Below are positions 1 through 64,000 of a DNA stretch of 64,000 bases, in pieces. This stretch comes from a virus. Location of the stretch: positions 1-64,000 of IMG/VR virus record IMGVR_UViG_3300046459_000427, one strand, 5' to 3'. Made by a program: the position numbers and the translations under genes. Numbering within the stretch: the first letter of the stretch is position 1; every line of letters starts with the position of its first letter. Under the pieces are notes generated by a model, which saw only the letters and a list, made by a program, of their open reading frames with translations, was not told the DNA's origin and searched no databases.

Positions 1-83
1 GGCGCGGTATGAAGAAGCGGCGTATGGGGGCGCAGGTTCACCGCGTGAACGAAGAAGGGCCCCACCCCATGTGTATTCGGCAT
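1..83 (-). CDS. Partial hypothetical protein cut by the left edge
   Basis: An open frame starts with ATG at 83 and runs off the window (MPNTHGVGPFF..., 27 codons visible). It is short and not recognised. It carries the in-frame CTT CAT ACC (L-H-T) tag at 6-14, as many real genes of this phage do, which is the main reason for listing it. A possible GGAG lies about 15 bases upstream of the ATG, a poor spacing, so the start is uncertain. Confidence 0.35.
   Translation of the reverse strand, partial: MPNTHGVGPFFVHAVNLRPHTPLLHTA
6..14 (-). repeat. LHT tag, copy 1 (exact CTTCATACC)
   Basis: Exact 9-mer on the minus strand, read in frame as Leu-His-Thr in the partial ORF at the left edge. Confidence 0.8.
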
Positions 84-122
84 GGGATGGAGCCTATTCT
101 CCGGGCGGCCGGAAATGGTAAA

Positions 123-590
123 TCAGTCGACGCCGGTCGGGGAATCGAGGTCATGCTCGGGCGCGTAGGGGAAGTTGTTCAACACGCGGTTGATCCCTCG
201 GCCCGGGGACTTCCAGCGTTTCATGTTCCGCCAGACATTCGGTGGGACGTTGTAGTAGCCGTAGACCTGGCCATTTCGGAACCGTACCCGTAGCGTCTGA
301 GCATCCCTGTCATATCCTGCGGCAAGGGTCCTCGGACGCGGCGGATTGATGGAGGGGGTCGGCTGGTAGGGGAGGAGATCGAAATCGTCTCCGTCCTTGG
401 CCAACTGAATGGCGTCGGAGGTCTCCTGGCTAAGCACCCGGCGGGATCCTGCTCGGGCGGAGGGGTTGGTGTTGCTGGAGGGTATTTCGACGGCGGGCGC
501 TGGTGGGGTCAGATCCCCGAAGTCGAAGGACAACTGCTCGTAGGCATTGTTACGACTTCTCCCCCCGCCTCGGGGCTTTCTGGGTGCCAC
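123..590 (-). CDS. KTSC-domain protein
   Basis: 155 aa. The C-terminal half (from about residue 92: AAGYD...LRVRFRNGQVYGYYNVPPNVW) matches the short KTSC domain, a beta-rich module with a Y-x-Y..VP..V pattern found in phage proteins and in some lysyl-tRNA synthetases; its function is not established. The N-terminal half is polar and low in complexity. The GTG start at 590 has AAGGAGACACA in front. A terminator lies just upstream at 603-643, so the gene is probably transcribed separately from the one to its right. Confidence 0.7.
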   Translation of the reverse strand: MAPRKPRGGGRSRNNAYEQLSFDFGDLTPPAPAVEIPSSNTNPSARAGSRRVLSQETSDAIQLAKDGDDFDLLPYQPTPSINPPRPRTLAAGYDRDAQTLRVRFRNGQVYGYYNVPPNVWRNMKRWKSPGRGINRVLNNFPYAPEHDLDSPTGVD

Positions 591-602
591 TGTGTCTCCT
601 TA

Positions 603-643
603 CAAAAACAGCCCCTGCCCCGGTGACGGGAAGCAGGGGCTGT
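603..643 (-). terminator. Rho-independent terminator
   Basis: Inverted repeat ACAGCCCCTGC / GCAGGGGCTGT (608-618 and 633-643), followed on the minus strand by TTTTTG. It ends the transcript of the gene at 656-1054. Confidence 0.85.
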
Positions 644-655
644 CGGGTCCGGGGA

Positions 656-1054
656 TCAGGCCGGAACGTTGTCGACCGTGGAGGCCGTCGCCGGGGCCTT
701 GTCACCCGCGCCGGGGGCCGTGGAGGCCGCAGCGTTGATGGTGCCCTCGTAGACGGAGGTACCGGCGAGACGGTCGTCGGCCTCGGGGCCGCCGGGGTGC
801 TTGGCCGCCTCGTCGTCGGTCAGGACGATGAGACCGGCGTTCGCGGTCGCCGGGTCGATGCCAGCCGCGACCTGGAGGGCCGGGACGGGCAACTGCTTGG
901 CGACGAAGACCTGGCCGGGGACCGGGTCGGTGTTCTCGAACTTGGCGCCGCTCTGGACGGTCCAGCCGAGGTTGGGGGCGTCCCAGTCGGACGAACGGCC
1001 GGGGACGGGAGCGGGGACGGTGACCTGCTCGGCAGCGCTCTTGGATGCAGCCAC
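656..1054 (-). CDS. Hypothetical Ala/Pro-rich protein
   Basis: 132 aa, rich in Ala, Pro and Thr, with no Cys or membrane segment. The middle (GQVFVAKQLPVPALQ...GLIVLTDDEAAKHP) looks folded and the C-terminus looks disord­ered. GTG start at 1054 after AGAGGAAGAAAC. It is the last gene before a strong terminator. A small structural or decoration protein is possible, but nothing in the sequence proves it. Confidence 0.6.
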   Translation of the reverse strand: MAASKSAAEQVTVPAPVPGRSSDWDAPNLGWTVQSGAKFENTDPVPGQVFVAKQLPVPALQVAAGIDPATANAGLIVLTDDEAAKHPGGPEADDRLAGTSVYEGTINAAASTAPGAGDKAPATASTVDNVPA

Positions 1055-1085
1055 GTTTCTTCCTCTTTCGTACAGGGGTTAAGGG

Positions 1086-1217
1086 TTACCGGTTTTGCTG
1101 GACGGTCCAGCCCGGTTCCTTCACCGGACCCTCTTCGTCCTCTTCTCGATTATGAGGGCAATCAGGGCCGGAATAGACATGCTGACCCTCATGGAAGATG
1201 CAGCTCGTTACATACAT
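1086..1217 (-). CDS. Small acidic Cys/His protein
   Basis: 43 aa (MYVTSCIFHEG...CPHNREEDEE...), translated directly from the minus strand. GGAGCACACCC precedes the ATG, a good ribosome site. Two Cys and two or three His residues could bind a metal, but no family is recognised. It lies between the genes at 1228 and 1054 in the same direction. Confidence 0.6.
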   Translation of the reverse strand: MYVTSCIFHEGQHVYSGPDCPHNREEDEEGPVKEPGWTVQQNR

Positions 1218-1227
1218 GGGTGTGCTC

Positions 1228-1416
1228 CTACAGGGAACTGCCTGCCTCGGTAAATGAGCCTACCGGCATTCCTCCGGGACTTTCCCATGGCTGGCCTCCG
1301 GCGAATTGATCGGCGGATAGCAGGGCACTGCGGAGAGGGGATCCTCCGACGGTGAAGGCGTAGCCCCCTGCGTACGCGTCTCCGGTGGCGGGGATGGGCT
1401 CAGGCGTCTTGGGCAT
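1228..1416 (-). CDS. Small hypothetical protein
   Basis: 62 aa, rich in Gly and Pro, no recognisable domain. ATG start with GGGAGGAACCCG upstream. It overlaps the end of the gene at 1400-1606 by 17 bases, implying translational coupling. Confidence 0.55.
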   Translation of the reverse strand: MPKTPEPIPATGDAYAGGYAFTVGGSPLRSALLSADQFAGGQPWESPGGMPVGSFTEAGSSL

Positions 1417-1606
1417 CGGGTTCCTCCCGGGCGGCGTCGAAGCCGGAGCGCAGGCGGGCCATCTTGCCCTTGTAGGTGCGCAGGCGGGACATGTGCTCGC
1501 AGGCCGACTCCACGATGGCGCCTACCTCTTCGAGGCAGCGGTCCACCAGGTCTTCGATGTCGGCGATGTCGTCGCGTGTCTCGCGGGTCTGGGGAAGCAG
1601 TGGCAT
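1400..1606 (-). CDS. Small helical hypothetical protein
   Basis: 68 aa, predicted almost wholly alpha-helical (charged heptad-like runs: DDIADIEDLVDRCLEEVGAIV). The ATG shares its A with the TGA of the upstream gene (TGATG), so the two are coupled. Function unknown; the neighbour is a single-span membrane protein, so a membrane-associated role is possible. Confidence 0.6.
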   Translation of the reverse strand: MPLLPQTRETRDDIADIEDLVDRCLEEVGAIVESACEHMSRLRTYKGKMARLRSGFDAAREEPDAQDA

Positions 1607-1947
1607 CAGGGACTCCTCCTCCGGCGAGGCCGGGGGGTGGCGTCGCTCTGGAACAGGTCCAGGACGTCTTCGAGGACGTCCGTAACGGTTGCCTGTGCGG
1701 CGACGCTGTCCCTGGTGGCCTGCACCAGGTCTCGGGCGGTGGTCACCATCTGCTCGGCGAGGGGGACGACCTTTTCGGTCAGTGCCCGCAGGCGCCTGTT
1801 TTCTTCCACCTCACGGCGGTAGGCCTTACCCGAGACAACTACTTCGGTGACGAATACCGCGAAGATGAAAGCCGCGATCGGTCCGAGCACGAGCGGGTTG
1901 TCGACGGACAGCCCTCCGCTATCGGCCGATGCCAGAAAATCAAACAT
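1606..1947 (-). CDS. Single-span membrane protein with coiled coil
   Basis: 113 aa. One membrane segment lies at about residues 20-40 (NPLVLGPIAAFIFAVFVTEVVV), followed by a helical, probably coiled-coil region to about 100 and a basic tail (PRPRRRRSP). The topology resembles small phage membrane proteins, but it is too uncertain to call a holin. Its start codon lies inside one arm of the long inverted repeat at 1943-2003, and no clear ribosome site is visible outside that hairpin, so expression may depend on the structure. Confidence 0.6.
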   Translation of the reverse strand: MFDFLASADSGGLSVDNPLVLGPIAAFIFAVFVTEVVVSGKAYRREVEENRRLRALTEKVVPLAEQMVTTARDLVQATRDSVAAQATVTDVLEDVLDLFQSDATPRPRRRRSP

Positions 1948-2003
1948 CCCGGGTACCGCCCGTCGCTGTATTGTGCTTGCGACTTAATGGTACCCGGGAT
2001 GTT
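1943..2003. repeat. Long inverted repeat covering a start codon
   Basis: Perfect 15-bp arms AACATCCCGGGTACC (1943-1957) and its complement (1989-2003), with an inner GTCGC/GCGAC pair. In mRNA this folds into a hairpin whose 3' arm contains the ATG of the gene at 1606-1947, while the 5' arm begins 11 bases after the stop of the HicA-like gene. It could act as terminator and translational lock together. Confidence 0.8.
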
Positions 2004-2013
2004 CTATTCGGTT

Positions 2014-2259
2014 TTAGTTGATATGAAGTCCGGACTTCTTGAGCTGATTTTTGGCCTTGACCCATCCGGGTCCGGCGCCGGTCAGTCCGCTAATGCAGAC
2101 CACCTTTCCGTCGGGGTCGACCCATCTGATGTGGTTTCCACCAGTTACTGTCACCTCCCAGTCTTCCTTGCGGGCCTTCCTGGCCGCCTTTTCGATTTCC
2201 TTGTCGGCTCCGAGTCGGTCAGAGCCGGTCTTGGCTACTGGCGCTCCCCTGCGGGCCAT
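2014..2259 (-). CDS. HicA-like mRNA interferase fold protein
   Basis: 81 aa. The core (EIEKAARKARKEDWEVTVTGGNHIRW...VVCISG) fits the small dsRBD-like HicA/YcfA fold; the key histidine of the G-(S/N)-H motif is present (GGNHIRW, about residue 43). No HicB antitoxin is seen next to it: the downstream gene is a membrane protein. ATG with GAGGAGTACCTG upstream, driven by the promoter at 2308-2337. The extreme C-terminus (SGLHIN) holds an LHT-tag variant. Confidence 0.65.
   Translation of the reverse strand: MARRGAPVAKTGSDRLGADKEIEKAARKARKEDWEVTVTGGNHIRWVDPDGKVVCISGLTGAGPGWVKAKNQLKKSGLHIN
2020..2028 (-). repeat. LHT tag, copy 2 (variant CTTCATATC)
   Basis: One base differs from the consensus; reads Leu-His-Ile in frame at the C-terminus of the HicA-like protein. 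Confidence 0.65.
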
Positions 2260-2307
2260 CAGGTACTCCTCGGTGTTCTGTTAGGTCGTGCGTTTGTCTG
2301 CGCCTCC

Positions 2308-2337
2308 AGCATAGGGTGACGGGTTATCAGTTCGCAA
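2308..2337 (-). promoter_or_regulatory. Sigma-70-type promoter for the HicA-like gene
   Basis: TTGCGA, 18-bp spacer, TATGCT on the minus strand, about 50 bases before the ATG. The spacer holds TGATAACCC, similar to bases in the promoter at 9076-9105. Confidence 0.6.
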
Positions 2338-2360
2338 GCGATTGAGTGAATCCGCTTGAC

Positions 2361-2374
2361 GTGACCTAGGCCAC
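2361..2374. promoter_or_regulatory. Crp-like palindrome
   Basis: GTGACCTAGGCCAC fits the GTG-N6-GNCAC form I recall for Streptomyces Crp sites. It lies upstream of the promoter at 2308-2337. Confidence 0.35.
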
Positions 2375-2470
2375 AAACGGCTTGGTTACCCTTGACTCAC
2401 CTAGGTGTAGCACTCAGCTAACTGGGGGGGGGTGCTCCCCGTCTGACATCCGGCCGCCATGGCAGCGCGA

Positions 2471-2501
2471 AGCCCCGACTGCCAGTGTCGCAGCCGGGGC
2501 T
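2471..2501 (-). terminator. Terminator-like hairpin
   Basis: AGCCCCG / CGGGGCT stem downstream of the gene at 2559-3701, followed on the minus strand by TCGCG; the U-tract is weak. Confidence 0.55.
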
Positions 2502-2558
2502 AGGTACCGCGAGGATCAGGCCTTGGCCCGACGGGGTCGGCTCATGTTGCTCTCCTGC

Positions 2559-3701
2559 CTACTTGCCAACGGTCTTCCTGCGGCGCAGCGGGTCCTTGCG
2601 CTGGGCATCGACGGGGACGATCTGTGTGGGGGCGTCCTGGCCTTCCGGCAGGTCCTCCAGCTTCGTCCAGTACGGCTCGACCCAGACGGTGGTGGTCTGT
2701 GTGCGCTGGCCGGACTTGCCGGGCCCGACCCAGACGGTCCTGAAGTGCCCGGCGCGGTGCTGCGGGCCGTACTCGACGCCGGAGGGGATGGAGATCCCGG
2801 AGCGGTCGGCGGATGCGGCGCGCTGGCGGGCGGTGTGGAGCTGGGGGCCGACGTACCAGCCGACGCGGACCCAGAAGGGGTCGCGCTCTCTGGGCTTGCG
2901 GTTCTTGCCGGTCTTCTTCTTGCGCTGCGCCGTGGTCCACTCCGGGGGGTTTTTGATGTCCCGGTTGTCGGTGCAGAGGTAGGTGAGGACGGCGAAGGCC
3001 TTCTGGAGGATGGGGCGGAAGGTCTTGACGGCGTCGCTGCGGTCCTTGCCGTCGGCGCTTCCGCCCTGCCACTCCTCGGCGAAGTGGATGGCCTCGTCGG
3101 CGGTGAAGGTCTTCTTGTCCATGGGCAGCGGGATGAGGTCCCGGAACTCTCCGGGGACGATCTCGCCGGTCTCCTCGTCGACCACGTCGTAGCAGAAGAG
3201 GATCGCCATGCCGTCGCGGTCGGGGTCGTTGGAGCTGCACAGGCCCTTGCCGGAGATGCCGACGATGAAGAAGCACCGAACGTATCCCTCGGCGAAGCCT
3301 CCCCGGCCCTTTCCGACGGGCCAGGGGTCGGGGATGACGACCATGGGGTTGATGTGGGGCAGCTTGTTGAACAGGTCGCCGGGGACCTTGCTCATCTTGG
3401 AGCGGTAGAGGGCGTCGGCCAGCTCGTGGTGGAGGTCGTAGACGACCCGGCCGTTGCGCTTCCACAGCTCGCTCACGGCGATCTCGCCCATGAGGTCGCC
3501 GGTCCGCTCCAGGGTGGCCGCGTCGAACTGCTGGCGGTCCTGGAGGTCCCAGCCGGGGGCGATCCCCCGCGTCATCGAGTCGATCCCCCGCGCGATCTTC
3601 GGGATGCTCCGCAGCTCCTGCGAGGCCTCGGTGAGCTTGTCCACGTGCGCCATGGCCGCCCTGTGCGCCTCGGCTGCACGGTTGGTCCTGTCCTGTGCCA
3701 T
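2559..3701 (-). CDS. Hypothetical 380-aa protein
   Basis: Starts at ATG 3701 behind AGGGAGGGACCG. The fold is not recognised. The N-terminus is helical (DRTNRAAEAHRAAMAHVDKL); the middle has conserved-looking hydrophobic strands (GYVRCFFIVGISGKG, AILFCYDVVD) and the C-terminal third is basic (RKKKTGKNRKPRERD) with many aromatics (FWVRVGWYVG). An L-H-T at about residue 279 uses codons CTC CAC ACC and is not the DNA tag. It has its own promoter (3737-3765) and terminator, so it is monocistronic. Confidence 0.75.
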   Translation of the reverse strand: MAQDRTNRAAEAHRAAMAHVDKLTEASQELRSIPKIARGIDSMTRGIAPGWDLQDRQQFDAATLERTGDLMGEIAVSELWKRNGRVVYDLHHELADALYRSKMSKVPGDLFNKLPHINPMVVIPDPWPVGKGRGGFAEGYVRCFFIVGISGKGLCSSNDPDRDGMAILFCYDVVDEETGEIVPGEFRDLIPLPMDKKTFTADEAIHFAEEWQGGSADGKDRSDAVKTFRPILQKAFAVLTYLCTDNRDIKNPPEWTTAQRKKKTGKNRKPRERDPFWVRVGWYVGPQLHTARQRAASADRSGISIPSGVEYGPQHRAGHFRTVWVGPGKSGQRTQTTTVWVEPYWTKLEDLPEGQDAPTQIVPVDAQRKDPLRRRKTVGK

Positions 3702-3736
3702 CGGTCCCTCCCTGACGTGCAAATCCTACGGGCAAG

Positions 3737-3765
3737 AACCTACCCATCCCCTGAAGCGTTGTCAA
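3737..3765 (-). promoter_or_regulatory. Strong sigma-70-type promoter
   Basis: TTGACA, 17-bp spacer, TAGGTT on the minus strand, upstream of the gene starting at 3701. Confidence 0.8.
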
Positions 3766-3807
3766 GCGATCTCATCGGATTACTTGACGATTGAATCCGG
3801 GCAGCAC

Positions 3808-3852
3808 GAAGCCCCGGCCACTGCCACGGGGGGAGCAGTACGCCGGGGCTTC
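3808..3852. terminator. Terminator hairpin between units
   Basis: Perfect 11-bp arms GAAGCCCCGGC / GCCGGGGCTTC. It lies downstream of the leftward operon ending at 3897. Confidence 0.7.
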
Positions 3853-3896
3853 CTTCCGTACCGGTCAGCGCCACGGAGAGCCGACCGATGCGGGAC

Positions 3897-4190
3897 CTAG
3901 ACCCGCTCTGCTGGCTCGGCCCGTCCAGGGCTCGGCACCAGCGGCGCGGGAGGTTCGGGCGGGCCGTCCTCGTGACGTACGACCCGGTAGTAGTTCGTGG
4001 TGGTCAGCCGGAAACCGAAGTGAGACTTCCGGCCCGCGTGCTTGAGGGCCCACGTCTGGCACTCATCGAACGGGAGGCATCCGGAGGATTCGCTGCACGT
4101 CGTGCACTCCATCTCCTCCATGTCGCGCTCAGCCTGGGGCTCCAGGCCGATCGAGTGGTTGACGAAGCGGGAAACGGATTTCACCACCAC
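3897..4190 (-). CDS. DUF7848-type small protein
   Basis: 97 aa. The core (MEEMECTTCSESSGC...CQTWALKHAGRKSHFGFRLTTTNYYRV) matches small Streptomyces chromosomal proteins that sit beside XRE/DUF397 pairs: a CxxC plus two more Cys suggest a zinc site. GTG start, overlapping the end of the gene at 4181. It is the last gene of a three-gene leftward operon that diverges from the XRE gene. Function unknown; the cluster looks acquired from a host chromosome. Confidence 0.7.
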   Translation of the reverse strand: MVVKSVSRFVNHSIGLEPQAERDMEEMECTTCSESSGCLPFDECQTWALKHAGRKSHFGFRLTTTNYYRVVRHEDGPPEPPAPLVPSPGRAEPAERV

Positions 4191-4420
4191 AGTGCACCTC
4201 TGCTCTTCGCGTTGGCCTCCGCCACCGCAGGACTCAGCGTCTCAGCCGTGGTCGGCTCACGCAGGTCGGCCTTCGAGACCCACCACTCCACACCGCCGGA
4301 CGTCTTACGCAGGACGCACTGCGTTTCGCCGATCTCCATGACCTCGCCCACGCATTCCCTGGTCTCGTCATACGCCAGTGTGTTCAGCTCGGGCTCGTAC
4401 CACTGCTCAGGCACTGACAT
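4181..4420 (-). CDS. Small hypothetical protein of the whiJ-like cassette
   Basis: 79 aa, mixed alpha/beta (ECVGEVMEIGETQCVLRKTSGGVEWWVSK). It overlaps both neighbours (4190 and 4407), so all three are probably translated together. Similar genes accompany DUF7848 and XRE/DUF397 genes in Streptomyces chromosomes (family knowledge); no biochemical role is known to me. Confidence 0.65.
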   Translation of the reverse strand: MSVPEQWYEPELNTLAYDETRECVGEVMEIGETQCVLRKTSGGVEWWVSKADLREPTTAETLSPAVAEANAKSRGALWW

Positions 4421-4685
4421 TCACCTCCCTCTCGGACGCCGCGACCTTCTCGCGCAGCTCCACCAGCTCGGTCAGGCGGGCCGCCAGATCCTGGGCAACG
4501 TCCGGCCGACACCGGCCGAGGTCGACCAGTGGGCTGTCTATGGCGGAGTACTCCCGGCTGAGCGAGGGGAACGTGACGCCCACTGCCGCAAGGGCTTCCT
4601 TGAGCGCCTGGACGGCGTCGTTGGCTTCCTTGCTGGACCACCTGGTGGGCGGCACTGCCCGCTTCTTCGCTCTCATCCCAGCCAT
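4407..4685 (-). CDS. Small helical protein, first gene of the leftward cassette operon
   Basis: 92 aa from ATG 4685 behind GGAGACGCAG; a longer frame reaches 4730 without a ribosome site. Basic N-terminus (MAGMRAKKRA), then helices (NDAVQALKEALAAVG, ARLTELVELREKVAASE). No family recognised. The space to 4912 holds divergent promoters and the GCAAGTGCA repeats. Confidence 0.6.
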   Translation of the reverse strand: MAGMRAKKRAVPPTRWSSKEANDAVQALKEALAAVGVTFPSLSREYSAIDSPLVDLGRCRPDVAQDLAARLTELVELREKVAASEREVNVSA

Positions 4686-4806
4686 CTGCGTCTCCTTCGC
4701 CACGCCGCAGTCGATGCCCAACGCCTGCAAACCGAACAGCAGTTGGAAAAGGCAGTGACCGTGTCACCACCCTGCGCTAGTAGCATCCTCCGCATCGGCC
4801 TGTCAC

Positions 4807-4832
4807 GCAAGTGCATGAGACCGGCAAGTGCA
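4807..4832. promoter_or_regulatory. Direct repeats, candidate operator of the XRE regulator
   Basis: GCAAGTGCA occurs twice (4807-4815 and 4824-4832), 17 bp apart, in the divergent promoter region just before the XRE gene. An autoregulatory role is inferred. Confidence 0.5.
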
Positions 4833-4911
4833 CGAGAGAGTGAAGGCTGTTCCGTGGCGAGAGGGGGTGGCAGACTGTGAGGCAGTACCCGCAACCAGGG
4901 AGGGGGGCCCG

Positions 4912-5772
4912 TTGTCCAGTCCGACCGTGCTGAAGCGACGGCTGGGTGCCGAGCTGCGCAAGATGCGCCGTGCTCGGAACCTGACCACTGCGCAGGTCGC
5001 CAAGGAATTGGGCTGGTCCGAGTCCAAGGTCAGCCGCATCGAGACGGGCAAGTCTCCGCTGTCTGACCAGGATGCCAAACTTCTGCTTGCGCAGTACGGC
5101 GTTGAGAATTCCGATGAGGTCCGGCAGTTCATCGCGTTGACTCGCAAGAGCCGACAGAACGGCTGGTGGCACTCCTTCGGCGATGCGCTGCCGGAGTGGT
5201 TCAAGCCCTACCTGGGGTTCGAGTCGGACGCTGCATCGATCTGGACGTACCAGAACGAACTGGTGCCCGGACTGCTTCAAACGCTCAGATACGCGCAGGC
5301 CGTGATCCGGTCAACGGAGCTGGACTTCTCTGCCGAAGAGGTGGAGACCCGTGCAAGTGCGCGAGTCCAGCGGCAGGAAATCCTGACCTCCGATGCACCC
5401 CCCAAGGTCTGGGCGGTCCTCAACGAAGCGGTGATCCGCCGGATCGTAGGCTCGCCTGGCATCATGCAGGAGCAGTTGAACGCACTGGCGGACGTAGCGG
5501 AGGCGCTTCCCAATGTCACTGTCCAGGTACTGCCGTTCGACGCCGGGGCCCACGTCTCGATGGGCTACAGCTTCTCCTATCTGTCCTTCGAGGACGTCCC
5601 CGGCTCCATCGTCTACGCGGAAGGGATCACAAGCGGCACGTACTTCGACAAGCCATCCGACCTGAGCCGTCACGAGGACATGTTCCAGCGGCTGGTAGCC
5701 GCGTCCGAGCGGCCCGAAAAGTCCATTGACCTGATCAGAAACATCGCAGAGGAATACAGCCATGCAGGGTAA
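4912..5772 (+). CDS. XRE-family regulator with DUF5753 (whiJ-like)
   Basis: 286 aa from TTG 4912 behind GGAGGGGGGCCCG. The N-terminal HTH (residues about 8-65: LGAELRKMRRARNLTTAQVAKELGWSESKVSRIETG) is followed by the DUF5753 ligand-like domain (WTYQNELVPGLLQTLRYA ... SFSYLSF...VYAEG). Such proteins pair with DUF397 partners in Streptomyces (WhiJ/BldB-type developmental switches; also called Scr1-family antitoxin-like). It is one of few rightward genes here and its DUF397 partner overlaps its 3' end. It lacks the LHT tag, consistent with recent host origin. Confidence 0.9.
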   Translation: MSSPTVLKRRLGAELRKMRRARNLTTAQVAKELGWSESKVSRIETGKSPLSDQDAKLLLAQYGVENSDEVRQFIALTRKSRQNGWWHSFGDALPEWFKPYLGFESDAASIWTYQNELVPGLLQTLRYAQAVIRSTELDFSAEEVETRASARVQRQEILTSDAPPKVWAVLNEAVIRRIVGSPGIMQEQLNALADVAEALPNVTVQVLPFDAGAHVSMGYSFSYLSFEDVPGSIVYAEGITSGTYFDKPSDLSRHEDMFQRLVAASERPEKSIDLIRNIAEEYSHAG

Positions 5773-5962
5773 CCAGGACCTCGTATTCGTCAAGAGCAGC
5801 TTCAGCAACGGCACGGCCGAGTGTGTCGAGGTCGCCGTTACGGCCGACGGCGGCCGGGCTGTCCGCGACTCCAAGAACCCCCAGGGCCCGGTGCACTTCT
5901 TCACCCCGGGTGAGTGGACCGCATTCATCAAGGGAGCGAAGGCCGGAGAGTTCGACGCCTGA
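5762..5962 (+). CDS. DUF397 small partner protein
   Basis: 66 aa, typical DUF397: VFVKSSFSNGTAECVEVA...VRDSKNPQGPVHFFTPGEWTAFI. It overlaps the XRE gene by 11 bases. In Streptomyces these small proteins act with the adjacent XRE/DUF5753 regulator; they have been named toxin-like (Scr1 family) but the mechanism is not settled. A phage-borne copy may interfere with the host developmental circuit. Confidence 0.9.
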   Translation: MQGNQDLVFVKSSFSNGTAECVEVAVTADGGRAVRDSKNPQGPVHFFTPGEWTAFIKGAKAGEFDA

Positions 5963-5980
5963 TCCGCCAGAGCACGCAGA

Positions 5981-6013
5981 AAGCCCCTGGCTCCTCATGG
6001 GAGTCGGGGGCTT
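5981..6013. terminator. Bidirectional terminator
   Basis: AAGCCCC-GGCTCC / GGGAGTC-GGGGGCTT hairpin between the convergent DUF397 gene and the leftward gene ending at 6023. Confidence 0.75.
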
Positions 6014-6022
6014 CCTCATGTC

Positions 6023-6532
6023 CTACAGCCACTCTCCGGTGATGGCGCCGTGGACGTCGGCCTCGCGGTAGGTGCCGGGCTTGAGGATCTTGCCGTCCTC
6101 GCGGCGGATCACCTGGCCGTCCGGGCCGACCTTGCTCATGTTACTTCTGTGTACTTCGGCGAATACGGACTCCAGCGGGATGTCGAGGAGTTGCGCGGTG
6201 CCGTAGACGACGTACAGGACGTCGGCGAGTTCCTTGGCCAGGGCCTCGTACCAGCGCGGTCCCTCGACGACGTGGAGGCCGGTTACGGCGCTCTCCGGGT
6301 GGGCCTCGAAGTGCTCGTCCATGATCTGGGCCTTACGGTAGTTCAGCAGGGCCTCCAGGGCCTCCTGAACCTCCTCGGTGATGAGGGTGGACCGCAGGGC
6401 GATCAGGTCGTCCCGTCCGGCGTCGTCACACTCGATGAAGGGCTTCTCCCCCACGGCGCGGTGCCACTGTCCCAGCGCCCGCATGGGGCGGTGGGTGGAG
6501 GTATGAAGCAGGGTCTTCGGGATGCTGCGCAA
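6023..6532 (-). CDS. MazG-like nucleotide pyrophosphohydrolase
   Basis: 169 aa. The all-helical NTP-PPase fold is shown by ITEEVQEALEAL (about 55-66) and the later ELADVLYVVYGTA (about 104-116), which give the E-x2-E ... E-x2-D metal-binding residues. MazG-like enzymes hydrolyse (d)NTPs or alarmones to monophosphates; phage copies are thought to shape nucleotide pools. TTG start at 6532 with AGGAGAACCC upstream. The LHT tag is at codons 9-11. Confidence 0.8.
   Translation of the reverse strand: MRSIPKTLLHTSTHRPMRALGQWHRAVGEKPFIECDDAGRDDLIALRSTLITEEVQEALEALLNYRKAQIMDEHFEAHPESAVTGLHVVEGPRWYEALAKELADVLYVVYGTAQLLDIPLESVFAEVHRSNMSKVGPDGQVIRREDGKILKPGTYREADVHGAITGEWL
6500..6508 (-). repeat. LHT tag, copy 3 (exact)
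   Basis: Codons 9-11 of the MazG-like gene, Leu-His-Thr in frame. Confidence 0.9.
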
Positions 6533-6540
6533 GGGTTCTC

Positions 6541-7035
6541 CTAGAAGGTTTCGGCGATGTCGCCGGGGTCGACGGCCAGCGGCAGGCGTCCGTCGTCGAA
6601 GAGGTGGATGCCGTTTCGGGAGTAGGCCAGGTCGCACAACTGGGCGCACTGGAGCCGGTCCTGCCGGGCGATGCGCTGGGCCACCCGGTCGCTCCAGATA
6701 CCGAAGAACCGCAGTCCGAGTGCGATGTCGTCGAGCCAGTTGTAGCCGATGCCCTTGCCGTTGTTGGCCTGGGCGAAGCCGAGTGCGGTCTCCCAGATGG
6801 CCAGCCGCGTCTCGTCGGGTATGACCTTGTCGCTGTTGTACTTCGCCTTGGGGTACATCGAGACGTGACCGAGGCGGGCGCCGCCCGGCTGGGCCTCGAC
6901 GAGGAGACCGGCCGGGCCGACGATGAAGGCGTGGTTGTAGCGGGAGAAGGTCATCAGACGGATGCCCCAGCCGATGATCCCGCCGGTCGCGGTGACCCCG
7001 ATGGATCCGATCGGGGGCATGGTTCCCTTAGCCAT
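6541..7035 (-). CDS. Permuted papain-like (YiiX/C92-type) hydrolase
   Basis: 164 aa. The order His (SRYNHAFIVG, about 34), acidic (LLVEAQPGG, about 48) and late Cys (QCAQLCDLAY, about 130) is that of the circularly permuted NlpC/P60-papain group, whose members act on amide or lipid substrates. No signal peptide is seen, so a cell-wall role is doubtful. ATG overlaps the stop of the upstream gene (GGATGGCTAA), so the two are coupled. Confidence 0.6.
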   Translation of the reverse strand: MAKGTMPPIGSIGVTATGGIIGWGIRLMTFSRYNHAFIVGPAGLLVEAQPGGARLGHVSMYPKAKYNSDKVIPDETRLAIWETALGFAQANNGKGIGYNWLDDIALGLRFFGIWSDRVAQRIARQDRLQCAQLCDLAYSRNGIHLFDDGRLPLAVDPGDIAETF

Positions 7036-7306
7036 CCTGGCGGTCCTCCGGCTCCTGCTCGTCCGTCTTGGCCGGGCGTGCGCTGAGGGAGTCGTACCAG
7101 GCGATGTAGTCGCCGAGCAGGCCGCTCTTGGAGCGCTGGCCGTAGGAGAACGGGCCGAGGCCGTAGTTGTAGCGGAGCGGGCCGTAGGGGTAGCCGTCGG
7201 CGTCCCGCTCGACCACGGTGGTGACGGTCCTGGAGAACTCGCTCCAGTTGCCGTCCTTGTCCTTCTCGCTGTGGACCACGGTGGTGGTTGTCGTCTTACG
7301 CGACAC
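7028..7306 (-). CDS. Hypothetical protein
   Basis: 92 aa: a beta-like N-terminus of alternating Thr/Val (KTTTTTVVHSEKD, TVTTVVERD), a Tyr/Gly-rich centre (YPYGPLRYNYGLGPFSYG) and an acidic tail. GTG start behind GGAGGAAGACA. It overlaps both neighbours by a few bases. Confidence 0.6.
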   Translation of the reverse strand: MSRKTTTTTVVHSEKDKDGNWSEFSRTVTTVVERDADGYPYGPLRYNYGLGPFSYGQRSKSGLLGDYIAWYDSLSARPAKTDEQEPEDRQDG

Positions 7307-7490
7307 TGTCTTCCTCCAGGTTGTACTTGCCGTAGAAGTCGATGTGCAGGCTGTCGTTGTTCTGCGCGCGCTCCAGCCAGCGGTCGGCGAAGACCTGGCG
7401 GGCGTAGAAGAAGGTCTTGGCGGTCCAGGCGCCGTCCTTGTTGATCAGCACCCGGACCTTCCACAGATGGTTGTCCCTAGGCGTTCGCAC
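7296..7490 (-). CDS. Small hypothetical protein
   Basis: 64 aa, alpha/beta (LWKVRVLINKDG...TFFYARQVFADRWLERA). GTG start at 7490 overlapping the end of the gene at 7477. Its L-H-I uses CTG CAC ATC, not the DNA tag. Not recognised. Confidence 0.6.
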   Translation of the reverse strand: MRTPRDNHLWKVRVLINKDGAWTAKTFFYARQVFADRWLERAQNNDSLHIDFYGKYNLEEDSVA

Positions 7491-7746
7491 CAGCAGCCCC
7501 TCCGGGCAAGATATGAAGCGCGCCGGGCTGGTCGAGGGACATGAAGGGGTCGGCCAACTGGACGGCTACCTGGCAGAAGGCGTTGCCGATGGCCTCCTGG
7601 ACGCCGCCGAGGCCTTCGAGGGTGTTGGCCAGTTCCAGGAGGGTGCCGACGACGTCCTTGATCGCGACGAAGTACTCGCCGTCGTCGTCCTGGATGTAGC
7701 GGTAGGACGCCTCGTGCTCGGACGTGGTCTCGGTGAGGATGCTCAA
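7477..7746 (-). CDS. Small hypothetical protein
   Basis: 89 aa from TTG 7746 behind GGAGACCCCC (a longer frame reaches 7803 but overlaps the phosphoesterase gene). Helical middle (VGTLLELANTLEGLGGVQEAIG). Contains the LHT-tag variant L-H-I near the C-terminus. Function unknown. Confidence 0.55.
   Translation of the reverse strand: MSILTETTSEHEASYRYIQDDDGEYFVAIKDVVGTLLELANTLEGLGGVQEAIGNAFCQVAVQLADPFMSLDQPGALHILPGGAAGANA
7510..7518 (-). repeat. LHT tag, copy 4 (variant CTTCATATC)
   Basis: Reads Leu-His-Ile in frame in the gene at 7477-7746. Confidence 0.7.
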
Positions 7747-7780
7747 GGGGGTCTCCAGGGTCGTGGTGGTGGTGGGGGGC

Positions 7781-9016
7781 TTACAACCAGATGCGGTACT
7801 CACTGGTGACGCGGCCCTTCTCGGGGTTGATGAAGTGCAGGCGCTGGGAGGGGTCTCCCGTGGCCGCCACGAATTCGTGGGCGTAGATGTTGTCCGATTC
7901 CGGTGAACCGGTCATGTAGACCGAGCCTCCGTTGGCCAACTGCAACTGCATGGACTGGTGGTAGTGGCCGATGTAGAGGTCGCGGAAGGCCGGGAGGACG
8001 CCGGAGGCCCACTGGTTGGCCTTGCGGAGGATGCCGTAGGCAGGGATGTTGCCGCCGAAGGACTTGATCTCGTCGCCGTGGATCGCCATCGCGGAGTAGT
8101 TGCCGATGGTGAAGTGCTGGTACCAGTCCCCCGACGTCTGGAACTTCGTCAGCCGGGGCTCGTCGGCCAGGCGCTCCTTGACTATGTTGTAGACCATGCG
8201 GTCGACGTTGTCGGAGGCCTTGATGCCGTCCGACTTCTTGCCGAGGCGGCCGTGGTTGCCGTACTCGGCGATGACCTCCACCGTCTCGTAGGTATGAAGC
8301 GCCTGCTTGATCGTCCAGATCATCAGGTCGGCGACGTCGAACATCTGCTCGTACAGGGTGCCGTCGAGTTCCCAGACCTGGCCCGGGAAGATGCTCACGC
8401 CTTCGACAAGGTCTCCAGTGAAGAGCAGGACGCCGTGCTTGACCGGATGGTCGGCGCGCTGGATCTCCGTGATCTCGTTGGCCTTCTCGACGTAGCGCAT
8501 GATGCGGGTCCGCATGATGGTGCGGTCGTACGTGATGGTCTTCTTGCCGCCCTGCCAGTCCGTGAGGTGCCACAGAGCGACCTCGGACGGCTTGGTGCGC
8601 CGGTCCCGCGCCGGAGGCTCGACGGGGCTCGCTCCGACGTACTGCGCGGCGTCGCTGGCTGCGCGGTAGACGGCCTCGATGTACTCGTCTCCGCGCGCCT
8701 TCGCCTTCTTGAACTGCTGGAACAGTCGGCGGTTGTCGGCCTCCAGGGCCTGGATCCGCTCGATCTGTTCCTCGTTCTCGGCCACTGCCTCGGCCGTGCC
8801 CTCCTCGGGCAGGGTATGAAGCGACTTCTCCTTGCCCGTCCCGACGAGGACCGCGCGCTTGTAGCCGTTGGCCTTGCGCCAGCGCCGGACGGCGGTCTCG
8901 GAGGTCTCCACACCGTTGAAGTTGAGGTCGTCGGACGCGGCCTGGTGACCGACGTTGGCGTCCATCAGGATCTCGCGGACCCAGTCGACCTCGATGTACT
9001 CGGCGAGCGTGCTCAA
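7781..9016 (-). CDS. Calcineurin-like metallophosphoesterase with N-terminal HTH
   Basis: 411 aa. Metal-binding motifs in order: LTDWQGG (about 150), TGDLVEG (about 201), GNHGR (about 255) and GHYHQ (about 350), as in SbcD/Mre11-like and related phosphoesterases. The N-terminal 60 residues are helical and HTH-like (AVRRWRKANGYKR), then a coiled coil (NEEQIERIQALEADNRRLFQQFK). Likely a DNA or nucleotide phosphoesterase. It is the only gene with two exact LHT tags, both outside the catalytic motifs. TTG start after GAGAGGAACACCCC; promoter at 9076-9105. Confidence 0.85.
   Translation of the reverse strand: MSTLAEYIEVDWVREILMDANVGHQAASDDLNFNGVETSETAVRRWRKANGYKRAVLVGTGKEKSLHTLPEEGTAEAVAENEEQIERIQALEADNRRLFQQFKKAKARGDEYIEAVYRAASDAAQYVGASPVEPPARDRRTKPSEVALWHLTDWQGGKKTITYDRTIMRTRIMRYVEKANEITEIQRADHPVKHGVLLFTGDLVEGVSIFPGQVWELDGTLYEQMFDVADLMIWTIKQALHTYETVEVIAEYGNHGRLGKKSDGIKASDNVDRMVYNIVKERLADEPRLTKFQTSGDWYQHFTIGNYSAMAIHGDEIKSFGGNIPAYGILRKANQWASGVLPAFRDLYIGHYHQSMQLQLANGGSVYMTGSPESDNIYAHEFVAATGDPSQRLHFINPEKGRVTSEYRIWL
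8291..8299 (-). repeat. LHT tag, copy 5 (exact)
   Basis: Leu-His-Thr-Tyr in frame in the metallophosphoesterase (QALHTYET). Confidence 0.9.
8813..8821 (-). repeat. LHT tag, copy 6 (exact)
   Basis: Leu-His-Thr in frame in the metallophosphoesterase (KSLHTLPE). Confidence 0.9.
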
Positions 9017-9075
9017 GGGGTGTTCCTCTCGGAGGCGATGGTGGTTGCCGGACCGTTCCCGGTCCGACGTTCAGT

Positions 9076-9105
9076 ACGCTATCAGGGTTATCGCTTCTTT
9101 GACAA
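9076..9105 (-). promoter_or_regulatory. Promoter of the metallophosphoesterase unit
   Basis: TTGTCA, 18-bp spacer, TAGCGT on the minus strand. The spacer carries GATAACCCTGATA, partly shared with the tRNA-operon promoter. A 13-bp palindrome CACTTCTGAAGTG lies just upstream. Confidence 0.6.
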
Positions 9106-9235
9106 CACTCACTTCTGAAGTGAAGCCGTTTCACTGCTGGACTCACCTGTCCCGGGGGGTTCGCACACGCTCGTCATACCAGGTCAGAGTAGGTACCCAC
9201 TTAGACTGGGAGTCTTCCAAAGCGATAACAAAGAA

Positions 9236-9264
9236 GACCCCGGCCACTGTTCGTGAGCCGGGGC
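9236..9264 (-). terminator. Terminator of the tRNA operon
   Basis: CCCCGGC / GCCGGGG hairpin followed on the minus strand by TCTTCTTTGTTATCGCTTT. A very similar tail follows the terminator at 54333-54373. Confidence 0.65.
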
Positions 9265-9282
9265 TGAAGTCTGGGGTAGGTC

Positions 9283-9582
9283 ATGTTCTGGTTCTGCGAG
9301 ACGTGCAACGACTGGGGTGTCACGGACACCGAGGTCGACGCTGCGGTGGACCGGCAGCAGCACATGAGCGCTCACGCCGTCCGGGCGCTGGATACGACAG
9401 AGCCCCAGCAGGAGTCCGTGGCTGAGGTTGAGGACACTGTCCTCCGCGCCAAATACCTGGCGTGGGGTAGCACGGCTCTGCTGGGGCTACTGTCTGCTCG
9501 TTGGCACGCGCTGGCGGGGGTAGTGCCCTTCGCGGCCTTGCTCGCCTGGGTGGTGACCCAGTCGGGTAAAGAGGGTGAATGA
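9283..9582 (+). CDS. Small protein with CxxC and membrane segment
   Basis: 99 aa on the plus strand: FWFCETCNDWGV at the start (a possible half zinc site), an acidic helix, then a hydrophobic C-terminus (LLGLLSARWHALAGVVPFAALLAWVV). The ribosome site is weak (TAGGTC). Its stop overlaps the 3' end of the His tRNA on the other strand. The protein looks real, but it lies opposite the tRNA transcript and may not be expressed. Confidence 0.45.
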   Translation: MFWFCETCNDWGVTDTEVDAAVDRQQHMSAHAVRALDTTEPQQESVAEVEDTVLRAKYLAWGSTALLGLLSARWHALAGVVPFAALLAWVVTQSGKEGE

Positions 9583-9659
9583 CGGGGATTGAACCCGCAC
9601 GCTCCTTCCGGAACACCGGGGTCACAGCCCGGCGCGTCTACCATTTCGCCACACTCACC
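9574..9659 (-). tRNA. tRNA-His(GUG) with a long variable arm
   Basis: Acceptor GTGAGTG/CATTCAC, anticodon arm CCGGG-CTGTGAC-CCCGG (anticodon GTG), T arm GCGGG-TTCAATC-CCCGT. Between anticodon and T arms is a 5-bp variable stem GTTCC-GGAA-GGAGC, as in Leu/Ser tRNAs. The D arm also looks Leu-like. The bases at -1 and 73 are G and C, the HisRS identity pair. CCA is not encoded. Confidence 0.85.
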
Positions 9660-9660
9660 G

Positions 9661-9733
<73 letters not shown>

Positions 9734-9813
9734 AAGAAAGAGAAAGTCTCGACCACGCGCTACCCACCCGGAATTTCACCGGCCTAAGCCTTGTCCGTCG
9801 GCCCTTCCCTACG

Positions 9814-9894
9814 TAGCCGAGGCGGGATTCGAACCCGCACGCCTTTCGGCACCGTCTTTTGAGGACGGCGTGGCTGCCATTTCACCACTCGGCC
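9814..9894 (-). tRNA. tRNA-Leu(CAA)
   Basis: Class II tRNA: acceptor GGCCGAG/CTCGGCT, anticodon loop CTCAAAA (CAA, reads UUG), variable arm TGCC-GAAA-GGCGT, T arm GCGGG-TTCGAAT-CCCGC, discriminator A. The 80 bases between it and the Asn tRNA hold no convincing tRNA. Confidence 0.95.
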
Positions 9895-9954
9895 ATTGTG
9901 CCGGACGGCTCCCGGTCTGCCCCAGGTCACCGTCCGGCCTTTCCTGTGTGAATC

Positions 9955-10452
9955 CTACTTCACGGTGTAGCGCCCGTAGTAAACGGACTTCGTCCACGGC
10001 TTGTAGTAGTTGACACCCTTACCCGGCTTCTCGCTTTCGAGCCAGGTGTGGGAATTGACGTAGATACCGACGTGGTAGACGTAGCCGTGCGAGTCGTGGG
10101 CGAAGACGAGATCTCCGGCACGGGGCGTCTTGACGTGCATGCTGTGCCGGTACTGGTCGTTCGCGACCCGGGGGATGCTCCTCCCCAGCTTCTTGAACGT
10201 GTACTGGGTAAGGCCCGAGCAGTCGAAGCCTCTCGACGGCGAGGAACCTCCCCACACGTACCGGACACCCTTGTACTTGGCGCCCTGCTTCACGATCTTC
10301 GTGCCGGACGAAACCGACGTGGTGGACTTGACGGCGACCGGCGCGGTGACCTTCGTGGTCGAGACCGAGGTATTTGCCTGCGCGCTTGTTGCAGCGAGCG
10401 GGGAAAATGCCAGGGCGCCTGCGACCAGAAGTCCAGCGATCCTCTTATTCAT
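9955..10452 (-). CDS. Secreted NlpC/P60 (C40) peptidase
   Basis: 165 aa from ATG 10452 behind GGAGTGCTGTT; a longer frame upstream has no ribosome site. Signal peptide at 1-25 (MNKRIAGLLVAGALAFSPLAATSAQA), then the C40 domain with catalytic Cys in FDCSGLTQY and His in YVYHVGIYV. Such enzymes cut peptidoglycan stem peptides; phage copies may assist lysis or modify the wall. It lies unusually inside a tRNA cluster (Leu downstream, Phe and Pro upstream) and is probably on the same transcript. Confidence 0.9.
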   Translation of the reverse strand: MNKRIAGLLVAGALAFSPLAATSAQANTSVSTTKVTAPVAVKSTTSVSSGTKIVKQGAKYKGVRYVWGGSSPSRGFDCSGLTQYTFKKLGRSIPRVANDQYRHSMHVKTPRAGDLVFAHDSHGYVYHVGIYVNSHTWLESEKPGKGVNYYKPWTKSVYYGRYTVK

Positions 10453-10616
10453 AACAGCACTCCGCACGCTTACGAGATTAGGTGACGGGCTCGGGTAAGT
10501 GCCTTTCCCTACCACAAATAGCTCTGCGGATTCGCCCCAAAAGATTCGGTCTCCCGCCCCTGTTCAGGGTTGAGTTCAGGATTTGTCCAGGAACAGGGCT
10601 CAGCGTCTGGACAAAG

Positions 10617-10689
10617 TGGCCCCCCTTGGAATCGCACCAAGATCTCCCGCTTTTCAGGCGGGCGCATTAACTGCCTCTGCCAAAGGGCC
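10617..10689 (-). tRNA. tRNA-Phe(GAA)
   Basis: Acceptor GGCCCTT/GGGGGCC, anticodon arm CCCGC-CTGAAAA-GCGGG (GAA), T arm CTTGG-TGCGATT-CCAAG, discriminator A. The T loop begins TG instead of the near-universal TT, so position 55 is G, not U. Confidence 0.85.
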
Positions 10690-10695
10690 GTGAAG

Positions 10696-10768
10696 TCGGA
10701 AATCAGGGACTCGAACCCGTGTCTACCTGCTCCCAAAGCAGGCGCGCTGACCCTTACGCGAATTTCCG
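10696..10768 (-). tRNA. tRNA-Pro(UGG)
   Basis: Acceptor CGGAAAT/ATTTCCG, anticodon arm CCTGC-TTTGGGA-GCAGG (TGG), T loop TTCGAGT, discriminator A. The T stem ACGGG/CCCTG has only three good pairs. Confidence 0.85.
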
Positions 10769-10784
10769 CTGGTTGATGTCTCCG

Positions 10785-10815
10785 ACACTACCGTATCAGG
10801 GATACCCCTTGTCAA
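10785..10815 (-). promoter_or_regulatory. Promoter of the tRNA-NlpC operon
   Basis: TTGACA and TAGTGT on the minus strand, with a long 19-bp spacer that contains the palindrome GTATCAGGGATAC. It sits directly upstream of the Pro tRNA. Confidence 0.6.
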
Positions 10816-10851
10816 GCCATAAACCGCATTAGCTTGCATGGAGAGGGAAGG

Positions 10852-10912
10852 GTTCCCCGCCGGGTCTTACGCAGCCGCGCCTAGGCGACCGCCGCCCGGT
10901 CAGGCGGGGAAC
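10852..10912. repeat. Large structured inverted repeat
   Basis: GTTCCCCGCC / GGCGGGGAAC arms with further inner pairing (CCGGG/CCCGG, CGCCTAGGCG). Its 3'-proximal arm on the plus strand includes the stop of the small ORF at 10900-11019. Terminator or structured RNA. Confidence 0.6.
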
Positions 10913-11019
10913 GGGAAACGGCCGAGGCAGAACGCCTTAAAGGCCGGGATGAGCGCGGGCATGCTGGCGGAGGGGAGGTGGTTCCCCTGGCCCGGCCGTC
11001 GCTCGCTCATCGTGTTCAT
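10900..11019 (-). CDS. Possible 39-aa protein
   Basis: MNTMSERRPGQG... ending FCLGRFPFPA. Third-position GC is very high, as in real genes here, but the ribosome site is weak (GGATGC) and no family is known. Its stop is inside the inverted repeat at 10852-10912. The rest of the 400-bp gap to 11171 holds only the promoter at 10785-10815 and the terminator at 11121-11153. Confidence 0.35.
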   Translation of the reverse strand: MNTMSERRPGQGNHLPSASMPALIPAFKAFCLGRFPFPA

Positions 11020-11120
11020 GCATCCATTGAAGCGGATCTCGACTACGGGTTTGTAATCGCTTCCGGCCACTGCCCGAACCCCTCGCGCGAGGCGGGGGGT
11101 AGGACACTGTCCAGACATGG

Positions 11121-11153
11121 AGAAGGGGCCGGGGATGCACTCCCTCGGCCCCT
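11121..11153 (-). terminator. Terminator of the Lsr2-like gene
   Basis: AGGGGCCG / CGGCCCCT hairpin just after the stop at 11171, followed by TCTCC on the minus strand. Confidence 0.7.
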
Positions 11154-11170
11154 CGGAAGAATCGGTCAGC

Positions 11171-11536
11171 TTACTTGTGCGCGTCCTGGTACTCGCGCAG
11201 CAGGTCCTCCGGCAGACGCCCCGTGTGGGACACCTCGCGGCCCTGCTCCTGCAACCACTTACGCACGTCCGCCGTGGTGAAGGCGCCCCGCTTGCCCTGA
11301 AGCGCCTTCCTCACCTGCGTACCTGTGCGCTTCTGCGCGTCGTGAGCTACCGAGATGAACGGCTGCACCGCGTCGTTCAGCGCGTCCTGGTGCTCCTCGC
11401 ACAGGTCCATGAGGTACCTCGTGGTCCCGATGGTTACCGCCGTGGGGATGTCGTCGGGCACGGGCCTGCCACAGGACTTCTCGGTGCGGCCCTTCTTCAC
11501 CTTGATATCGCAGAACTTGCTCACACGTTCACCCAT
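11171..11536 (-). CDS. Lsr2-like nucleoid protein
   Basis: 121 aa from ATG 11536 behind GGGAGTTGTT. The C-terminal 40 residues (TTADVRKWLQEQGREVSHTGRLPEDLLREYQDA) match the Lsr2 DNA-binding domain, with R-x-x-GR-x-P at the minor-groove loop (HTGRLPE). The N-terminus differs from host Lsr2 and has two CxxxxxxxC-type Cys pairs. Lsr2 bridges and silences AT-rich foreign DNA in actinobacteria; phage versions may counter or co-opt this. Monocistronic, with an inverted repeat over its promoter (11614-11632). Confidence 0.85.
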   Translation of the reverse strand: MGERVSKFCDIKVKKGRTEKSCGRPVPDDIPTAVTIGTTRYLMDLCEEHQDALNDAVQPFISVAHDAQKRTGTQVRKALQGKRGAFTTADVRKWLQEQGREVSHTGRLPEDLLREYQDAHK

Positions 11537-11613
11537 AACAACTCCCTCACAACGGCACCTCCGGTTGCTGCGCACCGCAACCTCACGAACGATGCCAATA
11601 CTGCTATCTGACT

Positions 11614-11632
11614 ACTGCTTCTGTCAAGCAGT
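11614..11632. promoter_or_regulatory. Promoter with overlapping inverted repeat
   Basis: ACTGCTT-CTGTC-AAGCAGT overlaps a TTGACA -35 on the minus strand. A -10 is unclear (TAGCAG at 15 bp). It probably controls the Lsr2-like gene, possibly by autoregulation. Confidence 0.5.
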
Positions 11633-11669
11633 TCCGGTGTGACGCTCGACAAGCCGGATCCGGTAACAG

Positions 11670-12536
11670 CTAGCCGCCAAGCAGGTGGACCACCGGCGCG
11701 AGAAGGCCGTGGACCACCGATCCGACCGCGCCGGGGTGGCTCGCGGCCGTCGGAGTCGGGCTCGGCGTTGCTGACAGCAGTTTCACCGTAATCGCCGGAG
11801 TCTTCGAGGGCGCGGCGGAGGGCACGGCGGAGGGCACGGAGGTGGTGGCGGTCTTTCGGTGCTTGCCCGCAGTCGCCGTGGCTGCCACTGTCTCAGGCTT
11901 CGTGGTCACCTTGGCGTGCTTGGCCTTCTTGACGGCGCTTCTGGCGTAGTACGAGGCTGCTGGTGCGGGTGCGTAGCCGGACATCTCGTGGGGGGCGAGG
12001 TCGTCGGTGTCGTCGGAGGTGAGATCGGGGCGTTCCAGCTCTTGGTGGGCCCGGTGCTCACCCTCTTCGGCCGCGTAGGCGCACACACCGATGACGAAGG
12101 GGGCCGTCATGGTAGCGGCGATGGCCAGAATGGCCTTCTTGAAGCGTGGGCGCTTGGGACGTCGCCGGGAGACCCTCGTCGGCTGCTGCAAGAGGCTGTC
12201 AGGCATGACCAGCGGACGGCCTGCGGCCTCTTCTTCGGGGAACCAGAAGCCGAACTCCTGACGCTCTTCGAGCCAGCCGACGCACAGCTCGCCGTCCTCG
12301 ACCATCTGGAGCAGCTCGTCGGTGATTTCGTCGCTTTCACCGAAAGCGTTGTCAAGCCCGTAGAAGTCTGGGATGGCATCCTCGTGGGGGACGTCTTCCT
12401 TGTCCCGTACGTAGGGGCCGATGTCGTTGAGCGGCAGCGTGGGAGGGTCGACCGGGGCCCCTCCGTAAAGGCGGCGCAGCTCGCGGACGTCCTGTTCCCC
12501 CGTGTCCTCCGCGCCGTCACGCCTCATGGTGTTCAT
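11670..12536 (-). CDS. Membrane protein with long Pro/Ala/Thr-rich tail
   Basis: 288 aa. Acidic N-terminal cytoplasmic part (to about 125), basic RRRPKRPRFKK, one membrane segment (about 135-155: AILAIAATMTAPFVIGVCAYAA), then an extracytoplasmic low-complexity region with KKAKHAKVTTKP and many Pro-Thr-Ala repeats ending VVHLLGG. A possible wall-spanning protein; no enzyme domain. AGGAGGGG lies 14 bases before the ATG. Confidence 0.7.
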   Translation of the reverse strand: MNTMRRDGAEDTGEQDVRELRRLYGGAPVDPPTLPLNDIGPYVRDKEDVPHEDAIPDFYGLDNAFGESDEITDELLQMVEDGELCVGWLEERQEFGFWFPEEEAAGRPLVMPDSLLQQPTRVSRRRPKRPRFKKAILAIAATMTAPFVIGVCAYAAEEGEHRAHQELERPDLTSDDTDDLAPHEMSGYAPAPAASYYARSAVKKAKHAKVTTKPETVAATATAGKHRKTATTSVPSAVPSAAPSKTPAITVKLLSATPSPTPTAASHPGAVGSVVHGLLAPVVHLLGG

Positions 12537-12888
12537 GTTCGTTACTTACCCCTCCTACATGACGCACCCGAGTAAGCGGATTCGCGTGCGTGATCATCTC
12601 CTGTGTCTGGTCCCGGGGGTCACGAGGGGCGTGCGGCTGCTGTAGGAGCAGGGCGCGTGGGGACGCTTAGCCGTGTGATACCGGGTCAACCAGTTGTTGA
12701 AAGGTAGCACCGGGACCTCACAGGGAACAGAGGACCGCCGACTTCCGCAACGGCGTTGCTTTACGTTTCAACGGCGTTTCTTGGTTGTCCCTTTGCGTTT
12801 GCGAGCACAACTCTTGGCGTTACCGGCAGTTACGTGTACTGGGAACGCGTAGAAACACACGGTGGCTTGTTTGTGAACGTTCTGTACC
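12537..12888. other. Non-coding stretch upstream of the membrane-protein gene
   Basis: No convincing gene on either strand. It contains AACGGCGTT twice (12761-12790 area), lower GC than the genes around it, and several weak -35-like hexamers without good -10 partners. It is probably the 5' leader of the gene at 11670-12536. Confidence 0.4.
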
Positions 12889-12902
12889 GTGACCTAGATC
12901 AC
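12889..12902. promoter_or_regulatory. Crp-like palindrome
   Basis: GTGACCTAGATCAC, a GTGA-N6-TCAC palindrome in a 500-bp intergenic region. Confidence 0.4.
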
Positions 12903-12966
12903 AGCATAGTTTCGGCCATGAGTGATCAGCCTGTCGACTTAATGTCAAGCTACCACCGGGTACGCC

Positions 12967-13000
12967 TTGACCCCGCCACGGGATGCCGTAGCGGGGTCAA
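12967..13000. terminator. Terminator-like hairpin after the kinase gene
   Basis: TTGACCCCGC / GCGGGGTCAA with an inner ACGG/CCGT pair, 37 bases after the stop at 13038. No U-tract on the minus strand. Confidence 0.6.
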
Positions 13001-13037
13001 TTGTCAAGCGAGTTGCCTTAGAGGCAACTATGCAGTT

Positions 13038-13961
13038 TTAGAAGGCGCCGGGGGCCACCTGAAGGCACCGAAGACCGAGCCAGCGCCACTTCTCGACCAC
13101 CTGGTCGCGGTCGTCGAGGACCAGCCACACGTTGTAGTGGTCGCGGATCTTCGCCTCGTAGATCTCCTCCTTCACGAGCGAGTCCTTGCGGTTGTCCCCC
13201 GCCTCCCGCATGTGCAGGTGCGCCTGCCGCGTCCACTTCCCCACGTGCAGTTCGAGCCAGGCCCGCGTCTGCTCGTAGCAGGAACCGTCCCGGCCGGACA
13301 CGAACACGATCTCCGCGCCCGCGTCGCCGAGGACGTTCACCAGGTCGACGATCTCGCTGACCGGCTCATCCTCGTAGACCCTGTGCCACTCGAAGGGGCC
13401 CCGGCCGACCATCCGGGCCAGCGTGCCGTCGATGTCCACCAGGACCGCGTTCGGCCTGCTCGCGACGTACGGCGGAGGGTCCAGGGGCTTGGGGGCCAGG
13501 AACTGGCTGTGCATGTCCCGGATGACCTTCTCGCCGACGCTCCTGGCCCGCTGGAGGTCTCGCTTGATGCAGGTATGAAGCGGGACCTCGGTGAAGTCCT
13601 TGACGAAGAAGTTCGCCCCCTTCGCCACCGCGATACGGTGCAGCCGGTCCTCGTGCGCCGGGTTGAGGTTGGTGTCGGCGACGATCACGCTGACGCCCTG
13701 GGTCAGGAAGGTCTCCACCAGCAGGTCCCTGGCCTTGACGACCTGGCGCTCGTTCTTGCCGTGCCAGCGGTCGGCGTGCAGCATCGCCCGCAGGTCGTCC
13801 TTGCACACGATGACGACCGAGCCGGGGATGGCCTTGAGGACCTGCTCCCTGGCCCAGGTGCTCTTGCCGGAGCCGGGCAGTCCCTTGGTCATGGTCAGCG
13901 TGGTCACGTGCTTCTCCTTGGGAGTCTTCGGGCCGCAGCACTTGCACTTGTAGGGGCTCAT
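13038..13961 (-). CDS. pseT: Polynucleotide kinase-phosphatase (T4 PseT-like)
   Basis: 307 aa. N-terminal kinase with P-loop GLPGSGKST (27-35) that phosphorylates 5'-OH ends; C-terminal HAD phosphatase with DIDGTLA (about 190) and later VSGR and DDR motifs that removes 3' phosphates. Together they prepare broken RNA for ligation. The N-terminus adds a CxCC cluster. The ATG overlaps the stop of the next gene (ATGA), and an Rnl1-type RNA ligase lies one gene upstream, the T4 tRNA-repair arrangement. The LHT tag is in the kinase part (EVPLHTCIKRD). Confidence 0.92.
   Translation of the reverse strand: MSPYKCKCCGPKTPKEKHVTTLTMTKGLPGSGKSTWAREQVLKAIPGSVVIVCKDDLRAMLHADRWHGKNERQVVKARDLLVETFLTQGVSVIVADTNLNPAHEDRLHRIAVAKGANFFVKDFTEVPLHTCIKRDLQRARSVGEKVIRDMHSQFLAPKPLDPPPYVASRPNAVLVDIDGTLARMVGRGPFEWHRVYEDEPVSEIVDLVNVLGDAGAEIVFVSGRDGSCYEQTRAWLELHVGKWTRQAHLHMREAGDNRKDSLVKEEIYEAKIRDHYNVWLVLDDRDQVVEKWRWLGLRCLQVAPGAF
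13572..13580 (-). repeat. LHT tag, copy 7 (exact)
   Basis: Leu-His-Thr in frame in the kinase-phosphatase. Confidence 0.9.
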
Positions 13962-14257
13962 CGACAGCACCCGTCGCAGCCGTGCAGGCCCTCGTAGGCG
14001 TCATAGTCCTCGCCCTGCATCAGGCGCTTGTAGGCGAGGTCGTCCGGGTCGGGGTGGCCGACTCCGTGGGGGCAGGTCCGTTCCATCAGCGCCCGGTCCA
14101 TGCGGAAGTGCTGGGGGAAGTCGGCCATGCCGTGGGAGGAGGGGTTGTGGATGGCGCAGTGGCGGCCGAGGCAGTCCTTGCGGGGGTGGGCGAGGAGGCG
14201 TTCCCCGCCCACCAGCTCGGCTTCCTCAAACCACCCGCCGAAGTCATCGGGCTCCAT
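13958..14257 (-). CDS. Cys/His-rich small protein between the RNA-repair genes
   Basis: 99 aa with several likely zinc ligands: CLGRHCAIHN, TCPHGVGHPDP and the terminal CDGCCR. It is translationally coupled on both sides (TGATG with the RNA ligase, ATGA with the kinase), so it may act with them. No family is recognised. Confidence 0.65.
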   Translation of the reverse strand: MEPDDFGGWFEEAELVGGERLLAHPRKDCLGRHCAIHNPSSHGMADFPQHFRMDRALMERTCPHGVGHPDPDDLAYKRLMQGEDYDAYEGLHGCDGCCR

Positions 14258-15357
14258 CAGGCGGCGTCCTCGGAGACTCCCGAGTACGGCTTGTCGTAGG
14301 CCGGGCGGACCCGCTTCCACAGCCGCGAGGAGACGTCCTTGCCGTCGTACAGGCCGAACAGCACGTCCTTGAACTCGGACTCCTGGGCCAGCAGCGCGAA
14401 CTCCTTGCGGGCGTCCCTGTCCCACTCCGGGCGGCGTACGCGCTTCTTGATCCACTCGTACTCGTCGACCGCGTCCGCGTAGACGCGGCTGTAGTCGCCC
14501 TCCAGCCGGTGCACCTGCTGGTGGACCCAGGTGTAGAACTCGTCCGGCACGTGGTCGATCCAGGACTCGATGCCCTGCCCGTTGGCGAGCGCGTCCCACA
14601 CCGACAGCGTGGAGACGTTCGTGAGGATCCGGTGCAGGCGCACGTACTCGTCGAACTTCCACTTCACCCGCAGATCGCTTTCGGGGAAGTGGACGACGAA
14701 GCCCTCCTCGTTCTTCTCCTGCGGTGCGGCCAGCACGTCGGCCAGCGAGGAGTAGTAGCCGACCGGTGCGTTCCACGGGCCCGGCCAGTCGTAGGGGTCC
14801 TTCGGCAGGGTCTTTCCGGTGGCGGTGTCGAGCACCGCGATCAGGACCAGGTCATCCATCGACTTGTAGTCGACGACGATCCGGTTCTCCGGGTAGACGA
14901 TCTCGAAGAGGTACGTCAGGCCGAGGATCGGCTCGAAGTTCGCGTAGCGGGTGCGCAGGACCTCGGTGGCGTGCAGCGCCTGGGGGCTGGTGAAGGAGCC
15001 GCGCGTGGCAATCGCGTGCTCCCCGGTATGAAGCCCGTACAGGATGCCCAGGCTGCCGTCCCACTTGAGGTAGGTGTCGACCGGCTTGTTCATCAGCCGG
15101 GCCTGCTCCTCGGCCGGGATCTGCGACCAGTTGAAGAACTTCTCGAACGGCCGGGAGACGACCTTCTCCGTGTGGGTGTCGATGATCAGGCCACGGGTCT
15201 TCTTGGTGACGTCGTTCCACTCGTTGTCGAACTGGGCCTTGTTCGTGTAGTTGAAGATGGCCCGGCTGCCGTCCGGGTGGGTCTGATGACGGACGTAGCC
15301 CTTGGTGATGTTGTCGAGAAGGGACTTCTCGTTCACGACGTCGTACAGGTGCACCAT
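14257..15357 (-). CDS. Rnl1-type RNA ligase
   Basis: 366 aa from ATG 15357 behind GAGGAGCGCACAC. The nucleotidyl-accepting lysine is K98 in KWDGSLG (motif I, KxDGS); TRGLIID upstream and EGFVVHFP plus VKWKF downstream fit motifs IV and V. T4 Rnl1 re-joins anticodon loops cut by host nucleases. Coupled to the downstream gene and the kinase. The LHT tag is at residues 109-111, close to the catalytic lysine but outside the motif. Confidence 0.88.
   Translation of the reverse strand: MVHLYDVVNEKSLLDNITKGYVRHQTHPDGSRAIFNYTNKAQFDNEWNDVTKKTRGLIIDTHTEKVVSRPFEKFFNWSQIPAEEQARLMNKPVDTYLKWDGSLGILYGLHTGEHAIATRGSFTSPQALHATEVLRTRYANFEPILGLTYLFEIVYPENRIVVDYKSMDDLVLIAVLDTATGKTLPKDPYDWPGPWNAPVGYYSSLADVLAAPQEKNEEGFVVHFPESDLRVKWKFDEYVRLHRILTNVSTLSVWDALANGQGIESWIDHVPDEFYTWVHQQVHRLEGDYSRVYADAVDEYEWIKKRVRRPEWDRDARKEFALLAQESEFKDVLFGLYDGKDVSSRLWKRVRPAYDKPYSGVSEDAA
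15025..15033 (-). repeat. LHT tag, copy 8 (exact)
   Basis: Leu-His-Thr in frame in the Rnl1-type ligase (YGLHTGE). Confidence 0.9.
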
Positions 15358-15386
15358 GTGTGCGCTCCTCGGTTGTGGTGGGACGG

Positions 15387-15611
15387 TCAGAGACGCTGGT
15401 CGAGGGCTGCGACCACGCGCTTGGCGAAGGTCACGTAGAACTCCTCGGGCAGGTGGTCGATGGCGAACCACTTCTTGGTCTCAAGGACGACGATGTCGAC
15501 GGCGGCCTCGCGCTTCTCGCCCTGGCGCTTGAGCCAGTCCTCGGCGGCGCTCTCGTGAGGGATGGCGAGGTGCCCGAGGTTCATGACGGGGCGGTTGTCG
15601 ATGGCGGTCAT
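15387..15611 (-). CDS. Small hypothetical protein
   Basis: 74 aa, helical (AAEDWLKRQGEKREAAVDIVVLETKKWFAIDHLP). ATG start two bases after the stop of the gene at 15614. Co-transcribed with the RNA ligase genes; function unknown. Confidence 0.6.
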   Translation of the reverse strand: MTAIDNRPVMNLGHLAIPHESAAEDWLKRQGEKREAAVDIVVLETKKWFAIDHLPEEFYVTFAKRVVAALDQRL

Positions 15612-15613
15612 GT

Positions 15614-16021
15614 TCAGCCCTTCTTCGCGGCCTTGGCGGCCTTCTTGGTCTTCTTGGCTGCGGCCTTGAGGTCCCGCTCGTCGAGGTCGCTCTCGACGTC
15701 GATCAGGGCCTCCTCCAGCTTCTCGATGAAGAGGTAGACGGCGCCCTTGAGCCGGTCGGCCTTCGCGCGGGCGTTCTCCAGGTCCTTGCGGAGCTGGTCG
15801 CGGTCCTTCTGCTTGCTGGTCTGGCCGTAGACGCCGAAGTCGAGCGTCGCGCTGCGGGAGCAGTCCTGGATCTGGAGGGTGGCGCTGAAGTCCAGGTAGT
15901 CGTCGCTGTCGTCACCGTCGTTGATCTCCGCGAGTACAGCACCGAGGCCGTGGTGGCCCTCGTTGTTCAGGAACTCCCGGATGTAGAGGCGGCGCTGCTC
16001 GTCGGTGGTCGCGGTGCTCAT
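15614..16021 (-). CDS. Hypothetical protein with basic helical tail
   Basis: 135 aa from ATG 16021 behind AGGAGCCACAAC. An acidic N-terminal half, a coiled-coil stretch (DQLRKDLENARAKADRLK) and a Lys/Ala-rich tail (KAAAKKTKKAAKAAKKG) that could bind nucleic acid. It is the first gene of the RNA-repair operon, driven by the promoter at 16081-16109. Confidence 0.6.
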   Translation of the reverse strand: MSTATTDEQRRLYIREFLNNEGHHGLGAVLAEINDGDDSDDYLDFSATLQIQDCSRSATLDFGVYGQTSKQKDRDQLRKDLENARAKADRLKGAVYLFIEKLEEALIDVESDLDERDLKAAAKKTKKAAKAAKKG

Positions 16022-16080
16022 GTTGTGGCTCCTAGCGGGTGCTTCTCCGGCGCCTGGCGGGGCGTCTTCCAATAACCAGG

Positions 16081-16109
16081 AATCTATAACGAAGAAGCCG
16101 TAATCGCAA
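16081..16109 (-). promoter_or_regulatory. Promoter of the RNA-repair operon
   Basis: TTGCGA, 17-bp spacer, TAGATT on the minus strand; the spacer contains ATTACGGCTTC, a string also seen at 43200-43220. Confidence 0.65.
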
Positions 16110-16163
16110 GGGGGTTCACCCAACCGATTTACAAGCGATTACGTGACGACCTTCACGCAGCAC

Positions 16164-16202
16164 GAAGACCCCCGCCGGGAGAGTGTCCCGATGAGGGTCT
16201 TC
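16164..16202 (-). terminator. Terminator
   Basis: GAAGACCC / GGGTCTTC stem just downstream of the stop at 16219. Confidence 0.65.
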
Positions 16203-16218
16203 GCAGGTCAGACGACCT

Positions 16219-16872
16219 CTACAGCCGACGCACGTAGTTGATGAAGTCCTGGAGCCGGTCCGTCCGAGGTTGCTCGGGGAGGATCCCGACGCGGTCGTTG
16301 AAGGTGTCGAACGCCTTCCAGAACTCCTTCTCGATCTGGTCGGCGGTCATCTCATCGAACGCCCAGTAGAACTCCGGGTCCGGCACCCTCACCGTCAGCG
16401 TGCCGTACTCCAGCAGTTGCTGGCCCTGGCGCAGCAGCCTGAAACAGTGCCTCGCGTGCTTCGCGACGCGCTTCTGTCGGCCGTCGTTGGCCAGCTCCTG
16501 CTTGATGCGCTTGATCTGCCCCATGGCGTACCCGCCGTACGCCGAGCGCACGTAGCCCTCGGACAGGAAATCCTCGCGGATGTCGAGCAACCACTCGCCC
16601 TCCCAGGACTGCTGCTCGTACTCCTCCAGGTACATCAGGTCCATGATCGTCGGGTTGCACTTCAGCGCGAGGTTTACGTACTTACCGACCTCATGCAGCG
16701 CGACGTCCGGAGCCTTCGAGACCAGCGAGTCCTGCTGCTTGGCCCCTATGCGGAAGAACTCCGGCGTCGGACGGACGAAGATGCCCAGCCGGTCGATGTC
16801 CGACCCGGGCCGGGCGAGGCCGAAGGCAGTCGAGCCCACGACCCCGCTCAGCAGAATGTTCGGTGTCGTCAT
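16219..16872 (-). CDS. RlaP-like nucleotidyltransferase
   Basis: 217 aa. The N-terminus GVVGSTAFGLARPGSDIDRLGIFV has the polymerase-beta fold signature G-S-x(n)-D-x-D, typical of the RNA-ligase-associated predicted nucleotidyltransferases (RlaP, PF10127). The remaining sequence is helical with QIKRIKQEL and HCFRLLRQGQQLL. It probably adds nucleotides to RNA ends. ATG overlaps the upstream stop (TGATG). Its position next to the kinase and ligase operon supports a repair role. Confidence 0.8.
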   Translation of the reverse strand: MTTPNILLSGVVGSTAFGLARPGSDIDRLGIFVRPTPEFFRIGAKQQDSLVSKAPDVALHEVGKYVNLALKCNPTIMDLMYLEEYEQQSWEGEWLLDIREDFLSEGYVRSAYGGYAMGQIKRIKQELANDGRQKRVAKHARHCFRLLRQGQQLLEYGTLTVRVPDPEFYWAFDEMTADQIEKEFWKAFDTFNDRVGILPEQPRTDRLQDFINYVRRL

Positions 16873-17384
16873 CAGAACCAGTAGTCCTCGGACGGGTCGT
16901 TGCGGCCGTCGGACTCGTAGGCCTCCGCCGACTCCTCGTACGTCGCCAGCGCTTCCTCCAGCGCCCGGCCCCACGTCTGTCCCTGGTCCTGCTCGACCTG
17001 AGCAACGGTGAGCAAGGCGAGCGTCTCGTTGTCGACCTTGATGTGCCCTTCCTCGACCAGTTCCTGGACCTCGGTGACGACGCTGCTGGTCGACTCCAGC
17101 CGCTCGTACGTCAGGCCCTTGTACGCCAGCACGTGGCCGACCAAGCAGGACGGCGCCTTGTCGGACGGATCGAAGTACGCACACTGAGTGCGTCCCATGT
17201 CCGTGATCGGCTGGTAGACGAAGTCCGCGCCCTTCTCCTTCACGGCGCGGCCCAGCAGTTCCTTGGCCTCGTCCAGCGTGATCTCGACGGCCGTGGGATT
17301 CGGCTTGGAGGTCTTGGCCTCCGGGGTATGAAGCGCCTCGTCGAGGGTGGGGACGTGGCCGACGATCTCGAAGATGTTGGTCAT
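16872..17384 (-). CDS. Hypothetical 170-aa protein
   Basis: ATG 17384. Contains GADFVYQPITDMGRTQCAYFD...APSCLVGHVLAYKG, which looks like a small alpha/beta domain, and an acidic helical C-terminus. The LHT tag is at codons 17-19 (DEALHTPEA). Coupled to the RlaP-like gene. No family recognised. Confidence 0.65.
   Translation of the reverse strand: MTNIFEIVGHVPTLDEALHTPEAKTSKPNPTAVEITLDEAKELLGRAVKEKGADFVYQPITDMGRTQCAYFDPSDKAPSCLVGHVLAYKGLTYERLESTSSVVTEVQELVEEGHIKVDNETLALLTVAQVEQDQGQTWGRALEEALATYEESAEAYESDGRNDPSEDYWF
17325..17333 (-). repeat. LHT tag, copy 9 (exact)
   Basis: Near the N-terminus of the gene at 16872-17384. Confidence 0.9.
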
Positions 17385-17412
17385 GGGGTGCTCTCTTTCG
17401 AGGGGTGGGGAG

Positions 17413-17556
17413 TCAGTGGCCGAGCAGGTGGAACGCGAGGTAGAAGCCTGTGGCGCTGCACAGGACGCGGAAGACGACCCGCCCAAGGGACTGGAACCAC
17501 AGATCGGACTTCGACGGCCTCGGGCACGGTGCATGGTTCTGGTCGAGGTTCTTCAC
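17413..17556 (-). CDS. 47-aa membrane-type protein
   Basis: GTG start (VKNLDQNHAPCPRPSK...), C-terminal hydrophobic helix (VVFRVLCSATGFYLAFHLLGH). The ribosome site is weak (AAAGG). It fits the gap between two genes in the same direction. Confidence 0.5.
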   Translation of the reverse strand: MKNLDQNHAPCPRPSKSDLWFQSLGRVVFRVLCSATGFYLAFHLLGH

Positions 17557-17567
17557 AGGGCGGCCTT

Positions 17568-17687
17568 TCAGGAGCAGTCGAATTCGGGGGCGTCGGTTTC
17601 CGGCTCTTCGTCCAGGGCGACGCCGTTGATGAAGATGACGTCGCCGACGTCGATGCCGACGTGCTCCAGCAGGGAACGGATACTCAC
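17568..17687 (-). CDS. 39-aa acidic protein
   Basis: VSIRSLLEHVGIDVGDVIFINGVALDEE...; GTG overlaps the upstream TGA (GTGA), with AGGAGG further up. Clearly coupled to the gene at 17684. Confidence 0.55.
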   Translation of the reverse strand: MSIRSLLEHVGIDVGDVIFINGVALDEEPETDAPEFDCS

Positions 17688-17935
17688 AGTCCCAGAACCT
17701 CCTTGAGTCGCTGACCGAACGCGTTGACGGTCTCTTCGCGCAGCCGGTCCTCGTGCATGTTGTAGTCCTCCTCGTCGCTGGCGGTGCGCTGCATCAGCAC
17801 CACGTCACCGACCGAGATGGTCGTCGTGAACTCCCGGTAGCCGGTGAAGCCACCGTCCTTCCACGACTCCTCGGTGCTCACCTTGATCAGCGGCTCGGGG
17901 ATCTCAATGGAGCCCCCGTAGGTATGAAGGGTCAC
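17684..17935 (-). CDS. Small protein starting MTLHTYGG
   Basis: 83 aa. GTG 17935 is placed by a perfect AGGAGGACAC; the longer frame to 17989 has none. The LHT tag then falls at codons 3-5, giving M-T-L-H-T-Y-G-G, almost the same as the tiny ORF MRLHTYGGPC before recA. The rest is beta-rich (EFTTTISVGDVVLMQ) with an acidic helix. Function unknown. Confidence 0.65.
   Translation of the reverse strand: MTLHTYGGSIEIPEPLIKVSTEESWKDGGFTGYREFTTTISVGDVVLMQRTASDEEDYNMHEDRLREETVNAFGQRLKEVLGL
17921..17929 (-). repeat. LHT tag, copy 10 (exact)
   Basis: Codons 3-5 of the gene at 17684-17935. Confidence 0.9.
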
Positions 17936-17985
17936 GTGTCCTCCTGGTTGGGGGTGGGGCCCGGCGTACCGAGCCCCACCGAGAT

Positions 17986-18681
17986 TCACAGAGATGCAGG
18001 GTCGAACAGGTTGCCCACCCTGGGGTCCTTGATGACCGGAGTGAGCTTGCCCCTGCTCACCCAGGTGCCGATCGTGCTCTTGTCGACGCCCAGCCGGTCG
18101 GCGACCTCTTTCGTGGTGAGCAAGTCCTCCTGCTCGGGTGTCTCATCCACCCGCCGGGCCGCCAGAACCTCCGACAGCCGGTGGAAGGTGAGCGCCGCCA
18201 GGTGGGTACCCAGCGCGATACAGATGGTCGGGGCAGCCGACGCGAGGATCACATGCCCCCACGTCGTGGCGTCCGACGCTCCGGTGACCCCACCGGCCGC
18301 AGAGCCGTGGGCCACGTTGAGCAGCAGCGAGATGCCGGTGAGAAAGACCACCGTGCCGATCGCCCACCGGTATCCGGAGGAGCCGACCAGCGCCAGCGAG
18401 GCGACGACCGCAAGGCCGTCCAGACCGTCGATGACCAGGGGGTAGTACTGCCGCACCTCGTGCAGCCCGATCGAGTCAGCGGTGTCTCGCAGAGGCACCC
18501 AGCTCACTCTCATGCCGACCAGCGACACGAACGCCAGCGCCACCAGGATCAACGTGAACCCGATGGCCAGACCGGTCGTGTGCCAGGCCGACAGGGACTG
18601 AGCGGGCCGCGAGACAGGGACTTTCTCACCCTTGCTCGTCCGCCGCTCACGCCAGCTCTCGATAACCTTGGGAATGCCCAT
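17986..18681 (-). CDS. DUF2637-like membrane protein with C-terminal HTH
   Basis: 231 aa. Four hydrophobic helices (about 33-55, 80-100, 105-125, 140-165), then a MerR/excisionase-type HTH at the C-terminus (LLTTKEVADRLGVDKSTIGTWVSRGKL). This layout is that of DUF2637/Spd-like proteins from Streptomyces conjugative plasmids and phages. The start is uncertain: ATG 18681 lacks a ribosome site, and a TTG lies 12 bases upstream. A large hairpin and the 8-codon ORF MKTIRLHT lie immediately upstream. Confidence 0.7.
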   Translation of the reverse strand: MGIPKVIESWRERRTSKGEKVPVSRPAQSLSAWHTTGLAIGFTLILVALAFVSLVGMRVSWVPLRDTADSIGLHEVRQYYPLVIDGLDGLAVVASLALVGSSGYRWAIGTVVFLTGISLLLNVAHGSAAGGVTGASDATTWGHVILASAAPTICIALGTHLAALTFHRLSEVLAARRVDETPEQEDLLTTKEVADRLGVDKSTIGTWVSRGKLTPVIKDPRVGNLFDPASL

Positions 18682-18700
18682 GGAGAGACGCAACCTCTCG

Positions 18701-18751
18701 TATGTGGGACAGGTGTCCGGCTGGGTTGCCTCCCGGCCGGACACCCACATA
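18701..18751. repeat. Hairpin between the MKTIRLHT leader and the membrane-HTH gene
   Basis: GGTGTCCGG / CCGGACACC inside TATGTGGG / CCCACATA outer arms. Placed after a tiny ORF and before a gene, like an attenuator. Confidence 0.7.
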
Positions 18752-18758
18752 CCTAGGG

Positions 18759-18785
18759 CTAGGTATGAAGCCGGATGGTCTTCAT
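18759..18785 (-). CDS. Tiny coupled ORF MKTIRLHT
   Basis: ATG AAG ACC ATC CGG CTT CAT ACC TAG: 8 codons ending in the LHT tag. The ATG overlaps the stop of the upstream gene (ATGA), so ribosomes can pass straight into it. A large hairpin follows before the next gene. This resembles a leader peptide; regulation is inferred. Confidence 0.55.
   Translation of the reverse strand: MKTIRLHT
18762..18770 (-). repeat. LHT tag, copy 11 (exact)
   Basis: Last three codons of the tiny ORF at 18759-18785. Confidence 0.9.
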
Positions 18786-19144
18786 CGACCGACCACCTCC
18801 ACGTTGACGGCGTTGCCCGAGGACGGGTGGATCGTGACGCTGCTGCTCGCGTGGATGTCCAGCCGGTGGTTCTCCGTCAGCCGCACCAGGAAGTACGTCC
18901 AGAACTTCTCGTGCTCCTGCTTGAATCGGAACTCCACCGTCGGGTTCCCCTGCTGCGGCTGCCGGTTCTCGCTGTAGGGGTCGATGACCACCGAGGCATC
19001 CTCCGGCCCCTCGTTCAGCAGGGCCCGCGCCCTGGCCAGCTCCTGCTCCAGCCGGACGATCTGCTCGCCCCTGTCCCGCAGGCCGTCCTTCACCCACTTC
19101 GGCAGACGCTCGAACCTCGGGTCCTCTTCGATCGGCGTGCTCAT
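18782..19144 (-). CDS. Hypothetical protein
   Basis: 120 aa from ATG 19144 (overlaps the upstream TGA; a GTG lies one codon earlier). Helical N-terminus (WVKDGLRDRGEQIVRLEQELARARALL) and a beta-rich C-terminus (TYFLVRLTENHRLDIHASSSVTIHP). Function unknown. Confidence 0.6.
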   Translation of the reverse strand: MSTPIEEDPRFERLPKWVKDGLRDRGEQIVRLEQELARARALLNEGPEDASVVIDPYSENRQPQQGNPTVEFRFKQEHEKFWTYFLVRLTENHRLDIHASSSVTIHPSSGNAVNVEVVGR

Positions 19145-19329
19145 CACTTCTCCAGTTCGTCGATTCGGTCCAGCACGTACGCGCTGGCGTTGCCGCTGAT
19201 GCTTCCGTGGGACATGACCTCGTGGAGCACCGCCAGCTCGTACTCGTCGAGCAGCGGCTGCGTCGCTCCCAGCCGCCGCAGGACCCGACCCGCGCGGGTC
19301 TTCGCGTCGAGAGTCCTGGTCTTGGCCAC
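19144..19329 (-). CDS. Small helical protein
   Basis: 61 aa, basic N-terminus (MAKTRTLDAKTRAGRVLRRLG). The GTG start shares a base with the TAG of the 17-codon ORF upstream (TAGTG), so its translation is coupled to that ORF. Confidence 0.6.
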   Translation of the reverse strand: MAKTRTLDAKTRAGRVLRRLGATQPLLDEYELAVLHEVMSHGSISGNASAYVLDRIDELEK

Positions 19330-19382
19330 TACCGCTGCCCGCCCTGCTCGACCGAAGCCGCGTAGGTATGAAGTCGCTTCAC
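19329..19382 (-). CDS. Tiny coupled ORF VKRLHTYAASVEQGGQR
   Basis: 17 codons with a GTG start, a good ribosome site (GGGAGGCAGCA) and a stop that overlaps the next start. The LHT tag occupies codons 4-6. The ribosome site and overlap make this a real short gene rather than chance. Confidence 0.6.
   Translation of the reverse strand: MKRLHTYAASVEQGGQR
19365..19373 (-). repeat. LHT tag, copy 12 (exact)
   Basis: Codons 4-6 of the tiny ORF at 19329-19382. Confidence 0.9.
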
Positions 19383-19460
19383 TGCTGCCTCCCTGTACTG
19401 TCGGGCCGGGCCCCGGCGGCCGTCCGCACTAGTCCTGCGGACGACCACCGGGGTTTCCTG

Positions 19461-19616
19461 CTAGCTGCGGTCGGCGCACTTCTCGCCGTTGGGGCACTCG
19501 CTCTTCGCGAAGCCGTCCCCGCACAGGCCCGGGTCGATACCGAGCCCTGCGCCCAGCTCACCGAACTCCAGCGGGCCTTCGTCGTGCACCCAGCGGTCGA
19601 CAGGGTTCTCGTACAT
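19461..19616 (-). CDS. Small acidic protein
   Basis: 51 aa (MYENPVDRWVHDEGPLEF...CPNGEKCADRS). TGATG overlap with the upstream gene. Two or three Cys at the end could form a metal site. A GC-rich hairpin region follows (19395-19455). Confidence 0.55.
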   Translation of the reverse strand: MYENPVDRWVHDEGPLEFGELGAGLGIDPGLCGDGFAKSECPNGEKCADRS

Positions 19617-20140
19617 CACTTCACCGGCCAGCGGTACGCCGACAGGACGTTCCGGGAAGAGACGCCCCAGTGCTCGTCCTCCTCGTAGCCGGGCAGCTTG
19701 CCGATCGCCTTCCGGCGCAGCGCGTCGCAGAAGCTGTGCGCCTCGGACTTCTCCCACTCGGGGTGCTCGCACGCCTGGTACTCGAAGCCGTCGATCGCCT
19801 TGAGCACCGCGACGGGGTTCGGGACGCCCGGCAGCGACTGGAAGACGTAGGGCTGCTCCCACTCCTCCTCGGCGTACCGGTGGTCGACCGAGCGCCGGTT
19901 CTCCGCCAGGAGCATCGCGCCGACGTAACCGGCGTTCTCCCGGGTCAGGTGACGCACGACCCGTCCGTACATCATGTGCGCCTCCGGCCCCCACGGCTGG
20001 CCCTTGGAGTACACCCGGTTCTGCTCCTCCACGGTCAGCTCACGAACCTGCCAGCGGAGACGGCTGAGACCGATCGAGTACGACAGCCCCGCGTTGACCA
20101 GCAGGTGGATGTGCTCGTCGTCGACCATGTAGGCACTCAC
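19616..20140 (-). CDS. Hypothetical protein of about 174 aa
   Basis: GTG 20140 behind GAGGGGTCAT gives MSAYMVDDEHIHLLVNAGL...; the frame continues four codons further. The motif HIHLLVNAGL at the start, GYVGAMLLAENRRSVDHRY and CEHPEWEKSEAHSFCDAL suggest a single folded domain, with Cys/His possibly structural. Similar small proteins are common in actinophages, but no function is known to me. Promoter at 20199-20228. Confidence 0.65.
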   Translation of the reverse strand: MSAYMVDDEHIHLLVNAGLSYSIGLSRLRWQVRELTVEEQNRVYSKGQPWGPEAHMMYGRVVRHLTRENAGYVGAMLLAENRRSVDHRYAEEEWEQPYVFQSLPGVPNPVAVLKAIDGFEYQACEHPEWEKSEAHSFCDALRRKAIGKLPGYEEDEHWGVSSRNVLSAYRWPVK

Positions 20141-20198
20141 ATGACCCCTCACACTTTCTCTACGGCTTCGTACTTACGACTTCCGAAGCAGTAAGAGG

Positions 20199-20228
20199 AA
20201 TCTATCGCTAGTTGCTACGCCTCGTCAA
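20199..20228 (-). promoter_or_regulatory. Promoter
   Basis: TTGACG, 18-bp spacer, TAGATT on the minus strand. Confidence 0.6.
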
Positions 20229-20269
20229 GCCGTATCGGCATACGACTTTCCAAGCATGAAGAAGGCCCC

Positions 20270-20294
20270 CACCCAGTCACCCGGGCAGGGGCCT
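20270..20294 (-). terminator. Terminator of the lipoprotein gene
   Basis: AGGCCCC / GGGGCCT with inner GGGTG pairing; followed by TCTTCATG on the minus strand. Confidence 0.7.
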
Positions 20295-20308
20295 CCAACA
20301 GCCAGACA

Positions 20309-20698
20309 TCAGCCGTACTGCTGCGTGCACTCCAGCTTGATCGAGGGTGCGTAGGCCGCGATGGCGTCCACCGCCGTCGTGTGCACGCCCTGGGCCAACT
20401 CACGGGCGCCCAGGTCCGCGTGCTCCTTGTAGACGTCCCACATCGGCGTCCCATCCGCCTTCACACCGAAGGCTGCGAACTGCTCCTCGGTCTCGACCCC
20501 GGACGGCTTCCCCAGGGCCGCGTTGAAGGTCAGGTCCAACGCCTTGATCACCTCGGAGAAGCACTTCGCCGCATCCCCGCTGCGCCCCTGTGACGCGCTC
20601 GCCTTCGGGCTCGCCGCAGTCTTCGAGTCGTCTCCACCACCGCACCCGACAGCCGCGAACGCCAGCACTGCGACCGCCAGGAACACTCTCTTGCTCAC
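20309..20698 (-). CDS. Lipoprotein
   Basis: 129 aa from GTG 20698 behind GGGGGGCGTA. Signal peptide with lipobox FAAVGCGGG (Cys at about 20), then a Ser/Ala linker and a helical domain with two Cys (AAKCFSEVIKAL, IKLECTQQYG) that may form a disulfide. It is anchored outside the membrane. Phage lipoproteins can exclude superinfection or act in lysis; which applies here is unknown. Confidence 0.75.
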   Translation of the reverse strand: MSKRVFLAVAVLAFAAVGCGGGDDSKTAASPKASASQGRSGDAAKCFSEVIKALDLTFNAALGKPSGVETEEQFAAFGVKADGTPMWDVYKEHADLGARELAQGVHTTAVDAIAAYAPSIKLECTQQYG

Positions 20699-20715
20699 TA
20701 CGCCCCCCATGTTGA

Positions 20716-21141
20716 TCAACCGACCAGTGACCTTACGAACTTCGTGAACGCCGACTGCGCAGCGCGCTTCGCCGACTCGACGCCGGTCGACTCTCCTCCG
20801 GCGTCTACCAAGTCGAGCGAGTAGTGACAGCTCCCGCCCCACGTATCCGCCAGGTGCACGACGGTAGCGACTGTCATCCCGTTGACTTTGCCGACCCAGC
20901 GCTCCCCCTTCGGGTACGTCTCGTCCTGCCCCCACTCGATCCGCTGCACCTTGACGGGAGGCACCTTCTTCGGCATGGACGGACCGGAGTCGATGACGAT
21001 ACGGAGGGTGCGCGGGTTGAGCAGCAGGTTCTCCACGGCCTGCTTCACCTCCGCCACGGACCCCACCGTCTGCCGACTCTCGTACGACTTCCCGCCTGCT
21101 CCGGCTTCCTCGGCGGTGTACCGAAGGACGATCTTCTCCAT
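20716..21141 (-). CDS. Hypothetical protein
   Basis: 141 aa. Beta strand plus helix at the start (KIVLRYTAEEAG...EVKQAVENLLLNPRTLRIVI), later ERWVGKVNGMTVATVVHLAD. ATG overlaps the upstream stop region (TGACATGG). Confidence 0.6.
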   Translation of the reverse strand: MEKIVLRYTAEEAGAGGKSYESRQTVGSVAEVKQAVENLLLNPRTLRIVIDSGPSMPKKVPPVKVQRIEWGQDETYPKGERWVGKVNGMTVATVVHLADTWGGSCHYSLDLVDAGGESTGVESAKRAAQSAFTKFVRSLVG

Positions 21142-21142
21142 G

Positions 21143-21877
21143 TCAGTTCCCTGCCCTCTCGCCACGTGAAATTCGAAGAATCATCCGGCTCGCATCGTCC
21201 GGGTAAAGGATCAGCGCGCCGGAGGCGTCGATCTCCAGGTCCCCGTTGTCGCGCGACGTCACGGTGAACTCGTCGTCCTGGCGGCCGTCGTCCCGAGTAA
21301 CTGGGAACTTGACCACCGACGACTGCTCCCGCGTCCGCACGGCCCCGTTGGCCTTGTCGACCCAGTCCTGGCAGACCTTACGCAGCCACTCCGGCGCCTC
21401 GCTGTACTCGCCCAGCGGGTCCACGAAGGGCAGCGGGTAGTTCCGCTTCGTGACGACCTTGCCCTCCTTGACCTTCTGGCCGAACACGTTGACCACCCCG
21501 ACCGTCCAGACCCCGTCGGCGACGCCGATCCCCAGGGTGACGCCCACCGGCCGTAGCGCGCCCCCCGGTTGATCCGGGTGCACCGTGTCCGGCGCTCCGA
21601 CCACGTCCAGGTGGAGCTGCCACATCGAGCTGTCCTGGACCGTGTAACGCACCCTCGACGGCTCTTCGATCTTCGGCTCCTCGATCTTCGGCTCTTCCAC
21701 CGGCCCCGGCCCCTTCCCCTGCATGTACCACTTCCCGTTCCGCCGGTACGCGGACCCGGCCCTCTCCATCGCGCGCAGCGTGGCCCCGTGGACATTGACC
21801 AGCTCTCCGTCCGGGCGCTTCTCCGCAGCCATGAAGGCCGTCATCCAGTGCGTCTCCTTGGACACCGTGCCAGTCAT
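21143..21877 (-). CDS. Hypothetical protein with PKIEE repeat
   Basis: 244 aa from ATG 21877 behind GGAGGGTTTGGCG. A short repeat EEPKIEEPKIEEP near residue 65 joins a small N-terminal domain (NVHGATLRAMERAGSAYRRNGKWY) to a beta-rich C-terminal domain. The end (DLEIDASGALILYPDDASRMILRI) is not recognised. Confidence 0.65.
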   Translation of the reverse strand: MTGTVSKETHWMTAFMAAEKRPDGELVNVHGATLRAMERAGSAYRRNGKWYMQGKGPGPVEEPKIEEPKIEEPSRVRYTVQDSSMWQLHLDVVGAPDTVHPDQPGGALRPVGVTLGIGVADGVWTVGVVNVFGQKVKEGKVVTKRNYPLPFVDPLGEYSEAPEWLRKVCQDWVDKANGAVRTREQSSVVKFPVTRDDGRQDDEFTVTSRDNGDLEIDASGALILYPDDASRMILRISRGERAGN

Positions 21878-22440
21878 CGCCAAACCCTCCGGGAGATCTC
21901 CTTCTCCAGCACCGCGACCAGCCACTCGGGCCCCTCGAACTCGCCGTCGTCCAGCGGGCCCGAGTACATGCGCTCGCCCCAGCGTTCGCCGACCGTGTTG
22001 TCCTTGCGGTACAGGCGACCCTTCACGATGACCGAGCCGACCGCCCAGTTCTCGTTCTCCAGGCTCACACTGACCCACACCTGCTGGGGCCAGATCTCCT
22101 GCGAGGAGTTGACGACCAAGCGCTCGCCCTCCTCCGACTCCACAGGCAGCCACATGGTGACCGTGCCTTCGACCTGGAACTCCCCGTCGTCCTTCAAACG
22201 AGCCATCGTCAAACCCTCCCCGCCGTTTTTAAATCGCGGAAATGTATCCCGACCGAGATGCTCCGCGCTTCGCGCTCCGGCCGCCTTCGGGTGCTCCGCC
22301 CCGTCGCTCTTGCCCGGCCACTCGTGGTTCTGCGGCTGGCCGCACCAGCACACCTCGCGGGAGCCCAGTGTCTCCTGCGGAGCCCACGCCAGGTCACGCT
22401 GCCGGACCAGGTTCTGGTCGTTGACCCGGGACCAGTTCAT
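21874..22440 (-). CDS. Hypothetical protein with Cys motif
   Basis: 188 aa from ATG 22440, which overlaps the upstream stop (ATGA). An internal ATG at 22206 behind GGAGGGTTTGACG is in the same frame and could give a shorter 110-aa product. CWCGQPQNHEW near the N-terminus may bind metal. The C-terminal part (TVTMWLPV...VWVSVSLENENWAVGSVIVKG) resembles part of the neighbour at 21143. Confidence 0.6.
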   Translation of the reverse strand: MNWSRVNDQNLVRQRDLAWAPQETLGSREVCWCGQPQNHEWPGKSDGAEHPKAAGARSAEHLGRDTFPRFKNGGEGLTMARLKDDGEFQVEGTVTMWLPVESEEGERLVVNSSQEIWPQQVWVSVSLENENWAVGSVIVKGRLYRKDNTVGERWGERMYSGPLDDGEFEGPEWLVAVLEKEISRRVWR

Positions 22441-22676
22441 CCCAGCGCCCGCCACTTACGGATCTCCCGCTGGATCTTCTTGATGGCCGGGGAGCCCAGG
22501 TCCTCGCCCATGTCGATGCCCCGGCCGTCGTCCAGCACCGACTTCTCCATGCGGTCCCAGACGTCTTCCCAGTCGATGCGGCCTTCGTCGTACCAGCCCT
22601 CGACGATGCCCTGGACGATCTCCAGCACTTCCTCGGTGACGTCCTCGGCCGTCCGTACCTCGAAGTCGTTAGCCAT
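22437..22676 (-). CDS. Small acidic helical protein
   Basis: 79 aa (ANDFEVRTAEDVTEEVLEIVQGIVEGWYDEGR...). ATG behind AGGGAGTTGGG, with a strong promoter at 22713-22741. First gene of the operon running to 20716. Confidence 0.65.
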   Translation of the reverse strand: MANDFEVRTAEDVTEEVLEIVQGIVEGWYDEGRIDWEDVWDRMEKSVLDDGRGIDMGEDLGSPAIKKIQREIRKWRALG

Positions 22677-22712
22677 CCCAACTCCCTTTCCGTGCTTCTC
22701 AATTACGGGATA

Positions 22713-22741
22713 AGACTATCCGCTACCCGACCCCATGTCAA
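22713..22741 (-). promoter_or_regulatory. Strong promoter
   Basis: TTGACA, 17-bp spacer, TAGTCT on the minus strand. Confidence 0.8.
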
Positions 22742-22764
22742 CCACTTTCGCGGAACAACTTGCA

Positions 22765-22793
22765 TTGCCGGAACCACCGAGTCCGCTTAGTCT
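22765..22793 (+). promoter_or_regulatory. Promoter for a leaderless gene
   Basis: TTGCCG, 17-bp spacer, TAGTCT on the plus strand, ending six bases before the ATG at 22800. Leaves no room for a ribosome site, so a leaderless mRNA is likely. Confidence 0.6.
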
Positions 22794-22799
22794 GCAAAC

Positions 22800-22991
22800 A
22801 TGCGAAACCTCACCGACGCCCTGATGTGGCGTGGCACCCGCGCGGCTGCGCTCACCGAAGCCAGGAAGCTGACGGCGTCCGCCCGCCGCATGGGCTACGA
22901 CATCGTGGTCCGGGGCACCGTGCGTCGGTACGGCAACTCCACATATGAGGAACGTCCCTACGGCGTCTTCCTCAACCCCCGCGACTCCTGA
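22800..22991 (+). CDS. Small basic protein, probably leaderless
   Basis: 63 aa (MRNLTDALMWRGTRAAALTEARKL...YGNSTYEERPYGVFLN). There is no ribosome site, but a -10 box ends six bases before the ATG, the arrangement of leaderless actinobacterial mRNAs. One of few rightward genes. Helix-strand layout; function unknown. Confidence 0.6.
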   Translation: MRNLTDALMWRGTRAAALTEARKLTASARRMGYDIVVRGTVRRYGNSTYEERPYGVFLNPRDS

Positions 22992-23593
22992 TCCTCCCAC
23001 TCCCCGGCGCCCCCATCCCCCAATTCCCCGAATCCCCCGGCCACTGTGACACTGTCCGATTCCTACAATCGGTGCGCTGCGCGGCTGTCCGGGCCACCTA
23101 GGTCTGGATTTTATTCATTTAAGGGTGGGGGGGTGCATATTTATACATTTGCCGAGCACACTTGACAGCCCTTTGTCAACACGGACACATCGGGCAGCCC
23201 CTAGGTATCGCGCTTCTGACCAGTATCTGCACCCTTCACCCCTGGAGTGAGCTACATCACATCAGGGCGCAGCGTGGCCCTATGCACATGCTGACGGATC
23301 TGTCAATGAGCAATATCACTGCATAGCTATTCAGCGTTATTCACTCGCGGCCACTGCCCTATTTCCCGAATTGCGCCCCTGTCATCATGCCCCGGACATG
23401 GGAGAGGTGGGCGCGGCTGTAGCAACTCGACAACCGGGGGCCGTGCAATCACCCGTAATGGTGGTGCGCGGTCGCATGGCGTGCGGTCGCATGGCTAGAG
23501 GGGTTGACGTAGTGCTGTCTCATGTGCTGATAGCAGCGGTGGGGAGCCTTCCCCCGGCCCGCGATCCTGGCCCCGTGGTGGCAGGCTGGATGC
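22992..23593. other. AT-rich control region between divergent units
   Basis: No convincing gene. Contains an AT-rich island (23107-23150, with TTTTATTCATTTAAG and CATATTTATACATTT), back-to-back TTGACA and TGTCAA boxes (23162-23179) and a Crp-like palindrome. It is a candidate regulatory region or origin. Confidence 0.4.
23247..23260. promoter_or_regulatory. Crp-like palindrome
   Basis: GTGAGCTACATCAC, a full GTGA-N6-TCAC palindrome in the AT-rich control region. Confidence 0.45.
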
Positions 23594-23908
23594 ATGAGCG
23601 TTGGCATGTCGTGGGGTGCCATAGGGCACGGGCAGGCGTGGGGAGAGTTCCCTACGGTGGATGAGTGCGCACGGGCCTTGAATGGCTCTCTACGGCGCGA
23701 ACTTCGCAGACTGCCACCCGGTCACCGGGGATGCCTGCTGAAAGCCTCTGTGCACGCGCTGCGCGTCGGCATGTGCGGGGAGGGGCTGCACGCTGTGGCC
23801 CGGGGCCGAGAGTGGCACGGAGAGCAGGGGGGTGTGTGGGTTGGTCTGTATCCCAGGGGTGGACACAAACACGAGAAAGCCCCTCACCGGCCCGAGATTG
23901 GGCGGTGA
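23594..23908 (+). CDS. Possible small protein
   Basis: 104 aa (GEFPTVDECARALNGSLRRELRRLPPGHRG...), with helix-like and basic segments. The ribosome site is weak (GGCAGGCTGG). Its last codons lie in the terminator at 23875-23917. Codon use is less GC-biased than neighbours. Confidence 0.4.
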   Translation: MSVGMSWGAIGHGQAWGEFPTVDECARALNGSLRRELRRLPPGHRGCLLKASVHALRVGMCGEGLHAVARGREWHGEQGGVWVGLYPRGGHKHEKAPHRPEIGR

Positions 23909-23917
23909 GGGGCTTTC
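23875..23917. terminator. Bidirectional terminator
   Basis: 12-bp arms AGCCCCTCACCG / CGGTGAGGGGCT flanked by AAA and TTT on both sides. Confidence 0.85.
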
Positions 23918-23932
23918 GTGGCCCGGGTGGGC

Positions 23933-24430
23933 CTAGCGGACGTCTACGGGGTGCGCGGCCTCGTACGCGGCACGCAGGGCCTTAAAGGCGGCCCACACTT
24001 CGGCGCCGTTGGTCTGGGGGCCGATGCCGTGGCCGTTGCTGGCCGAAATGGCGGTGTTGCACAGGAACGACTCTCCCCGGCGGTGTGCGCGGTGCGCGTC
24101 CATGTCGGCGCGGCTGATCACGTAGCCGCAGCGTCCGCGACCCTTGGGCAGGTCCTCGCGGCACTCCCACCCGGTAATTTCGTCACCTTCGATGACCGGG
24201 CGCAGCGTGGTGGACGTGAGCCACGTGTGGGCGGGGTCATATCCGTTCGCTTCGCACTGCGCGGCGCTGTAGCTGTGGCGGTGGGCGTGCAGTCCGGCGG
24301 CCGATGCGTTGGCCATGCTGCACCGCTCGCAGGTGGAGAAGTAGCCGCCGCGCGGGGGCTCGCTGTCGTACGCGGCGTCACGGGTGCAGTTGGGGGTAAG
24401 GCACTGCGGGGCGGTCGTGGTGGTGTTCAT
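23933..24430 (-). CDS. Cys-rich, probably zinc-binding protein
   Basis: 165 aa. CLTPNC and CERC near the N-terminus form a four-Cys site; two more Cys follow in WECREDLPKGRGRCGYVI. The C-terminus is helical (VWAAFKALRAAYEAAH). The start has the shared leader CCCCACACCAGGAGG that marks genes of this block. Function unknown. Confidence 0.7.
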   Translation of the reverse strand: MNTTTTAPQCLTPNCTRDAAYDSEPPRGGYFSTCERCSMANASAAGLHAHRHSYSAAQCEANGYDPAHTWLTSTTLRPVIEGDEITGWECREDLPKGRGRCGYVISRADMDAHRAHRRGESFLCNTAISASNGHGIGPQTNGAEVWAAFKALRAAYEAAHPVDVR

Positions 24431-24482
24431 GTCGGGTGACCTCCTGGTGTGGGGTGAGTGGTGGGCAGTGTAGGGCGTGTGG

Positions 24483-24815
24483 TCAGTGCTGGGGTCGGCG
24501 GATCATCGTTTCCTGTGTGCCGTAGTCGCGGGTGCGTCCCTTGTTGGGCGCGAATCCAAACCGGGCATAGAACCGGCGCAGTCGGGCCACGCTGCCCCCA
24601 AAATCGGCGCTGGGCGTGGTGGCCAGGTTGCGCCCGTACGCGTCGGCGTAGGCGGTCAGTTCGGCCATGACGGCGGAGCCGGTGCCCGCGTTGCGCTCAC
24701 CCTTGGGGACGGTCAGCCGGGACAGGATCACGAACTCCGCCGCGTTCGTTTCGAGCGAGACGCGGACGCCGGGGAAGGTGTCGGCGATGTGCTGGGCGAG
24801 GGTGTCGACGCTCAC
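24483..24815 (-). CDS. GNAT-family acetyltransferase-like protein
   Basis: 110 aa. LSRLTVPKGERNAGTGSAVMAELTAYADAYGRNLATTPS has the GNAT pattern of strand, R-x-x-G-x-G-like acetyl-CoA loop and helix; RFYARFGFA is the typical closing motif. Substrate unknown. GTG start behind CCACACCAGGAGG. Confidence 0.7.
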   Translation of the reverse strand: MSVDTLAQHIADTFPGVRVSLETNAAEFVILSRLTVPKGERNAGTGSAVMAELTAYADAYGRNLATTPSADFGGSVARLRRFYARFGFAPNKGRTRDYGTQETMIRRPQH

Positions 24816-24858
24816 GGGGGGGGGGCCTCCTGGTGTGGGGCGGGTGGTGGTGTAGGGC

Positions 24859-25200
24859 TTAGGCGCGGGCGGCGGTGCCGTCTTCGCGGCCCAGGGTGAG
24901 GGAGTTGGACAGCTCGGGGCGGTAGGCCAGTGCGCGGCGCAGGTCGGCGAGGAACGGCGTACGTTCGAACGCGGCCCCGTCGGTGTAGGCGTCCACGGCG
25001 CCGAGCATGTAGGCGACGGCCTGGCGTCCCTCGTTCCGCGCGGACTCCCAAGAGAGCTGCCGGGCGGTGGGGGACGCGGCGAGGATCGCGCGGTATCCGG
25101 TGCCGTTGCTGCCGGTGCCGACCTTGACGGACACGCGCTCTTCGGTGAGTGCGCCCAGGTGGGCGGCGACCATGGCGGCGGTGGTGTGGGTGACGCGCAT
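24859..25200 (-). CDS. Hypothetical protein
   Basis: 113 aa: helix (HTTAAMVAAHLGALTEERVSVKVG), then an alpha/beta centre (RQAVAYMLGAVDAYTDGA). ATG behind ACAGGAGGACACCCCCA, a version of the shared leader. Not recognised. Confidence 0.6.
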   Translation of the reverse strand: MRVTHTTAAMVAAHLGALTEERVSVKVGTGSNGTGYRAILAASPTARQLSWESARNEGRQAVAYMLGAVDAYTDGAAFERTPFLADLRRALAYRPELSNSLTLGREDGTAARA

Positions 25201-25268
25201 TGGGGGTGTCCTCCTGTGGTGGGAGGGGGCCGGAGCGTTTCCCCGGCCCCGGGAACGTGGGGCGGGTG

Positions 25269-26012
25269 CTACTCGGCGAGACCCTGCGCGGCGTGCATCT
25301 TCGCCGCCTGCTTGAGCGTGGCGCGGTACTCGGCGAGCGTGGCCGGGCGGACCGCTTCGAAGTCGCGGGCCCACTTCGGGAGTACGGCGACCTTCTGATC
25401 CTGGAAGACGCCACCGGCCGCAATCATGGCGTGATTCTGGCCGCGCGTCTCCGTGGCCAGCGCCTTACGGGCGAGCGGGGAGAACATCAGCGAATGCTTG
25501 CGGTACGCGGCCTCTTCGCCGTGGCGGTCGACGCCGCGCCCGGTGCCAGCGTGGCCGAAGACGTCGTGCACGGCGCGGAACATGTCGTTTTCGTCGTCGG
25601 AGAAGAAGAAGTGAGAGCCGGTAACGGCGGTGGCCAGGACGCGCATGCGGCCATTGGCGACGTCGTCGAAGAAAGCGCGGGTGCCCTGCGCGTTCATGTC
25701 GTAGGGGTCGGCCTCCTCGACGCTCACGGCGATGCCGAGGCCGCCACGCGACGCGGGGGCGGTCATGTAGTCAAACTGGCGCTTGACCTCCTGGCCCATG
25801 GCCTTCCACGCGGCCGGGGCGGCGTTGTCGATGAACGGGAGAGCGTTGTACGCCTCCGCCACCTTGGCGACGGCCGAGGGGGCGACGACTACGCGGGAGT
25901 AGTCCCAGTGGTCGCGGGTGGTGAGACCGTGGCGGGCGTTGAAGCGGCGCGCACCTTCGGCGACGGCGACGACGGGCGAGAGGGACAGGGCGGGGATGTT
26001 GGCGGTACGCAC
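25269..26012 (-). CDS. Putative 2-His-1-carboxylate metal protein (HDVFGH)
   Basis: 247 aa, helical. The segment DMFRAVHDVFGHAG (about residue 150) followed about 34 residues later by LATETRGQN places H-x4-H and a Glu much as in aromatic amino acid hydroxylases (HxxxxH...E non-haem iron triad); this similarity is my inference from spacing only. Homologues in other phages are usually unnamed. GTG start behind CCGCCCCACACCAGGAGG; promoter and palindrome at 26058-26102. Confidence 0.65.
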   Translation of the reverse strand: MRTANIPALSLSPVVAVAEGARRFNARHGLTTRDHWDYSRVVVAPSAVAKVAEAYNALPFIDNAAPAAWKAMGQEVKRQFDYMTAPASRGGLGIAVSVEEADPYDMNAQGTRAFFDDVANGRMRVLATAVTGSHFFFSDDENDMFRAVHDVFGHAGTGRGVDRHGEEAAYRKHSLMFSPLARKALATETRGQNHAMIAAGGVFQDQKVAVLPKWARDFEAVRPATLAEYRATLKQAAKMHAAQGLAE

Positions 26013-26057
26013 GGGGGGCCTCCTGGTGTGGGGCGGTTGATGTGTTGTTGTGTTCCC

Positions 26058-26102
26058 AACCTATCCCCGATTACGGCTTGTAAAGCCATTTTCGGGGATA
26101 GG
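26058..26102 (-). promoter_or_regulatory. Promoter covered by a 43-bp nested palindrome
   Basis: CCTATCCCCGA / TCGGGGATAGG outer arms (26060-26070, 26092-26102) and GGCTT-GTA-AAGCC inner arms share one centre at 26081. On the minus strand a TTTACA -35 and TAGGTT -10 lie within it, so a dimeric or tetrameric regulator could block the promoter. Confidence 0.65.
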
Positions 26103-26144
26103 TAGACAAGTCTTTATAAAGCTGTGACCTAGGGCCGACAGGGC

Positions 26145-27110
26145 CTAGCGGGTGGTGGACGCGTCGCGGTAGTGCGGCACGGCGTCCGCGTCGGCCAGGA
26201 AGGCGGCGACGCGGGCGGGGTCACCGTTGGGGACGTGGGCGTAATTGATGCGATCCCCGCTCGCCGTGGTGACCCACACGGTCACGGGCGCCGGGACGGG
26301 TGCCAGCAGGGCCAGCAGCTCGGCCGTGGTGACCACGGGCAGCGGGAGGCCGGAGAGCGCCGCAGGGGCGTCCTGGGCCGTCTCGGCGGCCGGGGCGGGT
26401 GCGCCTGCCACGTGCACGACGGTGCGCACGTCGGTCCAGTTGCGGCCGACCGTGCCGAAGTGCTCCGGCGTCCGGTCAATGCGGATCACTTCACCCGCGC
26501 CGACCGTGTCGACGATGCCCCGGCAGTACCGTTCGGCGGAACCGTCGGTGTGGCGGAACCCGGCATCGGCGTACGGGCCCCACACGCTCCCGGTGTGGTC
26601 GCGGTAGCTCCAAAGGGTGCGGTACTCATCCGCCCAGACGTAACCGGTCGCGTACTGGCGAACCCAGGGGTTCACATCGGCGCTGGTCTTGATGCCCGTG
26701 GGCATGTCGCCCGCATAGATCGTCTCGGTACCGAGGAAGACATAAAGGCGGGTGCCGCCCGCTTCAACGTGCGCCGTGACGTGCTTACCGGCCAGCCACA
26801 GGGGGGAAGCGTCACGCCAGCCCCGCGCGCCTTCCTCGGCCGGGGCGTACTGGCCGACGGCCGGGCGCTCCGGTGCCGGGTGCGTGATGGAGAGGAAGCG
26901 GCACCCGTTCGCGTCGTCCCACCCCTGGTAGTCGCCGTGGGTGTCGACGTAGCGAATGCAGCGGAGGCAGAAGCGGCGTTCGGCCGCATCCTCGAAGCCG
27001 AGGTAACGGGCGACGATGCCGCCGCAGACGCTTTCGTCGTTGCCGGTGCTGTAGTGCACCGCCGCGCCCTTGCCGACCTGTGCGAGCTGGTATCCGTGCT
27101 GCGTGTCCAT
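26145..27110 (-). CDS. Hypothetical 321-aa protein with Cys motif
   Basis: ATG 27110 behind GAAGGAGCGCACGAC. VCGGIV and FCLRCIRYVDTHGD give a possible Cys site in the first 60 residues. The centre is rich in aromatics (GYVWADEYRTLWSYRDHTGSVWGPY) and suggests a substrate-binding beta domain; an Ala/Pro linker near 245 leads to a small C-terminal domain. Its promoter is at 27145-27173. Confidence 0.65.
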   Translation of the reverse strand: MDTQHGYQLAQVGKGAAVHYSTGNDESVCGGIVARYLGFEDAAERRFCLRCIRYVDTHGDYQGWDDANGCRFLSITHPAPERPAVGQYAPAEEGARGWRDASPLWLAGKHVTAHVEAGGTRLYVFLGTETIYAGDMPTGIKTSADVNPWVRQYATGYVWADEYRTLWSYRDHTGSVWGPYADAGFRHTDGSAERYCRGIVDTVGAGEVIRIDRTPEHFGTVGRNWTDVRTVVHVAGAPAPAAETAQDAPAALSGLPLPVVTTAELLALLAPVPAPVTVWVTTASGDRINYAHVPNGDPARVAAFLADADAVPHYRDASTTR

Positions 27111-27144
27111 GTCGTGCGCTCCTTCGTGTGTGGTGGGAGGGCTG

Positions 27145-27173
27145 ATCTTTCCGAAGGGGGAAGGGCCTGTCAA
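27145..27173 (-). promoter_or_regulatory. Promoter
   Basis: TTGACA, 17-bp spacer, AAAGAT on the minus strand. Upstream GCTTTACAAG repeats the inner part of the palindrome at 26081. Confidence 0.7.
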
Positions 27174-27254
27174 GCCCTTTCACCCCCTCGCTTTACAAGA
27201 CGTTATGAACCTGTGACCGGCGGCCGGGGCGGGGCGTGGTCCCATGGACCCCGA

Positions 27255-27294
27255 AGGGGCCCCCACCGGCCAGCGGGACGCGGTGGGGGCCTTT
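27255..27294 (-). terminator. Terminator, near-copy of the one at 29097
   Basis: GGCCCCCACCG / CGGTGGGGGCC hairpin; 21 of about 23 loop-and-stem bases are shared with the terminator at 29097-29137. Confidence 0.8.
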
Positions 27295-27307
27295 GGCATG
27301 CCCGGGG

Positions 27308-28984
27308 TCAGACGGTGGGGGCGTCGCCGTCGCAGCCGACGGCCAGCAGCAGGCCGCCCCACTGGCCAGCGGCCCAGCCGGGGCCGGAGACCCAGTCGGC
27401 ACCCTCGGCGTATGCCTGGCCCAGCAGGTCATAGCCGTCGGCGACGTTCATCCGCTCGACGTCGTCGCCGAGCCGGACCCAGACGAACAGCTCCCGCATG
27501 TGCGCGAAGAACTGGGATTCCGACCAGCCCCCGGGGCAGAACCTTGCCGCGATTCCGGCCGCGCCGCCCTCGTACATCCGCAGCGGATTCCGAACCGGCT
27601 CCGGCAGGGTCTCCGGCACGGAATCCGATCCGGCATCCTGCGGGGTCTCCTCGGCGATTTCCGGGGCGTCCTCGACGACGACGGCCACCGGGGCCGGGAC
27701 CTCCTCGACCGGGGCCACAGCGGGCACAGAAGCCTTCTTGCGGGGGGTGCTCTTCTTCTTCGGAGCGTCGATCTCATACGCCTTGGGCTCCGGCGCGGCG
27801 GCCTCGACCAAGGTGCAGCGGGTGAGGACAGTCGCCTTGACGCCCTTGTATTCGTCGTGCTCCTTGACGGTCCCCCGGAAGGTGACGCGCACGCCCGTGT
27901 TCTCGCCGAGCGCGTCGCTGGACGCGAACCACTTCACGATCACGCCGGACAGTTCGTCGCGGACCTGGTAGAGGGTGGTGGCGCCGTACAGGCCGTCGAT
28001 GTAGCGGATGGACTCGATAACGCCCGTGAAGGTGATACGCGAGCCCTTGATACCGGCGGCCTTGTCGGGCGCGGTGCCGATCCACTCGGAGGGCTGCTCC
28101 TCGCGCGCCTTGCGGATGAGGGTCTGCTCGTTGAAGCGGGCCCAGGCCTGCGGGGCGGAGACGAGGATGCCGAAGTTCCGCGACGAGGCGCGCTTGCCGC
28201 CCGCGATGGCCTTCAGGTTGATGACGTACTCAGACGTACCGCTGAAGTCGTCGGAGAGGATGAACGCGCGGATCTCGGCGGCCTTCGCCTTGGCCTCGGC
28301 AGCGAGCGGGCGCATGGCCTCAGCGAACTCGCGGTCCTGGCGGGCCTTGCCGGGGTTGATGGCGTTGCGCACGAGCTGCACGGTCGGGGTGGCGTGGTAG
28401 TCCTGGGAGCGGACGAAGCCGAAGGCCTTGATGCAGGCCCAGGCGTAGGCCAGGACGGTGTCCGTGGACACGTCGCGGTCCCCGCCGCCCATGCCGTAGA
28501 ACTCGCGCTCCTCGTCGTCGTCGGCCGGGGTGGAGGGCCACGAGATGCCGGTGTCCCAGCCGAGGAAGTCCTTGATGCACTGGCGGCCGATCTGCTTCTC
28601 CTCGCCGGTCTCCTCGTTCTTGACGAGGAAGGTCTCGCGGCGCATGCGGTTCTTCTGGCAGTGGTCGCACCAGCCCTCGCGCAGGCCGTCGCGGTCGACG
28701 GAGTGGACGCCCGGCGCGGTGCGGACGATCAGTCCGGCGTTCTCGTCCCAGTCCAGGGTGGCGAGGAAGGTCCAGCCGTTGTGCTTGGGGGCCTCGCCCG
28801 TGAACTCGACGTCGTACATGATCTCGACGACCTCGAAGCCCATGTCGTCCTTGCTCTTGACCTCGACCTCCGTGACCTTGAGGTCCAGGCGGCCGGTGAG
28901 GCCCTTCTTCGACGCGCGGGCGTTGATCTTCTCGATCTTCTCCAGCGTGTTGGTGAGCTGGAAGTGGTCGATGCGAGCGGACAC
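27308..28984 (-). CDS. Large early protein with zinc motif and acidic linker
   Basis: 558 aa. Zinc-like motif WCDHCQKNRMRR...IGRQCIKDFLG at about 105-140; beta segments about 315-380 (RITFTGVIESIRYIDGLYG, RVTFRGTVKEHDEYKGVKATVL) look like an OB-type fold; then a Lys-rich and Pro/Val/Glu-rich linker (APKKKSTPRKK, 395-470) and a C-terminal domain. Nucleic-acid binding is plausible but unproven. GTG behind CCACATCAGGAGG; own promoter and terminator. Confidence 0.75.
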   Translation of the reverse strand: MSARIDHFQLTNTLEKIEKINARASKKGLTGRLDLKVTEVEVKSKDDMGFEVVEIMYDVEFTGEAPKHNGWTFLATLDWDENAGLIVRTAPGVHSVDRDGLREGWCDHCQKNRMRRETFLVKNEETGEEKQIGRQCIKDFLGWDTGISWPSTPADDDEEREFYGMGGGDRDVSTDTVLAYAWACIKAFGFVRSQDYHATPTVQLVRNAINPGKARQDREFAEAMRPLAAEAKAKAAEIRAFILSDDFSGTSEYVINLKAIAGGKRASSRNFGILVSAPQAWARFNEQTLIRKAREEQPSEWIGTAPDKAAGIKGSRITFTGVIESIRYIDGLYGATTLYQVRDELSGVIVKWFASSDALGENTGVRVTFRGTVKEHDEYKGVKATVLTRCTLVEAAAPEPKAYEIDAPKKKSTPRKKASVPAVAPVEEVPAPVAVVVEDAPEIAEETPQDAGSDSVPETLPEPVRNPLRMYEGGAAGIAARFCPGGWSESQFFAHMRELFVWVRLGDDVERMNVADGYDLLGQAYAEGADWVSGPGWAAGQWGGLLLAVGCDGDAPTV

Positions 28985-29023
28985 GAGGGGCCTCCTGATG
29001 TGGAGCGGTTGTTGACGTGCACG

Positions 29024-29052
29024 ACCTTACGGAGATGCATACGGCTTGTCAA
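29024..29052 (-). promoter_or_regulatory. Promoter
   Basis: TTGACA, 17-bp spacer, TAAGGT on the minus strand, followed by the AACCGCTCCACATCAGGAGG leader. Confidence 0.85.
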
Positions 29053-29096
29053 CCGCTTCCGCCCATCGGCTTTCCATGGTTCTATGGGCGGACACG

Positions 29097-29137
29097 AAAG
29101 GCCCCCACCGGCCAGCTCGACGCGGTGGGGGCCTTTT
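29097..29137 (-). terminator. Terminator
   Basis: GGCCCCCACCG / CGGTGGGGGCC hairpin with CCTTTCG after it on the minus strand. Confidence 0.85.
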
Positions 29138-29151
29138 GCGTTGCCCGGGGC

Positions 29152-29622
29152 CTACTCGGCCCGGTAGAGGGTGCCTCGGATGTTGCGGCGCAGGAGGCGG
29201 TACAGGACGGACCAGCCGGTCTTCTTGTCCGGCGGGGCCGGGACGCCGTGGTCGGCTTCCCAGGCCGCCTGCACCCGCCGGATCAGGGCGTTCCACTGGT
29301 TGCGGTCGATGAGCGGTGCGCAGGTTCCGCAGGCCATCCAGTCGCCCTCGTAACCCTGCATCTTCCCGTTGACCGGGTTGCGGCCCGCCACGAAATCAGA
29401 CACGGGCAGAACCCATTTTTCCGACACGAGATCCTGGTTGCAGAAGTCGCAGCGTCCCAGGAATTTTCCGGTCTCGGCTTCCACGGGAATTGCCTTGTGG
29501 CCGGAGAGGGAATCCTGCTCGTGGTGCTCCCAGGTTTCCTCCAAGGTCCCCTTGGCGAGGTGCCGCTCCAGGGGGCGCTTGCAGACCTTGCAGACCTTGG
29601 GCGGGGTGCTGGGCTCTGTCAC
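29152..29622 (-). CDS. Zinc-binding protein with three Cys pairs
   Basis: 156 aa. VCKVCKRPLERH, RCDFCNQD and ACGTCAPL give three CxxC-type knuckles spread over the chain, with His nearby, suggesting two zinc sites. GTG overlaps the upstream stop (GTGA). Regulatory or nucleic-acid binding role possible. Confidence 0.7.
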   Translation of the reverse strand: MTEPSTPPKVCKVCKRPLERHLAKGTLEETWEHHEQDSLSGHKAIPVEAETGKFLGRCDFCNQDLVSEKWVLPVSDFVAGRNPVNGKMQGYEGDWMACGTCAPLIDRNQWNALIRRVQAAWEADHGVPAPPDKKTGWSVLYRLLRRNIRGTLYRAE

Positions 29623-30059
29623 TGGGCTACCTTCGGGGTGAGCAGGCGGAACTCGGTGCCGTCCTCGGCGGTGACCGGCTCGCCGTTGATTACGTCCCGA
29701 ATGAATCCGTGCTCGCCGCCCAGCTCGCCATAGCGCAGGCCCCGGCGCTGCATCTCGTCCGCCAGACCATCCCAGGCGGTCTCCCAGTCCTGGCCTCCGG
29801 TCTTGGCGGTCACCCACTCGCCGCCCTTTACGCGGTACTGGGCCACGAAGCCAGCGGGGGAAGGCGCCGCGTCCTCCAGCTTCTCGGCGAAGGTGATCTG
29901 GAATGCGCGGGTCGCCCCGGTTCCGGTGCCGTCGTCGACCGTGATGTCCAGGGCCCACGGGCCGGGACCGGAGAGGGGGTTGACGGCGTCGATGGACTTG
30001 ACGTCCTCGTTGCCTTGCAGGTGGTTGCTGACGAGCTGGCGGATGGTGAGGAGGTTCAT
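29619..30059 (-). CDS. Hypothetical protein
   Basis: 146 aa, beta-rich (WALDITVDDGTG, FQITFAEKLED, FVAQYRVKGGEWVTAK). ATG behind GGAGCGAACG; promoter at 30102-30130. Coupled to the zinc protein at 29152. Confidence 0.65.
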   Translation of the reverse strand: MNLLTIRQLVSNHLQGNEDVKSIDAVNPLSGPGPWALDITVDDGTGTGATRAFQITFAEKLEDAAPSPAGFVAQYRVKGGEWVTAKTGGQDWETAWDGLADEMQRRGLRYGELGGEHGFIRDVINGEPVTAEDGTEFRLLTPKVAQ

Positions 30060-30101
30060 CGTTCGCTCCTTGTTAGGGCGGGGTGGTTGGTGACAAGGAC
30101 G

Positions 30102-30130
30102 AACCTAGTCACGGCGATGCTCATTGTCAA
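30102..30130 (-). promoter_or_regulatory. Promoter
   Basis: TTGACA, 17-bp spacer, TAGGTT on the minus strand; its -35 overlaps the stop of the gene at 30127. Confidence 0.85.
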
Positions 30131-30357
30131 GCGCTATCTTGATCTCGCTTGACGTTGGTGTATTTCCGGCGCACCAGACGGACCGGCATGGGCTGCACGG
30201 CCATCACGCTCTGGCCGGGCTTGACGGCGACGATCTCGACGTCCGTAGCGGTGCGGCGCAGCTCGTCCGCGCGCTGGTCGGCGCTGGGCTTGTCGTAGCT
30301 CACGACGGACACGAACCGGCGGTCCTTAATGGTCCACAGGACCTTGTAGCTGATCAC
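30127..30357 (-). CDS. Small beta-strand protein
   Basis: 76 aa (VISYKVLWTIKDRRFVSVVSYDKPSADQRADELRR...). GTG behind AGGAGCCTGCC. Alpha/beta and basic at the end (RLVRRKYTNVKRDQD). Confidence 0.6.
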   Translation of the reverse strand: MISYKVLWTIKDRRFVSVVSYDKPSADQRADELRRTATDVEIVAVKPGQSVMAVQPMPVRLVRRKYTNVKRDQDSA

Positions 30358-30370
30358 GGCAGGCTCCTGG

Positions 30371-31048
30371 TCAGGCGAGGATGTCGGCGAGGTACCGGGC
30401 CTGCTGCAAGGCGTCCTCAACGTCCCAGCCGTCGAAGTAGCGCTTGCCCAGGTAGAAGTCGGCGGCCTCGGCGGCGTCGTCCTCGCTCTTGAGGTTGGCG
30501 CGTACGTAGCCGACGACGATGCCGTGCGCACCGTCGATGACGCGGGCGCCGTAGGAGGCCTTTTCCGGGGATCCGGGGGTGCCGTAGTCCTTCCGCATGT
30601 GGCGGACGATCTCGACCCTGTCCCCGTCGGGCTCCCCGCTGGCGCGGACCGTGGTGAGGACCTCGCCCGCGTCGCCGGAAAGCTGGGACTCCTCGCCTTC
30701 CGCGTAACCGAACAGCTCCAGCATGCGAGGCAGGTCCTGGTACAGACCGTGCTGGAAGAGTGACCGGTTGTGCTCGCCCAGCTTGTAGTAGTTCCGGAGC
30801 GTGGCCAGCTCCTCCTTGCTCAGATCGCGGTGCCCGATCCGTTTCACTTCGGTGTTCACCGGCTGCTTACGCACCTTGCGGGTGAACGCGAAGCGTCCGT
30901 CCTGGCCGTTCTCCGACTTCGTGACGGCGGACGTCTTAGTCACGTTCACAACGATCTTGCGGTAGGTAACGCGGCCGATGACCTCGGTGACGATGTCACC
31001 TACTCGCAGGTCCTGGGCGAGGACCGTCTCGGGGTTGGTGAGAGGCAT
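30371..31048 (-). CDS. Hypothetical 225-aa protein
   Basis: ATG 31048 behind AGGAGCGCATC. N-terminal small beta barrel-like part (LRVGDIVTEVIGRVTYRKIVVNVTKTSAV), a helical middle (ELATLRNYYKLGEHNRSL) and a C-terminal part with GIVVGYVRANLKSEDDAAEAADFYLGKR. Not recognised. Confidence 0.65.
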   Translation of the reverse strand: MPLTNPETVLAQDLRVGDIVTEVIGRVTYRKIVVNVTKTSAVTKSENGQDGRFAFTRKVRKQPVNTEVKRIGHRDLSKEELATLRNYYKLGEHNRSLFQHGLYQDLPRMLELFGYAEGEESQLSGDAGEVLTTVRASGEPDGDRVEIVRHMRKDYGTPGSPEKASYGARVIDGAHGIVVGYVRANLKSEDDAAEAADFYLGKRYFDGWDVEDALQQARYLADILA

Positions 31049-31061
31049 GATGCGCTCCTGA

Positions 31062-31304
31062 TCAGACGAGGGTGGTGGCGTTGGCGACGTGCGGGCAGCC
31101 CTGCGAAATGTAGTCCTGCCAACTGACAAGGTTGTTCCGCGTCGCCTGGATGCGGGTCATGACGAGCCGCTGCTTGCGTGCGGTCTTCTCTCCGCGCCAG
31201 CGGCGCTCCAGGGCGGCCAGCTCGCGCTTGCGCTGTGAGATCAGCTTGTCCGCTGCCGCCTGCCGGTCGGCGAGGAAGTGGGAACGGAACGGGCTGGCGG
31301 CCAT
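31062..31304 (-). CDS. Small basic coiled-coil protein
   Basis: 80 aa, strongly helical and basic (DRQAAADKLISQRKRELAALERRWRGEKTARKQRLVMTRI). ATG behind ACACCAGGAGGAGCCGCAG. Nucleic-acid binding possible. Promoter overlaps a hairpin at 31342-31380. Confidence 0.65.
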   Translation of the reverse strand: MAASPFRSHFLADRQAAADKLISQRKRELAALERRWRGEKTARKQRLVMTRIQATRNNLVSWQDYISQGCPHVANATTLV

Positions 31305-31341
31305 CTGCGGCTCCTCCTGGTGTGGGGTGCTTGCAGGAGAA

Positions 31342-31380
31342 ACGCTAAGGGGACCGCTTGGTGTTGTCAAGCGGTCCCCT
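31342..31380 (-). promoter_or_regulatory. Promoter embedded in a terminator-like hairpin
   Basis: TTGACA (31365-31370), 17-bp spacer and TAGCGT (31342-31347). Spacer and -35 are covered by perfect 13-bp arms AGGGGACCGCTTG / CAAGCGGTCCCCT with a 7-base loop. The hairpin lies just after the stop at 31394, so it may end one transcript and start the next. Confidence 0.75.
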
Positions 31381-31393
31381 GATATTGCTTGCG

Positions 31394-31741
31394 TCAGTTC
31401 CCGAGCAACCGGGCACGCGCCTCCAGCGCCCGCTGGAGCAGTGCGGCCTCGCCCTCGTCAATTTCCTGCACGCCGTGGATGATCTGCTCAAGTGGCGGGA
31501 CTGCCAGCCGGGTGACGTCCGGCAGACCGTCGGCCAGCTCCTTCACCGCACGCTCTTCGAGTGGGAGCCTCACGGAGAGCCCCACGTCGGCGACGGAGAT
31601 ATCGAAGGCCATCGAGTCGCTCAGGTAGACCGTGATGGTCCCCCCGGTGGACAGCACCTCGGTCAGTTCGTCCGTGGTCATCTCGATGTGCTCGAACTCT
31701 TCGTCATCCGTCTTCGTGCTGTCCATGCCCACGTCCCCCAT
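31394..31741 (-). CDS. Acidic hypothetical protein
   Basis: 115 aa; very acidic N-terminus (DSTKTDDEEFEHIEMTTDELTEVL), then strands (TITVYLSDSMAFDISVADVGLSVRLPLEE). ATG 31741 overlaps the upstream stop (TGATG); a second ATG at 31726 is possible. Confidence 0.6.
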   Translation of the reverse strand: MGDVGMDSTKTDDEEFEHIEMTTDELTEVLSTGGTITVYLSDSMAFDISVADVGLSVRLPLEERAVKELADGLPDVTRLAVPPLEQIIHGVQEIDEGEAALLQRALEARARLLGN

Positions 31742-32073
31742 CACGCGCTTATCAGTTGCTCGGTCTCGTCCACCGTCTCGCTGACGGTGTCGAAGGCGGC
31801 CGTCCAGGCGGCGTTCACGGCCTCGTAAGGCAGCGGGTGGTCGGAGAGGTCGACGCCGGGCGGAACGGGGCCGTCAAGGGCGAACGTACCGTCCAGCGGA
31901 TCCCACTTCAGCCCGGCCGCCGCCAGCTCTGCGTTGAACCGCGCGGAGTGCTGGCGGGCCAGCTCGGCGACGAGGTTGACGGGGGCGGTGTCGTATCCGG
32001 CCTGGGTCTCCAGGAAGTCTTTCCACTCCTGCTGGAGGGTGGGAAGGTCGAAGCCGGGGAGCTGGTGGTTCAT
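31741..32073 (-). CDS. Hypothetical protein
   Basis: 110 aa (MNHQLPGFDLPTLQQEWKDFLETQAG...). ATG behind CCCCACATCAGGAGGTAACC, the shared leader. Helical; not recognised. Confidence 0.65.
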   Translation of the reverse strand: MNHQLPGFDLPTLQQEWKDFLETQAGYDTAPVNLVAELARQHSARFNAELAAAGLKWDPLDGTFALDGPVPPGVDLSDHPLPYEAVNAAWTAAFDTVSETVDETEQLISA

Positions 32074-32099
32074 GGTTACCTCCTGATGTGGGGTGCTGG

Positions 32100-32216
32100 T
32101 CATCGCTTATCGTCCGTGGGGCCCCAGTAGTGGCCCTTGTACACGTGGGCCGGGTAGCCACCCTGCTCGACCTTCTTGAGGTGGCCCTGGTAGGTGGTGG
32201 CCTTGCACTTACACAC
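32100..32216 (-). CDS. 38-aa basic protein
   Basis: VCKCKATTYQGHLKKVEQGGYPAHVYKGHYWGPTDDKR. GTG 32216, GAGGAGAGCTGACC in front, inside the end of the upstream gene. CxC plus three His could bind metal. Confidence 0.6.
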   Translation of the reverse strand: MCKCKATTYQGHLKKVEQGGYPAHVYKGHYWGPTDDKR

Positions 32217-32218
32217 GG

Positions 32219-32617
32219 TCAGCTCTCCTCGTCCTCGATCAGCAGGATGATCTGGGTCTCGGTCAGGAAGCGCTTGGCGGCCTCCTGCGTGAGGTGCTGG
32301 TGGACGCCGTACAGGCCGGACTGCTGGGAGCGGTAGCTGAGCAGCCAGTCGGTCAGGCTCCTGCGCTGGTCCTCGATGCGGTCCAGGACCTTGTCGTCGT
32401 CGTACGAGCTGTCGCCGTTGGCGTCCAGGCCCAGCTTGTCGGAGTAGACGTTGGCGACGGCGCGCAGCTCCATGAACTTCTCGAAGTCCATCACTGAGTC
32501 GACGCGGTTGGCGCCGGTTTCCAGCTTCTGCCGAAGGCTGTCGGCGAAGCCGAGGTACGCGGTGTGCGCGTTCTTGGCGTACATGCGGACGCCTCGGATC
32601 GCCTGGGTCTTGTCCAT
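32219..32617 (-). CDS. Helical hypothetical protein
   Basis: 132 aa, alpha-helical (NAHTAYLGFADSLRQKLETGANRVDSVMDFEKFMELRAVANVYSDKL). ATG behind CAGGAGTAGGCC. No family recognised. Confidence 0.65.
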   Translation of the reverse strand: MDKTQAIRGVRMYAKNAHTAYLGFADSLRQKLETGANRVDSVMDFEKFMELRAVANVYSDKLGLDANGDSSYDDDKVLDRIEDQRRSLTDWLLSYRSQQSGLYGVHQHLTQEAAKRFLTETQIILLIEDEES

Positions 32618-32620
32618 GGC

Positions 32621-32764
32621 CTACTCCTGGTCTCGTATGGCTGCGTGCTTGGCAGTCTTGCGTGTGCGCTGCTTGCGGGGGCGGGAATCGTGACCTCCGG
32701 CCGCTCCGCTGCGCCGACGTTCCTGCACGGCGCGGATGTGCTCGGGGTGCTGCTGGGCGTTCAT
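32621..32764 (-). CDS. 47-aa basic protein
   Basis: MNAQQHPEHIRAVQERRRSGAAGGHD...RPRKQRTRKTAKHAA. ATG behind CCAGGAGGCACAC. Highly basic C-terminus, possibly DNA or RNA binding. Confidence 0.6.
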   Translation of the reverse strand: MNAQQHPEHIRAVQERRRSGAAGGHDSRPRKQRTRKTAKHAAIRDQE

Positions 32765-32780
32765 GTGTGCCTCCTGGGCC

Positions 32781-32817
32781 GGTACGGGAGATACCAGGTT
32801 ATTGGTTCTCCCGTACC
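32781..32817 (-). terminator. Terminator-like hairpin
   Basis: Perfect 11-bp arms GGTACGGGAGA / TCTCCCGTACC after the stop at 32835. Confidence 0.7.
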
Positions 32818-32834
32818 GCTTCCCAGTCCCGCTT

Positions 32835-33701
32835 CTAGCGGCGGCTGGCCCGCTTCTTGGCCTCGGCCAGGACCGTCTCGGTGTCCTTGCCCTCCTTGTG
32901 GGCGACGGCCTTGGCGACGTCGTCCAGGGACTCCTTGCGGTAGGAGGGGTGGGCGCCGCCCTTGTTCCAGTAGTAGTAGTCCGTGAGCCAGCCACGGGCC
33001 GCGTGCAGGGTCTCCAGCTTGTCGTAGGCGTCGTGGGCCGGGTGGACCTTGACGACCACGCCGTTGCGGACGACCTGGCGCTCGGGGTAGTGGCCGGTGA
33101 AGACCTTCAGCGGGGTGCCGTCGGGGTTGGTGATGGCCTTGGCGGCCTTCTTCGCCTCACGCTCGGCCTTCTTGGCTTCGCGCTCCAGGCGGGCAGCCTT
33201 GCGCTCCGGCGCCTCCAGGCGGGTCTTCTGCTTGAGGGTGTCGACCGGAGCCCACGGGAAGCAGACGGTGCACGCCTTCTCGCCCGCCAGCTCGACCAGC
33301 TCCTCGGCGCTCAGGCCGGACTGCTCGACCAGCCAGGCGTACTGGGTGGTGGGGAAGCAGGTGGCGCAGTGCGTGTCCTTGTGGACGTGACCATTGGTGT
33401 TGTCGACCAGGTAGTAGCGGGTCCAGCGACGGTCGTTGTACTGGGCTTCTCGGGGATAGACCTCGGACTGGAGGGTGTCCTGGACGCGCTCCTGGAGTGC
33501 CTCGATCTCGGCGACCAGCTTGGCGCGGCTCGCGGGCGAGTAGTCCGGGAGCATGGACCGGTAGGACCCGGGCTCGACCTCGTCGATGCGGACCACCGTG
33601 GCGGTGAGGCGGTGCTGCTGGCTGGTCAGGTCGGCGATCTTGCCGTACGCGGTGGCCAGCTCGGTGTCGATCTCGACCGGGGTGGCGGTGGTGAGGTCCA
33701 T
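32835..33701 (-). CDS. Zinc-site protein with charged coiled coil
   Basis: 288 aa from ATG 33701. HKDTHCATCFPTTQYAWLVE (about 118-140) and KACTVCFPWAP (about 153) provide two CxxC pairs; then a coiled coil very rich in Glu/Lys (ERKAARLEREAKKAEREAKKAAK). The centre to C-terminus (TLHAARGWLTDYYYWNKGGAHPSYRKESL) is unknown. Leader CCGCTCCACAACAGGAGG and promoter at 33742-33770 match the block's module. Confidence 0.7.
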   Translation of the reverse strand: MDLTTATPVEIDTELATAYGKIADLTSQQHRLTATVVRIDEVEPGSYRSMLPDYSPASRAKLVAEIEALQERVQDTLQSEVYPREAQYNDRRWTRYYLVDNTNGHVHKDTHCATCFPTTQYAWLVEQSGLSAEELVELAGEKACTVCFPWAPVDTLKQKTRLEAPERKAARLEREAKKAEREAKKAAKAITNPDGTPLKVFTGHYPERQVVRNGVVVKVHPAHDAYDKLETLHAARGWLTDYYYWNKGGAHPSYRKESLDDVAKAVAHKEGKDTETVLAEAKKRASRR

Positions 33702-33741
33702 CGTGTTGCCTCCTGTTGTGGAGCGGTTGGTGACAGGTAGA

Positions 33742-33770
33742 ACTCTACGGACAGGCCTAAGCCTTGTCAA
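33742..33770 (-). promoter_or_regulatory. Promoter
   Basis: TTGACA, 17-bp spacer, TAGAGT on the minus strand. Confidence 0.88.
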
Positions 33771-34092
33771 GCGGAATCGGGTTACCGCTTGCGTCGATGT
33801 ACTGCTCGATCTCGTAGCCCATGTTCAGGCTGTTCAGACGCTTCGCGCCGATCGACTTCACTCGTAGTTCCAGGCGGGTGGTCCAGCCCGCTACCGCGTC
33901 CGGGGAGATCGGACCGACGTTGCACTGTCGCAGCCACAGGACGGGGTCGAAGCGGTCGCTCGTGCCGGTGAGGGCGTCGGCGATGTTGAAGGCGATGTTG
34001 CGGCGCGCGTTGAAGTCCTGGTCGTCGGAGTCAGCGATGGCGGCCGACAGGGTCTCGTAGTCGCTGCGGCTCATGTTGCGGGGCGCGGGCAT
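33757..34092 (-). CDS. Hypothetical protein
   Basis: 111 aa (SRSDYETLSAAIADSDDQDFNARRNIAFNIADALTGTSDRFDPVLWLRQC...). Its last codons run through the downstream promoter. ATG behind GCACCAGGAGGAGCCCGCC. Confidence 0.65.
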   Translation of the reverse strand: MPAPRNMSRSDYETLSAAIADSDDQDFNARRNIAFNIADALTGTSDRFDPVLWLRQCNVGPISPDAVAGWTTRLELRVKSIGAKRLNSLNMGYEIEQYIDASGNPIPLDKA

Positions 34093-34135
34093 GGCGGGCT
34101 CCTCCTGGTGCGGGGATTGATGGTCGCGGGAAGCG

Positions 34136-34176
34136 TACGGGCCGCCCGGCTCAGGTGTCGAGTCGGGCGGCCCGTA
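34136..34176 (-). terminator. Terminator
   Basis: Perfect 13-bp arms TACGGGCCGCCCG / CGGGCGGCCCGTA after the stop at 34196. Confidence 0.75.
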
Positions 34177-34195
34177 TGCGGGTGGTGCGCAAGGA

Positions 34196-35050
34196 TCATG
34201 CGGCGATGCGGGTGCGGCTGCCGCCGATGGCGCGCTGGGAGCCGAGCCGGGCGGACTGGGCGGCGCTGTCCCCGGCCTGGCGGGCGCTGGTGCTGTAGGT
34301 GGTGCTGCTGGCGCCCTTCCACGAGCCCCGGGCGGTGGATGCCTTCGAGTAGTAGTCGTTGATCTCCTGCTTCTTGTCCGCGAGGACCAGCGCGGCGGAG
34401 ACCTCGATCTCGTACTCGACGCCGTTGTCCTTGCCGACGGTGGGCAGGGTGTAGGTGTTCTTCTTGGCCTCCTCCAGGGCCTCCTGGCGGGCCGACCACA
34501 GGCGGGAGGAGATGCGACGGGTGAAGGCGTCGTAGAAGTTGGCGCGGGCGGTGCGGCCGTCCATGGGCTTGACGACGGTCTGGACGTCCCACTCCCCCCA
34601 GTAGGCGTCCCAGACGCGCTTCTTTCCTGTCACCTCTTCCTTCTTGTACTCGCCGGTCTTGAGCCACGCGTTGGCGGACTCGGTCATCTGGAAGAGCAGG
34701 GAGGCGTACAGGGCCTCGACCACCTCGATGTCGCTGGGCATCCCGAAGACGATGACGAAGGTGGAGTTCTGCGCGATGTTCACCTTGACGTCGTTGTTGT
34801 CGGCGACCGCGATGAACAGGTTGACGAGTCGCGCGTTGTTCAGCTTGCGCGCCTGGCCGATGGTGATCCGCTTGTGGGTCGGCTGCTCGCGCTGCTCCCT
34901 CTTGGCGGTGTGCTGGCGGGCAACGGCCAGGTCGATGCTGGTCAGGGTCGCCATGGCCTGCGCCTTGCGCATGTAGGCCTCGGCCTCCTCGGGGGTGGAG
35001 GCGTTCTCGGCCTTGTTGAGGATCTTGGCCAGCTTGTCGAGGGTGCTCAT
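34196..35050 (-). CDS. DUF2786-domain protein
   Basis: 284 aa from ATG 35050 behind CTCACACCAGGAGGAGCACCAC. The N-terminal 45 residues (LDKLAKILNKAENASTPEEAEAYMRKAQAMATLTSIDL) are a clear DUF2786, a helical domain common in phage and plasmid proteins. The centre has NSTFVIVFGMPSDIEVVEALYASLLFQMTESAN; the Ser/Ala/Arg-rich end may be flexible. In other phages these genes sit beside HExxH proteins, as here (35485). Confidence 0.8.
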   Translation of the reverse strand: MSTLDKLAKILNKAENASTPEEAEAYMRKAQAMATLTSIDLAVARQHTAKREQREQPTHKRITIGQARKLNNARLVNLFIAVADNNDVKVNIAQNSTFVIVFGMPSDIEVVEALYASLLFQMTESANAWLKTGEYKKEEVTGKKRVWDAYWGEWDVQTVVKPMDGRTARANFYDAFTRRISSRLWSARQEALEEAKKNTYTLPTVGKDNGVEYEIEVSAALVLADKKQEINDYYSKASTARGSWKGASSTTYSTSARQAGDSAAQSARLGSQRAIGGSRTRIAA

Positions 35051-35090
35051 GTGGTGCTCCTCCTGGTGTGAGGCGGTTGGTGTGTGGTGA

Positions 35091-35119
35091 ACACTACGGG
35101 GTCGGATATTGCCTGTCAA
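35091..35119 (-). promoter_or_regulatory. Promoter
   Basis: TTGACA, 17-bp spacer, TAGTGT on the minus strand. Confidence 0.88.
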
Positions 35120-35136
35120 GCACTTTTCTCAAATGA

Positions 35137-35475
35137 CTAGCGGGGCTGTCCTCCGCTGGGGATGCTGACCACCCGCTTGCCCTGGCGATAGTCGAAGGTC
35201 TGCTCCTGGGCGCGGTCGGCGGCGAAGTCGTCGTAGAACTCCTGGACGGCCTGGATGGCCTCCGGCAGGGTGTCGAAGGGGCCGCCGGAGCGGGTGGTCA
35301 GCCGGGGCGCGTTGAGGTCGAAGTGCCAGCCGACGTCCTCGGCCGTGATGTCGTCCTCGGTGGGGTTCTCGACGATGGACTCCTCGCCTACGCGCCACAG
35401 GGAGCCGAAGCGGCCGAAGCGGTCGGTGATCAGGATGCTGTCGGGATCCTCGGTGGTCTTGAACGTGACGGTCAT
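35137..35475 (-). CDS. Hypothetical protein
   Basis: 112 aa, alpha/beta (SILITDRFGRFGSLWRVGEESIV...DTLPEAIQAVQEFYDDFAADRA). ATG behind GAGAGGACAGC. Co-transcribed with the metalloprotease-like gene. Confidence 0.65.
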   Translation of the reverse strand: MTVTFKTTEDPDSILITDRFGRFGSLWRVGEESIVENPTEDDITAEDVGWHFDLNAPRLTTRSGGPFDTLPEAIQAVQEFYDDFAADRAQEQTFDYRQGKRVVSIPSGGQPR

Positions 35476-35484
35476 GCTGTCCTC

Positions 35485-36000
35485 TCAGACGGTGGCAAGG
35501 GCGCCGAAGCGGACGCCGTGCTGGGTGAAGGAGTCGGTGAGCAGCAGGCCGATCTCGGGGCCCATCACCTCGCGCACCATGTGCAGGAAGGTGCTGGCGA
35601 ACGCGGGGCCGTGGTGCTCTCCGTGGTTGGCCAGGTGGTGGCTCAGCTCGTGCAGGATGACGATCTCGCGCAGGGCCCAGCCGCTGCTGTTCTCGTGGTC
35701 GGGGATGGCGAAGGTGCGCGTCAGGGGCTCGTAGTGGGCGAACTTCCGTCCCGCCCGGCGCCGCACGTGGACCGGCAGGATGGTGCGCTCGGGCCACATG
35801 TCCTTGACCCAGTTGAGTTCGAGGACGGCGTCGATGTAGCGCTGGATGGACTCCAGGTCGCCGAACTTGCGCTCCAGGGGCATCAGCAGGCTGGAGCCGT
35901 AGAAGTCGAAGGTGGGCACGTCGGCCTGGGCGAGGGATGCGAGGACGTCGCGGACGAAGTACTCGGCGTCGTAGAGGCGCTGGCGTTGGTTGTCTCGCAT
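35485..36000 (-). CDS. HExxH zinc metallohydrolase-like protein (TIGR04338 type)
   Basis: 171 aa. Zinc motif HELSHHLANHGEHHGPAF at about 119-136: HExxH with a downstream GxxHG, as in the putative metallohydrolase family TIGR04338 from actinobacteria and their phages. Substrate unknown; SprT-like DNA-protein crosslink processing is one possibility. ATG behind CCCACACCAGGAGGAGCACCTC; promoter at 36043-36070. Confidence 0.8.
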   Translation of the reverse strand: MRDNQRQRLYDAEYFVRDVLASLAQADVPTFDFYGSSLLMPLERKFGDLESIQRYIDAVLELNWVKDMWPERTILPVHVRRRAGRKFAHYEPLTRTFAIPDHENSSGWALREIVILHELSHHLANHGEHHGPAFASTFLHMVREVMGPEIGLLLTDSFTQHGVRFGALATV

Positions 36001-36042
36001 GAGGTGCTCCTCCTGGTGTGGGGGCGAGTGGTGATGAGAGAA

Positions 36043-36070
36043 ACAATACTCAGGAAGCGATAGTCGTCAA
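36043..36070 (-). promoter_or_regulatory. Promoter
   Basis: TTGACG, 16-bp spacer, TATTGT on the minus strand. Confidence 0.75.
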
Positions 36071-36087
36071 GCCGTATCGGGCAAGCA

Positions 36088-36128
36088 GTAAGCCGTGAGC
36101 TGCGTCACATGCGCGGCCCACGGCTTAC
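36088..36128 (-). terminator. Terminator with Crp-like sequence in the loop side
   Basis: 10-bp arms GTAAGCCGTG / CACGGCTTAC after the stop at 36149. GTGAGCTGCGTCAC (36095-36108) fits GTG-N6-GNCAC but overlaps the stem. Confidence 0.7.
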
Positions 36129-36148
36129 CTGGTTGACTGGCTATGCAA

Positions 36149-36547
36149 TTACTTGCTAGATGTTGGCGTTTCCGTAACCGTTTCCTTCGGGCACGGAATC
36201 TTGACCTGCACGGAATGCGTGTGCTCAAGCCCGTATACGGGGGCGTACGGCGTGGCCGAAGACGTAGGTGCGGGTATTGCGGGGGAAGGCCCGACCACGA
36301 GCGATACCTTGCACGTGCCCGGGGATTTCGACTTCGTCGCTTTCGGCGTCGGCGCAGACAGATACCGGGTCACCGTGGGCACAGGCTGCGGAGTAGAATC
36401 CCCTTCAATCGCCGGAGAATCCGACTGGGAATTCTCGGTATGAAGCCCCGAGAAATCCGACTGGGGAACTACCGAGATCCCAATCGCGGGTACGGCGAGA
36501 ATTCCGATTGCCACAAGGGCGACTTTGATGCGCTGGAGTCCGTTCAT
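36149..36547 (-). CDS. Secreted Pro/Ser/Thr-rich protein
   Basis: 132 aa. Signal peptide or anchor at 5-26 (RIKVALVAIGILAVPAIGISVV), then a low-complexity extracytoplasmic part with two Cys. More AT-rich third positions than neighbours. The ATG overlaps the upstream stop (ATGA). LHT tag at about residues 35-37 (SGLHTENS). Confidence 0.65.
   Translation of the reverse strand: MNGLQRIKVALVAIGILAVPAIGISVVPQSDFSGLHTENSQSDSPAIEGDSTPQPVPTVTRYLSAPTPKATKSKSPGTCKVSLVVGPSPAIPAPTSSATPYAPVYGLEHTHSVQVKIPCPKETVTETPTSSK
36437..36445 (-). repeat. LHT tag, copy 13 (exact)
   Basis: Leu-His-Thr in frame in the secreted protein; the first copy after a gap of about 17 kb. Confidence 0.9.
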
Positions 36548-36693
36548 ACCAGCACCGTACCGAAGCCCTCGCAGTGGACACAGTCGGCGCCTTCGCGGTC
36601 CTCACCGGACCCGTAGCACCGCTTGCAGTCGATCTCCTCTGCCGCGCCCTCGCCGGTTTCGGCGAAAGACACTGCATGCACGTGTGCGCTCAT
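36544..36693 (-). CDS. 49-aa CxxCxGxG zinc-finger protein
   Basis: MSAHVHAVSFAETGEG...CKRCYGSGEDREGADCVHCEGFGTVLV: two CxxCxGxG-type knuckles like half of a DnaJ zinc finger. The stop overlaps the next ATG. Such tiny proteins are frequent in actinophages. Confidence 0.7.
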   Translation of the reverse strand: MSAHVHAVSFAETGEGAAEEIDCKRCYGSGEDREGADCVHCEGFGTVLV

Positions 36694-36705
36694 GAGAAGT
36701 ACTAA

Positions 36706-38244
36706 CTAACCTTCCTGGTTGATGTAAGTTGGTACATCGACTATTTCGGCGTCGATGAAACCGGTTGAGGACTCGATCATCCGGTCCGCCGGAACGGGCC
36801 TGTCGAGTGCCGTCATCTGCTCCCCGGCGTCGCGGCCGAAGATACGGCTGATCATACCGGCCCCACCGCCATTCCCCTTAGCCTCCAGTTTCACGGAGAA
36901 GGAATCCTGCTCCAGTTCCGTCTTCACCTTCACGAGTTTCTGAAGCCGGTCGATCTCACCCGACAGGTTCGGATCCGCGTAGCCACCGGTCATATCCTCG
37001 ACCATCTTCATGAAGAGGACCCGCTGCGCCTGCATCTCGATGAGTGAATTCTGGAGCGACTGCATCTGCTGCTTGCTCTTCACTTCGACCGGGATGTCGT
37101 ACGCGCAGTTGGCATTCTGGTCGAAGGCCGGGCACTTCGAGGACAGGAAGCATGACGAGCAGGCCCGCATCGACTGGCTGCGCACGGTCAGGAGAGGGAT
37201 GTCCCGCTCCTTGTTCACGCCGTCCTCGGGGTCGGTGTAGACCTCCTTCTCCTGCACCAGGCCGATGACCGGCAAGTTGGTACGCGGGCGGTCCTTCCGG
37301 GCGCCGGGAGTTGTCACCGGGTTGAGCATTTTTCCGGCCTCCGTATCAACTTCACTACCCTGCAATTGAGCGAAACCCGAAAGTACCCCTCCGGCAGAAG
37401 TAGTAACTGCTTGAGCCTCCTGCGGCCGGTGGTCATCAATCGAGGCCGCCAACTGCTGCCACGACCAGATGGTGAACCGCAGTACTTCGTCGTTCTCTCC
37501 TGCCTCGATACGGTCGGCATCGAAGCCCGCCTCGGTAAACAGCGTGCGGTGCCTTTTACGCGCCTGGTCCTTGTACTTCTTCGGATAGCGCTTCAATTCC
37601 CGGCCGGTCCACACAATGGTGTCACCGTACTGGGAAGGGGAAAGCCAGGAGGTCGACGCGACGCTGTCCCAGTTCACGGCAGCCATTTCCGCAGGCTTAG
37701 TCATAGCCACTCCGTGGAGTAGCGTGCCGTATTTCCTGGTGATCTCGTTGAGCACCGGAGTGAGATTCCGGCCGTCGAGATCTGTCTGCGTCACGCCGAC
37801 GCGCTTATACCTCTGGGCGAGTTTATCGAGTTCGTCTACGCCCCATTCCGAATGCCATATCGGAAGGAACTTGTCTTCCGGCAGGTCCTCGTAGAAGTCC
37901 TCTCGCCGGGCCTCGATCCATTCCCGTCCGAGAACGACAGCGTCGAACTCGGACACCATATGAAGGGAATCGATGTTCTGCTGGACGAATGCCTCGTAAT
38001 GCGCGGCGATGTCTTTCAATTCACCGACCGAGTACTTGTCGTCTTCGGCCTTGTTGACCGTGTAGGCGCCGGAGTCCAGGAAGACCTTCTGGCTGTCGAG
38101 GTAGTTGTCCTCGATCAGCCAGGGCCTCGTGAACTTGGTCCGGCGCCGCAGGCCTATGTACGAGAGGGAGACGGTTTCGACGCCTTCCTCGGCCAGCATC
38201 TTGCGCCAGCCGGGAATCTCGGATCCGCCAAGGAAGAGGTGCAC
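36706..38244 (-). CDS. TGT/DpdA-like TIM-barrel protein
   Basis: 512 aa. FLDSGAYTV (about 55-63) is the Asp-Ser-Gly motif of tRNA-guanine transglycosylases and phage DpdA; later GTLLHGVAMTK and DSVASTSWLSPSQYGD match the second half of the barrel (HG-x ... DSxSW). DpdA inserts 7-deazaguanines into DNA. C-terminal extras: a four-Cys cluster (ACSSCFLSSKC...NC, about 360-380) and a coiled coil. No preQ0-synthesis genes lie in the window. LHT-tag variant L-H-M at about 94-96. Confidence 0.6.
   Translation of the reverse strand: MHLFLGGSEIPGWRKMLAEEGVETVSLSYIGLRRRTKFTRPWLIEDNYLDSQKVFLDSGAYTVNKAEDDKYSVGELKDIAAHYEAFVQQNIDSLHMVSEFDAVVLGREWIEARREDFYEDLPEDKFLPIWHSEWGVDELDKLAQRYKRVGVTQTDLDGRNLTPVLNEITRKYGTLLHGVAMTKPAEMAAVNWDSVASTSWLSPSQYGDTIVWTGRELKRYPKKYKDQARKRHRTLFTEAGFDADRIEAGENDEVLRFTIWSWQQLAASIDDHRPQEAQAVTTSAGGVLSGFAQLQGSEVDTEAGKMLNPVTTPGARKDRPRTNLPVIGLVQEKEVYTDPEDGVNKERDIPLLTVRSQSMRACSSCFLSSKCPAFDQNANCAYDIPVEVKSKQQMQSLQNSLIEMQAQRVLFMKMVEDMTGGYADPNLSGEIDRLQKLVKVKTELEQDSFSVKLEAKGNGGGAGMISRIFGRDAGEQMTALDRPVPADRMIESSTGFIDAEIVDVPTYINQEG
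37957..37965 (-). repeat. LHT tag, copy 14 (variant CTTCATATG)
   Basis: Two bases differ at the third codon; Leu-His-Met in frame in the DpdA-like gene. Confidence 0.55.
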
Positions 38245-38270
38245 GGTTAGGTTCTCCGAATCTGCTTGGG

Positions 38271-38927
38271 TTACTTCGGGGGCTGGACGGCGCTCTTCGG
38301 GAAGAGGCCGGGCTGGGTGACGCGGGGCTTCTTGGCGGCCGGAGCGCCCCCAGCGCCCTTCTGCCGTGGGCCTGCCGTCGCGGCCAGACCGAACTGCTGC
38401 GGGGAACGGACCGGGGCGACCTGACTCGGACCGAACAGACCGGCCTGGACGACGCGCTGCGGCTTGGCGGCCGGTGGCGGGGTCTGCGGGGCCGACTGCA
38501 CCGAGGTACTGGCGTGGGTGCCGAACGCTGCGTGGAAGTCGTCCCAGGCCCCACCGGAGGGCTTGCTCTGCGCCTGGATGCCGTTCATCCGGGCGTTGAA
38601 GGTATGAAGGAGGTCGGAGGCCGCGCTGGAGTGCTGGGCGTGCCAGGCGTCGAGGCTGGAGGAGTGGTCCTCGCGCACCCGCTGGATGTCGGCGTGGTTC
38701 TTGATGCCGTTGGCGATGCCCTCGCGGCTCATCACGCGGGCGGCCGGGCTGGTCTGTCCCTTGGCGCGGCTCTTGGTACGGCCGCTGGACGGCTGGGCGA
38801 CGTTGCGGGAGTTCTCCAGGTCGCTGACGCGGTCCTCGACGGTGCGGCGCGAGCCTGGGAACTGGAGGGGCTGGAGGTAGCGGTCGCGGAACTGGGTTGC
38901 TATGGAATGAAAGACGGAGCCACTCAT
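38271..38927 (-). CDS. Hypothetical structural-looking protein
   Basis: 218 aa from ATG 38927 behind AAGGGACACACGGCC. Helical middle (DHSSSLDAWHAQHSSAASDLLHTFNARMNG) and a Pro/Ala-rich C-terminus with repeated Q-P/A-G-L-F (VQAGLFGPSQ, TQPGLFPKSA). The LHT tag is in the helix. No domain recognised. Confidence 0.6.
   Translation of the reverse strand: MSGSVFHSIATQFRDRYLQPLQFPGSRRTVEDRVSDLENSRNVAQPSSGRTKSRAKGQTSPAARVMSREGIANGIKNHADIQRVREDHSSSLDAWHAQHSSAASDLLHTFNARMNGIQAQSKPSGGAWDDFHAAFGTHASTSVQSAPQTPPPAAKPQRVVQAGLFGPSQVAPVRSPQQFGLAATAGPRQKGAGGAPAAKKPRVTQPGLFPKSAVQPPK
38601..38609 (-). repeat. LHT tag, copy 15 (exact)
   Basis: Leu-His-Thr in frame (DLLHTFNA) in the gene at 38271-38927. Confidence 0.9.
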
Positions 38928-39223
38928 GGCCGTGTGTCCCTTCTCAGGAAGTAGAGGTAGCGGTGACCGGCCACGAAGGAGGCCAGGAAGCCGACGGTGA
39001 TCAGCGACCGTGCGGAGGTGGTCGACGCCAGGAACACGGCGGTGAACACGGTCACGTTGGCGCTGTAGACGAAGAGGGTGGCCGCGAGCCACCTCTCTGC
39101 GGCGCCGAGCTGGCGCCAGGCGGGGAGGGTTGCGCGCAGCAGCAGGGCTGCGAATGCCGCTCCGGTGAGGACGGAGAGGATTCGGGCGATGCCGATGAAC
39201 AGGACAAAGCCGTTGCTTGTCAC
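38924..39223 (-). CDS. Small membrane protein with three spans
   Basis: 99 aa: three hydrophobic helices (about 8-30, 42-66, 72-92) and a basic end (RRDTRP). GTG behind GGAGATCCT, overlapping the upstream stop. The size and topology fit a holin, and lysis genes lie 3-4 kb away, but this is not proof. Confidence 0.6.
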   Translation of the reverse strand: MTSNGFVLFIGIARILSVLTGAAFAALLLRATLPAWRQLGAAERWLAATLFVYSANVTVFTAVFLASTTSARSLITVGFLASFVAGHRYLYFLRRDTRP

Positions 39224-39723
39224 AGGATCTCCATGTGTGGGCGCTGATCTTCTTCGCGTAGTGCTCGCTGCCTCTCCACTTCGTCCACCAGGGCTGACCA
39301 GGGGGTGACGCTCTCCTGGTAGTCGGGGCGGAAGCGTGGGGAGGAGTAGTTGGGGTGGAGGTAGTTGAGGACTCCGACCCCGTTGGCCATGACGTGTGCG
39401 GCGATCTCCGGATCGGGCTCGATCAGCAGCTCGACGTTGCATCCGGCCTGCCGTAGCCGGGAGATCTGCCGCATCCTTCGCTCGGCCGGGTCTTCGGGAT
39501 CCCGCAGGTTCGCGGGGATCAGGTAGGGGTGTTTGTTGAAGCCGTTGACGCGCAGCCAGTGCTTGACCGGCTCGACGTCGGTGTGGTCCGTGATGAGGGC
39601 GACCCGGTAGGTCTCCATCAGGCCCCAGTACAGGCGCTGCCCCTGGTGGATGACGGCCTCGCCGACTTCCTTGGACAGCACCCCTTCGATGACGATGGCT
39701 ACGGTTGCTGTCACCGCGATCAC
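39220..39723 (-). CDS. HAD-like protein with degenerate nucleophile motif
   Basis: 167 aa. The order VAIVIEGVLS, VALITDHTDVEPVKHWLRVNGF and VELLIEPDPEIAAHVMANGVGVL follows HAD motifs I, II and III/IV, but motif I reads IEG where DxDG is expected, so the catalytic Asp is missing and the protein may be a binding fold only. Coupled to both neighbours by GTGA overlaps. Confidence 0.6.
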   Translation of the reverse strand: MIAVTATVAIVIEGVLSKEVGEAVIHQGQRLYWGLMETYRVALITDHTDVEPVKHWLRVNGFNKHPYLIPANLRDPEDPAERRMRQISRLRQAGCNVELLIEPDPEIAAHVMANGVGVLNYLHPNYSSPRFRPDYQESVTPWSALVDEVERQRALREEDQRPHMEIL

Positions 39724-40574
39724 CTGTGCTCGTGCTCGTGCAGGCCCTCGCGGTGTTCCTGCTCGTGCTTGCGGATGACGCGTTCGGGTGTGCCGCCCAG
39801 GTTCGGGCTGTAGCCGTGGTGCTTGACCAGGTGCTCGATGACGCCGGGGTGCGGTGTCTTGTTCCGCTTGATCTTGTCGACGGGTTCGGCGTGGAACTGG
39901 TCGAGGTTCAGCACATGGGCGCCGATGTGGGTGTCTCCCCGGCCGCGCGCTTCGGCGAGCCGGTGGTGCGCGTCGGCGACGTAGGGGGTGCCTCCCTTGA
40001 TGACCACCTTGACGTGCGGGTGGTCAGGGGCCAGCGGGCCGGTGATGTAGGAGTGCGAGCCGGTCTCGTACGCAGTCTGGCCGGTGTGCAGAACGGCGCT
40101 CGTGCTGATGCTCTGGAACTTGGCGTGCTTGTTCCAGAAGGCCTCGTTGCCGTCGCTCATCTGCGGGCCGTGCTTCTCGTACCACTTGTCGTCGATCTTG
40201 GGGTCGACGATGTTGCCGTGGCCGTCGAGGTGCCCGAACTGCTGCGGGTTGTGAGGCGGGCCCATGACCATCTGCCCGTGCGCCTGCGGGTAGTTGGTGC
40301 GCTCCTCGTCATGGATGAGCGTCTCGTCGCGGGCGGCGCCGAGCGAGGTGACCTTGGTGAACATCCCGCCGCTGTGAGGCGTGGGATGCCCGATATGAAG
40401 CGCGCCAGGTTTGGCCTGGAGGTGCAGCGGCGTGTCCTTGTTCAGGTGGTACGCCGCGCGGAGCGCGGTCTGCTTCTGTCCTTGCTGAGAGACCCGGCTG
40501 CCCAGGGGGATGGGCAGGGCGGTCTGCTCGAACTGTGGACCGGCGGTGTCCGGCTTGCTGCGGGAAGGGGCCAT
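39720..40574 (-). CDS. Protein with ParB/sulfiredoxin-like domain
   Basis: 284 aa. VVIKGGTPYVADAHHRLAEARGRGD (about 185-210) matches the ParB-N/Srx core (DGxHR). N-terminal part with TPLHLQAKPGALHIGH, C-terminal highly charged tail (HEQEHREGLHEHEHR). Parts resemble the large protein at 44854. TGATG overlap with the upstream gene. LHT variant L-H-I at about 60-62; another L-H-T at about 163 uses CTG CAC ACC. Confidence 0.6.
   Translation of the reverse strand: MAPSRSKPDTAGPQFEQTALPIPLGSRVSQQGQKQTALRAAYHLNKDTPLHLQAKPGALHIGHPTPHSGGMFTKVTSLGAARDETLIHDEERTNYPQAHGQMVMGPPHNPQQFGHLDGHGNIVDPKIDDKWYEKHGPQMSDGNEAFWNKHAKFQSISTSAVLHTGQTAYETGSHSYITGPLAPDHPHVKVVIKGGTPYVADAHHRLAEARGRGDTHIGAHVLNLDQFHAEPVDKIKRNKTPHPGVIEHLVKHHGYSPNLGGTPERVIRKHEQEHREGLHEHEHR
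40392..40400 (-). repeat. LHT tag, copy 16 (variant CTTCATATC)
   Basis: Leu-His-Ile in frame in the ParB-like gene. Confidence 0.7.
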
Positions 40575-41566
40575 CACGATCTCCTGTAGGGGGTGTTCCA
40601 GAGGGCCGCCTTGGCGAGTGCCATGGCAGCGTCATCGAGGGGAGCCCCGTACAGATCCGTTTCTTGTGCCTTGCGGGCCTCGGTCTCCGCTGTGGCGAGG
40701 GCGCTCAGGGCCTGGACGGTCCCGGCTTCCTTGTGTGCCTGCCAGCGGAAGTTGTAGTAGTCGCCGTAGCCCTCGCCGGTTCCGGAGAAGGCCATACGGC
40801 GGCTGAGGTGGATGTCGTCGAAGAGGGCCTTGGCCTGCTCGGTGACGATGCGCTGAGAGTCCATGGCGTTCTTCCAGGCCGGACTGTTCTCGACTGTCTG
40901 GGCGGCCTGGGAGCGCAGGAGGCCGTAGCGCTTGACGAGGAGTTCAGCCTGCTTCTGCTCGTCCTCGACGGCGGTCTTCCACTCGGCCGGGTAGAGGCTG
41001 CGGGGGTCGTCCGGCAGCTCGGGCGGGGTGATTTCCCAGCGGTCGGTGGTGAGGTTGTACGCCGCGTAGGGGTGAATTGCCGCGATGCTGTGGGAGGTCG
41101 TGCCAGGGTTCAGGTAGTAGGTGACCTCGTACGTCTGGCCGTGGAAGTCGGTATTGGCGGTGGACGGCCACAGATTCTGCTTGAGGTCGTTGTTCAGGAG
41201 GTCGGCGAATTCCGATTCGGAGATCCCCTGGAAGGTCGGGTTGGTCTCGTAGAACTTCGGGAAGTCGACGCCGAAGAGGACATCGAGGTCGCCGTTTCCA
41301 CGGTCTCCGGCCCACTGGTAGGAGATGCCGGATCCAGCGAGCCAGGCCGCTGACCAGGTACGGGAGCCCTTGTAGCGGGCGTCGAGGAAGTTGTTCAGGA
41401 TGCCGAGGATGTGGTCGCGCACGTCGGGCTTGATGTGCTTGCCGTCGAAGATGTGCGGGTCCAGTCCGCGCTGCGGCGTGCTGAAATAGCCGGATGCCCC
41501 CGAGTGAATGTCGGGCTGCGCTCCCTGGCTTACTGCTCGATTGAGGTAGAACTCGTATCCGGCCAT
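40574..41566 (-). CDS. Nucleotidyltransferase-fold protein
   Basis: 330 aa. AAWLAGSGISYQWAGDRGNGDLDVLFGVD (about 75-103) has the G-S ... D-x-D signature of the polymerase-beta superfamily. The rest is helical and lacks named domains. The start has no ribosome site, but TAGAAT lies seven bases before the ATG, so a leaderless mRNA is possible. A terminator (41592-41626) stands just upstream. Substrate unknown. Confidence 0.6.
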   Translation of the reverse strand: MAGYEFYLNRAVSQGAQPDIHSGASGYFSTPQRGLDPHIFDGKHIKPDVRDHILGILNNFLDARYKGSRTWSAAWLAGSGISYQWAGDRGNGDLDVLFGVDFPKFYETNPTFQGISESEFADLLNNDLKQNLWPSTANTDFHGQTYEVTYYLNPGTTSHSIAAIHPYAAYNLTTDRWEITPPELPDDPRSLYPAEWKTAVEDEQKQAELLVKRYGLLRSQAAQTVENSPAWKNAMDSQRIVTEQAKALFDDIHLSRRMAFSGTGEGYGDYYNFRWQAHKEAGTVQALSALATAETEARKAQETDLYGAPLDDAAMALAKAALWNTPYRRS

Positions 41567-41591
41567 GGTTTCGATTCTAGCTGGAATAGGG

Positions 41592-41626
41592 AAAGCCCCC
41601 GATTCTGCAATTGAATCGGGGGCTTT
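41592..41626 (-). terminator. Terminator
   Basis: 14-bp perfect arms AAAGCCCCCGATTC / GAATCGGGGGCTTT after the stop at 41644. Confidence 0.9.
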
Positions 41627-41643
41627 AGTAGTTGCTATTTCTC

Positions 41644-42030
41644 TCAGATCTTGAGAGAAGCGCGGAGTTGTGCCTCCTGCGCCTGCCGCTGCATCGCCTG
41701 GCCGACCGCCATCATCTGCTGCTGGGTACGCTGGGCCGTCTCCATGACGGTCAGGTCCTTCTGCACCACGGCGACGGCGCCGAAGATGTCGTCCGGGGTG
41801 GCTCCTCGCCGGGGGACGAACTTCTGGGTCAGGTCGCTGGTGGCGACGACTGCGCCGTCCAGGCCGACGGCGACGAGGAACGCGGTGGTGACCGGGGTGC
41901 CGATCTCGTCCTCGGCGGGCGGGTTCTCCTCCGCCATCTTGGCCAGGGCTGCCCGCTGCTCGTCGGTGAGATCGGTATGAAGCGCGTCGTCGTTCTTCGT
42001 GGGGGTCTGGCCGAGGATCGGGATGCTCAT
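41644..42030 (-). CDS. Hypothetical Gln/Ala-rich helical protein
   Basis: 128 aa. N-terminal strand part (VTTAFLVAVGLDGAVVATSD) and a long C-terminal helix (TAQRTQQQMMAVGQAMQRQAQEAQLRAS). LHT tag at residues 17-19 (DDALHTDL). ATG behind TGGAGCACTC. Confidence 0.65.
   Translation of the reverse strand: MSIPILGQTPTKNDDALHTDLTDEQRAALAKMAEENPPAEDEIGTPVTTAFLVAVGLDGAVVATSDLTQKFVPRRGATPDDIFGAVAVVQKDLTVMETAQRTQQQMMAVGQAMQRQAQEAQLRASLKI
41974..41982 (-). repeat. LHT tag, copy 17 (exact)
   Basis: Residues 17-19 of the gene at 41644-42030. Confidence 0.9.
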
Positions 42031-42058
42031 GAGTGCTCCAGGTGTGTGTCGGGTGGGG

Positions 42059-42544
42059 TTACTTGTAGAGTCCGGCCTTTTCGCGGGCGCTCTGTACGAC
42101 CAGCGAGTGGACCGGGCAGAACTCGCAGAGGTAGCGGTCCTGGGCGGACTTGTACCTCGGCAGGCCTGCCGCCTTGCGCTCGGCTGCGGTGTCCGGCGTG
42201 AGGCGCTTGGAGCCGGTCTTGTAGTCCGAGCAGCCGGGGTTGCGTGCGTGGGCCTTCCAGCAGGCGTGTGCGTCTTCCTGGAAGGTGTTCTTCGCCTCGT
42301 AGAAGGAGGTGTCGAAGCCGGTGTGGCCGGTCTTGTCGCGGATCTGGGAGATGATCGCGTCGCGGGTGCTGGGGCTGTCCCAGTGCTTCTTCTCCACACG
42401 CAGCATCGGGTGCGCGATGTGGTTGGGGTGCTTCTGTACGAGCGCTTCCAGGAGGAAGTCGGCGCGGGGGTCGCCCTCGTAGTCGGGCAGTTCCTCCATA
42501 GACCCGCAGGTCTTGCAGAGAAGAAGCCGTATGTGCTCGGCCAT
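42059..42544 (-). CDS. Cys-rich hypothetical protein
   Basis: 161 aa. LCKTCGS at the start, ACWKAHARNPGCSDY in the middle and LCEFCPVH near the end could make one or two metal sites (a 4Fe-4S or zinc fold). ATG behind GAAGGGACACC. Located between structural-looking and lysis genes. Confidence 0.6.
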   Translation of the reverse strand: MAEHIRLLLCKTCGSMEELPDYEGDPRADFLLEALVQKHPNHIAHPMLRVEKKHWDSPSTRDAIISQIRDKTGHTGFDTSFYEAKNTFQEDAHACWKAHARNPGCSDYKTGSKRLTPDTAAERKAAGLPRYKSAQDRYLCEFCPVHSLVVQSAREKAGLYK

Positions 42545-42558
42545 GGTGTCCCTTCGAA

Positions 42559-43164
42559 TCAGTACCAGTTAGTGGCCTGGGAGTGTGCCCAGGCGGTGCA
42601 GGGTGTCCCGTATACCGCCTTGATGTATCCGAGTCCCCATCGTATCTGGGTTATTGCATTTGTTTGCCAATCCGAACCGGCGGAAGCCATCTTCGAACCG
42701 GGCAATGCCTGCGGGATTCCGTAGGCGCCGGAGGAGGGGTTTGTGGCGGTGACTCGCCAGTTCGACTCCTTCTCCCAGAGCAGTTCCAGGCAGGAGAACT
42801 GTGCGGGGCCGACCTGTGCGAGGGCGTAGGCCTTCGGGGAGGTCGTGGCGACGACGGCGCGTGTCGGGGTTGGTGACGCCCGGGGGGTCTTTGTGGGTTT
42901 TGGCTGGTGGGTCGGGGTGCTGCTCGGCTTCGGCTTGACGGTCTTGGTGACCTTGGGCGTAGGCGCCGGGGTGGTTGGGGGCGCCAGCTTGGGGCGGGTC
43001 ATGGACCGGTTGGCGGTGTCCGGAGCTGATCGGGTGACGGCGGGTGCGGCGGCGATGCCGTTGTAGTCGACGGGCTGGTCCTGGCCGGTGATGGAGATGG
43101 CCGAGACGGCAGAAGCCGTAACAAGGATGGCGGACGCTGCTGCTGCGGCTACGCGGTAGCGCAT
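42559..43164 (-). CDS. Secreted transglycosylase-like protein
   Basis: 201 aa. Signal peptide at 1-24 (RYRVAAAAASAILVTASAVSA), a Pro/Thr/Lys-rich wall-spanning linker (about 60-105) and a C-terminal lysozyme-like domain: CLELLWEKESNWRVTATNPSSGAYGIPQALPGSKMASAG, with the catalytic Glu in EKESNW. It probably cleaves glycan strands outside the membrane and complements the CHAP endolysin next to it. Confidence 0.85.
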   Translation of the reverse strand: MRYRVAAAAASAILVTASAVSAISITGQDQPVDYNGIAAAPAVTRSAPDTANRSMTRPKLAPPTTPAPTPKVTKTVKPKPSSTPTHQPKPTKTPRASPTPTRAVVATTSPKAYALAQVGPAQFSCLELLWEKESNWRVTATNPSSGAYGIPQALPGSKMASAGSDWQTNAITQIRWGLGYIKAVYGTPCTAWAHSQATNWY

Positions 43165-43257
43165 GCGGTTGCCTCACGTTCGGGGACGTTCTTGCTCCTA
43201 GAACGTAACATCCCCACTACGGCATTGGAAGCCGTAATGAGGATGACGTTATTCAGA

Positions 43258-44148
43258 TCACGCCTTGACGGTGAACAGGCCGCTGGCCGTGGCCAGCTTC
43301 GTCAGGGACTGAAGGCCCGGGGCGCCCTTGGCGTCGTTGCCCTGGTAGCCCTTCTTCCGGCGGAAGAGGTCGTAGGCGTCCTGCGTCTTGGTGCCCCAGG
43401 AGCCGTCCACCCACCTCGCGTCCAGGTAGCCCAGCGCCGACAGCGCCTTCTCGACGAGCAGGACATCGGCCTTGTGGGTCGTGTGGCCCGTGGCCGCCGG
43501 GAGATCGGCCTTGCGGGCCGCCACGACGTTGGAGACGTCCACGACCGGCTTGGCCGCAGGCTTCGGAGCGGGCTTGGCCGCAGGCTTCGGAGCGGGCTTC
43601 GGGGCGGCCGGAGTGGCCGAGGTATGAAGCGAAGGGTTCTGCGACTTCCACGCCGGGTCGGCCGACTCGATACCGCCCGGGTATTCCGGGTAGCCGTAGC
43701 CGTAGACGTGCGCATCGGTCCGGATATGGGTCTTCGAATAGACCCCGTCGCCTTCGGCTGAACCATTCACGTTCGTATTGCCTTCGACGGAATACACGTG
43801 AGTCGCGTCGAATCCGATGACGACCCCGGTGTGCTCACCGCCGCCCGGACCGTAGAAGACCTGCGCACCGATGGCGGGGTACTCGGACCAGCGCTTGCGG
43901 GCCTTGTACCAGGAAACGCCGGTAGCGCACGAGGCGGTAACCGGGTAGGAGCCCTTCGGCAGGCCCGCCGTCTGGAAAGCCCACGCCGCGAATACGGCGC
44001 ACCAGGCACCCTCGACGTTGTCGACCCATTCCAGGCCGGGGACCTTGTCGGCGTACTTCTCGTGGTTGTTCCAGTGGCCGTTGGAATAGCCCTCGTGGTA
44101 CCCCACCTCGGCCTTTACGACCTTGCTGAGAGTGTCGGTCAAAGACAT
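43258..44148 (-). CDS. Endolysin: CHAP domain plus peptidoglycan-binding domain
   Basis: 296 aa. N-terminal CHAP amidase/endopeptidase with Cys in AWCAVFAAWAF (about 50) and His in GGEHTGVVIGF (about 105). A (PAPKPAAK)-type linker follows (about 180-205), then a peptidoglycan-binding-like domain (VEKALSALGYLDARWVDGSWGTKTQDAYDLFR). No signal peptide, so holin-dependent. The LHT tag is at the start of the linker. Confidence 0.92.
   Translation of the reverse strand: MSLTDTLSKVVKAEVGYHEGYSNGHWNNHEKYADKVPGLEWVDNVEGAWCAVFAAWAFQTAGLPKGSYPVTASCATGVSWYKARKRWSEYPAIGAQVFYGPGGGEHTGVVIGFDATHVYSVEGNTNVNGSAEGDGVYSKTHIRTDAHVYGYGYPEYPGGIESADPAWKSQNPSLHTSATPAAPKPAPKPAAKPAPKPAAKPVVDVSNVVAARKADLPAATGHTTHKADVLLVEKALSALGYLDARWVDGSWGTKTQDAYDLFRRKKGYQGNDAKGAPGLQSLTKLATASGLFTVKA
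43621..43629 (-). repeat. LHT tag, copy 18 (exact)
   Basis: Leu-His-Thr in frame at the linker of the endolysin (PSLHTSAT). Confidence 0.9.
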
Positions 44149-44150
44149 GT

Positions 44151-44399
44151 TCAGAATCCTGCCTGCGATGGTGAGGTCTCGACGTAGTTGGGGGTGTGCA
44201 CCGGCTGGCCGTCGGGACGGATCTTGACCTCGTCCTCATGGCGCCCGTACCACACGTCACTGAGGTCCAGGCGGGCCCGGGTCGTTGCGGAGGTCGTCAC
44301 GCCGATACCGCCACGGTCGACGATGATCTTCTTGTACTTGCCGTCCGTCGCGCCCTCGTTGAGTTCCGCGTTCATGGACCGGGACTGGGCGTAAGCCAT
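44151..44399 (-). CDS. Small hypothetical protein
   Basis: 82 aa (SMNAELNEGATDGKYKKIIVDRGGIGVTT...TPNYVETSPSQ). ATG one base after the upstream stop. Part of a run of small late-type genes to 47313. Confidence 0.6.
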   Translation of the reverse strand: MAYAQSRSMNAELNEGATDGKYKKIIVDRGGIGVTTSATTRARLDLSDVWYGRHEDEVKIRPDGQPVHTPNYVETSPSQAGF

Positions 44400-44564
44400 T
44401 TACTTCGCTCGCTTTCCGTTACCGTTCGCGCCCCGGCGATCGTTGAAGATGGCCAGTGGCTTAGCGGCACCGGTCGAACCTTCTTGGACCGTGCGCTTGC
44501 TGTTGTCAGACATTCCAGGGCGCCGCTTGTCGTCGGCGCGGTGCGGCTTTCTGTGCTTGGCCAT
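44400..44564 (-). CDS. 54-aa very basic protein
   Basis: MAKHRKPHRADDKRRPGMSDNSKRTVQEGSTGAAKPLA...NGNGKRAK. TGATG overlap with the upstream gene. Probably unstructured and nucleic-acid binding. Confidence 0.65.
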   Translation of the reverse strand: MAKHRKPHRADDKRRPGMSDNSKRTVQEGSTGAAKPLAIFNDRRGANGNGKRAK

Positions 44565-44854
44565 CAAAAGCCCCCAAGGGTCGGCCTTGAACTTCCAGAA
44601 TAGCCACCTATGCTGCCCACTCCGTTAGTCGGAGCCGGGAACTGGCTATTCACTGAGAGCACGTCCTCTATTCCGAGGGCCGTGGTCCGGTATCCGTACT
44701 TCGGAGGAAACAAAGGACGGACGACAGGGGCGGGCGCTGCCTGCATGGCGAGCACGTCGCCCGGGATATCGGCGACGCCGAGCGCGTCCGTGAGAATCCG
44801 CTCAGGAAGAGAGGCCCACGGACGCGTCCGGTCGTATATGGAATCCGCTTGCAT
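44564..44854 (-). CDS. Hypothetical protein
   Basis: 96 aa (MQADSIYDRTRPWASLPERILTDALGV...), Gly/Pro-rich C-terminus. Shares the A of TGATG with both neighbours. Not recognised. Confidence 0.6.
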   Translation of the reverse strand: MQADSIYDRTRPWASLPERILTDALGVADIPGDVLAMQAAPAPVVRPLFPPKYGYRTTALGIEDVLSVNSQFPAPTNGVGSIGGYSGSSRPTLGGF

Positions 44855-46110
44855 CAGAACAACTTCTGCTGGCCCGGGTGGACCTCGGTATGAAGCCCGT
44901 TCTTGCCGTAGGTGTTCAGCGAGGAGTCGTGGTTGTCACCACGGCGCCGCTTCTCCTCCGACCACTGCGCGGACTGCATGTTGGTCAGGGAGTTCAGTCC
45001 GCGCTCCTGCATGACGTTGCGGGCGACGTGGTCGTGGAAGGCGTGGATGCCCTTGATACCCATGTACGCCTGCTGGCTGCCGGAGCCCTTCTTGTCCTCC
45101 AGGTGCGGCGCGAAGGCACCACCACCGGAGTGCGTGTCCGACACCCAGAACTGTGAGGAGCCGTGCGGGTCCACCCACGAGTTGTGATAGGCGCCGACCT
45201 TCTCACCGGCCGTCGGCTTCCATGCGTTCGACAACTGCTTGCCGTTGAGGACCTGGTGCGTCACGTCGATCGCCAGGGCGTGGTTACGGGGGTACCCGTT
45301 GGCCGGGTAGGCGCGGGTGTCGCCTTCCTTCTTCACCAGTTGCGTGAACTGCTTGCCCGACTTCGAGGTGACGGTCTTCTCCACCTTGTCCTCGCGCGGG
45401 ACGTAGTAGTCCTTGTGGTAGTGGTAGTCCTCGCCGGTCTTGCCGGATTTGGCCCACTGGATCGCGTGGCTGGCCGCCTGGTCGTTGGGGTAGACCGCCT
45501 TGCCCGTCTCCTTGTCCGGCCGCACGAACACGTTCTGCGGGGACGTGATGGCGTTCGCAGCGGCCTGAACGCCGAAGGGGACACCGTTCTCCTTGGCCGA
45601 GGTCTTCAGACGCGCACGCGGGCTCAGGGAACCGTCCCGGGTGTGGTCGTCGGCCGGGCTGTAGAACGAGTCGTGGTGCCCGCCCTCGTGCGCGTACGCA
45701 CGGTCGACCTGAGAGGCCAGGGCGCGGTGAGCGGAGTCGGGGGTAACACCGAACTTGGCGGCCGAGCGCAGCACGCGGGACTGCTCGGCAGGTGTGTGGT
45801 CCTCCCACCGACGGTTGACCGGCATCATGTCCCTGACCGGGTTCATGGTGTGCTGGCCGTGCCAGACATCAGACCCCTTCGGGCCCTCCAACTCCATCTG
45901 CCCGTGCAGGTTCGGAGCCTTGTCGGTGTTGCCCATCAGCCGGTACGACTGGCGGGGACTGGCTCCGGCTCCGGGCTTGTCCTGGATGGTCGTAAAGCGC
46001 TGCGGGTTGGCGGCCTCGTAGGACTGCCGCTTGGCCGAGGCGTCCTTGACGGTCTTGTTGTAGGCGCGGGTATCCGCAGCCTTCTGTGCTGGGGTCTTGC
46101 TCGCAGCCAT
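44854..46110 (-). CDS. Large structural-type hypothetical protein
   Basis: 418 aa. Helical charged N-terminus; KAPNLHGQMELEGPKGSDVWHGQH and RAYAHEGGHHDSFYSP in the first half; a conserved-looking His-rich part (HNSWVDPHGSSQFWVSDTHSGGGAFAPHLEDKKG...GIKGIHAFHDHVARNVMQERGLN) in the second. The His content suggests metal binding. It shares short similarities with the protein at 39720. LHT tag close to the C-terminus (NGLHTEVHPG). Confidence 0.65.
   Translation of the reverse strand: MAASKTPAQKAADTRAYNKTVKDASAKRQSYEAANPQRFTTIQDKPGAGASPRQSYRLMGNTDKAPNLHGQMELEGPKGSDVWHGQHTMNPVRDMMPVNRRWEDHTPAEQSRVLRSAAKFGVTPDSAHRALASQVDRAYAHEGGHHDSFYSPADDHTRDGSLSPRARLKTSAKENGVPFGVQAAANAITSPQNVFVRPDKETGKAVYPNDQAASHAIQWAKSGKTGEDYHYHKDYYVPREDKVEKTVTSKSGKQFTQLVKKEGDTRAYPANGYPRNHALAIDVTHQVLNGKQLSNAWKPTAGEKVGAYHNSWVDPHGSSQFWVSDTHSGGGAFAPHLEDKKGSGSQQAYMGIKGIHAFHDHVARNVMQERGLNSLTNMQSAQWSEEKRRRGDNHDSSLNTYGKNGLHTEVHPGQQKLF
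44887..44895 (-). repeat. LHT tag, copy 19 (exact)
   Basis: Ten codons before the end of the 418-aa gene. Confidence 0.9.
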
Positions 46111-46114
46111 CGGG

Positions 46115-46669
46115 CTACCTCCACTGGTCTGGGGAGTTGTGGGGAGACGCCGACGGCAGCAGCTTCCGCAGCCGTTCGGAGCGCACGGGGTCGATGTCGG
46201 CCATGACCTCGGCGATGCCGTACTTCTGCTGGAGAGCGGCCATCTCGGACGGGGACAGGGCGTTGACCTTGCCGCCGTGGGCGAGGCGTTCGGTGACGTC
46301 GCCCTTCTGTGTCCACTTCAGGCCCCGGGCCTGGTAGACCAGACCGGCCTGCGGGTTGACGGAGCCGACGTCAGGCCACGAGTAGTCGCCGGAGTCGATC
46401 TTGTCGCCCTTGTGGACGCCCCTTTGATAGGAGCGGTCGGTAAGGCGCTTCTGGACGCCCTTGAGCAGCCTGTCCTGGCGCCGGTCATTGATGGTGCCGA
46501 GATACCCGTCGGGATATTCGGCGGAAGGAACGCGACCACCCATGGCAGCGCGCCGGGCGTCCAGGGAATCGCGGAAGGAAAGAGCGTCTGCGCCTGCTCC
46601 GCCATTCGCACGAACCGGGGCGCCCGGCTGACCTATGCCCATAGGTGGCATGTATTGCCAGTTAGACAT
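46115..46669 (-). CDS. Hypothetical protein
   Basis: 184 aa (MSNWQYMPPMGIGQPG...). Gly/Pro-rich N-terminus, basic centre (NDRRQDRLLKGVQKRLTDRSYQRG) and a helical end (EMAALQQKYGIAEVMADIDPVRSERLRKLLP). Likely structural; not recognised. Confidence 0.6.
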   Translation of the reverse strand: MSNWQYMPPMGIGQPGAPVRANGGAGADALSFRDSLDARRAAMGGRVPSAEYPDGYLGTINDRRQDRLLKGVQKRLTDRSYQRGVHKGDKIDSGDYSWPDVGSVNPQAGLVYQARGLKWTQKGDVTERLAHGGKVNALSPSEMAALQQKYGIAEVMADIDPVRSERLRKLLPSASPHNSPDQWR

Positions 46670-46682
46670 GGCTGCCTACGAC

Positions 46683-47024
46683 CTACATTCCCTGTCGGTA
46701 CTGACGCCGGAGGTAGAAGTCGCGGTTTCCGATAGCGGAGGGGACCACCACGGTGTTGCGCTGGACGAGTCCAGCCTCGGCAGCATTCGCCTGGTAGAGA
46801 ACTGCGGTCGGGCGCAGGGAGGCGCCGTTCCGCTCCAGGATGTTCGGGCGGTGGGAAGCGGTAGCCGCCTCCAGGAATCCACCCTTGGACTGGTTCTTCT
46901 TCGGGACGGACCGGCCCTTGATGGGCTTGGCCACATTCCCGACCCGGGACGCTGCGGTACCCATGGTCGGACGCAACGACGGGTCATTCGTCGTCACGAG
47001 GTTGTCGCTCTTCTTCTTCGCCAC
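46683..47024 (-). CDS. Hypothetical basic protein
   Basis: 113 aa from GTG 47024 behind AGGAGCCAGAA. Lys/Ser-rich start (VAKKKSDN, KPIKGRSVPKKNQSKGG), later VVVPSAIGNRDFYLRRQYRQGM. Probably structural or nucleic-acid associated. Confidence 0.6.
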   Translation of the reverse strand: MAKKKSDNLVTTNDPSLRPTMGTAASRVGNVAKPIKGRSVPKKNQSKGGFLEAATASHRPNILERNGASLRPTAVLYQANAAEAGLVQRNTVVVPSAIGNRDFYLRRQYRQGM

Positions 47025-47034
47025 TTCTGGCTCC

Positions 47035-47313
47035 TTAGCCGCCGAGGGTTCGGTACGGGTTCTTGTCGATCCACAGCCGCTTGTCGTACGTCTGGGAGGA
47101 GGCACCATTCGCTGATGGCATTGATCCCCCGCCTATACGCCTTCGGTCGTAGTCCTGAGAGCCCAGACCGTTGGCGGAACCACGTACCTGGGTCTCGTCA
47201 AAGACTGAGGTCGGTGTGAATCGCTGGGTATGGACCGGCTGGGCCGACGGGTACTTTGTTTCCATGGCACCAGTCGAAAAGGACCCATTTCGTCCGTCCG
47301 ATACACCATTCAT
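47035..47313 (-). CDS. Small polar protein
   Basis: 92 aa, rich in Ser, Gly and Asn, little hydrophobic core (QRFTPTSVFDETQVRGSANGLGSQDYDRR). ATG behind GGAGGCGAA. Confidence 0.6.
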   Translation of the reverse strand: MNGVSDGRNGSFSTGAMETKYPSAQPVHTQRFTPTSVFDETQVRGSANGLGSQDYDRRRIGGGSMPSANGASSQTYDKRLWIDKNPYRTLGG

Positions 47314-47371
47314 TTCGCCTCCGTGGGATCCTTCCCAGTGTAAAGACGGAATGGCGGCGGTTTAGAACTCG

Positions 47372-47674
47372 TCAGTGGACGAGGATCCGCAGAAGGATCG
47401 CGCTGATTTCTCCGGCGTCGGGGGTGTTCACCGTGGTGAATCCGGGCCGGGTGTCGAGGACGATTCCCCGGGGTGCGACGAAACTGTTGGCGATAGCGAT
47501 TGCCTTGACGCCCTGATTCACCGCTCCGGCACCGATGGCTCGCAGGGTCACACGCTTACCGTCATAGACGGCGTGCGAGATGGCGCTGGCCACACTGGCG
47601 GCGGACGACGAACTCTTGACGCGGAGGATGACCTCGTTACCGGCCCCCTCGTCGGCGTCGAACTGAACTCCCAT
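47372..47674 (-). CDS. spoVS: SpoVS family protein
   Basis: 100 aa. ILRVKSSSSAASVASAISHAVYDGKRVTLRAIGAGAVNQGVKAIAIANSFVAPRG is a textbook SpoVS (stage V sporulation S) core, an Alba-like dimeric fold that may bind nucleic acid. In Bacillus it affects septation and spore coat; its role in a phage is unknown. ATG behind CAGGAGACACAA. Confidence 0.92.
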   Translation of the reverse strand: MGVQFDADEGAGNEVILRVKSSSSAASVASAISHAVYDGKRVTLRAIGAGAVNQGVKAIAIANSFVAPRGIVLDTRPGFTTVNTPDAGEISAILLRILVH

Positions 47675-47748
47675 TTGTGTCTCCTGTTGCTCCGATTTGC
47701 ATCACATTTTGAGAATACGGAGCAGCAGGAATCTTGTGTTAATGACAA

Positions 47749-47782
47749 CAGGCCCCGAGGTGTCGTCTTCACCCGGGGCCTG
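47749..47782 (-). terminator. Terminator
   Basis: CAGGCCCCG / CGGGGCCTG stem followed by TTGTCATT on the minus strand, after the HNH gene. Confidence 0.8.
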
Positions 47783-47797
47783 CTGCGCTTCTAGTTG

Positions 47798-48205
47798 TTA
47801 CTTCTGGGAGATCCAGCGACCGATTTCCTGCGCCGGGGGGTTTTCGAGGTAGACCTTGGCGCGGGTGAAGAACTCCGGGTCGTCGCGTGCGTGGCCCAGC
47901 AGGTCATTGCACGGCCGACACAAAAGGCCCCGTACGAGCAGCGTTTTGTGGTCGTGGTCGACGGACAGCCGTCGGGTGGCGCCGGTTGCTCTGCGGCAGA
48001 TGGCGCACCGTCCGCCCTGGGCCTCGTACAAGGCGGTGTAGTCGCCCTCGCCGAGCCCGTAGGTGGTCTGTACGCGCTTCTCGTGGGCGGCCTTGCTGCG
48101 GCGCTTCTTCTCCTCGCGCCAGTGCGTGGCGCACCGTGGGCCGGGGTTGGGCGCTGGGCGCTTGCTCCCCGGCTCGCAGTCCTTGCAGACCTTGGTGTCG
48201 GTCAC
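47798..48205 (-). CDS. Endonuclease VII-like HNH nuclease
   Basis: 135 aa. CAICRRATGATRRLSVDHDHKTLLVRGLLCRPCNDLLGHARD has the four Cys zinc site and the DHDH catalytic motif of recombination endonuclease VII. A further Cys pair lies at the N-terminus (CKDCEPG). Such enzymes resolve branched DNA before packaging. GTG overlaps the dNMP kinase stop (GTGA). Confidence 0.88.
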   Translation of the reverse strand: MTDTKVCKDCEPGSKRPAPNPGPRCATHWREEKKRRSKAAHEKRVQTTYGLGEGDYTALYEAQGGRCAICRRATGATRRLSVDHDHKTLLVRGLLCRPCNDLLGHARDDPEFFTRAKVYLENPPAQEIGRWISQK

Positions 48206-48810
48206 GCGAAGGCCAGGATCTCCCTGACCTTGGTATGAAGGTCTTCGAGGGTGCCGTCGTTGACCAGGCGGACGTCGAACCACTTGTCCGGGAGGGGCTT
48301 CTCCGACTTGTGGTCGTTGACGGCGCCGATGCCGGGCCGGTCGATCTTGATGAGCAGGCCGAGGCGGGAGTCGATGGCGTGGTGCTCGTTCTCGAACCGC
48401 AGGTCGGTGAAGACGTACTTCTTGTTCTCGTCGAGGTTCTTGAAGGCGGCCTTGACCCACACGTTCTGGTCGATCATCTCGCGGCCGACCTCGGTGCCCA
48501 GGACCTGGAGCATCCGGCGGATCTCCTCGTACTGGCGCTTGGCGTCATCCCAGCCGAGGTTGTCCACGAGGTCCTGGACGCGGAGGTGGTAGCCGTACTC
48601 GTCGGTGATGATGATCGGGTTGAGGACGTACAGGGCCTCGCGGAGGTTGTCGGCGAAGGCGACGGCGGTGTAGCCGTAGTCGGCGAGGATCTTGGCGACG
48701 GTGTCCTTGCCTGCGCTCGGGTAGCCGTGGAGGCCGACGAACTGCGGGAGCCAGGACTCGATGATGTCGTGGCCGTCGGTGGCGGTGGCGGTGGCGGTGG
48801 CGGTGGTCAC
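48202..48810 (-). CDS. Deoxynucleoside monophosphate kinase
   Basis: 202 aa. P-loop GYPSAGKDT at 29-37, then AVAFADNLREALYVLNP and VFTDLRFENE, as in T4 gene 1-type dNMP kinases that convert dNMP to dNDP. The N-terminal TATATATAT comes from a GGTGGC tandem repeat. GTG behind GGAGAAAACCA. LHT tag near the C-terminus (EDLHTKVRE). Confidence 0.85.
   Translation of the reverse strand: MTTATATATATDGHDIIESWLPQFVGLHGYPSAGKDTVAKILADYGYTAVAFADNLREALYVLNPIIITDEYGYHLRVQDLVDNLGWDDAKRQYEEIRRMLQVLGTEVGREMIDQNVWVKAAFKNLDENKKYVFTDLRFENEHHAIDSRLGLLIKIDRPGIGAVNDHKSEKPLPDKWFDVRLVNDGTLEDLHTKVREILAFA
48232..48240 (-). repeat. LHT tag, copy 20 (exact)
   Basis: Leu-His-Thr in frame near the end of the dNMP kinase. 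Confidence 0.9.
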
Positions 48811-48865
48811 TGGTTTTCTCCGTTGTTCGTGCTGCGTTCGACGGGGAGGGCGGTACGCGGGTTCA

Positions 48866-49021
48866 TCAGGGCATCAGGCACCGGGCGGGTACTTCCTTGA
48901 CGGGCGCCCATCCGAACCAGGAGCAGGGTGCCTCGGCCCTGAATACGAGGCTGCCTGCCACGAGGACGGCGACGGCGATGCCGAAGAGGAGGCCGATGAC
49001 GGAGTCGGTCTTTCTGCTCAT
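48866..49021 (-). CDS. 51-aa membrane protein
   Basis: SVIGLLFGIAVAVLVAGSLVF forms one span, followed by a short outside part with two Cys (APCSWFGWAPVKEVPARCLMP). TGATG overlap with thyX. Confidence 0.6.
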   Translation of the reverse strand: MSRKTDSVIGLLFGIAVAVLVAGSLVFRAEAPCSWFGWAPVKEVPARCLMP

Positions 49022-49728
49022 CAGGGGGCCACTCTTCCGTTGTTGGTGTAGGCGATGTAGGTGAGCGGGAAGTGCTCGGCGAACGCCTCCTCCATGTCCT
49101 GCGCGACCTTCTCGATCTCCTGCTGGGGGAAGGAGGGGAACGTGGCGGAGGGGACGCGGGTGCGCAGGCCGAGGAAGTGCATCAGCGAGCGCGGGTTGCA
49201 GGTGGCGTAGAAGGAGGTGAACAGGCCGACCGGGAGGACGTCGCGGGCGATCTCCTTGGCGACTCCGGCCTTGAGCATCCGCTGGTACGAGGACCATGCG
49301 GTGCGGTAGGCCTGCTCGTGCTCCGCGCGGGTGATGCCGTACTGCTCGTCTGTGCCGTCCACGAAGGTGTAGGCGCCGGGCTTGCCCTCCTGCACGAGGG
49401 GGCGCGTGCGGTCGGGGACGTAGAAGACCGGCTCCAACTCCCTGTACCTTCCGCTGGTTTCGTTGTAACTCCAGCCGGAGCGGTGGCGCATGAACTCTCT
49501 GGCCACGAAGATCGGTGCCTCCACGAGGAAGGACAGTTGTCCGTGCTCGAAGGGGCTGCCGTGCCGGTCCCGCATCAGGTAGTTGATCAGGCCGGAGGCC
49601 TCCCCCGACTCCGCCGCAGCAGAGCCGAGGGTGGACACGCGGGCCGCCTGGCAGATCTTCGCGTCGGACCCGGCGAGGTTGTCCAGGTCGAGTGTCGCGG
49701 TGATCTCGGAGCGCTGGGAGATCGTCAC
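49021..49728 (-). CDS. thyX: Flavin-dependent thymidylate synthase
   Basis: 235 aa. The ThyX signature RHRSGWSYNETSGRY lies at 81-95 (RHR-x7-S) and EHGQLSFLVEAPIFVAREFMRHR precedes it. It makes dTMP from dUMP with methylene-THF and FADH2. GTG overlaps the upstream stop. Together with NrdJ and the dNMP kinase it supplies dNTPs. Confidence 0.95.
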   Translation of the reverse strand: MTISQRSEITATLDLDNLAGSDAKICQAARVSTLGSAAAESGEASGLINYLMRDRHGSPFEHGQLSFLVEAPIFVAREFMRHRSGWSYNETSGRYRELEPVFYVPDRTRPLVQEGKPGAYTFVDGTDEQYGITRAEHEQAYRTAWSSYQRMLKAGVAKEIARDVLPVGLFTSFYATCNPRSLMHFLGLRTRVPSATFPSFPQQEIEKVAQDMEEAFAEHFPLTYIAYTNNGRVAP

Positions 49729-50405
49729 TTGGCGGACACCTTGCTCTTCGGCGCCTCGTCGTTCTTGATCGTGGCCTTGAAGAAGGCCCCGGCCGCGTCG
49801 TGCCAGACGACGACACCTTCGGGGTCCTGGAAGCCTGGGGCGATGAAGGAGCCGTCCGACTCCAAGGTATGAAGCGCGATGTTGACGGCGTAGTTCAGGT
49901 CGTTGCCGTTGGCGACCAGGATGACCGGGACGACGGTGACCTCCGGCGGGGCCGGTACGGCCTTGGGGAAGGTCGTCAGGTACTGGTCGGTGACCTCGGG
50001 GTCGCGGATGTCGTACCAGCGGTTGACGTTGAAGAGCGCGAATCGCTTCTCGTCGAGGCCGTAGCCGGACTGGATGCCCTTGCCGAACCACTCGCCGTAG
50101 TGGCGGCCGGGGCCGAGCGCGGTCAGCGCCACGGAGTTGTCGAAGACCCAGTTGGCGAAGCCGAAGTTGTCGTTGTTCCGGTCCAGCCAGCGGTTGCGGC
50201 TGCCTGCTCGGACGATGAAGGGTTCGTTGTCGCGGTAGGCGAGGACTCCCTGGGAGACGTCCTGGGTGTCGGCGTCGAAGTCCGCGAGCGGGGTGATCTC
50301 GATCAGGCCGTTCGTGCCGTCGACCTTCTCGGTAAGCACGACCTTGCGGTGCAGGCGGGGGATGGGGCGGAACTTCGGGTAATCGCTGGCCTTGAGGATG
50401 GTCAT
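49725..50405 (-). CDS. Rnl2-type RNA ligase
   Basis: 226 aa. EKVDGTNGLIEI (K27, motif I KxDGxN), YGEWFGKGIQSGYG (motif III), EGVVVWH (motif IV) and FFKATIKND (motif V) define an RNA ligase of the Rnl2 family, catalytic domain only. It seals nicks in duplex RNA or repairs tRNA. It is the second RNA ligase in the window. ATG 50405 behind GGGGACTGACCACCAC (long spacing). LHT tag between motifs III and IV. Confidence 0.85.
   Translation of the reverse strand: MTILKASDYPKFRPIPRLHRKVVLTEKVDGTNGLIEITPLADFDADTQDVSQGVLAYRDNEPFIVRAGSRNRWLDRNNDNFGFANWVFDNSVALTALGPGRHYGEWFGKGIQSGYGLDEKRFALFNVNRWYDIRDPEVTDQYLTTFPKAVPAPPEVTVVPVILVANGNDLNYAVNIALHTLESDGSFIAPGFQDPEGVVVWHDAAGAFFKATIKNDEAPKSKVSAK
49866..49874 (-). 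repeat. LHT tag, copy 21 (exact)
   Basis: Leu-His-Thr in frame in the Rnl2-type ligase (IALHTLES). Confidence 0.9.
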
Positions 50406-50412
50406 GTGGTGG

Positions 50413-50838
50413 TCAGTCCCCTTCGTAGGACGAGTAAGCGCTGAGTGGGATTCCGAAGCGGGGGCCGTAGGGGGTCTCAACCGTTCCTCCGGCCGCGAGC
50501 GCTTCCTTCTTGGAGATACGAAACACCATCTCGTGGTGATTGTCAACGTACTCGATCCAATCCGTTGACAAGCGTATTCCAGGCATCTCGGTGTCCAGGT
50601 CGTACAGGACGTAGCCCTCCCACCGGACGGACTGAACCGAGACGCCGACGTGCTGGTACAGCCGCAGCATCCAGTCGAACTGACCGACCTTGTAGACGTG
50701 CTCGCCCTGACGCACATAGACCGGATCGCGGTAGTTGGACAGGCACGTGCGGGGCGCCCCGGTGTGGAAGGAGTTACGCCACTCCCACGGCGGCCGGGGC
50801 TGCTCCACGCGTGTCGCCCTGCGGAGTACGTACCTCAT
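50413..50838 (-). CDS. Hypothetical protein
   Basis: 141 aa, aromatic-rich (HVYKVGQFDWMLRLYQHVGVSVQSVRWEGYVLYDLD). The ATG overlaps the upstream stop (ATGA). Not recognised. Confidence 0.65.
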   Translation of the reverse strand: MRYVLRRATRVEQPRPPWEWRNSFHTGAPRTCLSNYRDPVYVRQGEHVYKVGQFDWMLRLYQHVGVSVQSVRWEGYVLYDLDTEMPGIRLSTDWIEYVDNHHEMVFRISKKEALAAGGTVETPYGPRFGIPLSAYSSYEGD

Positions 50839-51344
50839 GCGTTCATCCGTCCGGCGCGGTTCTCCCGGTCGCCACGGCCGACCCTGCGGGTCAGTTCACG
50901 GCTCAGGAGGGTGTTCTTGCGGTCGGCGCTGTCGTAGACGGCCTGGAGCATCTTCCGGTAGGCGTAGGCGGCTGTCTTGGCCTCCTGGGCCGCCACGTAC
51001 TCCGGGTCCTCGTAGGCCATGGCCTTGGCGGCCGTCACGGTCTTCTGGTTGGAGTTGCGGACGGCCGACAGGGCCTTATGCGCTTCGAGTGTGTCGACGG
51101 ACGACTTTTCGTCCACCTCCGCCGCTGCCAGGCGCGCTCCCGTGTACTCCACCCACGACGTCGTCCTGGCGAACAGGCTCATCAGTTCGCCGTCGCTTAG
51201 AGCGGTGGGATCCTCCGGCAGTTCGGGCACGTCGCCGTCCGGCTTCGGGGGCAGGTACAGATCCTCGCGCTCCAGTTTCCTGGTCGCCTTCTGGCTGGGC
51301 GTCTGTACCGCTTCCCAGCCCTTCCTCGCTACCGCTCGCGTCAT
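50835..51344 (-). CDS. Helical hypothetical protein
   Basis: 169 aa, mostly helical with a long central helix (ARTTSWVEYTGARLAAAEVDEKSSVDTLEAHKALSAVRNSNQKTVTAAKAMAYEDPEYVAAQEAK). Its first 269 bases overlap, in another frame, the end of the PD-(D/E)XK ORF. Codon third positions favour this frame. Confidence 0.7.
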   Translation of the reverse strand: MTRAVARKGWEAVQTPSQKATRKLEREDLYLPPKPDGDVPELPEDPTALSDGELMSLFARTTSWVEYTGARLAAAEVDEKSSVDTLEAHKALSAVRNSNQKTVTAAKAMAYEDPEYVAAQEAKTAAYAYRKMLQAVYDSADRKNTLLSRELTRRVGRGDRENRAGRMNA

Positions 51345-52293
51345 CGGTGGTGGTCTCCCAGCAGGTGTTGAAGAACGGACAGTCCTTGCAGGTCTTCTTG
51401 TCCTGGCCGCAGAAGTCCGGCCGTGGTGGTGGCTTGCCCTTCTTCAGGGCGTATTTGATGTCCAGAGCGGACTCGAACAGCGGCTCGGCGATCTCCGGGT
51501 TGTACTTGACGACGAATTCCTTGTGGGCCTGCGTCGCCTTGTACTCGTAGAGGAAGATCACCTTGTCGAAGGGAAGGCCCATCTCCTTGCACAGGCGCAG
51601 GTAGATCTGGGTCTGGCGTATGTGGCTGCCGAACGGGCGCCGCAGGGACTTCCACAGGCCGTCTGTGTCGATGACGGTCTTGCCGTCCTCGGTCTTCACG
51701 GTGAACTGCCGCAGCAGCTCGGGCTGGTCGAAGCGGACGGTGCCGTTACCGATGGACTTGACCTCGACGAGCGCGTTCAGGTCCTCAATGGCGCCGTCCT
51801 CGTGCCCGGCGATCAGGAACTCGCTCTCCGCCTGGAGGGGCACCTCGCAGTACTCTAGGTAGACCGGGAGGGCGGCGAGGTCAGTGCGGTTACGGCAGGA
51901 GGGGCAGGCGATGCGTCCGGCCGTGCCCGTCTCCCAGTAGTCGCAGACAGGGCACTTCCACTTCCCCCACAGGCGGCCCATCTGCTGGAGCCACGTCTGC
52001 CACTTCGCGTGGATCGCGTGACCCTCCATGAAGACGGTCTCCAGTTGCGCGGAGAAGTTCCGGCTCTTCTCGGGGGAAGCCCCCGCCAGCCTGTAGTAGG
52101 TCTGACGGGGGCACCAGTCGCTCTTGGCCATCTCCGACGGATGGATGATGTCCTGCCGACGGTCGGTCGGCTTGTCGTGCTCTTCCAGGAGGTGCTTGTG
52201 GATGTCGCCGAGGAGGACGGAATTACTCTTCTTCGTCTCCGCCAGCGACGCGATCCGGCCAGATGGCTTCAAGGGTTTCTTTGCTCGGGGCAC
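51076..52293 (-). CDS. PD-(D/E)XK nuclease, Cas4/RecB-like
   Basis: About 405 aa. HPSEMAKSDWCPRQTYYRL (first Cys), a zinc ribbon WKCPVCDYWET...ACPSCRNR, a catalytic strand LNALVEVKSIGNG (E-x-K), then QTQIYLRLCKEMGL and the final CGQDKKTCKDCPFFNTC cluster: the Cas4/AddB-type Fe-S exonuclease layout. GTG 52293 has GGAG at 8 bases but lies inside whiB. The last 90 codons overlap the next gene in another frame and look low-complexity. Confidence 0.75.
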   Translation of the reverse strand: MPRAKKPLKPSGRIASLAETKKSNSVLLGDIHKHLLEEHDKPTDRRQDIIHPSEMAKSDWCPRQTYYRLAGASPEKSRNFSAQLETVFMEGHAIHAKWQTWLQQMGRLWGKWKCPVCDYWETGTAGRIACPSCRNRTDLAALPVYLEYCEVPLQAESEFLIAGHEDGAIEDLNALVEVKSIGNGTVRFDQPELLRQFTVKTEDGKTVIDTDGLWKSLRRPFGSHIRQTQIYLRLCKEMGLPFDKVIFLYEYKATQAHKEFVVKYNPEIAEPLFESALDIKYALKKGKPPPRPDFCGQDKKTCKDCPFFNTCWETTTDDASGSEEGLGSGTDAQPEGDQETGARGSVPAPEAGRRRARTAGGSHRSKRRRTDEPVRQDDVVGGVHGSAPGSGGGGRKVVRRHTRSA

Positions 52294-52603
52294 GGTCGAA
52301 ACTCCACTCGTTCTTGGGCACGAACCTCCTGATGTAGGCCCGCTCCAGGACGGTGAGTCCGCCCCAGATTCCGTAGTGCTCGTTGTTGACGAGCGCGAAT
52401 TCCAGACACTGTTCCCGGAGGGGGCAAACCCTTTCGGTATAGGTGCCATTGCAGATGTGCTTGGCCTGGGCCTCGCTGCCGCTGCCGTCCCCGAAGAAGT
52501 CGTCGTGTTCCCGCGTCGGCCGGAACTTGCGGCACGAGGCTTCCTTTTCAGGATTACCTCCGCCGTCCCACTCCGGGGCATTCAGTCGGAGGTGCATTAC
52601 CAC
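52223..52603 (-). CDS. WhiB-family regulator with spaced cysteines
   Basis: 126 aa. Cys at about 24, 51, 60 and 66 and the GIWGG turn identify a WhiB-like iron-sulfur protein. The usual CxxC (ICAGC) is replaced by ICNGTYTERVCPLREQC, a six-residue insertion between the second and third Cys. Host WhiB proteins bind SigA and control development; phage versions can block septation or superinfection. GTG behind GGAGATACTGCC. Confidence 0.88.
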   Translation of the reverse strand: MVMHLRLNAPEWDGGGNPEKEASCRKFRPTREHDDFFGDGSGSEAQAKHICNGTYTERVCPLREQCLEFALVNNEHYGIWGGLTVLERAYIRRFVPKNEWSFDRAPSKETLEAIWPDRVAGGDEEE

Positions 52604-52941
52604 GGCAGTATCTCCTCGGCGTCCATTTCCGGATGCGCCAGGGCATGAAGCGCCAGGAAAGTCTCTTCGGACATCGTGATCCAGTTCCTTCCACCGGACA
52701 TCTGAGTCCCGAAGAGCATTTCCCTGCCATCGATCAGGGCTTGCTTCTCTGCGGTGATCAGTTCTTTTTCTTTGAGCGAGTACGAGCCCTTACTGGTGAC
52801 CTTGTACTCGATCGAGTAATCCGGAGTGCGGACGTCGTTCTTTCGCACCCAACCGTTGCCGCTACCCGCGTTCACCGTCCCGCCGAGGAGTTCCGCTCCC
52901 CGCCGCTCCTGCCTCTGGCTCTTCTTGAGCATGTCCGCCAT
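52597..52941 (-). CDS. Holliday-junction-resolvase-like PD-(D/E)XK protein
   Basis: 114 aa from ATG 52941 behind GGAGGCCTCAT. ERRGAELLGGTVNAGSGNGWVRKNDVRTPDYSIEYKVTSKGS gives E ... D ... E-x-K, as in archaeal Hjc and phage resolvase-like nucleases. ILPW end overlaps whiB. A tag variant L-H-A is near the C-terminus. Confidence 0.7.
   Translation of the reverse strand: MADMLKKSQRQERRGAELLGGTVNAGSGNGWVRKNDVRTPDYSIEYKVTSKGSYSLKEKELITAEKQALIDGREMLFGTQMSGGRNWITMSEETFLALHALAHPEMDAEEILPW
52642..52650 (-). repeat. LHT tag, copy 22 (variant CTTCATGCC)
   Basis: Leu-His-Ala in frame in the resolvase-like gene. Confidence 0.55.
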
Positions 52942-53074
52942 ATGAGGCCTCCAGGAGTGTGGCGAGGAGATTGAACTTCTCGTGGGACCGGCCCTGGCGC
53001 CGGGAGTACCGGACGCCAAGGGCCAGGATGTAAACGGCTGCTATGACCAGCAGCGCGGAGAGGATGGCCACCAT
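52862..53074 (-). CDS. Small membrane protein
   Basis: 70 aa: one span (VAILSALLVIAAVYILALGV), then a basic then acidic tail. TGATG overlap with recA. Its last 80 bases overlap the start of the resolvase-like gene in another frame, an unusually long overlap. Confidence 0.55.
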   Translation of the reverse strand: MVAILSALLVIAAVYILALGVRYSRRQGRSHEKFNLLATLLEASYGGHAQEEPEAGAAGSGTPRRDGERG

Positions 53075-54252
53075 CAGGCGGCCTGGGTATGAAGCCCGTC
53101 GGCCTCTTCCGGCTTCGGCCGTCGGCTGACCTTCTTGGTGCCCGAGTTCTCGGCGGCCGTCAGGTCGTCCTCGGAGATGGAACGCTCATCCGCGTGCTGC
53201 GAGGCGGCGAGGACCTTTTCGTAGAGGAATTCCTGGAGGTCCAGGTCCTCTCGAATTGCGGCGAGGGTGTTCTCCTTGCTGTGCCAGCGAAGGACGGGCT
53301 TTCCCCTGTCGTCGTATTCGCCGTTGTCGACCTCGTAGTAAGCGCCCGCGCGCTTGATGACGTCGAAGAGGATCCCCATGATCATGATTTCCTTTGTGGT
53401 GTCGAAATCACCACGGGTGAAATTCAGATAGGGAGCGGAGCGGAAGTAGGCGTCGATCGTGGCGATCTGCTGCGGGGCCGCCGACTTGTTCTTGATGGTC
53501 TTCACCTTGATGACCTGGCCGACGTTCACCTTGCCCTTTCCGGGCCGAGGCTCCTGAATCCACTCGTCGCGTCGGACTTCCACCCTGGTGTAGAACGCAT
53601 AATTCTTCGCGTTTCCGCCGGGGGTTGTGGTCGGCGTGCCGTGCGGGGAGAACTTGCCGATGGCGTCGCGGTACTGGTTGATGACGATGCCGAGCAGCGG
53701 GCGGTCCTCGGGGTCGGTCATGCTGCGCTTCGTCGCGGCGCCGGACTTCCGGAAGAACTTGCCGGTGAGACGGGCGCCCAGCGCCATGGTCGCCTCGTCC
53801 ATGTCCTTCTCGGACTCCTCGTCCGGTATGAGCGCCGGGTAGGAGTCGAGGACGATCATGTCGACCGAGCGGGACGTCGCGAAGTCGAGCATGGTCTGGT
53901 AGGCGAATTCCATGGCCTGGGTGGGGACGACGATCACGCGGTCGTTGTCGACGCCCAGCGCTTCGGCCTGGTCGGTGTCGTAGTGCTCTGCGGCGATCCA
54001 CAGGCACGTGAAGTCGGGGTCCTTCTTCTGGTTGGCGGCCAGCGTCTTGTAGACGATGAAGGTCTTGCCGTGGGACTCACGGCCGATGACCTCGACCCAC
54101 TGGTTGCCCGGCCAGCCACCGCCGAGGGCGATGTCCAGGGAGAGGGAGCCGGAGGTGAAGCGCTTGGCCACGCGCATGTCCGAGGCGAAACACACGGCAC
54201 CCGGATGGGTCTTGTTGATCTTGGCGAGAAGTGCGAGGGCGTCCTTGTTCAC
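53074..54252 (-). CDS. recA: RecA-type recombinase
   Basis: 392 aa. Walker A GRESHGKT at 57-64; SVDMIVLDSYPALIP (Walker B) at about 128; VINQYRDAIGKFSPHGTPTTTPGGNAKNYAFYTRVEV is the L2/strand region with the TPGGNA signature typical of RecA. ATP-driven strand exchange. GTG two bases after the stop of the leader ORF MRLHTYGGPC. LHT tag five codons from the end (DGLHTQAA). Confidence 0.92.
   Translation of the reverse strand: MNKDALALLAKINKTHPGAVCFASDMRVAKRFTSGSLSLDIALGGGWPGNQWVEVIGRESHGKTFIVYKTLAANQKKDPDFTCLWIAAEHYDTDQAEALGVDNDRVIVVPTQAMEFAYQTMLDFATSRSVDMIVLDSYPALIPDEESEKDMDEATMALGARLTGKFFRKSGAATKRSMTDPEDRPLLGIVINQYRDAIGKFSPHGTPTTTPGGNAKNYAFYTRVEVRRDEWIQEPRPGKGKVNVGQVIKVKTIKNKSAAPQQIATIDAYFRSAPYLNFTRGDFDTTKEIMIMGILFDVIKRAGAYYEVDNGEYDDRGKPVLRWHSKENTLAAIREDLDLQEFLYEKVLAASQHADERSISEDDLTAAENSGTKKVSRRPKPEEADGLHTQAA
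53086..53094 (-). repeat. LHT tag, copy 23 (exact)
   Basis: C-terminal codons of recA (GLHTQAA); the same GLHTQAA string occurs in the gene at 60414. Confidence 0.9.
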
Positions 54253-54254
54253 GC

Positions 54255-54287
54255 TCAACAGGGGCCCCCGTAGGTATGAAGTCGCAT
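54255..54287 (-). CDS. Tiny leader ORF MRLHTYGGPC before recA
   Basis: ATG CGA CTT CAT ACC TAC GGG GGC CCC TGT TGA: 10 codons with AGGAG 11 bases upstream and a stop two bases before the GTG of recA. The tag is at codons 3-5. Its start, MRLHTYGG, closely resembles MTLHTYGG of the gene at 17684. Confidence 0.6.
   Translation of the reverse strand: MRLHTYGGPC
54273..54281 (-). repeat. LHT tag, copy 24 (exact)
   Basis: Codons 3-5 of the recA leader ORF. Confidence 0.9.
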
Positions 54288-54332
54288 GTGTGGTGTTACT
54301 CCTGATCCGATAGCGCGGAAGCGATAACGAAG

Positions 54333-54373
54333 AACCGGTAGTCCCCATACCATAACGGTGAAGGGACTACCGG
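54333..54373 (-). terminator. Terminator of nrdJ
   Basis: 12-bp arms ACCGGTAGTCCC / GGGACTACCGGT followed by TTCTTCGTTATCGCTT on the minus strand, a tail nearly shared with the terminator at 9236. Confidence 0.85.
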
Positions 54374-54417
54374 TCCACTCATGTATCAACTAGTCCAGCG
54401 AAGAACTTTGAGAACTT

Positions 54418-56379
54418 TCAGGCAGTCACGAGGTCGACGTCCTCGCAGCCACCGGCCGCCGAGCAAGCCAGCGCCTGGGAGCCCACGGTCTGGTCGTAGG
54501 TCTCGTAAAAGGCCAGGTCCGACCACTCGACGCGGTGCTCCTGGGTGATCAGAGCCTCGTACTCGGCCTCCGTGATCTCCTCGTACGGCGCCTGCACGTA
54601 GGTGTGATCGCTGTACGGAAGGAAGGAGACTCCCGAGATCTCGCCCAGGTGCTCCCAGACCCACTCGCCGACCTCGTCCCACTCGTGCTCGCGCACGCTG
54701 ATGGTCACCGACGGCTTGTGCTCGCACCAGAAGCGCTGATAGGCGAGCCAGATCTTCAGGTGCTCGATCGCGGAGACGTCTTCACGCACCAGCGCGGTGT
54801 TGCTGGCACGCTGGGCGAAGGTGAACACCCACGCCGAGGAGTTGTAGGCGTCCTCCTCGTGCGGAATCCCCCCGTCGATCATCACGAACGAGATGGGGTC
54901 CTTCTTGTCCACCCGCACGCGCCGCTTGTAGAAGCGGGCGTGCTTGGTATGAAGCCCGCTCTCGCAGTCGACCAACTGGGAGACGGTCCCGGAGGGCTTC
55001 ACGCAGGTGATCGCGTCCGAGGACGGGATGCCGATGCGCCGGGCCTCCTTCTCGTTGGCGATGCGGGCCGTCAGGCGAAGGTCGGTCAGCGTGAGGGACG
55101 TGAGGCCGTCACCCTTGCTGCCGTCGGTGTTCTGGTTGCCGAAGACCCCGGTGAGGGAGACGCCCAGCAGCCGCTCCTCCTCCGCGTTCTTGCGCCACTC
55201 CTCACGCAGGTACGGGTAGTCCGTCAGCGTGCTCTGCCAGGTGCCCAGGGTGGCCGCCAGGCTCACCTTGCGCTCCAGGTCCTCGACGGTGTCCTCCGGC
55301 CGCACGACGACCTCGGACAGGTTGCAGAACGAGAACGGCCGAAGAATGATCTCCGAGCACGGGTTGGTCCCGTAGTCGGTGTCGGCCGAGCGGTGCCCGT
55401 ACTTCGCAGCCTGACGCTGGGCCGCACCACGGTGGAAGATGCCACGCTCACCCGAGCCGCTGGCTACCAGGGAGCCCCACTCGGCGCGGAAGTCCTCGTG
55501 ACGCATGCCGTCGTAGTAGACGGCCGAGTTGTTGGCCAGCGCACGGTAGCCGTGATCCTTCCACCACTCCCCAGCCTTCGCCTGCGCCATCTCCTGGTCG
55601 TCCAGATCGGACAGGGAGATCATCGCGGACCGCCGGACACCACCGACCACGACGACGCTGGCTATCTTGCAGGCGATGTCGTGGACCTCGATCGGCCGGA
55701 ACTTCCGACCGGCGGCCTGGTGGAACTTCTCCACGGTGAACGCGAACAGTTCGTCCAGCGGACCCGGGCCGGAGGCACGCCCACCGAAGGTACGAAGGCG
55801 GGCACCGGCAGGCCGGATCCCGGACAGGTCCCACTGGTGTACCTCGCCCTGCCACAGGCCTTCCAGCAGGGCCCGGAACGCATAGCCCCAGCCCTCCTTG
55901 GAGTCCTCGACGACGATCACGTCGGCAGACGCCCGAAGGGTGTCCGGGACGGCAGGCAACTGGTCGGTGTACTGGCGCTCGACCGAGTAGCCGACGCCCG
56001 TGCCGTTCATGAGGATGTAGAGGAGTTCGTCCAGGGCGCGCGGGTCCTGGAGCGGCAGGTACGAACAGTTGAAGCCCGCGATGTTCGAGCGGTCCAGGGC
56101 GGCACCGGCCGTCATCACCGCGCGCATCGACGGCATGACCTCGTGGTTGAGGACCGCCTGGCGGACGGCCGCGACGACCCCCTGCTCGGGGATGTAGTCG
56201 TGCTTGTCCTTCAACTGGCCGAGCATGAAGTCGACGTAGCGGTCGACGGTCTCGGTCCAGGTCTCGCGGCGGTTGCGCTCCTCGTCCCAGCGGGCGTACC
56301 GGGACTTGGCGATGAAGGAGCGGTAGGGGTCGGCGATGTCGCCGGTCGGAGTGAGCAGGGAGGTCACCAGGAGGTCCAT
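54418..56379 (-). CDS. nrdJ: Adenosylcobalamin-dependent ribonucleotide reductase (class II)
   Basis: 653 aa, similar in size and motifs to monomeric B12-dependent RTPR: FNCSYLPL (first thiol), NPCSEIILRPFSFCNLSEVVV (active-site region), and CxxxxxC near the C-terminus (ALACSAAGGCEDVDL) for regeneration. It makes dNTPs without oxygen, using host B12. The LHT tag falls at SGLHTKHARFY, where the family normally has S-G-I-H-P. ATG 56379 lacks a clear ribosome site. Confidence 0.92.
   Translation of the reverse strand: MDLLVTSLLTPTGDIADPYRSFIAKSRYARWDEERNRRETWTETVDRYVDFMLGQLKDKHDYIPEQGVVAAVRQAVLNHEVMPSMRAVMTAGAALDRSNIAGFNCSYLPLQDPRALDELLYILMNGTGVGYSVERQYTDQLPAVPDTLRASADVIVVEDSKEGWGYAFRALLEGLWQGEVHQWDLSGIRPAGARLRTFGGRASGPGPLDELFAFTVEKFHQAAGRKFRPIEVHDIACKIASVVVVGGVRRSAMISLSDLDDQEMAQAKAGEWWKDHGYRALANNSAVYYDGMRHEDFRAEWGSLVASGSGERGIFHRGAAQRQAAKYGHRSADTDYGTNPCSEIILRPFSFCNLSEVVVRPEDTVEDLERKVSLAATLGTWQSTLTDYPYLREEWRKNAEEERLLGVSLTGVFGNQNTDGSKGDGLTSLTLTDLRLTARIANEKEARRIGIPSSDAITCVKPSGTVSQLVDCESGLHTKHARFYKRRVRVDKKDPISFVMIDGGIPHEEDAYNSSAWVFTFAQRASNTALVREDVSAIEHLKIWLAYQRFWCEHKPSVTISVREHEWDEVGEWVWEHLGEISGVSFLPYSDHTYVQAPYEEITEAEYEALITQEHRVEWSDLAFYETYDQTVGSQALACSAAGGCEDVDLVTA
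54946..54954 (-). repeat. LHT tag, copy 25 (exact)
   Basis: Leu-His-Thr in frame in nrdJ at a family-conserved L/I-H position. Confidence 0.9.
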
Positions 56380-56402
56380 TCAGTAGGTAAGGAGGGGGGC
56401 GC

Positions 56403-56858
56403 TCAGACGGAGCCGTCAGACCGGATGAACGCGCCGGGGTTGTAGTTGCTCTGTCCGCCTCGGCCGCCAGCGGCGGTCTGCTTGGCGGGGGTGGCCGGTC
56501 CGTCTCCGGTGCTGCCGGACGGAAGGCCTGCGGTGCTCTGCGTGAAGCGCGGGTTGTATCCGCACGTGTAGCACTGAGCCATGGCATTGGGCTGGCCGAT
56601 GGGTTTGAAGTAGTCGTTGCCACCACAGTCGGGGCAGTGGGTGTCCTGCTTGGCGACCATCGCACGGGCCGGAGCCTTGCCCTGGGGCTGCTCTGGCACT
56701 GTCTGCGGGGCCTGCGCCGGGGTGGGGTAGGGCTGCTGTCCGGAGGCCCACCAGGGGCTGCCGGACTGCTGCTGTGGTTGCTGCTGCGGCACCGGGGCCG
56801 GGGCCGGGGCGGCCGGTCGAGCAGCCGCCCCCAACTTGTTAGCCCAGAAGTTGCTCAC
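56403..56858 (-). CDS. Pro/Gln-rich protein with zinc ribbon
   Basis: 151 aa. A long Pro/Ala/Gln N-terminal half (PAPAPVPQQQPQQQSG), then CPDCGGNDYF...AQCYTCGYN, a two-CxxC zinc ribbon. GTG overlaps the upstream gene by 20 bases. Perhaps a replication accessory protein because it sits between nrdJ and polA. Confidence 0.65.
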   Translation of the reverse strand: MSNFWANKLGAAARPAAPAPAPVPQQQPQQQSGSPWWASGQQPYPTPAQAPQTVPEQPQGKAPARAMVAKQDTHCPDCGGNDYFKPIGQPNAMAQCYTCGYNPRFTQSTAGLPSGSTGDGPATPAKQTAAGGRGGQSNYNPGAFIRSDGSV

Positions 56859-57213
56859 CGAACTGCACTCCTTCTGCGTACGTGATGATTCCCATGTCGA
56901 AGAGGTTGGCGAGAATTGCCACGACCCCAGCGCGCAGAACAGAGGAGTGATGCCGCTGGAGAGCGACAGCCGTTTCCTCGTCCGCTGAAATACCCGAGTT
57001 AACCAGCATAGCCGAGGCAGTAATGCCGGAAACTAGTGGAACGAGGAGGTCCAACATTTCCTTGACGTCCTGGACCTCGTTGAGCCTTTCGTGGCTGGCC
57101 CGGTGTTCCATTGCGGCGACGTCCGGGCTGTCCGGGGTCAGTTTCATGAGCGGGATCATGGCCGGGACGTCGGGGCACGGAATGATGTCCCAGAGCAGCC
57201 GCTTGACGAGCAT
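56839..57213 (-). CDS. Hypothetical helical protein
   Basis: 124 aa, hydrophobic helices (LNEVQDVKEMLDLLVPLVSGITASAMLV, VLRAGVVAILANLFDMGIITYAEGVQFGEQLL). The ATG at 57213 has no ribosome site; GGAGACCCCCCGG lies about 20 bases up, so the start is uncertain. Confidence 0.55.
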   Translation of the reverse strand: MLVKRLLWDIIPCPDVPAMIPLMKLTPDSPDVAAMEHRASHERLNEVQDVKEMLDLLVPLVSGITASAMLVNSGISADEETAVALQRHHSSVLRAGVVAILANLFDMGIITYAEGVQFGEQLLG

Positions 57214-57255
57214 CTGAGGGGTGAAGATATCGATCCGGGGGGTCTCCTCTTCCTC

Positions 57256-57309
57256 CTACTCGAAATCCGCCTCGTCGCTATTGCCCTTGTTTCGGTTGAA
57301 GAATCCCAT
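57256..57309 (-). CDS. 17-aa peptide after polA
   Basis: MGFFNRNKGNSDEADFE. ATG shares a base with the polA stop (TAATG) and GGAGGCAAAGTA lies in front. Short but well placed. Confidence 0.45.
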   Translation of the reverse strand: MGFFNRNKGNSDEADFE

Positions 57310-59288
57310 TACTTTGCCTCCGACCAGCGGTCCACGATCTTCACGTCGGAAGACAGCGGAACCTTGAGCAGTTTCTGAATGTCGTCGCCGAGCATGGCTT
57401 CCTTCACCAGAGCGGCGGCTTCCTCGGCGCGGTCCTCCGGAGCGAGCACCACGAGTTCGTCGTGCACGGAGAGGATCAGCCGGATCTCGTCCGGCAGGAT
57501 GTTGTTCAGCCGGATCATCGCCAACTTGATCAGGTCGGCAGCCGAGCCCTGGATGAGGCTGTTGACTGCCTGGCGCTCGGCACCCATGCGCAGGCCGTTG
57601 TTCTGCGACAGGATGAGCGGCAGGCGCCGCTTGCGGCCGAGCAGCGTGCGGATGTACGGGGGTCGGCGCGACCGGCAGACCCGGACGACTTCTTCCTTGA
57701 AGCGGTAGATCTCGGGGAACAACTTCTGGTGCATCTCCATGAAGCGCTTGGCTTCCTTGACGGAGATCTTCGCCATCGATGCGACCTTGTCCGGGCCTGC
57801 ACCGTAGACGACTGCGAAGTTGATTCCCTTGGCGACCTGGCGGAAGTCGATGCACTCCCGGTCGCCCGCCTTTACCCGCCGGATGAATTCCTGCGGGTCC
57901 ACTCCCATAAGAGCGGCAGCGGTGGCCGAGTGAGGGTCGACGCCGTTGTGGAAGCCCTTGTACAGATCGCCTCGGCCGATGAAGTGCGCGAGCACGACCA
58001 GTTCGATCTGTCCGTAGTCCGCGACGACCAGTTTGTATCCGGCCGGTGCCACGAACAGTCCACGGATTCGCTTGCCGAGTTCCGTGTCCGGGCGCGGGAT
58101 GTTCTGGAGGTTGGGTTCCCGGCAGGAGAATCGTCCGGTCACCGTTCCGTACTGGACGAAGTCGGCGTGGATCCGGCCGCCGAATATCCGGCAGGGCTTC
58201 TTCGGGTCATCTTCGACCCCGAGGTAGGACACCGGGTAGTCGATCAGCTTGCTGACTTCGGAGTACTCCAGCAGCTTCTTGACGACGGCGTTGTTCTCGT
58301 GCTTTTCCAGGCTGGCGGCGTCGGTGGAGTAGTCCTTCCACTCCAGCTCCTGCCCGGCCTCGCGCTTCTTCTTGCCGCCGTCGGTCGGCTTGGTGGGGCG
58401 CAGGCCCTGGCCGCCGTCCTTCTTGGGTGCGTACAGCACCTCGGCCTTCTGGGCCGGGGCGTTGAGATTGAACTGCTTGCCCGCAGCGCGGTAGATGTCC
58501 GCCTCGATGTCCACCAGGCGCTCGGACATGTCGCGGACCAGCTCGCGCATGGCCTGCTCGTCGACCGGTGCCCCGGTGATGCCCATGTCGAGCAGTACGC
58601 CGAGGACGTCCTCTTCCAGTCGCCGGACGTTGATCAGGTGCTGGTCGTCGATCCGCTTCTGGAACTTCTTCCAGAGCAGGTAGGTGTACTTCGCGTCCAT
58701 GTAGGCGTAGTGGCCCACCTTGGAGAAGGGGTGTGCCTCGACGCACTTGCCGACGTTCTCAGTGTCGTAGTCGACCTTGTAGTAGCGCTTGACGAGTTCC
58801 TTGAGGCCCTTCTGTTTCATGTTCTCGTCGAGGAGCCACTGAAGGACGATGGTGTCCGAGTACTTCGGGGGTGCGATCTCGCCCCAGTACTTCGCCGTGG
58901 AGATGAGGTCGAAGGTCGCGTTGTGCGCGATCTTGATCTTGTCCTCGGCGAAGAACAGCGGCTTGAGGATGGAGAACACCTCGGAGGGGAGCATCTGCTC
59001 CGGCGGGGCGTCGTAGACGGCCGGGATGTTGTCGAACTTCCCGGTGATCTTGTTCTTCTTCTTCGTGGCCTTGCTCAGCAGGACGTCGCCGTTGGGGTGG
59101 CCGAACGGAATGGCGTAGGCCTCACCGTCGGTGGCCAGGCTCATCCAGTTGGCGACGTTCTGTGTCGGGACTCCTCGGTTGGCGCCGAAGGTCTCGATGT
59201 CGAAAGCGAAGGCCGGGCGCTCCATGAAGCGCTCGACCAAAGTATGAAGTCGGTCGGGGGTGAGGATGACGCTGTTCCGGATGGTCAC
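57309..59288 (-). CDS. polA: Family A DNA polymerase with 3'-5' exonuclease
   Basis: 659 aa. Exonuclease motif FAFDIETF (about 27-34), HNATFDL and YAYMDAKYTYLLW; polymerase motif A VADYGQIEL (usually DYSQIEL, Ser replaced by Gly), motif B RQVAKGINFAVVYG and motif C VHDELVV (about 609). It replicates the phage genome. GTG behind CTGGAGGTACCGCCC. LHT tag at residues 14-16 (DRLHTLVERF). A terminator separates it from the SSB operon. Confidence 0.95.
   Translation of the reverse strand: MTIRNSVILTPDRLHTLVERFMERPAFAFDIETFGANRGVPTQNVANWMSLATDGEAYAIPFGHPNGDVLLSKATKKKNKITGKFDNIPAVYDAPPEQMLPSEVFSILKPLFFAEDKIKIAHNATFDLISTAKYWGEIAPPKYSDTIVLQWLLDENMKQKGLKELVKRYYKVDYDTENVGKCVEAHPFSKVGHYAYMDAKYTYLLWKKFQKRIDDQHLINVRRLEEDVLGVLLDMGITGAPVDEQAMRELVRDMSERLVDIEADIYRAAGKQFNLNAPAQKAEVLYAPKKDGGQGLRPTKPTDGGKKKREAGQELEWKDYSTDAASLEKHENNAVVKKLLEYSEVSKLIDYPVSYLGVEDDPKKPCRIFGGRIHADFVQYGTVTGRFSCREPNLQNIPRPDTELGKRIRGLFVAPAGYKLVVADYGQIELVVLAHFIGRGDLYKGFHNGVDPHSATAAALMGVDPQEFIRRVKAGDRECIDFRQVAKGINFAVVYGAGPDKVASMAKISVKEAKRFMEMHQKLFPEIYRFKEEVVRVCRSRRPPYIRTLLGRKRRLPLILSQNNGLRMGAERQAVNSLIQGSAADLIKLAMIRLNNILPDEIRLILSVHDELVVLAPEDRAEEAAALVKEAMLGDDIQKLLKVPLSSDVKIVDRWSEAK
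59241..59249 (-). repeat. LHT tag, copy 26 (variant CTTCATACT)
   Basis: Synonymous variant (ACT for ACC), Leu-His-Thr in frame near the N-terminus of polA. Confidence 0.75.
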
Positions 59289-59334
59289 GGGCGGTACCTC
59301 CAGGTGGTGTGGTGGGGAAGCTGAGGGGGAGGTC

Positions 59335-59359
59335 CCGGCGCGGTGCCAGAACCTCCCCC
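59335..59359 (-). terminator. Terminator-like hairpin
   Basis: GGGGGAGGT / ACCTCCCCC between the SSB-like gene and polA. Confidence 0.65.
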
Positions 59360-59368
59360 GGAGGCTGA

Positions 59369-60178
59369 TCAGTCGTTCAGGATCTCGCGGGCGATCTGCT
59401 TGAGTTCGTTGCGCGTGTTCACCTGGAGGACGTCCTCGTCGTACGCCTTGTCGTCGAACTCCTCCAGGTCCTCCTCGGTCAGGGGCTCGACGTCCCAGTC
59501 ATCGAGGAGGTCCCGCTCCTTCACGGGGGTGATGTAGTAGGTCGTCTTGTTGTTCTTGGACTGCTTGGAGACGGAGAAGTACAGGTCGTCCCGGTTGATC
59601 GGCGCCGTCTTCTTGTCCTTGGAGTAGTTCTTGAGGATGTCCGCGACCATCGGGCCGAACTGCCAGATCTTGACCTGCGGGTCCTCGGGGTCGGTGAAGT
59701 CGACGACGTTGAAGCAGACCTGCTGGGAGGGCTTGTCGCCTGCGTCGTCGCACAGGGGGCAGCGGGACTCCAGGCACGTCCAGGACCGCTTGCCCTTGCG
59801 CTCGATCCAGTGCTGGAGGAAGACCAGGAACGGCTCCTCGTCGAGGATCTTCACGACCACGGCCTCGCCGGTCACCTTGAAGTTCTCGGGGAAGCCGGAC
59901 GTGGCGCTCTTGGTCTTCTCGTACGAGCCCCATCCCTTGCCGCCGACCTTCGGGGTGGGCTCGTCGTCCTCGTCGTCCTCCTGGGAGCGACGCGAGCGAC
60001 GGGAGGAGGTGTCGGCCTCCTCGGTATGAAGCGACTGGCGGCGCGAGCCACGGCGGGAGCCCCGGGCCGGACGCTCGTCCTCGTCGTCCTCCGGGAGGTT
60101 GTTGTCCTCCGGCTCGTCGGCGGGGGTGTAGGCCTCGGTGGACGCGGCGGTGCGGCGGCGGGTGAGGGTGCGGGGCAT
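59369..60178 (-). CDS. Single-stranded DNA-binding protein, gp32-like
   Basis: 269 aa. Basic-acidic N-terminus (ARGSRRGSRRQSLHT, then EDDEDDEP), a core with WTCLESRCPLCDDAGDKPSQQVCFNVVDF (a zinc site as in T4 gp32-like proteins) and an acidic C-terminal half (VEPLTEEDLEEFDDKAYDED), the typical SSB tail. Probably the phage SSB. TGATG overlap upstream. LHT tag in the basic part. Confidence 0.75.
   Translation of the reverse strand: MPRTLTRRRTAASTEAYTPADEPEDNNLPEDDEDERPARGSRRGSRRQSLHTEEADTSSRRSRRSQEDDEDDEPTPKVGGKGWGSYEKTKSATSGFPENFKVTGEAVVVKILDEEPFLVFLQHWIERKGKRSWTCLESRCPLCDDAGDKPSQQVCFNVVDFTDPEDPQVKIWQFGPMVADILKNYSKDKKTAPINRDDLYFSVSKQSKNNKTTYYITPVKERDLLDDWDVEPLTEEDLEEFDDKAYDEDVLQVNTRNELKQIAREILND
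60023..60031 (-). repeat. LHT tag, copy 27 (exact)
   Basis: Leu-His-Thr in frame in the SSB-like gene. Confidence 0.9.
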
Positions 60179-60417
60179 CAGGTGTTCTCCTGCTGGTAGA
60201 GGTGTACGTACGACTTGTTCTCGGCGGTGTTCAGCCGGGCCTCTTCGATGTCGGCCGCCAGTGAGGTGACCAGGTACTCGGAGGCGATCGTGTCCAGGTC
60301 CCCGAGCGTCTTGGCTGCGGGGAACTCCTCGGAGTCGACGGTGATCTCGGCACCGAATTCGACCCACTCGAAGTTGCCCATGGACACGTGGTGCTTGGCA
60401 CTGCGGGTGATCTTCAC
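60178..60417 (-). CDS. Small hypothetical protein
   Basis: 79 aa (KHHVSMGNFEWVEFGAEITVDSEEF...LDTIASEYLVTSLAADIEEARLN). GTG overlaps the upstream stop. Beta then helix; co-expressed with SSB. Confidence 0.65.
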   Translation of the reverse strand: MKITRSAKHHVSMGNFEWVEFGAEITVDSEEFPAAKTLGDLDTIASEYLVTSLAADIEEARLNTAENKSYVHLYQQENT

Positions 60418-60875
60418 TGCTCGGCCAGCCGCTTGAAGAGGTCGATGACGCGGAGGGTGAAGTTGGTGCCCTTGATCGGCTTCTGGTGGGAGACCAGGAC
60501 GCCTTCCTCGTACGCGATGCGGACGATGCCCTCGACCTGCTCACGGGTGTAGAGGCGGCGTCGCCCGCGTACGTCGTCGTCCCGGCCGGGCGACTGGAAG
60601 GTGGACTTGGGGATAATCCCCTCGCGCTCCCACTTGCGGATGGTGACCGGCTGGCGGCCCAGGGCGCGGCCGAGCTGGCCGACGGTGAAGAACTCGGTCT
60701 CGACGCCGCCCACGTTGTACTTGCGGGGCTTGGCGTCCCAGTCGGCCGCCGAGGTGGCGGCCTGGGTATGAAGCCCGTTGCGGTTCTGGTGGCGGACGAT
60801 CGGCTTGGTGGATCCGGGGTAGAACTGCTCCCCGATCTCGGCGAAGTCCTGCTCGATGCTGGCGAGGGTGCTCAT
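60414..60875 (-). CDS. MerR-like helix-turn-helix protein
   Basis: 153 aa. EFFTVGQLGRALGRQPVTIRKWEREGIIPKSTF...GRRRLYTREQVEGIVRIA is a MerR-type winged HTH. The first 50 residues are not conserved and hold the LHT tag (NGLHTQAATS), a string also at the RecA C-terminus. Probably a phage transcription regulator or replication-initiator-like DNA binder. Confidence 0.75.
   Translation of the reverse strand: MSTLASIEQDFAEIGEQFYPGSTKPIVRHQNRNGLHTQAATSAADWDAKPRKYNVGGVETEFFTVGQLGRALGRQPVTIRKWEREGIIPKSTFQSPGRDDDVRGRRRLYTREQVEGIVRIAYEEGVLVSHQKPIKGTNFTLRVIDLFKRLAEQ
60765..60773 (-). repeat. LHT tag, copy 28 (exact)
   Basis: Leu-His-Thr in frame in the MerR-like gene (GLHTQAA). Confidence 0.9.
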
Positions 60876-60887
60876 GTGGTGGTTCTC

Positions 60888-61364
60888 CTAGCCCTGGAGC
60901 GGCTTGAACGCGTACGAGATGTTCTCGGTGAACAGGGCGTCGAGTTCCTCATCCGAGATGAGGCCCTCCTGGTTGAGGACGTACAACTCGTCCTGGTCCA
61001 GGACCGTGGTGGTGACTTCCTTGTAGACGCGGTCGCGGATGCCCTTCTCGTTGACCAGGGTCTCGACGGCGTCCTCATCCAGGCCGACGGAGGTGCGCTT
61101 CTCGCGCTTGACCTCGGTGAAGCGCTGGCCGTTGACCTCGATGGGGGCCGGGAGTTTCCAGAACTTGGAGCCCTTCTCGTCGGTCTCCCCGGTGGCGTCC
61201 ACGTAGGCGCTGATCTCGTCGCGCAGGTGGTTCTTGCGGGTGACTACCTGGGTCTCCTGGAACTTCAGGATCAGGAACTGTCGGACCTTCTCGATGGGGT
61301 TCTCGGGGTCGAGGTTGATGGGCTTCTCGACCCGGCGGGTGGTGCGTCTCTGGACGGTAGCCAT
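60888..61364 (-). CDS. Hypothetical protein
   Basis: 158 aa, charged (TVQRRTTRRVEKPINLD..., QVVTRKNHLRDEISAYVDATG, GLISDEELDALFTENI). Start ATG 61364, promoter at 61413-61441. First gene of the operon to SSB, so perhaps a replication accessory. Confidence 0.65.
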   Translation of the reverse strand: MATVQRRTTRRVEKPINLDPENPIEKVRQFLILKFQETQVVTRKNHLRDEISAYVDATGETDEKGSKFWKLPAPIEVNGQRFTEVKREKRTSVGLDEDAVETLVNEKGIRDRVYKEVTTTVLDQDELYVLNQEGLISDEELDALFTENISYAFKPLQG

Positions 61365-61412
61365 AGAGCGTGGGCTCTCTTTCTTCCGGAGTAGTTGGTC
61401 GATCGAGTAGTG

Positions 61413-61441
61413 ACTCTACACTACCGATTCGAAGTTGTCGA
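61413..61441 (-). promoter_or_regulatory. Promoter of the SSB operon
   Basis: TCGACA, 17-bp spacer, TAGAGT on the minus strand. Confidence 0.7.
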
Positions 61442-61448
61442 TTCTTGA

Positions 61449-61802
61449 TTACGCCTTCTTGAAGGCATCCCGGAACGCCTGGCGGGCAGCGTAGCGGCGG
61501 GCCGCTTCGTCCTTCTGGTCACGGCGGAGGACCGTCTCGGCCACGTCCTGGTAGACGGTGACGACGCGCTTCTCTTCCGGGTCGACGACGGCCACGAGGT
61601 CCCCCCGGATGTGCCGAACCTGTCCAGGAACGCGGCCCGAGGGGTAGGTATGAAGCGGCTCGTTTGCCGCGAGGAGAACGTCCGCGCTGCTCCAGCCCTT
61701 GGCGGCGGCCTGCTGCTGCGCGTGGTGGGTCAGCCGGTAGGTCGGTGCGTCAGTGACGGCTGCGGACCAGGTGATGCCAAGGGTCTCTGCGATGGTGGCC
61801 AT
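61449..61802 (-). CDS. DUF4258-like protein
   Basis: 117 aa. YRLTHHAQQQAAAKGWSSADVLLAANEP...VPGQVRHIRGDLVAVVDPEEKRVVTVY has the H-A-xx-R-like start and two late strands of the small DUF4258/RelE-like fold, though the usual Arg is replaced by Gln. Own promoter. LHT tag at EPLHTYPSG. Confidence 0.65.
   Translation of the reverse strand: MATIAETLGITWSAAVTDAPTYRLTHHAQQQAAAKGWSSADVLLAANEPLHTYPSGRVPGQVRHIRGDLVAVVDPEEKRVVTVYQDVAETVLRRDQKDEAARRYAARQAFRDAFKKA
61647..61655 (-). repeat. LHT tag, copy 29 (exact)
   Basis: Leu-His-Thr-Tyr in frame in the DUF4258-like gene. Confidence 0.9.
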
Positions 61803-61847
61803 CTCGGTCTCCTCTGTTCGATGTCTTGTTCGAACCTTGTGAGGAAG

Positions 61848-61876
61848 ACACTACGTAGCCTCCTGGCATATGTCAA
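61848..61876 (-). promoter_or_regulatory. Promoter
   Basis: TTGACA, 17-bp spacer, TAGTGT on the minus strand. Confidence 0.85.
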
Positions 61877-61903
61877 CGACTTTGCGTCATCCGATTGACA
61901 AGT

Positions 61904-62038
61904 TCACCAGCGGTCGGCGACGGCACCACGACGAGCGAGCCGGACGGGGGTCAGATCCCAGTCGTCCTGCTCCTCGGGAGGGCGTATGACGTCCTCCAGC
62001 CCCTCACGGAGCAGGACGTCGAGCGGTTCTTCTCGCAT
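61904..62038 (-). CDS. 44-aa acidic protein
   Basis: MREEPLDVLLREGLEDVIRPPEEQDDWDLTPVRLARRGAVADRW. ATG 62038; no clear ribosome site. Codon use fits the phage. It lies between the helicase gene and the promoter at 61848. Confidence 0.5.
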   Translation of the reverse strand: MREEPLDVLLREGLEDVIRPPEEQDDWDLTPVRLARRGAVADRW

Positions 62039-62103
62039 AGCTTGATATTGCCATGGAGTTACGGCTTTAGAACCACTCGACGTCCCTCATGAGATCCTGG
62101 AAG

Positions 62104-63747
62104 TTACGCCGCTTCCAGGCACTGCGTCAGCGTCACCAGGTCGTTCTCGATGCGCCCCTTGCCATCCGCACCACGGCCGTCGGTGATGGCCGAACCCACC
62201 CGCCTCTTGTGCGCGAGCATGGCGTACTTCCTGGGCTCGGTGGTGCCCTGCGTGATCGCGTTCAGCACGTAGATGTTCTTGAACCCGCTGCTCGCCCGGT
62301 TGTGCCTGGCGTTGATCTGGTCCTGTTTGCCGGACGACCAGGCGAGGTCGTAGTTGATCAGGTAGTTCGCCATCCACAGGTCCGTCCCGAAGGCTCCGGC
62401 GTGGCTGGACAGGAACACCCGGCAGCCCTCCTCCGTCTCGAACCGGCTCGCCGCGTAGGCCTTCGCTCCGGCGCTCATCCGGCCCGTGTACGTGACGGCC
62501 ACACCCTCCGGCAGACGCTCGGCGATCAGGTCGAGCATGTCCGGGTTGACCGAGAAGACGATCACCTTGTTCTTCGGCGTGGCCAGGATGTCCGTCACTG
62601 TCTCCACGACCGCGTCCAGTTTAGGGGTAGAGGTGACCTCGTCGAGCACGCCGTCCTGCCACACCTCGTAGGCGTACTTCGAGCCGGGCCAGGTCTTCTT
62701 CTCGGCCCCTCCCTGCCTCGCCGTCTCGCTCTCCTCATACCGCTGCCCGGACATCACAATGAGGTCCGGGTGGTTCAGCAGCATGTCGAGCGCCTGCATG
62801 CGGGACATGATCTTGCCCTGCTGGCTGTTCTCGTTCGGGGTGTCCCCTCCGTGGTAGTGGGCGAACAAGTCGAAGTCCGTCGTGTTGGGTCCGAGCGCGT
62901 GCAGCTCGGCCAGCAGGTCGGCGGAGATCCGCTTGTAGGCCTTCTTCGTCTTGGCGTCCAGCGTCACCGGGATGGCGCTCTCCTGGACCTGCGGCAGGTA
63001 CGGCTTGACGTCCTCGTCCATGCGGGTCTTACGCACCATGGCGTCGGCCAGTTTCGCGTGCAGGACAGGCAGGTTCTTGTAGTGCTGCACTCCCCCGAAC
63101 TTGTTGCGGACGATGTAGGTCTTGTCGTACAGGTCGAACCGGCCCAGCACCGTCTCGTCGACCCACTGCATGATGCTGAACAACTCCTCCGGCCGCCCGT
63201 TCTCCACCGGGGTGCCGGTCAGCGCGTACCGGTACGGCGCGGTCAGCCTCTTGATCTTCCGGGTGCGCTGCGCCTTGAACGTCTTGATCGCGGTCGCCTC
63301 GTCCAGGACGATGCACTCCGGCTTGATCCGGCGGACGTAGTTCCAGTCATTGACGACGTTCTCGTAGCCCATGATCACGAAGTCCGGCCGGTACGTCTTC
63401 ACCTTGACGTACTGACCGGCCCGCTTCTTGGTGTCGCCGTCGATGAGGATGCAGTAGTCCTCCGTCGGCACGGTGATCTCCTGGGTCTGGCCGTCCTCGC
63501 GCACCTTGATGACCCGGGTGGGCACGTCGGTGAGTTTGGCGATCTGCTTGGCCCACTGGTACTTCAGCGAGGCCGGGACCACGATGACGGCGGTCTCGAC
63601 CTCGCCCTCGGCCAGCAGCTCCTCGATGGCGGCCAGGGCGATGGGTGTCTTGCCCAGGCCCATCTCGTAGGCGATGAGGAGCGACCCGCGCTCGACGGCG
63701 CGGGCCACAGCATCCTCTTGGTACGGGTGCAGGTCGATGTTCAGCAC
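62104..63747 (-). CDS. SNF2-family helicase
   Basis: 547 aa. Walker A EMGLGKTPIAL (28-38), VVPASLKYQW (Ia), a Walker B-type DEAT (about 145), ALTGTPVENGR (motif III), and in the C-terminal lobe VIVFSVNPDMLDLIA, FLSSHAGAFGTDL and DQINARHNRASS (motif VI). Superfamily 2 DNA translocase, likely in replication or repair. GTG overlaps the end of the upstream gene. No LHT tag. Confidence 0.9.
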   Translation of the reverse strand: MLNIDLHPYQEDAVARAVERGSLLIAYEMGLGKTPIALAAIEELLAEGEVETAVIVVPASLKYQWAKQIAKLTDVPTRVIKVREDGQTQEITVPTEDYCILIDGDTKKRAGQYVKVKTYRPDFVIMGYENVVNDWNYVRRIKPECIVLDEATAIKTFKAQRTRKIKRLTAPYRYALTGTPVENGRPEELFSIMQWVDETVLGRFDLYDKTYIVRNKFGGVQHYKNLPVLHAKLADAMVRKTRMDEDVKPYLPQVQESAIPVTLDAKTKKAYKRISADLLAELHALGPNTTDFDLFAHYHGGDTPNENSQQGKIMSRMQALDMLLNHPDLIVMSGQRYEESETARQGGAEKKTWPGSKYAYEVWQDGVLDEVTSTPKLDAVVETVTDILATPKNKVIVFSVNPDMLDLIAERLPEGVAVTYTGRMSAGAKAYAASRFETEEGCRVFLSSHAGAFGTDLWMANYLINYDLAWSSGKQDQINARHNRASSGFKNIYVLNAITQGTTEPRKYAMLAHKRRVGSAITDGRGADGKGRIENDLVTLTQCLEAA

Positions 63748-64000
63748 TGGCTGTACTGCCGGTCGAACTGGCCCCGGGTGCGCGGGCGCCTCGCGAAGGG
63801 GACGCCCGGGGTGTAGTGACCCTCCTGGATGTGGTCCGGGTTGGCGCACATCCGGCGGGTGCACGCGCGGTGCTTCTGCCCGGCCCCTCCGGTGATGAAC
63901 GACAGCAGGCTCTGGCCCCGGTAGGTGGGCCGTGTCGCGGTCGACTGGAAGATCAGGCAGGTGGAGTCCGGGTCGGCCTCGACGCGGTCCCAGAAGGCCT
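63741..64000 (-). CDS. Partial HNH-like protein cut by the right edge
   Basis: 85 visible C-terminal codons: AFWDRVEADPDSTCLIFQST..., then HRACTRRMCANPDHIQEGHY. The late C-x-NP-x-H part resembles the end of HNH endonuclease zinc loops. Runs off the window; start not seen. Confidence 0.55.
   Translation of the reverse strand, partial: AFWDRVEADPDSTCLIFQSTATRPTYRGQSLLSFITGGAGQKHRACTRRMCANPDHIQEGHYTPGVPFARRPRTRGQFDRQYSQC

What the first reader, a model, noticed from the sequence alone, without database searches (positions are those of the whole stretch)
54255..54287. Leader peptide MRLHTYGGPC directly before recA
Ten codons, AGGAG upstream, stop two bases before the recA start. Its N-terminus nearly matches MTLHTYGG of the gene at 17684-17935, so a common M-x-LHTYGG start seems to have been reused. 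recA also has a tag at its C-terminus.
Basis: partly seen in the sequence, partly recalled or inferred. Interest (0 to 1): 0.75.

Follow-up and report, generated by a model that had tools for sequence, protein, structure and literature searches.

The report
In-frame nine-base motif throughout phage genes
The ten-codon "leader peptide" before recA is one of about 40 places where this phage genome carries the same nine-base message CTT-CAT-ACC, always in the coding strand and in the same reading frame; sister phages carry CTT-AAT-ACC instead, which points to an unknown phage control system that reads messenger RNA in step with the ribosome.

Summary
The ORF is real (54255-54287, minus strand: MRLHTYGGPC*), but the thing to explain is a genome-wide motif, not a recA leader. 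CTTCATACC occurs 23 times in the window, all on the coding strand. TTCATACC occurs 24 times against 0.6 expected. The shared "LHT", including recA's C-terminal GLHTQAA, is this motif.

In eight related phage records, 261 of 262 copies of CTTMATAY (M = A or C) in called genes are sense and in frame 0 (Leu-His/Asn-Thr/Ile). All 51 others are open in frame 0 to an upstream start, several in tiny ORFs whose stop overlaps the next gene's start. Synonymous codings of LHT are not enriched, so selection acts on nucleotides that must be translated.

The window's clade uses CAT. A sister clade (RecA 84-86% identical) uses AAT, with 20 of 28 homologous sites switched in concert. Of 55 genes compared, only two split with motif type: a solitary HicA-like protein (2014-2259) and an unknown 64-residue protein (7296-7490).

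Best explanation: codon-register target sites of a phage RNA-targeting factor, probably HicA-like, controlling phage mRNAs. The motif, frame and clade switch are shown. Factor and mechanism are inferred.

The parts
54255..54287 (-). tiny leader ORF MRLHTYGGPC* carrying the motif, coupled to recA (stop TGA overlaps recA start TTG)
54273..54281 (-). motif CTTCATACC in the leader ORF
53074..54258 (-). recA (PF00154 E=9.5e-42), start TTG at 54258
53086..53094 (-). motif at recA C-terminus (GLHTQAA*)
54946..54954 (-). motif inside ribonucleotide reductase (SGLHTKHA)
17684..17935 (-). gene starting MTLHTYGG; motif at its codons 3-5
17921..17929 (-). motif
6..14 (-). motif (poor -1 context; the same codons occur in sister-clade record G006)
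2020..2028 (-). motif variant CTTCATATC at the 3' end of the HicA-like gene
2014..2259 (-). solitary HicA-like protein (alpha-beta3-alpha, invariant GGNH), allele type follows motif type; best candidate for the factor
7296..7490 (-). 64-residue unknown protein, the only other gene whose alleles split with motif type
6500..6508 (-). motif in MazG-like gene
7510..7518 (-). motif variant CTTCATATC
8291..8299 (-). motif in exonuclease gene
8813..8821 (-). motif in exonuclease gene
13572..13580 (-). motif in polynucleotide kinase-phosphatase gene
15025..15033 (-). motif in RNA ligase gene
17325..17333 (-). motif
18759..18785 (-). tiny ORF MKTIRLHT* ending in the motif plus TAG (sister clade: VRRLNT*, VVRLNT*)
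18762..18770 (-). motif
19329..19382 (-). tiny ORF VKRLHTYAASVEQGGQR*, overlaps next gene start by 1 nt
19365..19373 (-). motif
36149..36547 (-). uncalled 132-codon ORF carrying the motif in frame 0
36437..36445 (-). motif
38601..38609 (-). motif
40392..40400 (-). motif variant CTTCATATC
41974..41982 (-). motif
43621..43629 (-). motif in endolysin-like gene
44887..44895 (-). motif near a C-terminus
48232..48240 (-). motif near the C-terminus of a deoxynucleoside monophosphate kinase
49866..49874 (-). motif
59241..59249 (-). motif variant CTTCATACT in DNA polymerase
60023..60031 (-). motif
60765..60773 (-). motif
61647..61655 (-). motif

Best explanation
CTT-CAT-ACC (wider consensus G-CTT-MAT-AYY, with TAG-like bases after it) is the recognition site of a phage-encoded factor that acts on mRNA in register with the translating ribosome. 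The recA leader ORF is a carrier that makes ribosomes translate one site just before recA. The factor is most likely the solitary HicA-like protein at 2014-2259, a relative of ribosome-register mRNA interferases. It would cut (or, less likely, only bind) translated phage mRNAs at the motif and so shut off or thin out phage transcripts, either at a stage of the lytic cycle (as T4 RegB does) or as a post-transcriptional form of prophage immunity. CAT and AAT would be two specificity types that co-evolved with two alleles of the factor. Shown: motif, strand, frame, need for a translated ORF, nucleotide-level selection, concerted clade switch, co-segregation with HicA-like alleles. Inferred: that HicA-like is the factor, that it cleaves, and the biological role.
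For: About 1000-fold enrichment in frame 0 only. 261/262 copies in called genes are sense and frame 0, and 51/51 others are open to a start in frame 0 against 19 and 12 in the other frames; codon usage alone would favour the antisense strand and frame 2 in the CAT clade. Tiny ORFs carry the motif and overlap the next gene's start; the start codon is kept 12 nt upstream at one locus in seven genomes while the codons between change. CTT kept in 32/32 motif sites against 37/109 elsewhere, and 20/28 homologous sites switched CAT to AAT. LHT by other codons only twice. Clade-pure variants. Only the HicA-like gene and the 7296-7490 gene split by motif type among 55 genes, and the gene next to hicA does not. 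HicA-like type matches motif type at 11/11 and 10/10 loci. HicA fold: Pfam E=5e-5 for the 88% identical copy, alpha-beta3-alpha model whose top PDB match is a HicA. E. coli HicA cuts with a strong bias just before the first codon position (PMC8546651).
Against: No RNA or protein data. HicA similarity is below Pfam's cut-off, and sister-clade copies do not match the profile at all. HicA toxins known so far have low sequence specificity, not nine bases. Two genes, not one, co-segregate with motif type, and the H/N contrast is essentially one evolutionary event. Two outer relatives (G014, G015) have a HicA-like gene but no such motif. No HicB partner was found. It is unusual for a phage to keep about 40 cut sites in its own genes.
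Confidence: 0.42

Rival explanations
1. Stoperator-like DNA sites: a prophage repressor binds the asymmetric sites and blocks transcription, as in cluster A mycobacteriophages; the reading frame is a by-product.
For: Number of sites, single orientation relative to transcription and clade-specific variants all resemble stoperators (PMC6550527). The genome carries integrase-type genes. In the AAT clade the other sense frames are nearly forbidden by TAA/TTA.
Against: In the CAT clade other frames and the antisense strand are allowed but empty. Copies outside long genes sit in small translated ORFs, some with conserved starts. No DNA-binding regulator of the 55 comparable genes tracks motif type.
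Confidence: 0.17
2. Translated RNA-binding or pausing site without cleavage: the motif stalls or recodes ribosomes (CUU is a classical +1 slippery codon, and the clade-variable base M would be the skipped one), tuning coupled downstream genes.
For: Frame dependence, rare codons CTT and CAT/AAT, coupled tiny ORFs.
Against: Most copies lie inside essential genes, where stalling or shifting would cost expression. Conserved bases outside the codons (G at -1, TAG-like bases after) suggest protein recognition. +1 slippage was not tested.
Confidence: 0.15
3. The 64-residue protein at 7296-7490, alone or with the HicA-like protein, is the recognition factor.
For: Alleles split by motif type at least as strongly as the HicA-like gene; not found in the outgroups searched.
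Against: No family match, and its fold gave only weak matches; nothing ties it to RNA.
Confidence: 0.15
4. A recA-specific leader peptide or attenuator.
For: Coupled ORF with SD upstream of recA in the window's clade.
Against: No separate ORF in the sister clade; the same motif occurs in dozens of unrelated genes.
Confidence: 0.04
5. A peptide-level tag (Leu-His/Asn-Thr) such as a cleavage or sorting signal.
For: Always translated as L-[HN]-[TI].
Against: Synonymous codings are not enriched and the CTT codon is frozen; conserved flanking bases.
Confidence: 0.03

Closest known systems
T4 RegB endoribonuclease sites (GGAG, extended GG*AGRAYARAA)
   Same: Phage-encoded mRNA control through a dispersed, fairly long RNA motif; ribosome involvement suspected; RegB cuts its own mRNA; phage PNK cooperates (PMC3014915), and this genome also encodes a PNKP.
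   Different: RegB sites are mostly in Shine-Dalgarno regions and not tied to codon register; RegB has a RelE/YoeB-like fold, not the HicA fold; no clade-specific site switch is known to me.
Stoperators of cluster A mycobacteriophages
   Same: Many short asymmetric sites, one orientation relative to transcription, variants that follow the phage lineage.
   Different: Those are DNA sites of a transcription repressor. Here the sites are tied to one reading frame and to translated ORFs.
HicA toxins (PF07927)
   Same: Small alpha-beta3-alpha protein with an invariant His in GGNH; E. coli HicA cuts in codon register.
   Different: Below the family cut-off, no HicB partner found, and a nine-base target would be far more specific than any HicA known.
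Start-associated sequences of cluster K mycobacteriophages
   Same: A short repeated sequence linked to translation across a phage genome (from general knowledge; PMC3203893 found, not read in detail).
   Different: Those lie just upstream of start codons and outside the reading frame; these lie inside ORFs, in frame.

Membership tests
Stoperators (cluster A) | multiple asymmetric sites, one orientation relative to transcription | tested here: met
   28:1 strand ratio of the exact 9-mer in the whole record
Stoperators (cluster A) | DNA-level site, so no dependence on reading frame | tested here: not met
   261/262 in frame 0; 51/51 outside called genes are open to a start in frame 0
Stoperators (cluster A) | bound by the immunity repressor | not testable with these tools
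   no binding data
RegB-type phage mRNA endonuclease system | nuclease of the RelE/YoeB-like RegB fold | tested here: not met
   the candidate models as alpha-beta3-alpha, HicA-like, not RegB-like; RegB itself was not searched for
RegB-type phage mRNA endonuclease system | cleavage at the motif | not testable with these tools
   needs 5'-end mapping
HicA toxin family | match to PF07927 above the curated cut-off | tested here: not met
   best 23.7 bits, cut-off 27; sister-clade copies do not match
HicA toxin family | alpha-beta3-alpha dsRBD-like fold with conserved His | tested here: met
   model and alignment; top Foldseek match 1whz, prob 0.87 but E 0.09
HicA toxin family | paired HicB antitoxin | tested here: not met
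   no PF15919 match in seven records; other HicB families not searched
Leader-peptide attenuator of recA | conserved separate leader ORF before the regulated gene | tested here: not met
   present in 15 window-clade loci, but fused into recA in 18 sister-clade loci

The most novel reading that the evidence does not exclude
A prophage immunity or self-recognition system that works at translation: a phage factor reads a nine-base word in codon register inside the ribosome and inactivates every phage mRNA that carries it, with heteroimmune types (CAT, AAT) defined by one base of the word. It would be the translational counterpart of stoperators.
Probability: 0.2. Interest if true: 0.95.

Novelty: categorically new. 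Interest (0 to 1): 0.84.

Why it matters
As far as I know, no dispersed regulatory motif has been described that must be translated in one fixed frame and is conserved as nucleotides rather than as peptide. It implies a sequence-specific factor that reads mRNA in step with the ribosome, with a natural specificity switch (CAT to AAT) and a testable candidate gene. If confirmed it would be a new layer of phage gene control, or of superinfection immunity, and would give a highly sequence-specific, ribosome-register RNA-targeting protein.

Tried and rejected
Leader peptide as a recA attenuator: rejected, fused in the sister clade. Protein tag: rejected by synonymous-codon counts. Antisense RNA pairing: no sequence complementary to the motif occurs other than the motif's own reverse strand. 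tRNA-driven explanation (phage tRNA-His and tRNA-Asn with CAT and AAT codons): tRNA sets do not follow motif type. Other phages' motifs: outer relatives G012, G013, G015, G016 have no comparable in-frame motif; G014 has a CTT-CTA-G pattern that looks like a Leu-Leu codon-pair preference and not the same thing. The literature searches found no report of an in-frame phage motif of this kind.

Full report
OBSERVATION. The ORF at 54255-54287 (minus) is as described, with AGGAG upstream.

THE SHARED START IS A NUCLEOTIDE MOTIF. CTTCATACC occurs 23 times in the window, all on the minus (coding) strand; TTCATACC 24 times against 0.62 expected; in the whole 104,853-base record the exact 9-mer is found 28:1 by strand. 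Its 8-mers are the most enriched of the genome. Copies lie at N-termini, C-termini (recA GLHTQAA) and inside conserved genes such as ribonucleotide reductase, DNA polymerase, kinase and ligase.

CLADE SWITCH. RecA-based scanning gave 51 viral loci. Five more records of the window's clade have 23-34 copies of CTTCATACC; the four of these searched for CTTAATACC, and the window's own record, have none. Six sister records, with RecA 84-86% identical, have 24-37 copies of CTTAATACC and 0-1 of CTTCATACC. The CTTAATACC search was made after seeing that variant at the sister recA starts, so its genome-wide spread was a prediction that came true. More distant relatives have at most a few scattered copies of either.

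FRAME AND TRANSLATION. With a home-made codon-usage gene caller, 244 of 244 nine-base copies in called genes were sense and frame 0. With the looser eight-base pattern 261 of 262 were, with one antisense-only copy, and all 51 copies outside called sense genes were open in frame 0 to an upstream start codon, against 19 and 12 in frames 1 and 2 (random positions 54%); a start with Shine-Dalgarno within 24 codons was found 18, 0 and 1 times. Several of these are tiny ORFs: MRLHTYGGPC*, MKTIRLHT*, VRRLNT*, VVRLNT*, MGISLHTYRLLGAAE*, VTLNTCPREGDPR*; many overlap the next gene's start by 1 or 4 nt. From codon usage, CTTCATAC should fall in sense frames 0:1:2 as 0.025:0.018:0.119 and in antisense as about 0.62; for CTTAATAC the other sense frames are blocked by TTA and TAA, so the frame argument rests mainly on the CAT clade and on the tiny ORFs. 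Copies are homologous between genomes, so the counts are not independent; about 102 CAT and 67 AAT sites remain after removing similar surroundings.

NUCLEOTIDE, NOT PEPTIDE. LHT coded by other codons occurs twice in this genome against 27 by CTTCATACY. The CTT codon is kept in 32/32 motif sites but 37/109 other sites (window record against G001), and 20 of 28 aligned sites carry CTTAATA in G010. The base before is mostly G or A, and the following codon resembles TAG by single changes. Genes with two copies are rarer than chance (1 against 4.8 here; not significant in every genome) and spacing in the 36-72 kb region is more even than random (P 0.016). The accessory region 19.4-36.4 kb has none.

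CANDIDATE FACTOR. Of 55 genes comparable across clades, two split strongly by motif type: the HicA-like protein at 2014-2259 (z 4.3) and a 64-residue protein at 7296-7490 (z about 5). The gene beside hicA does not. All 11 loci with CAT-type HicA-like carry CTTCATACC and all 10 with the AAT type carry CTTAATACC; three AAT-type loci also hold one CTTCATACC, which in G006 is a copy with poor context in one gene. HicA similarity is near-threshold by sequence (PF07927 E=5e-5 for the 88% identical copy; 0.019 for the window's own). The AlphaFold model is alpha-beta3-alpha with mean pLDDT 76; its top PDB match is 1whz, a Thermus thermophilus HB8 protein, which from my own knowledge is TTHA1913, the protein that PMC10865869 treats as HicA. 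E. coli HicA cleaves with a strong bias just before the first position of codons (PMC8546651), which fits the frame rule. No HicB-type partner (PF15919) was found. The window's hicA-like gene ends with a motif variant (CTTCATATC), a possible autoregulation like that of RegB; most sister copies end in GLNL, not in the full motif.

SETTING. The record looks like a myovirus (tail sheath, baseplate) with a serine recombinase N-terminus by inspection at 102077-104107 and a tyrosine integrase at 100605-101681, so it is probably temperate. It also encodes RNA repair proteins (PNKP, RNA ligase, RlaP).

LIMITS. Everything is from sequence. The factor, cleavage and purpose are inference; the clade contrast is effectively one event; most relatives are metagenomic contigs. 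The label 'categorically new' refers to the phenomenon (a translated, frame-locked, nucleotide-level motif with clade-specific forms), which failed the defining tests of every known kind considered; if the HicA-like factor is confirmed as an mRNA interferase, the system would be a new variant of phage mRNA-targeting regulators.

Noticed in passing
window 13038-13961, 14257-15357, 16219-16872: RNA repair set: PNKP kinase-phosphatase, T4-type RNA ligase 1 and an RlaP-like nucleotidyltransferase, suggesting that RNA breakage matters in this phage's life.
   Followed up: partly
window 36706-38244: Protein matching phrog_887 (queuine tRNA-ribosyltransferase, E=1.2e-75), possibly a DpdA-type 7-deazaguanine DNA modification enzyme; present in all related records compared.
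   Followed up: no
window 9573-10768: Cluster of five tRNA genes (His, Asn, Leu-CAA, Phe, Pro); tRNA-His is present only in some window-clade genomes.
   Followed up: partly
window 18735-18770: At the MKTIRLHT* site the motif's ATACC is followed by a reverse-complementary stretch (ATACCTAG-CC-CTAGGTAT); sister-clade copies keep a similar inverted repeat.
   Followed up: no
window 54300-54390: Inverted repeat CCGGTAGTCCC...GGGGACTACCGG followed by TTCTT between the reductase gene and the recA leader, probably a terminator; a similar 38-nt stretch recurs at 16068 and 36042.
   Followed up: no
window 4912-5962: Plus-strand pair HTH/DUF5753 regulator and DUF397 protein, a pair familiar from Streptomyces, pointing to an actinobacterial host.
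   Followed up: no
window 11171-11536: Lsr2-like DNA-binding protein (Lsr2_DNA-bd E=2.7e-7).
   Followed up: no
L113-L118 (record G014): A relative without the motif shows 19 copies of CTTCTAGSC, all on one strand; Leu-Leu there is strongly coded as CTT-CTA before G or C.
   Followed up: partly
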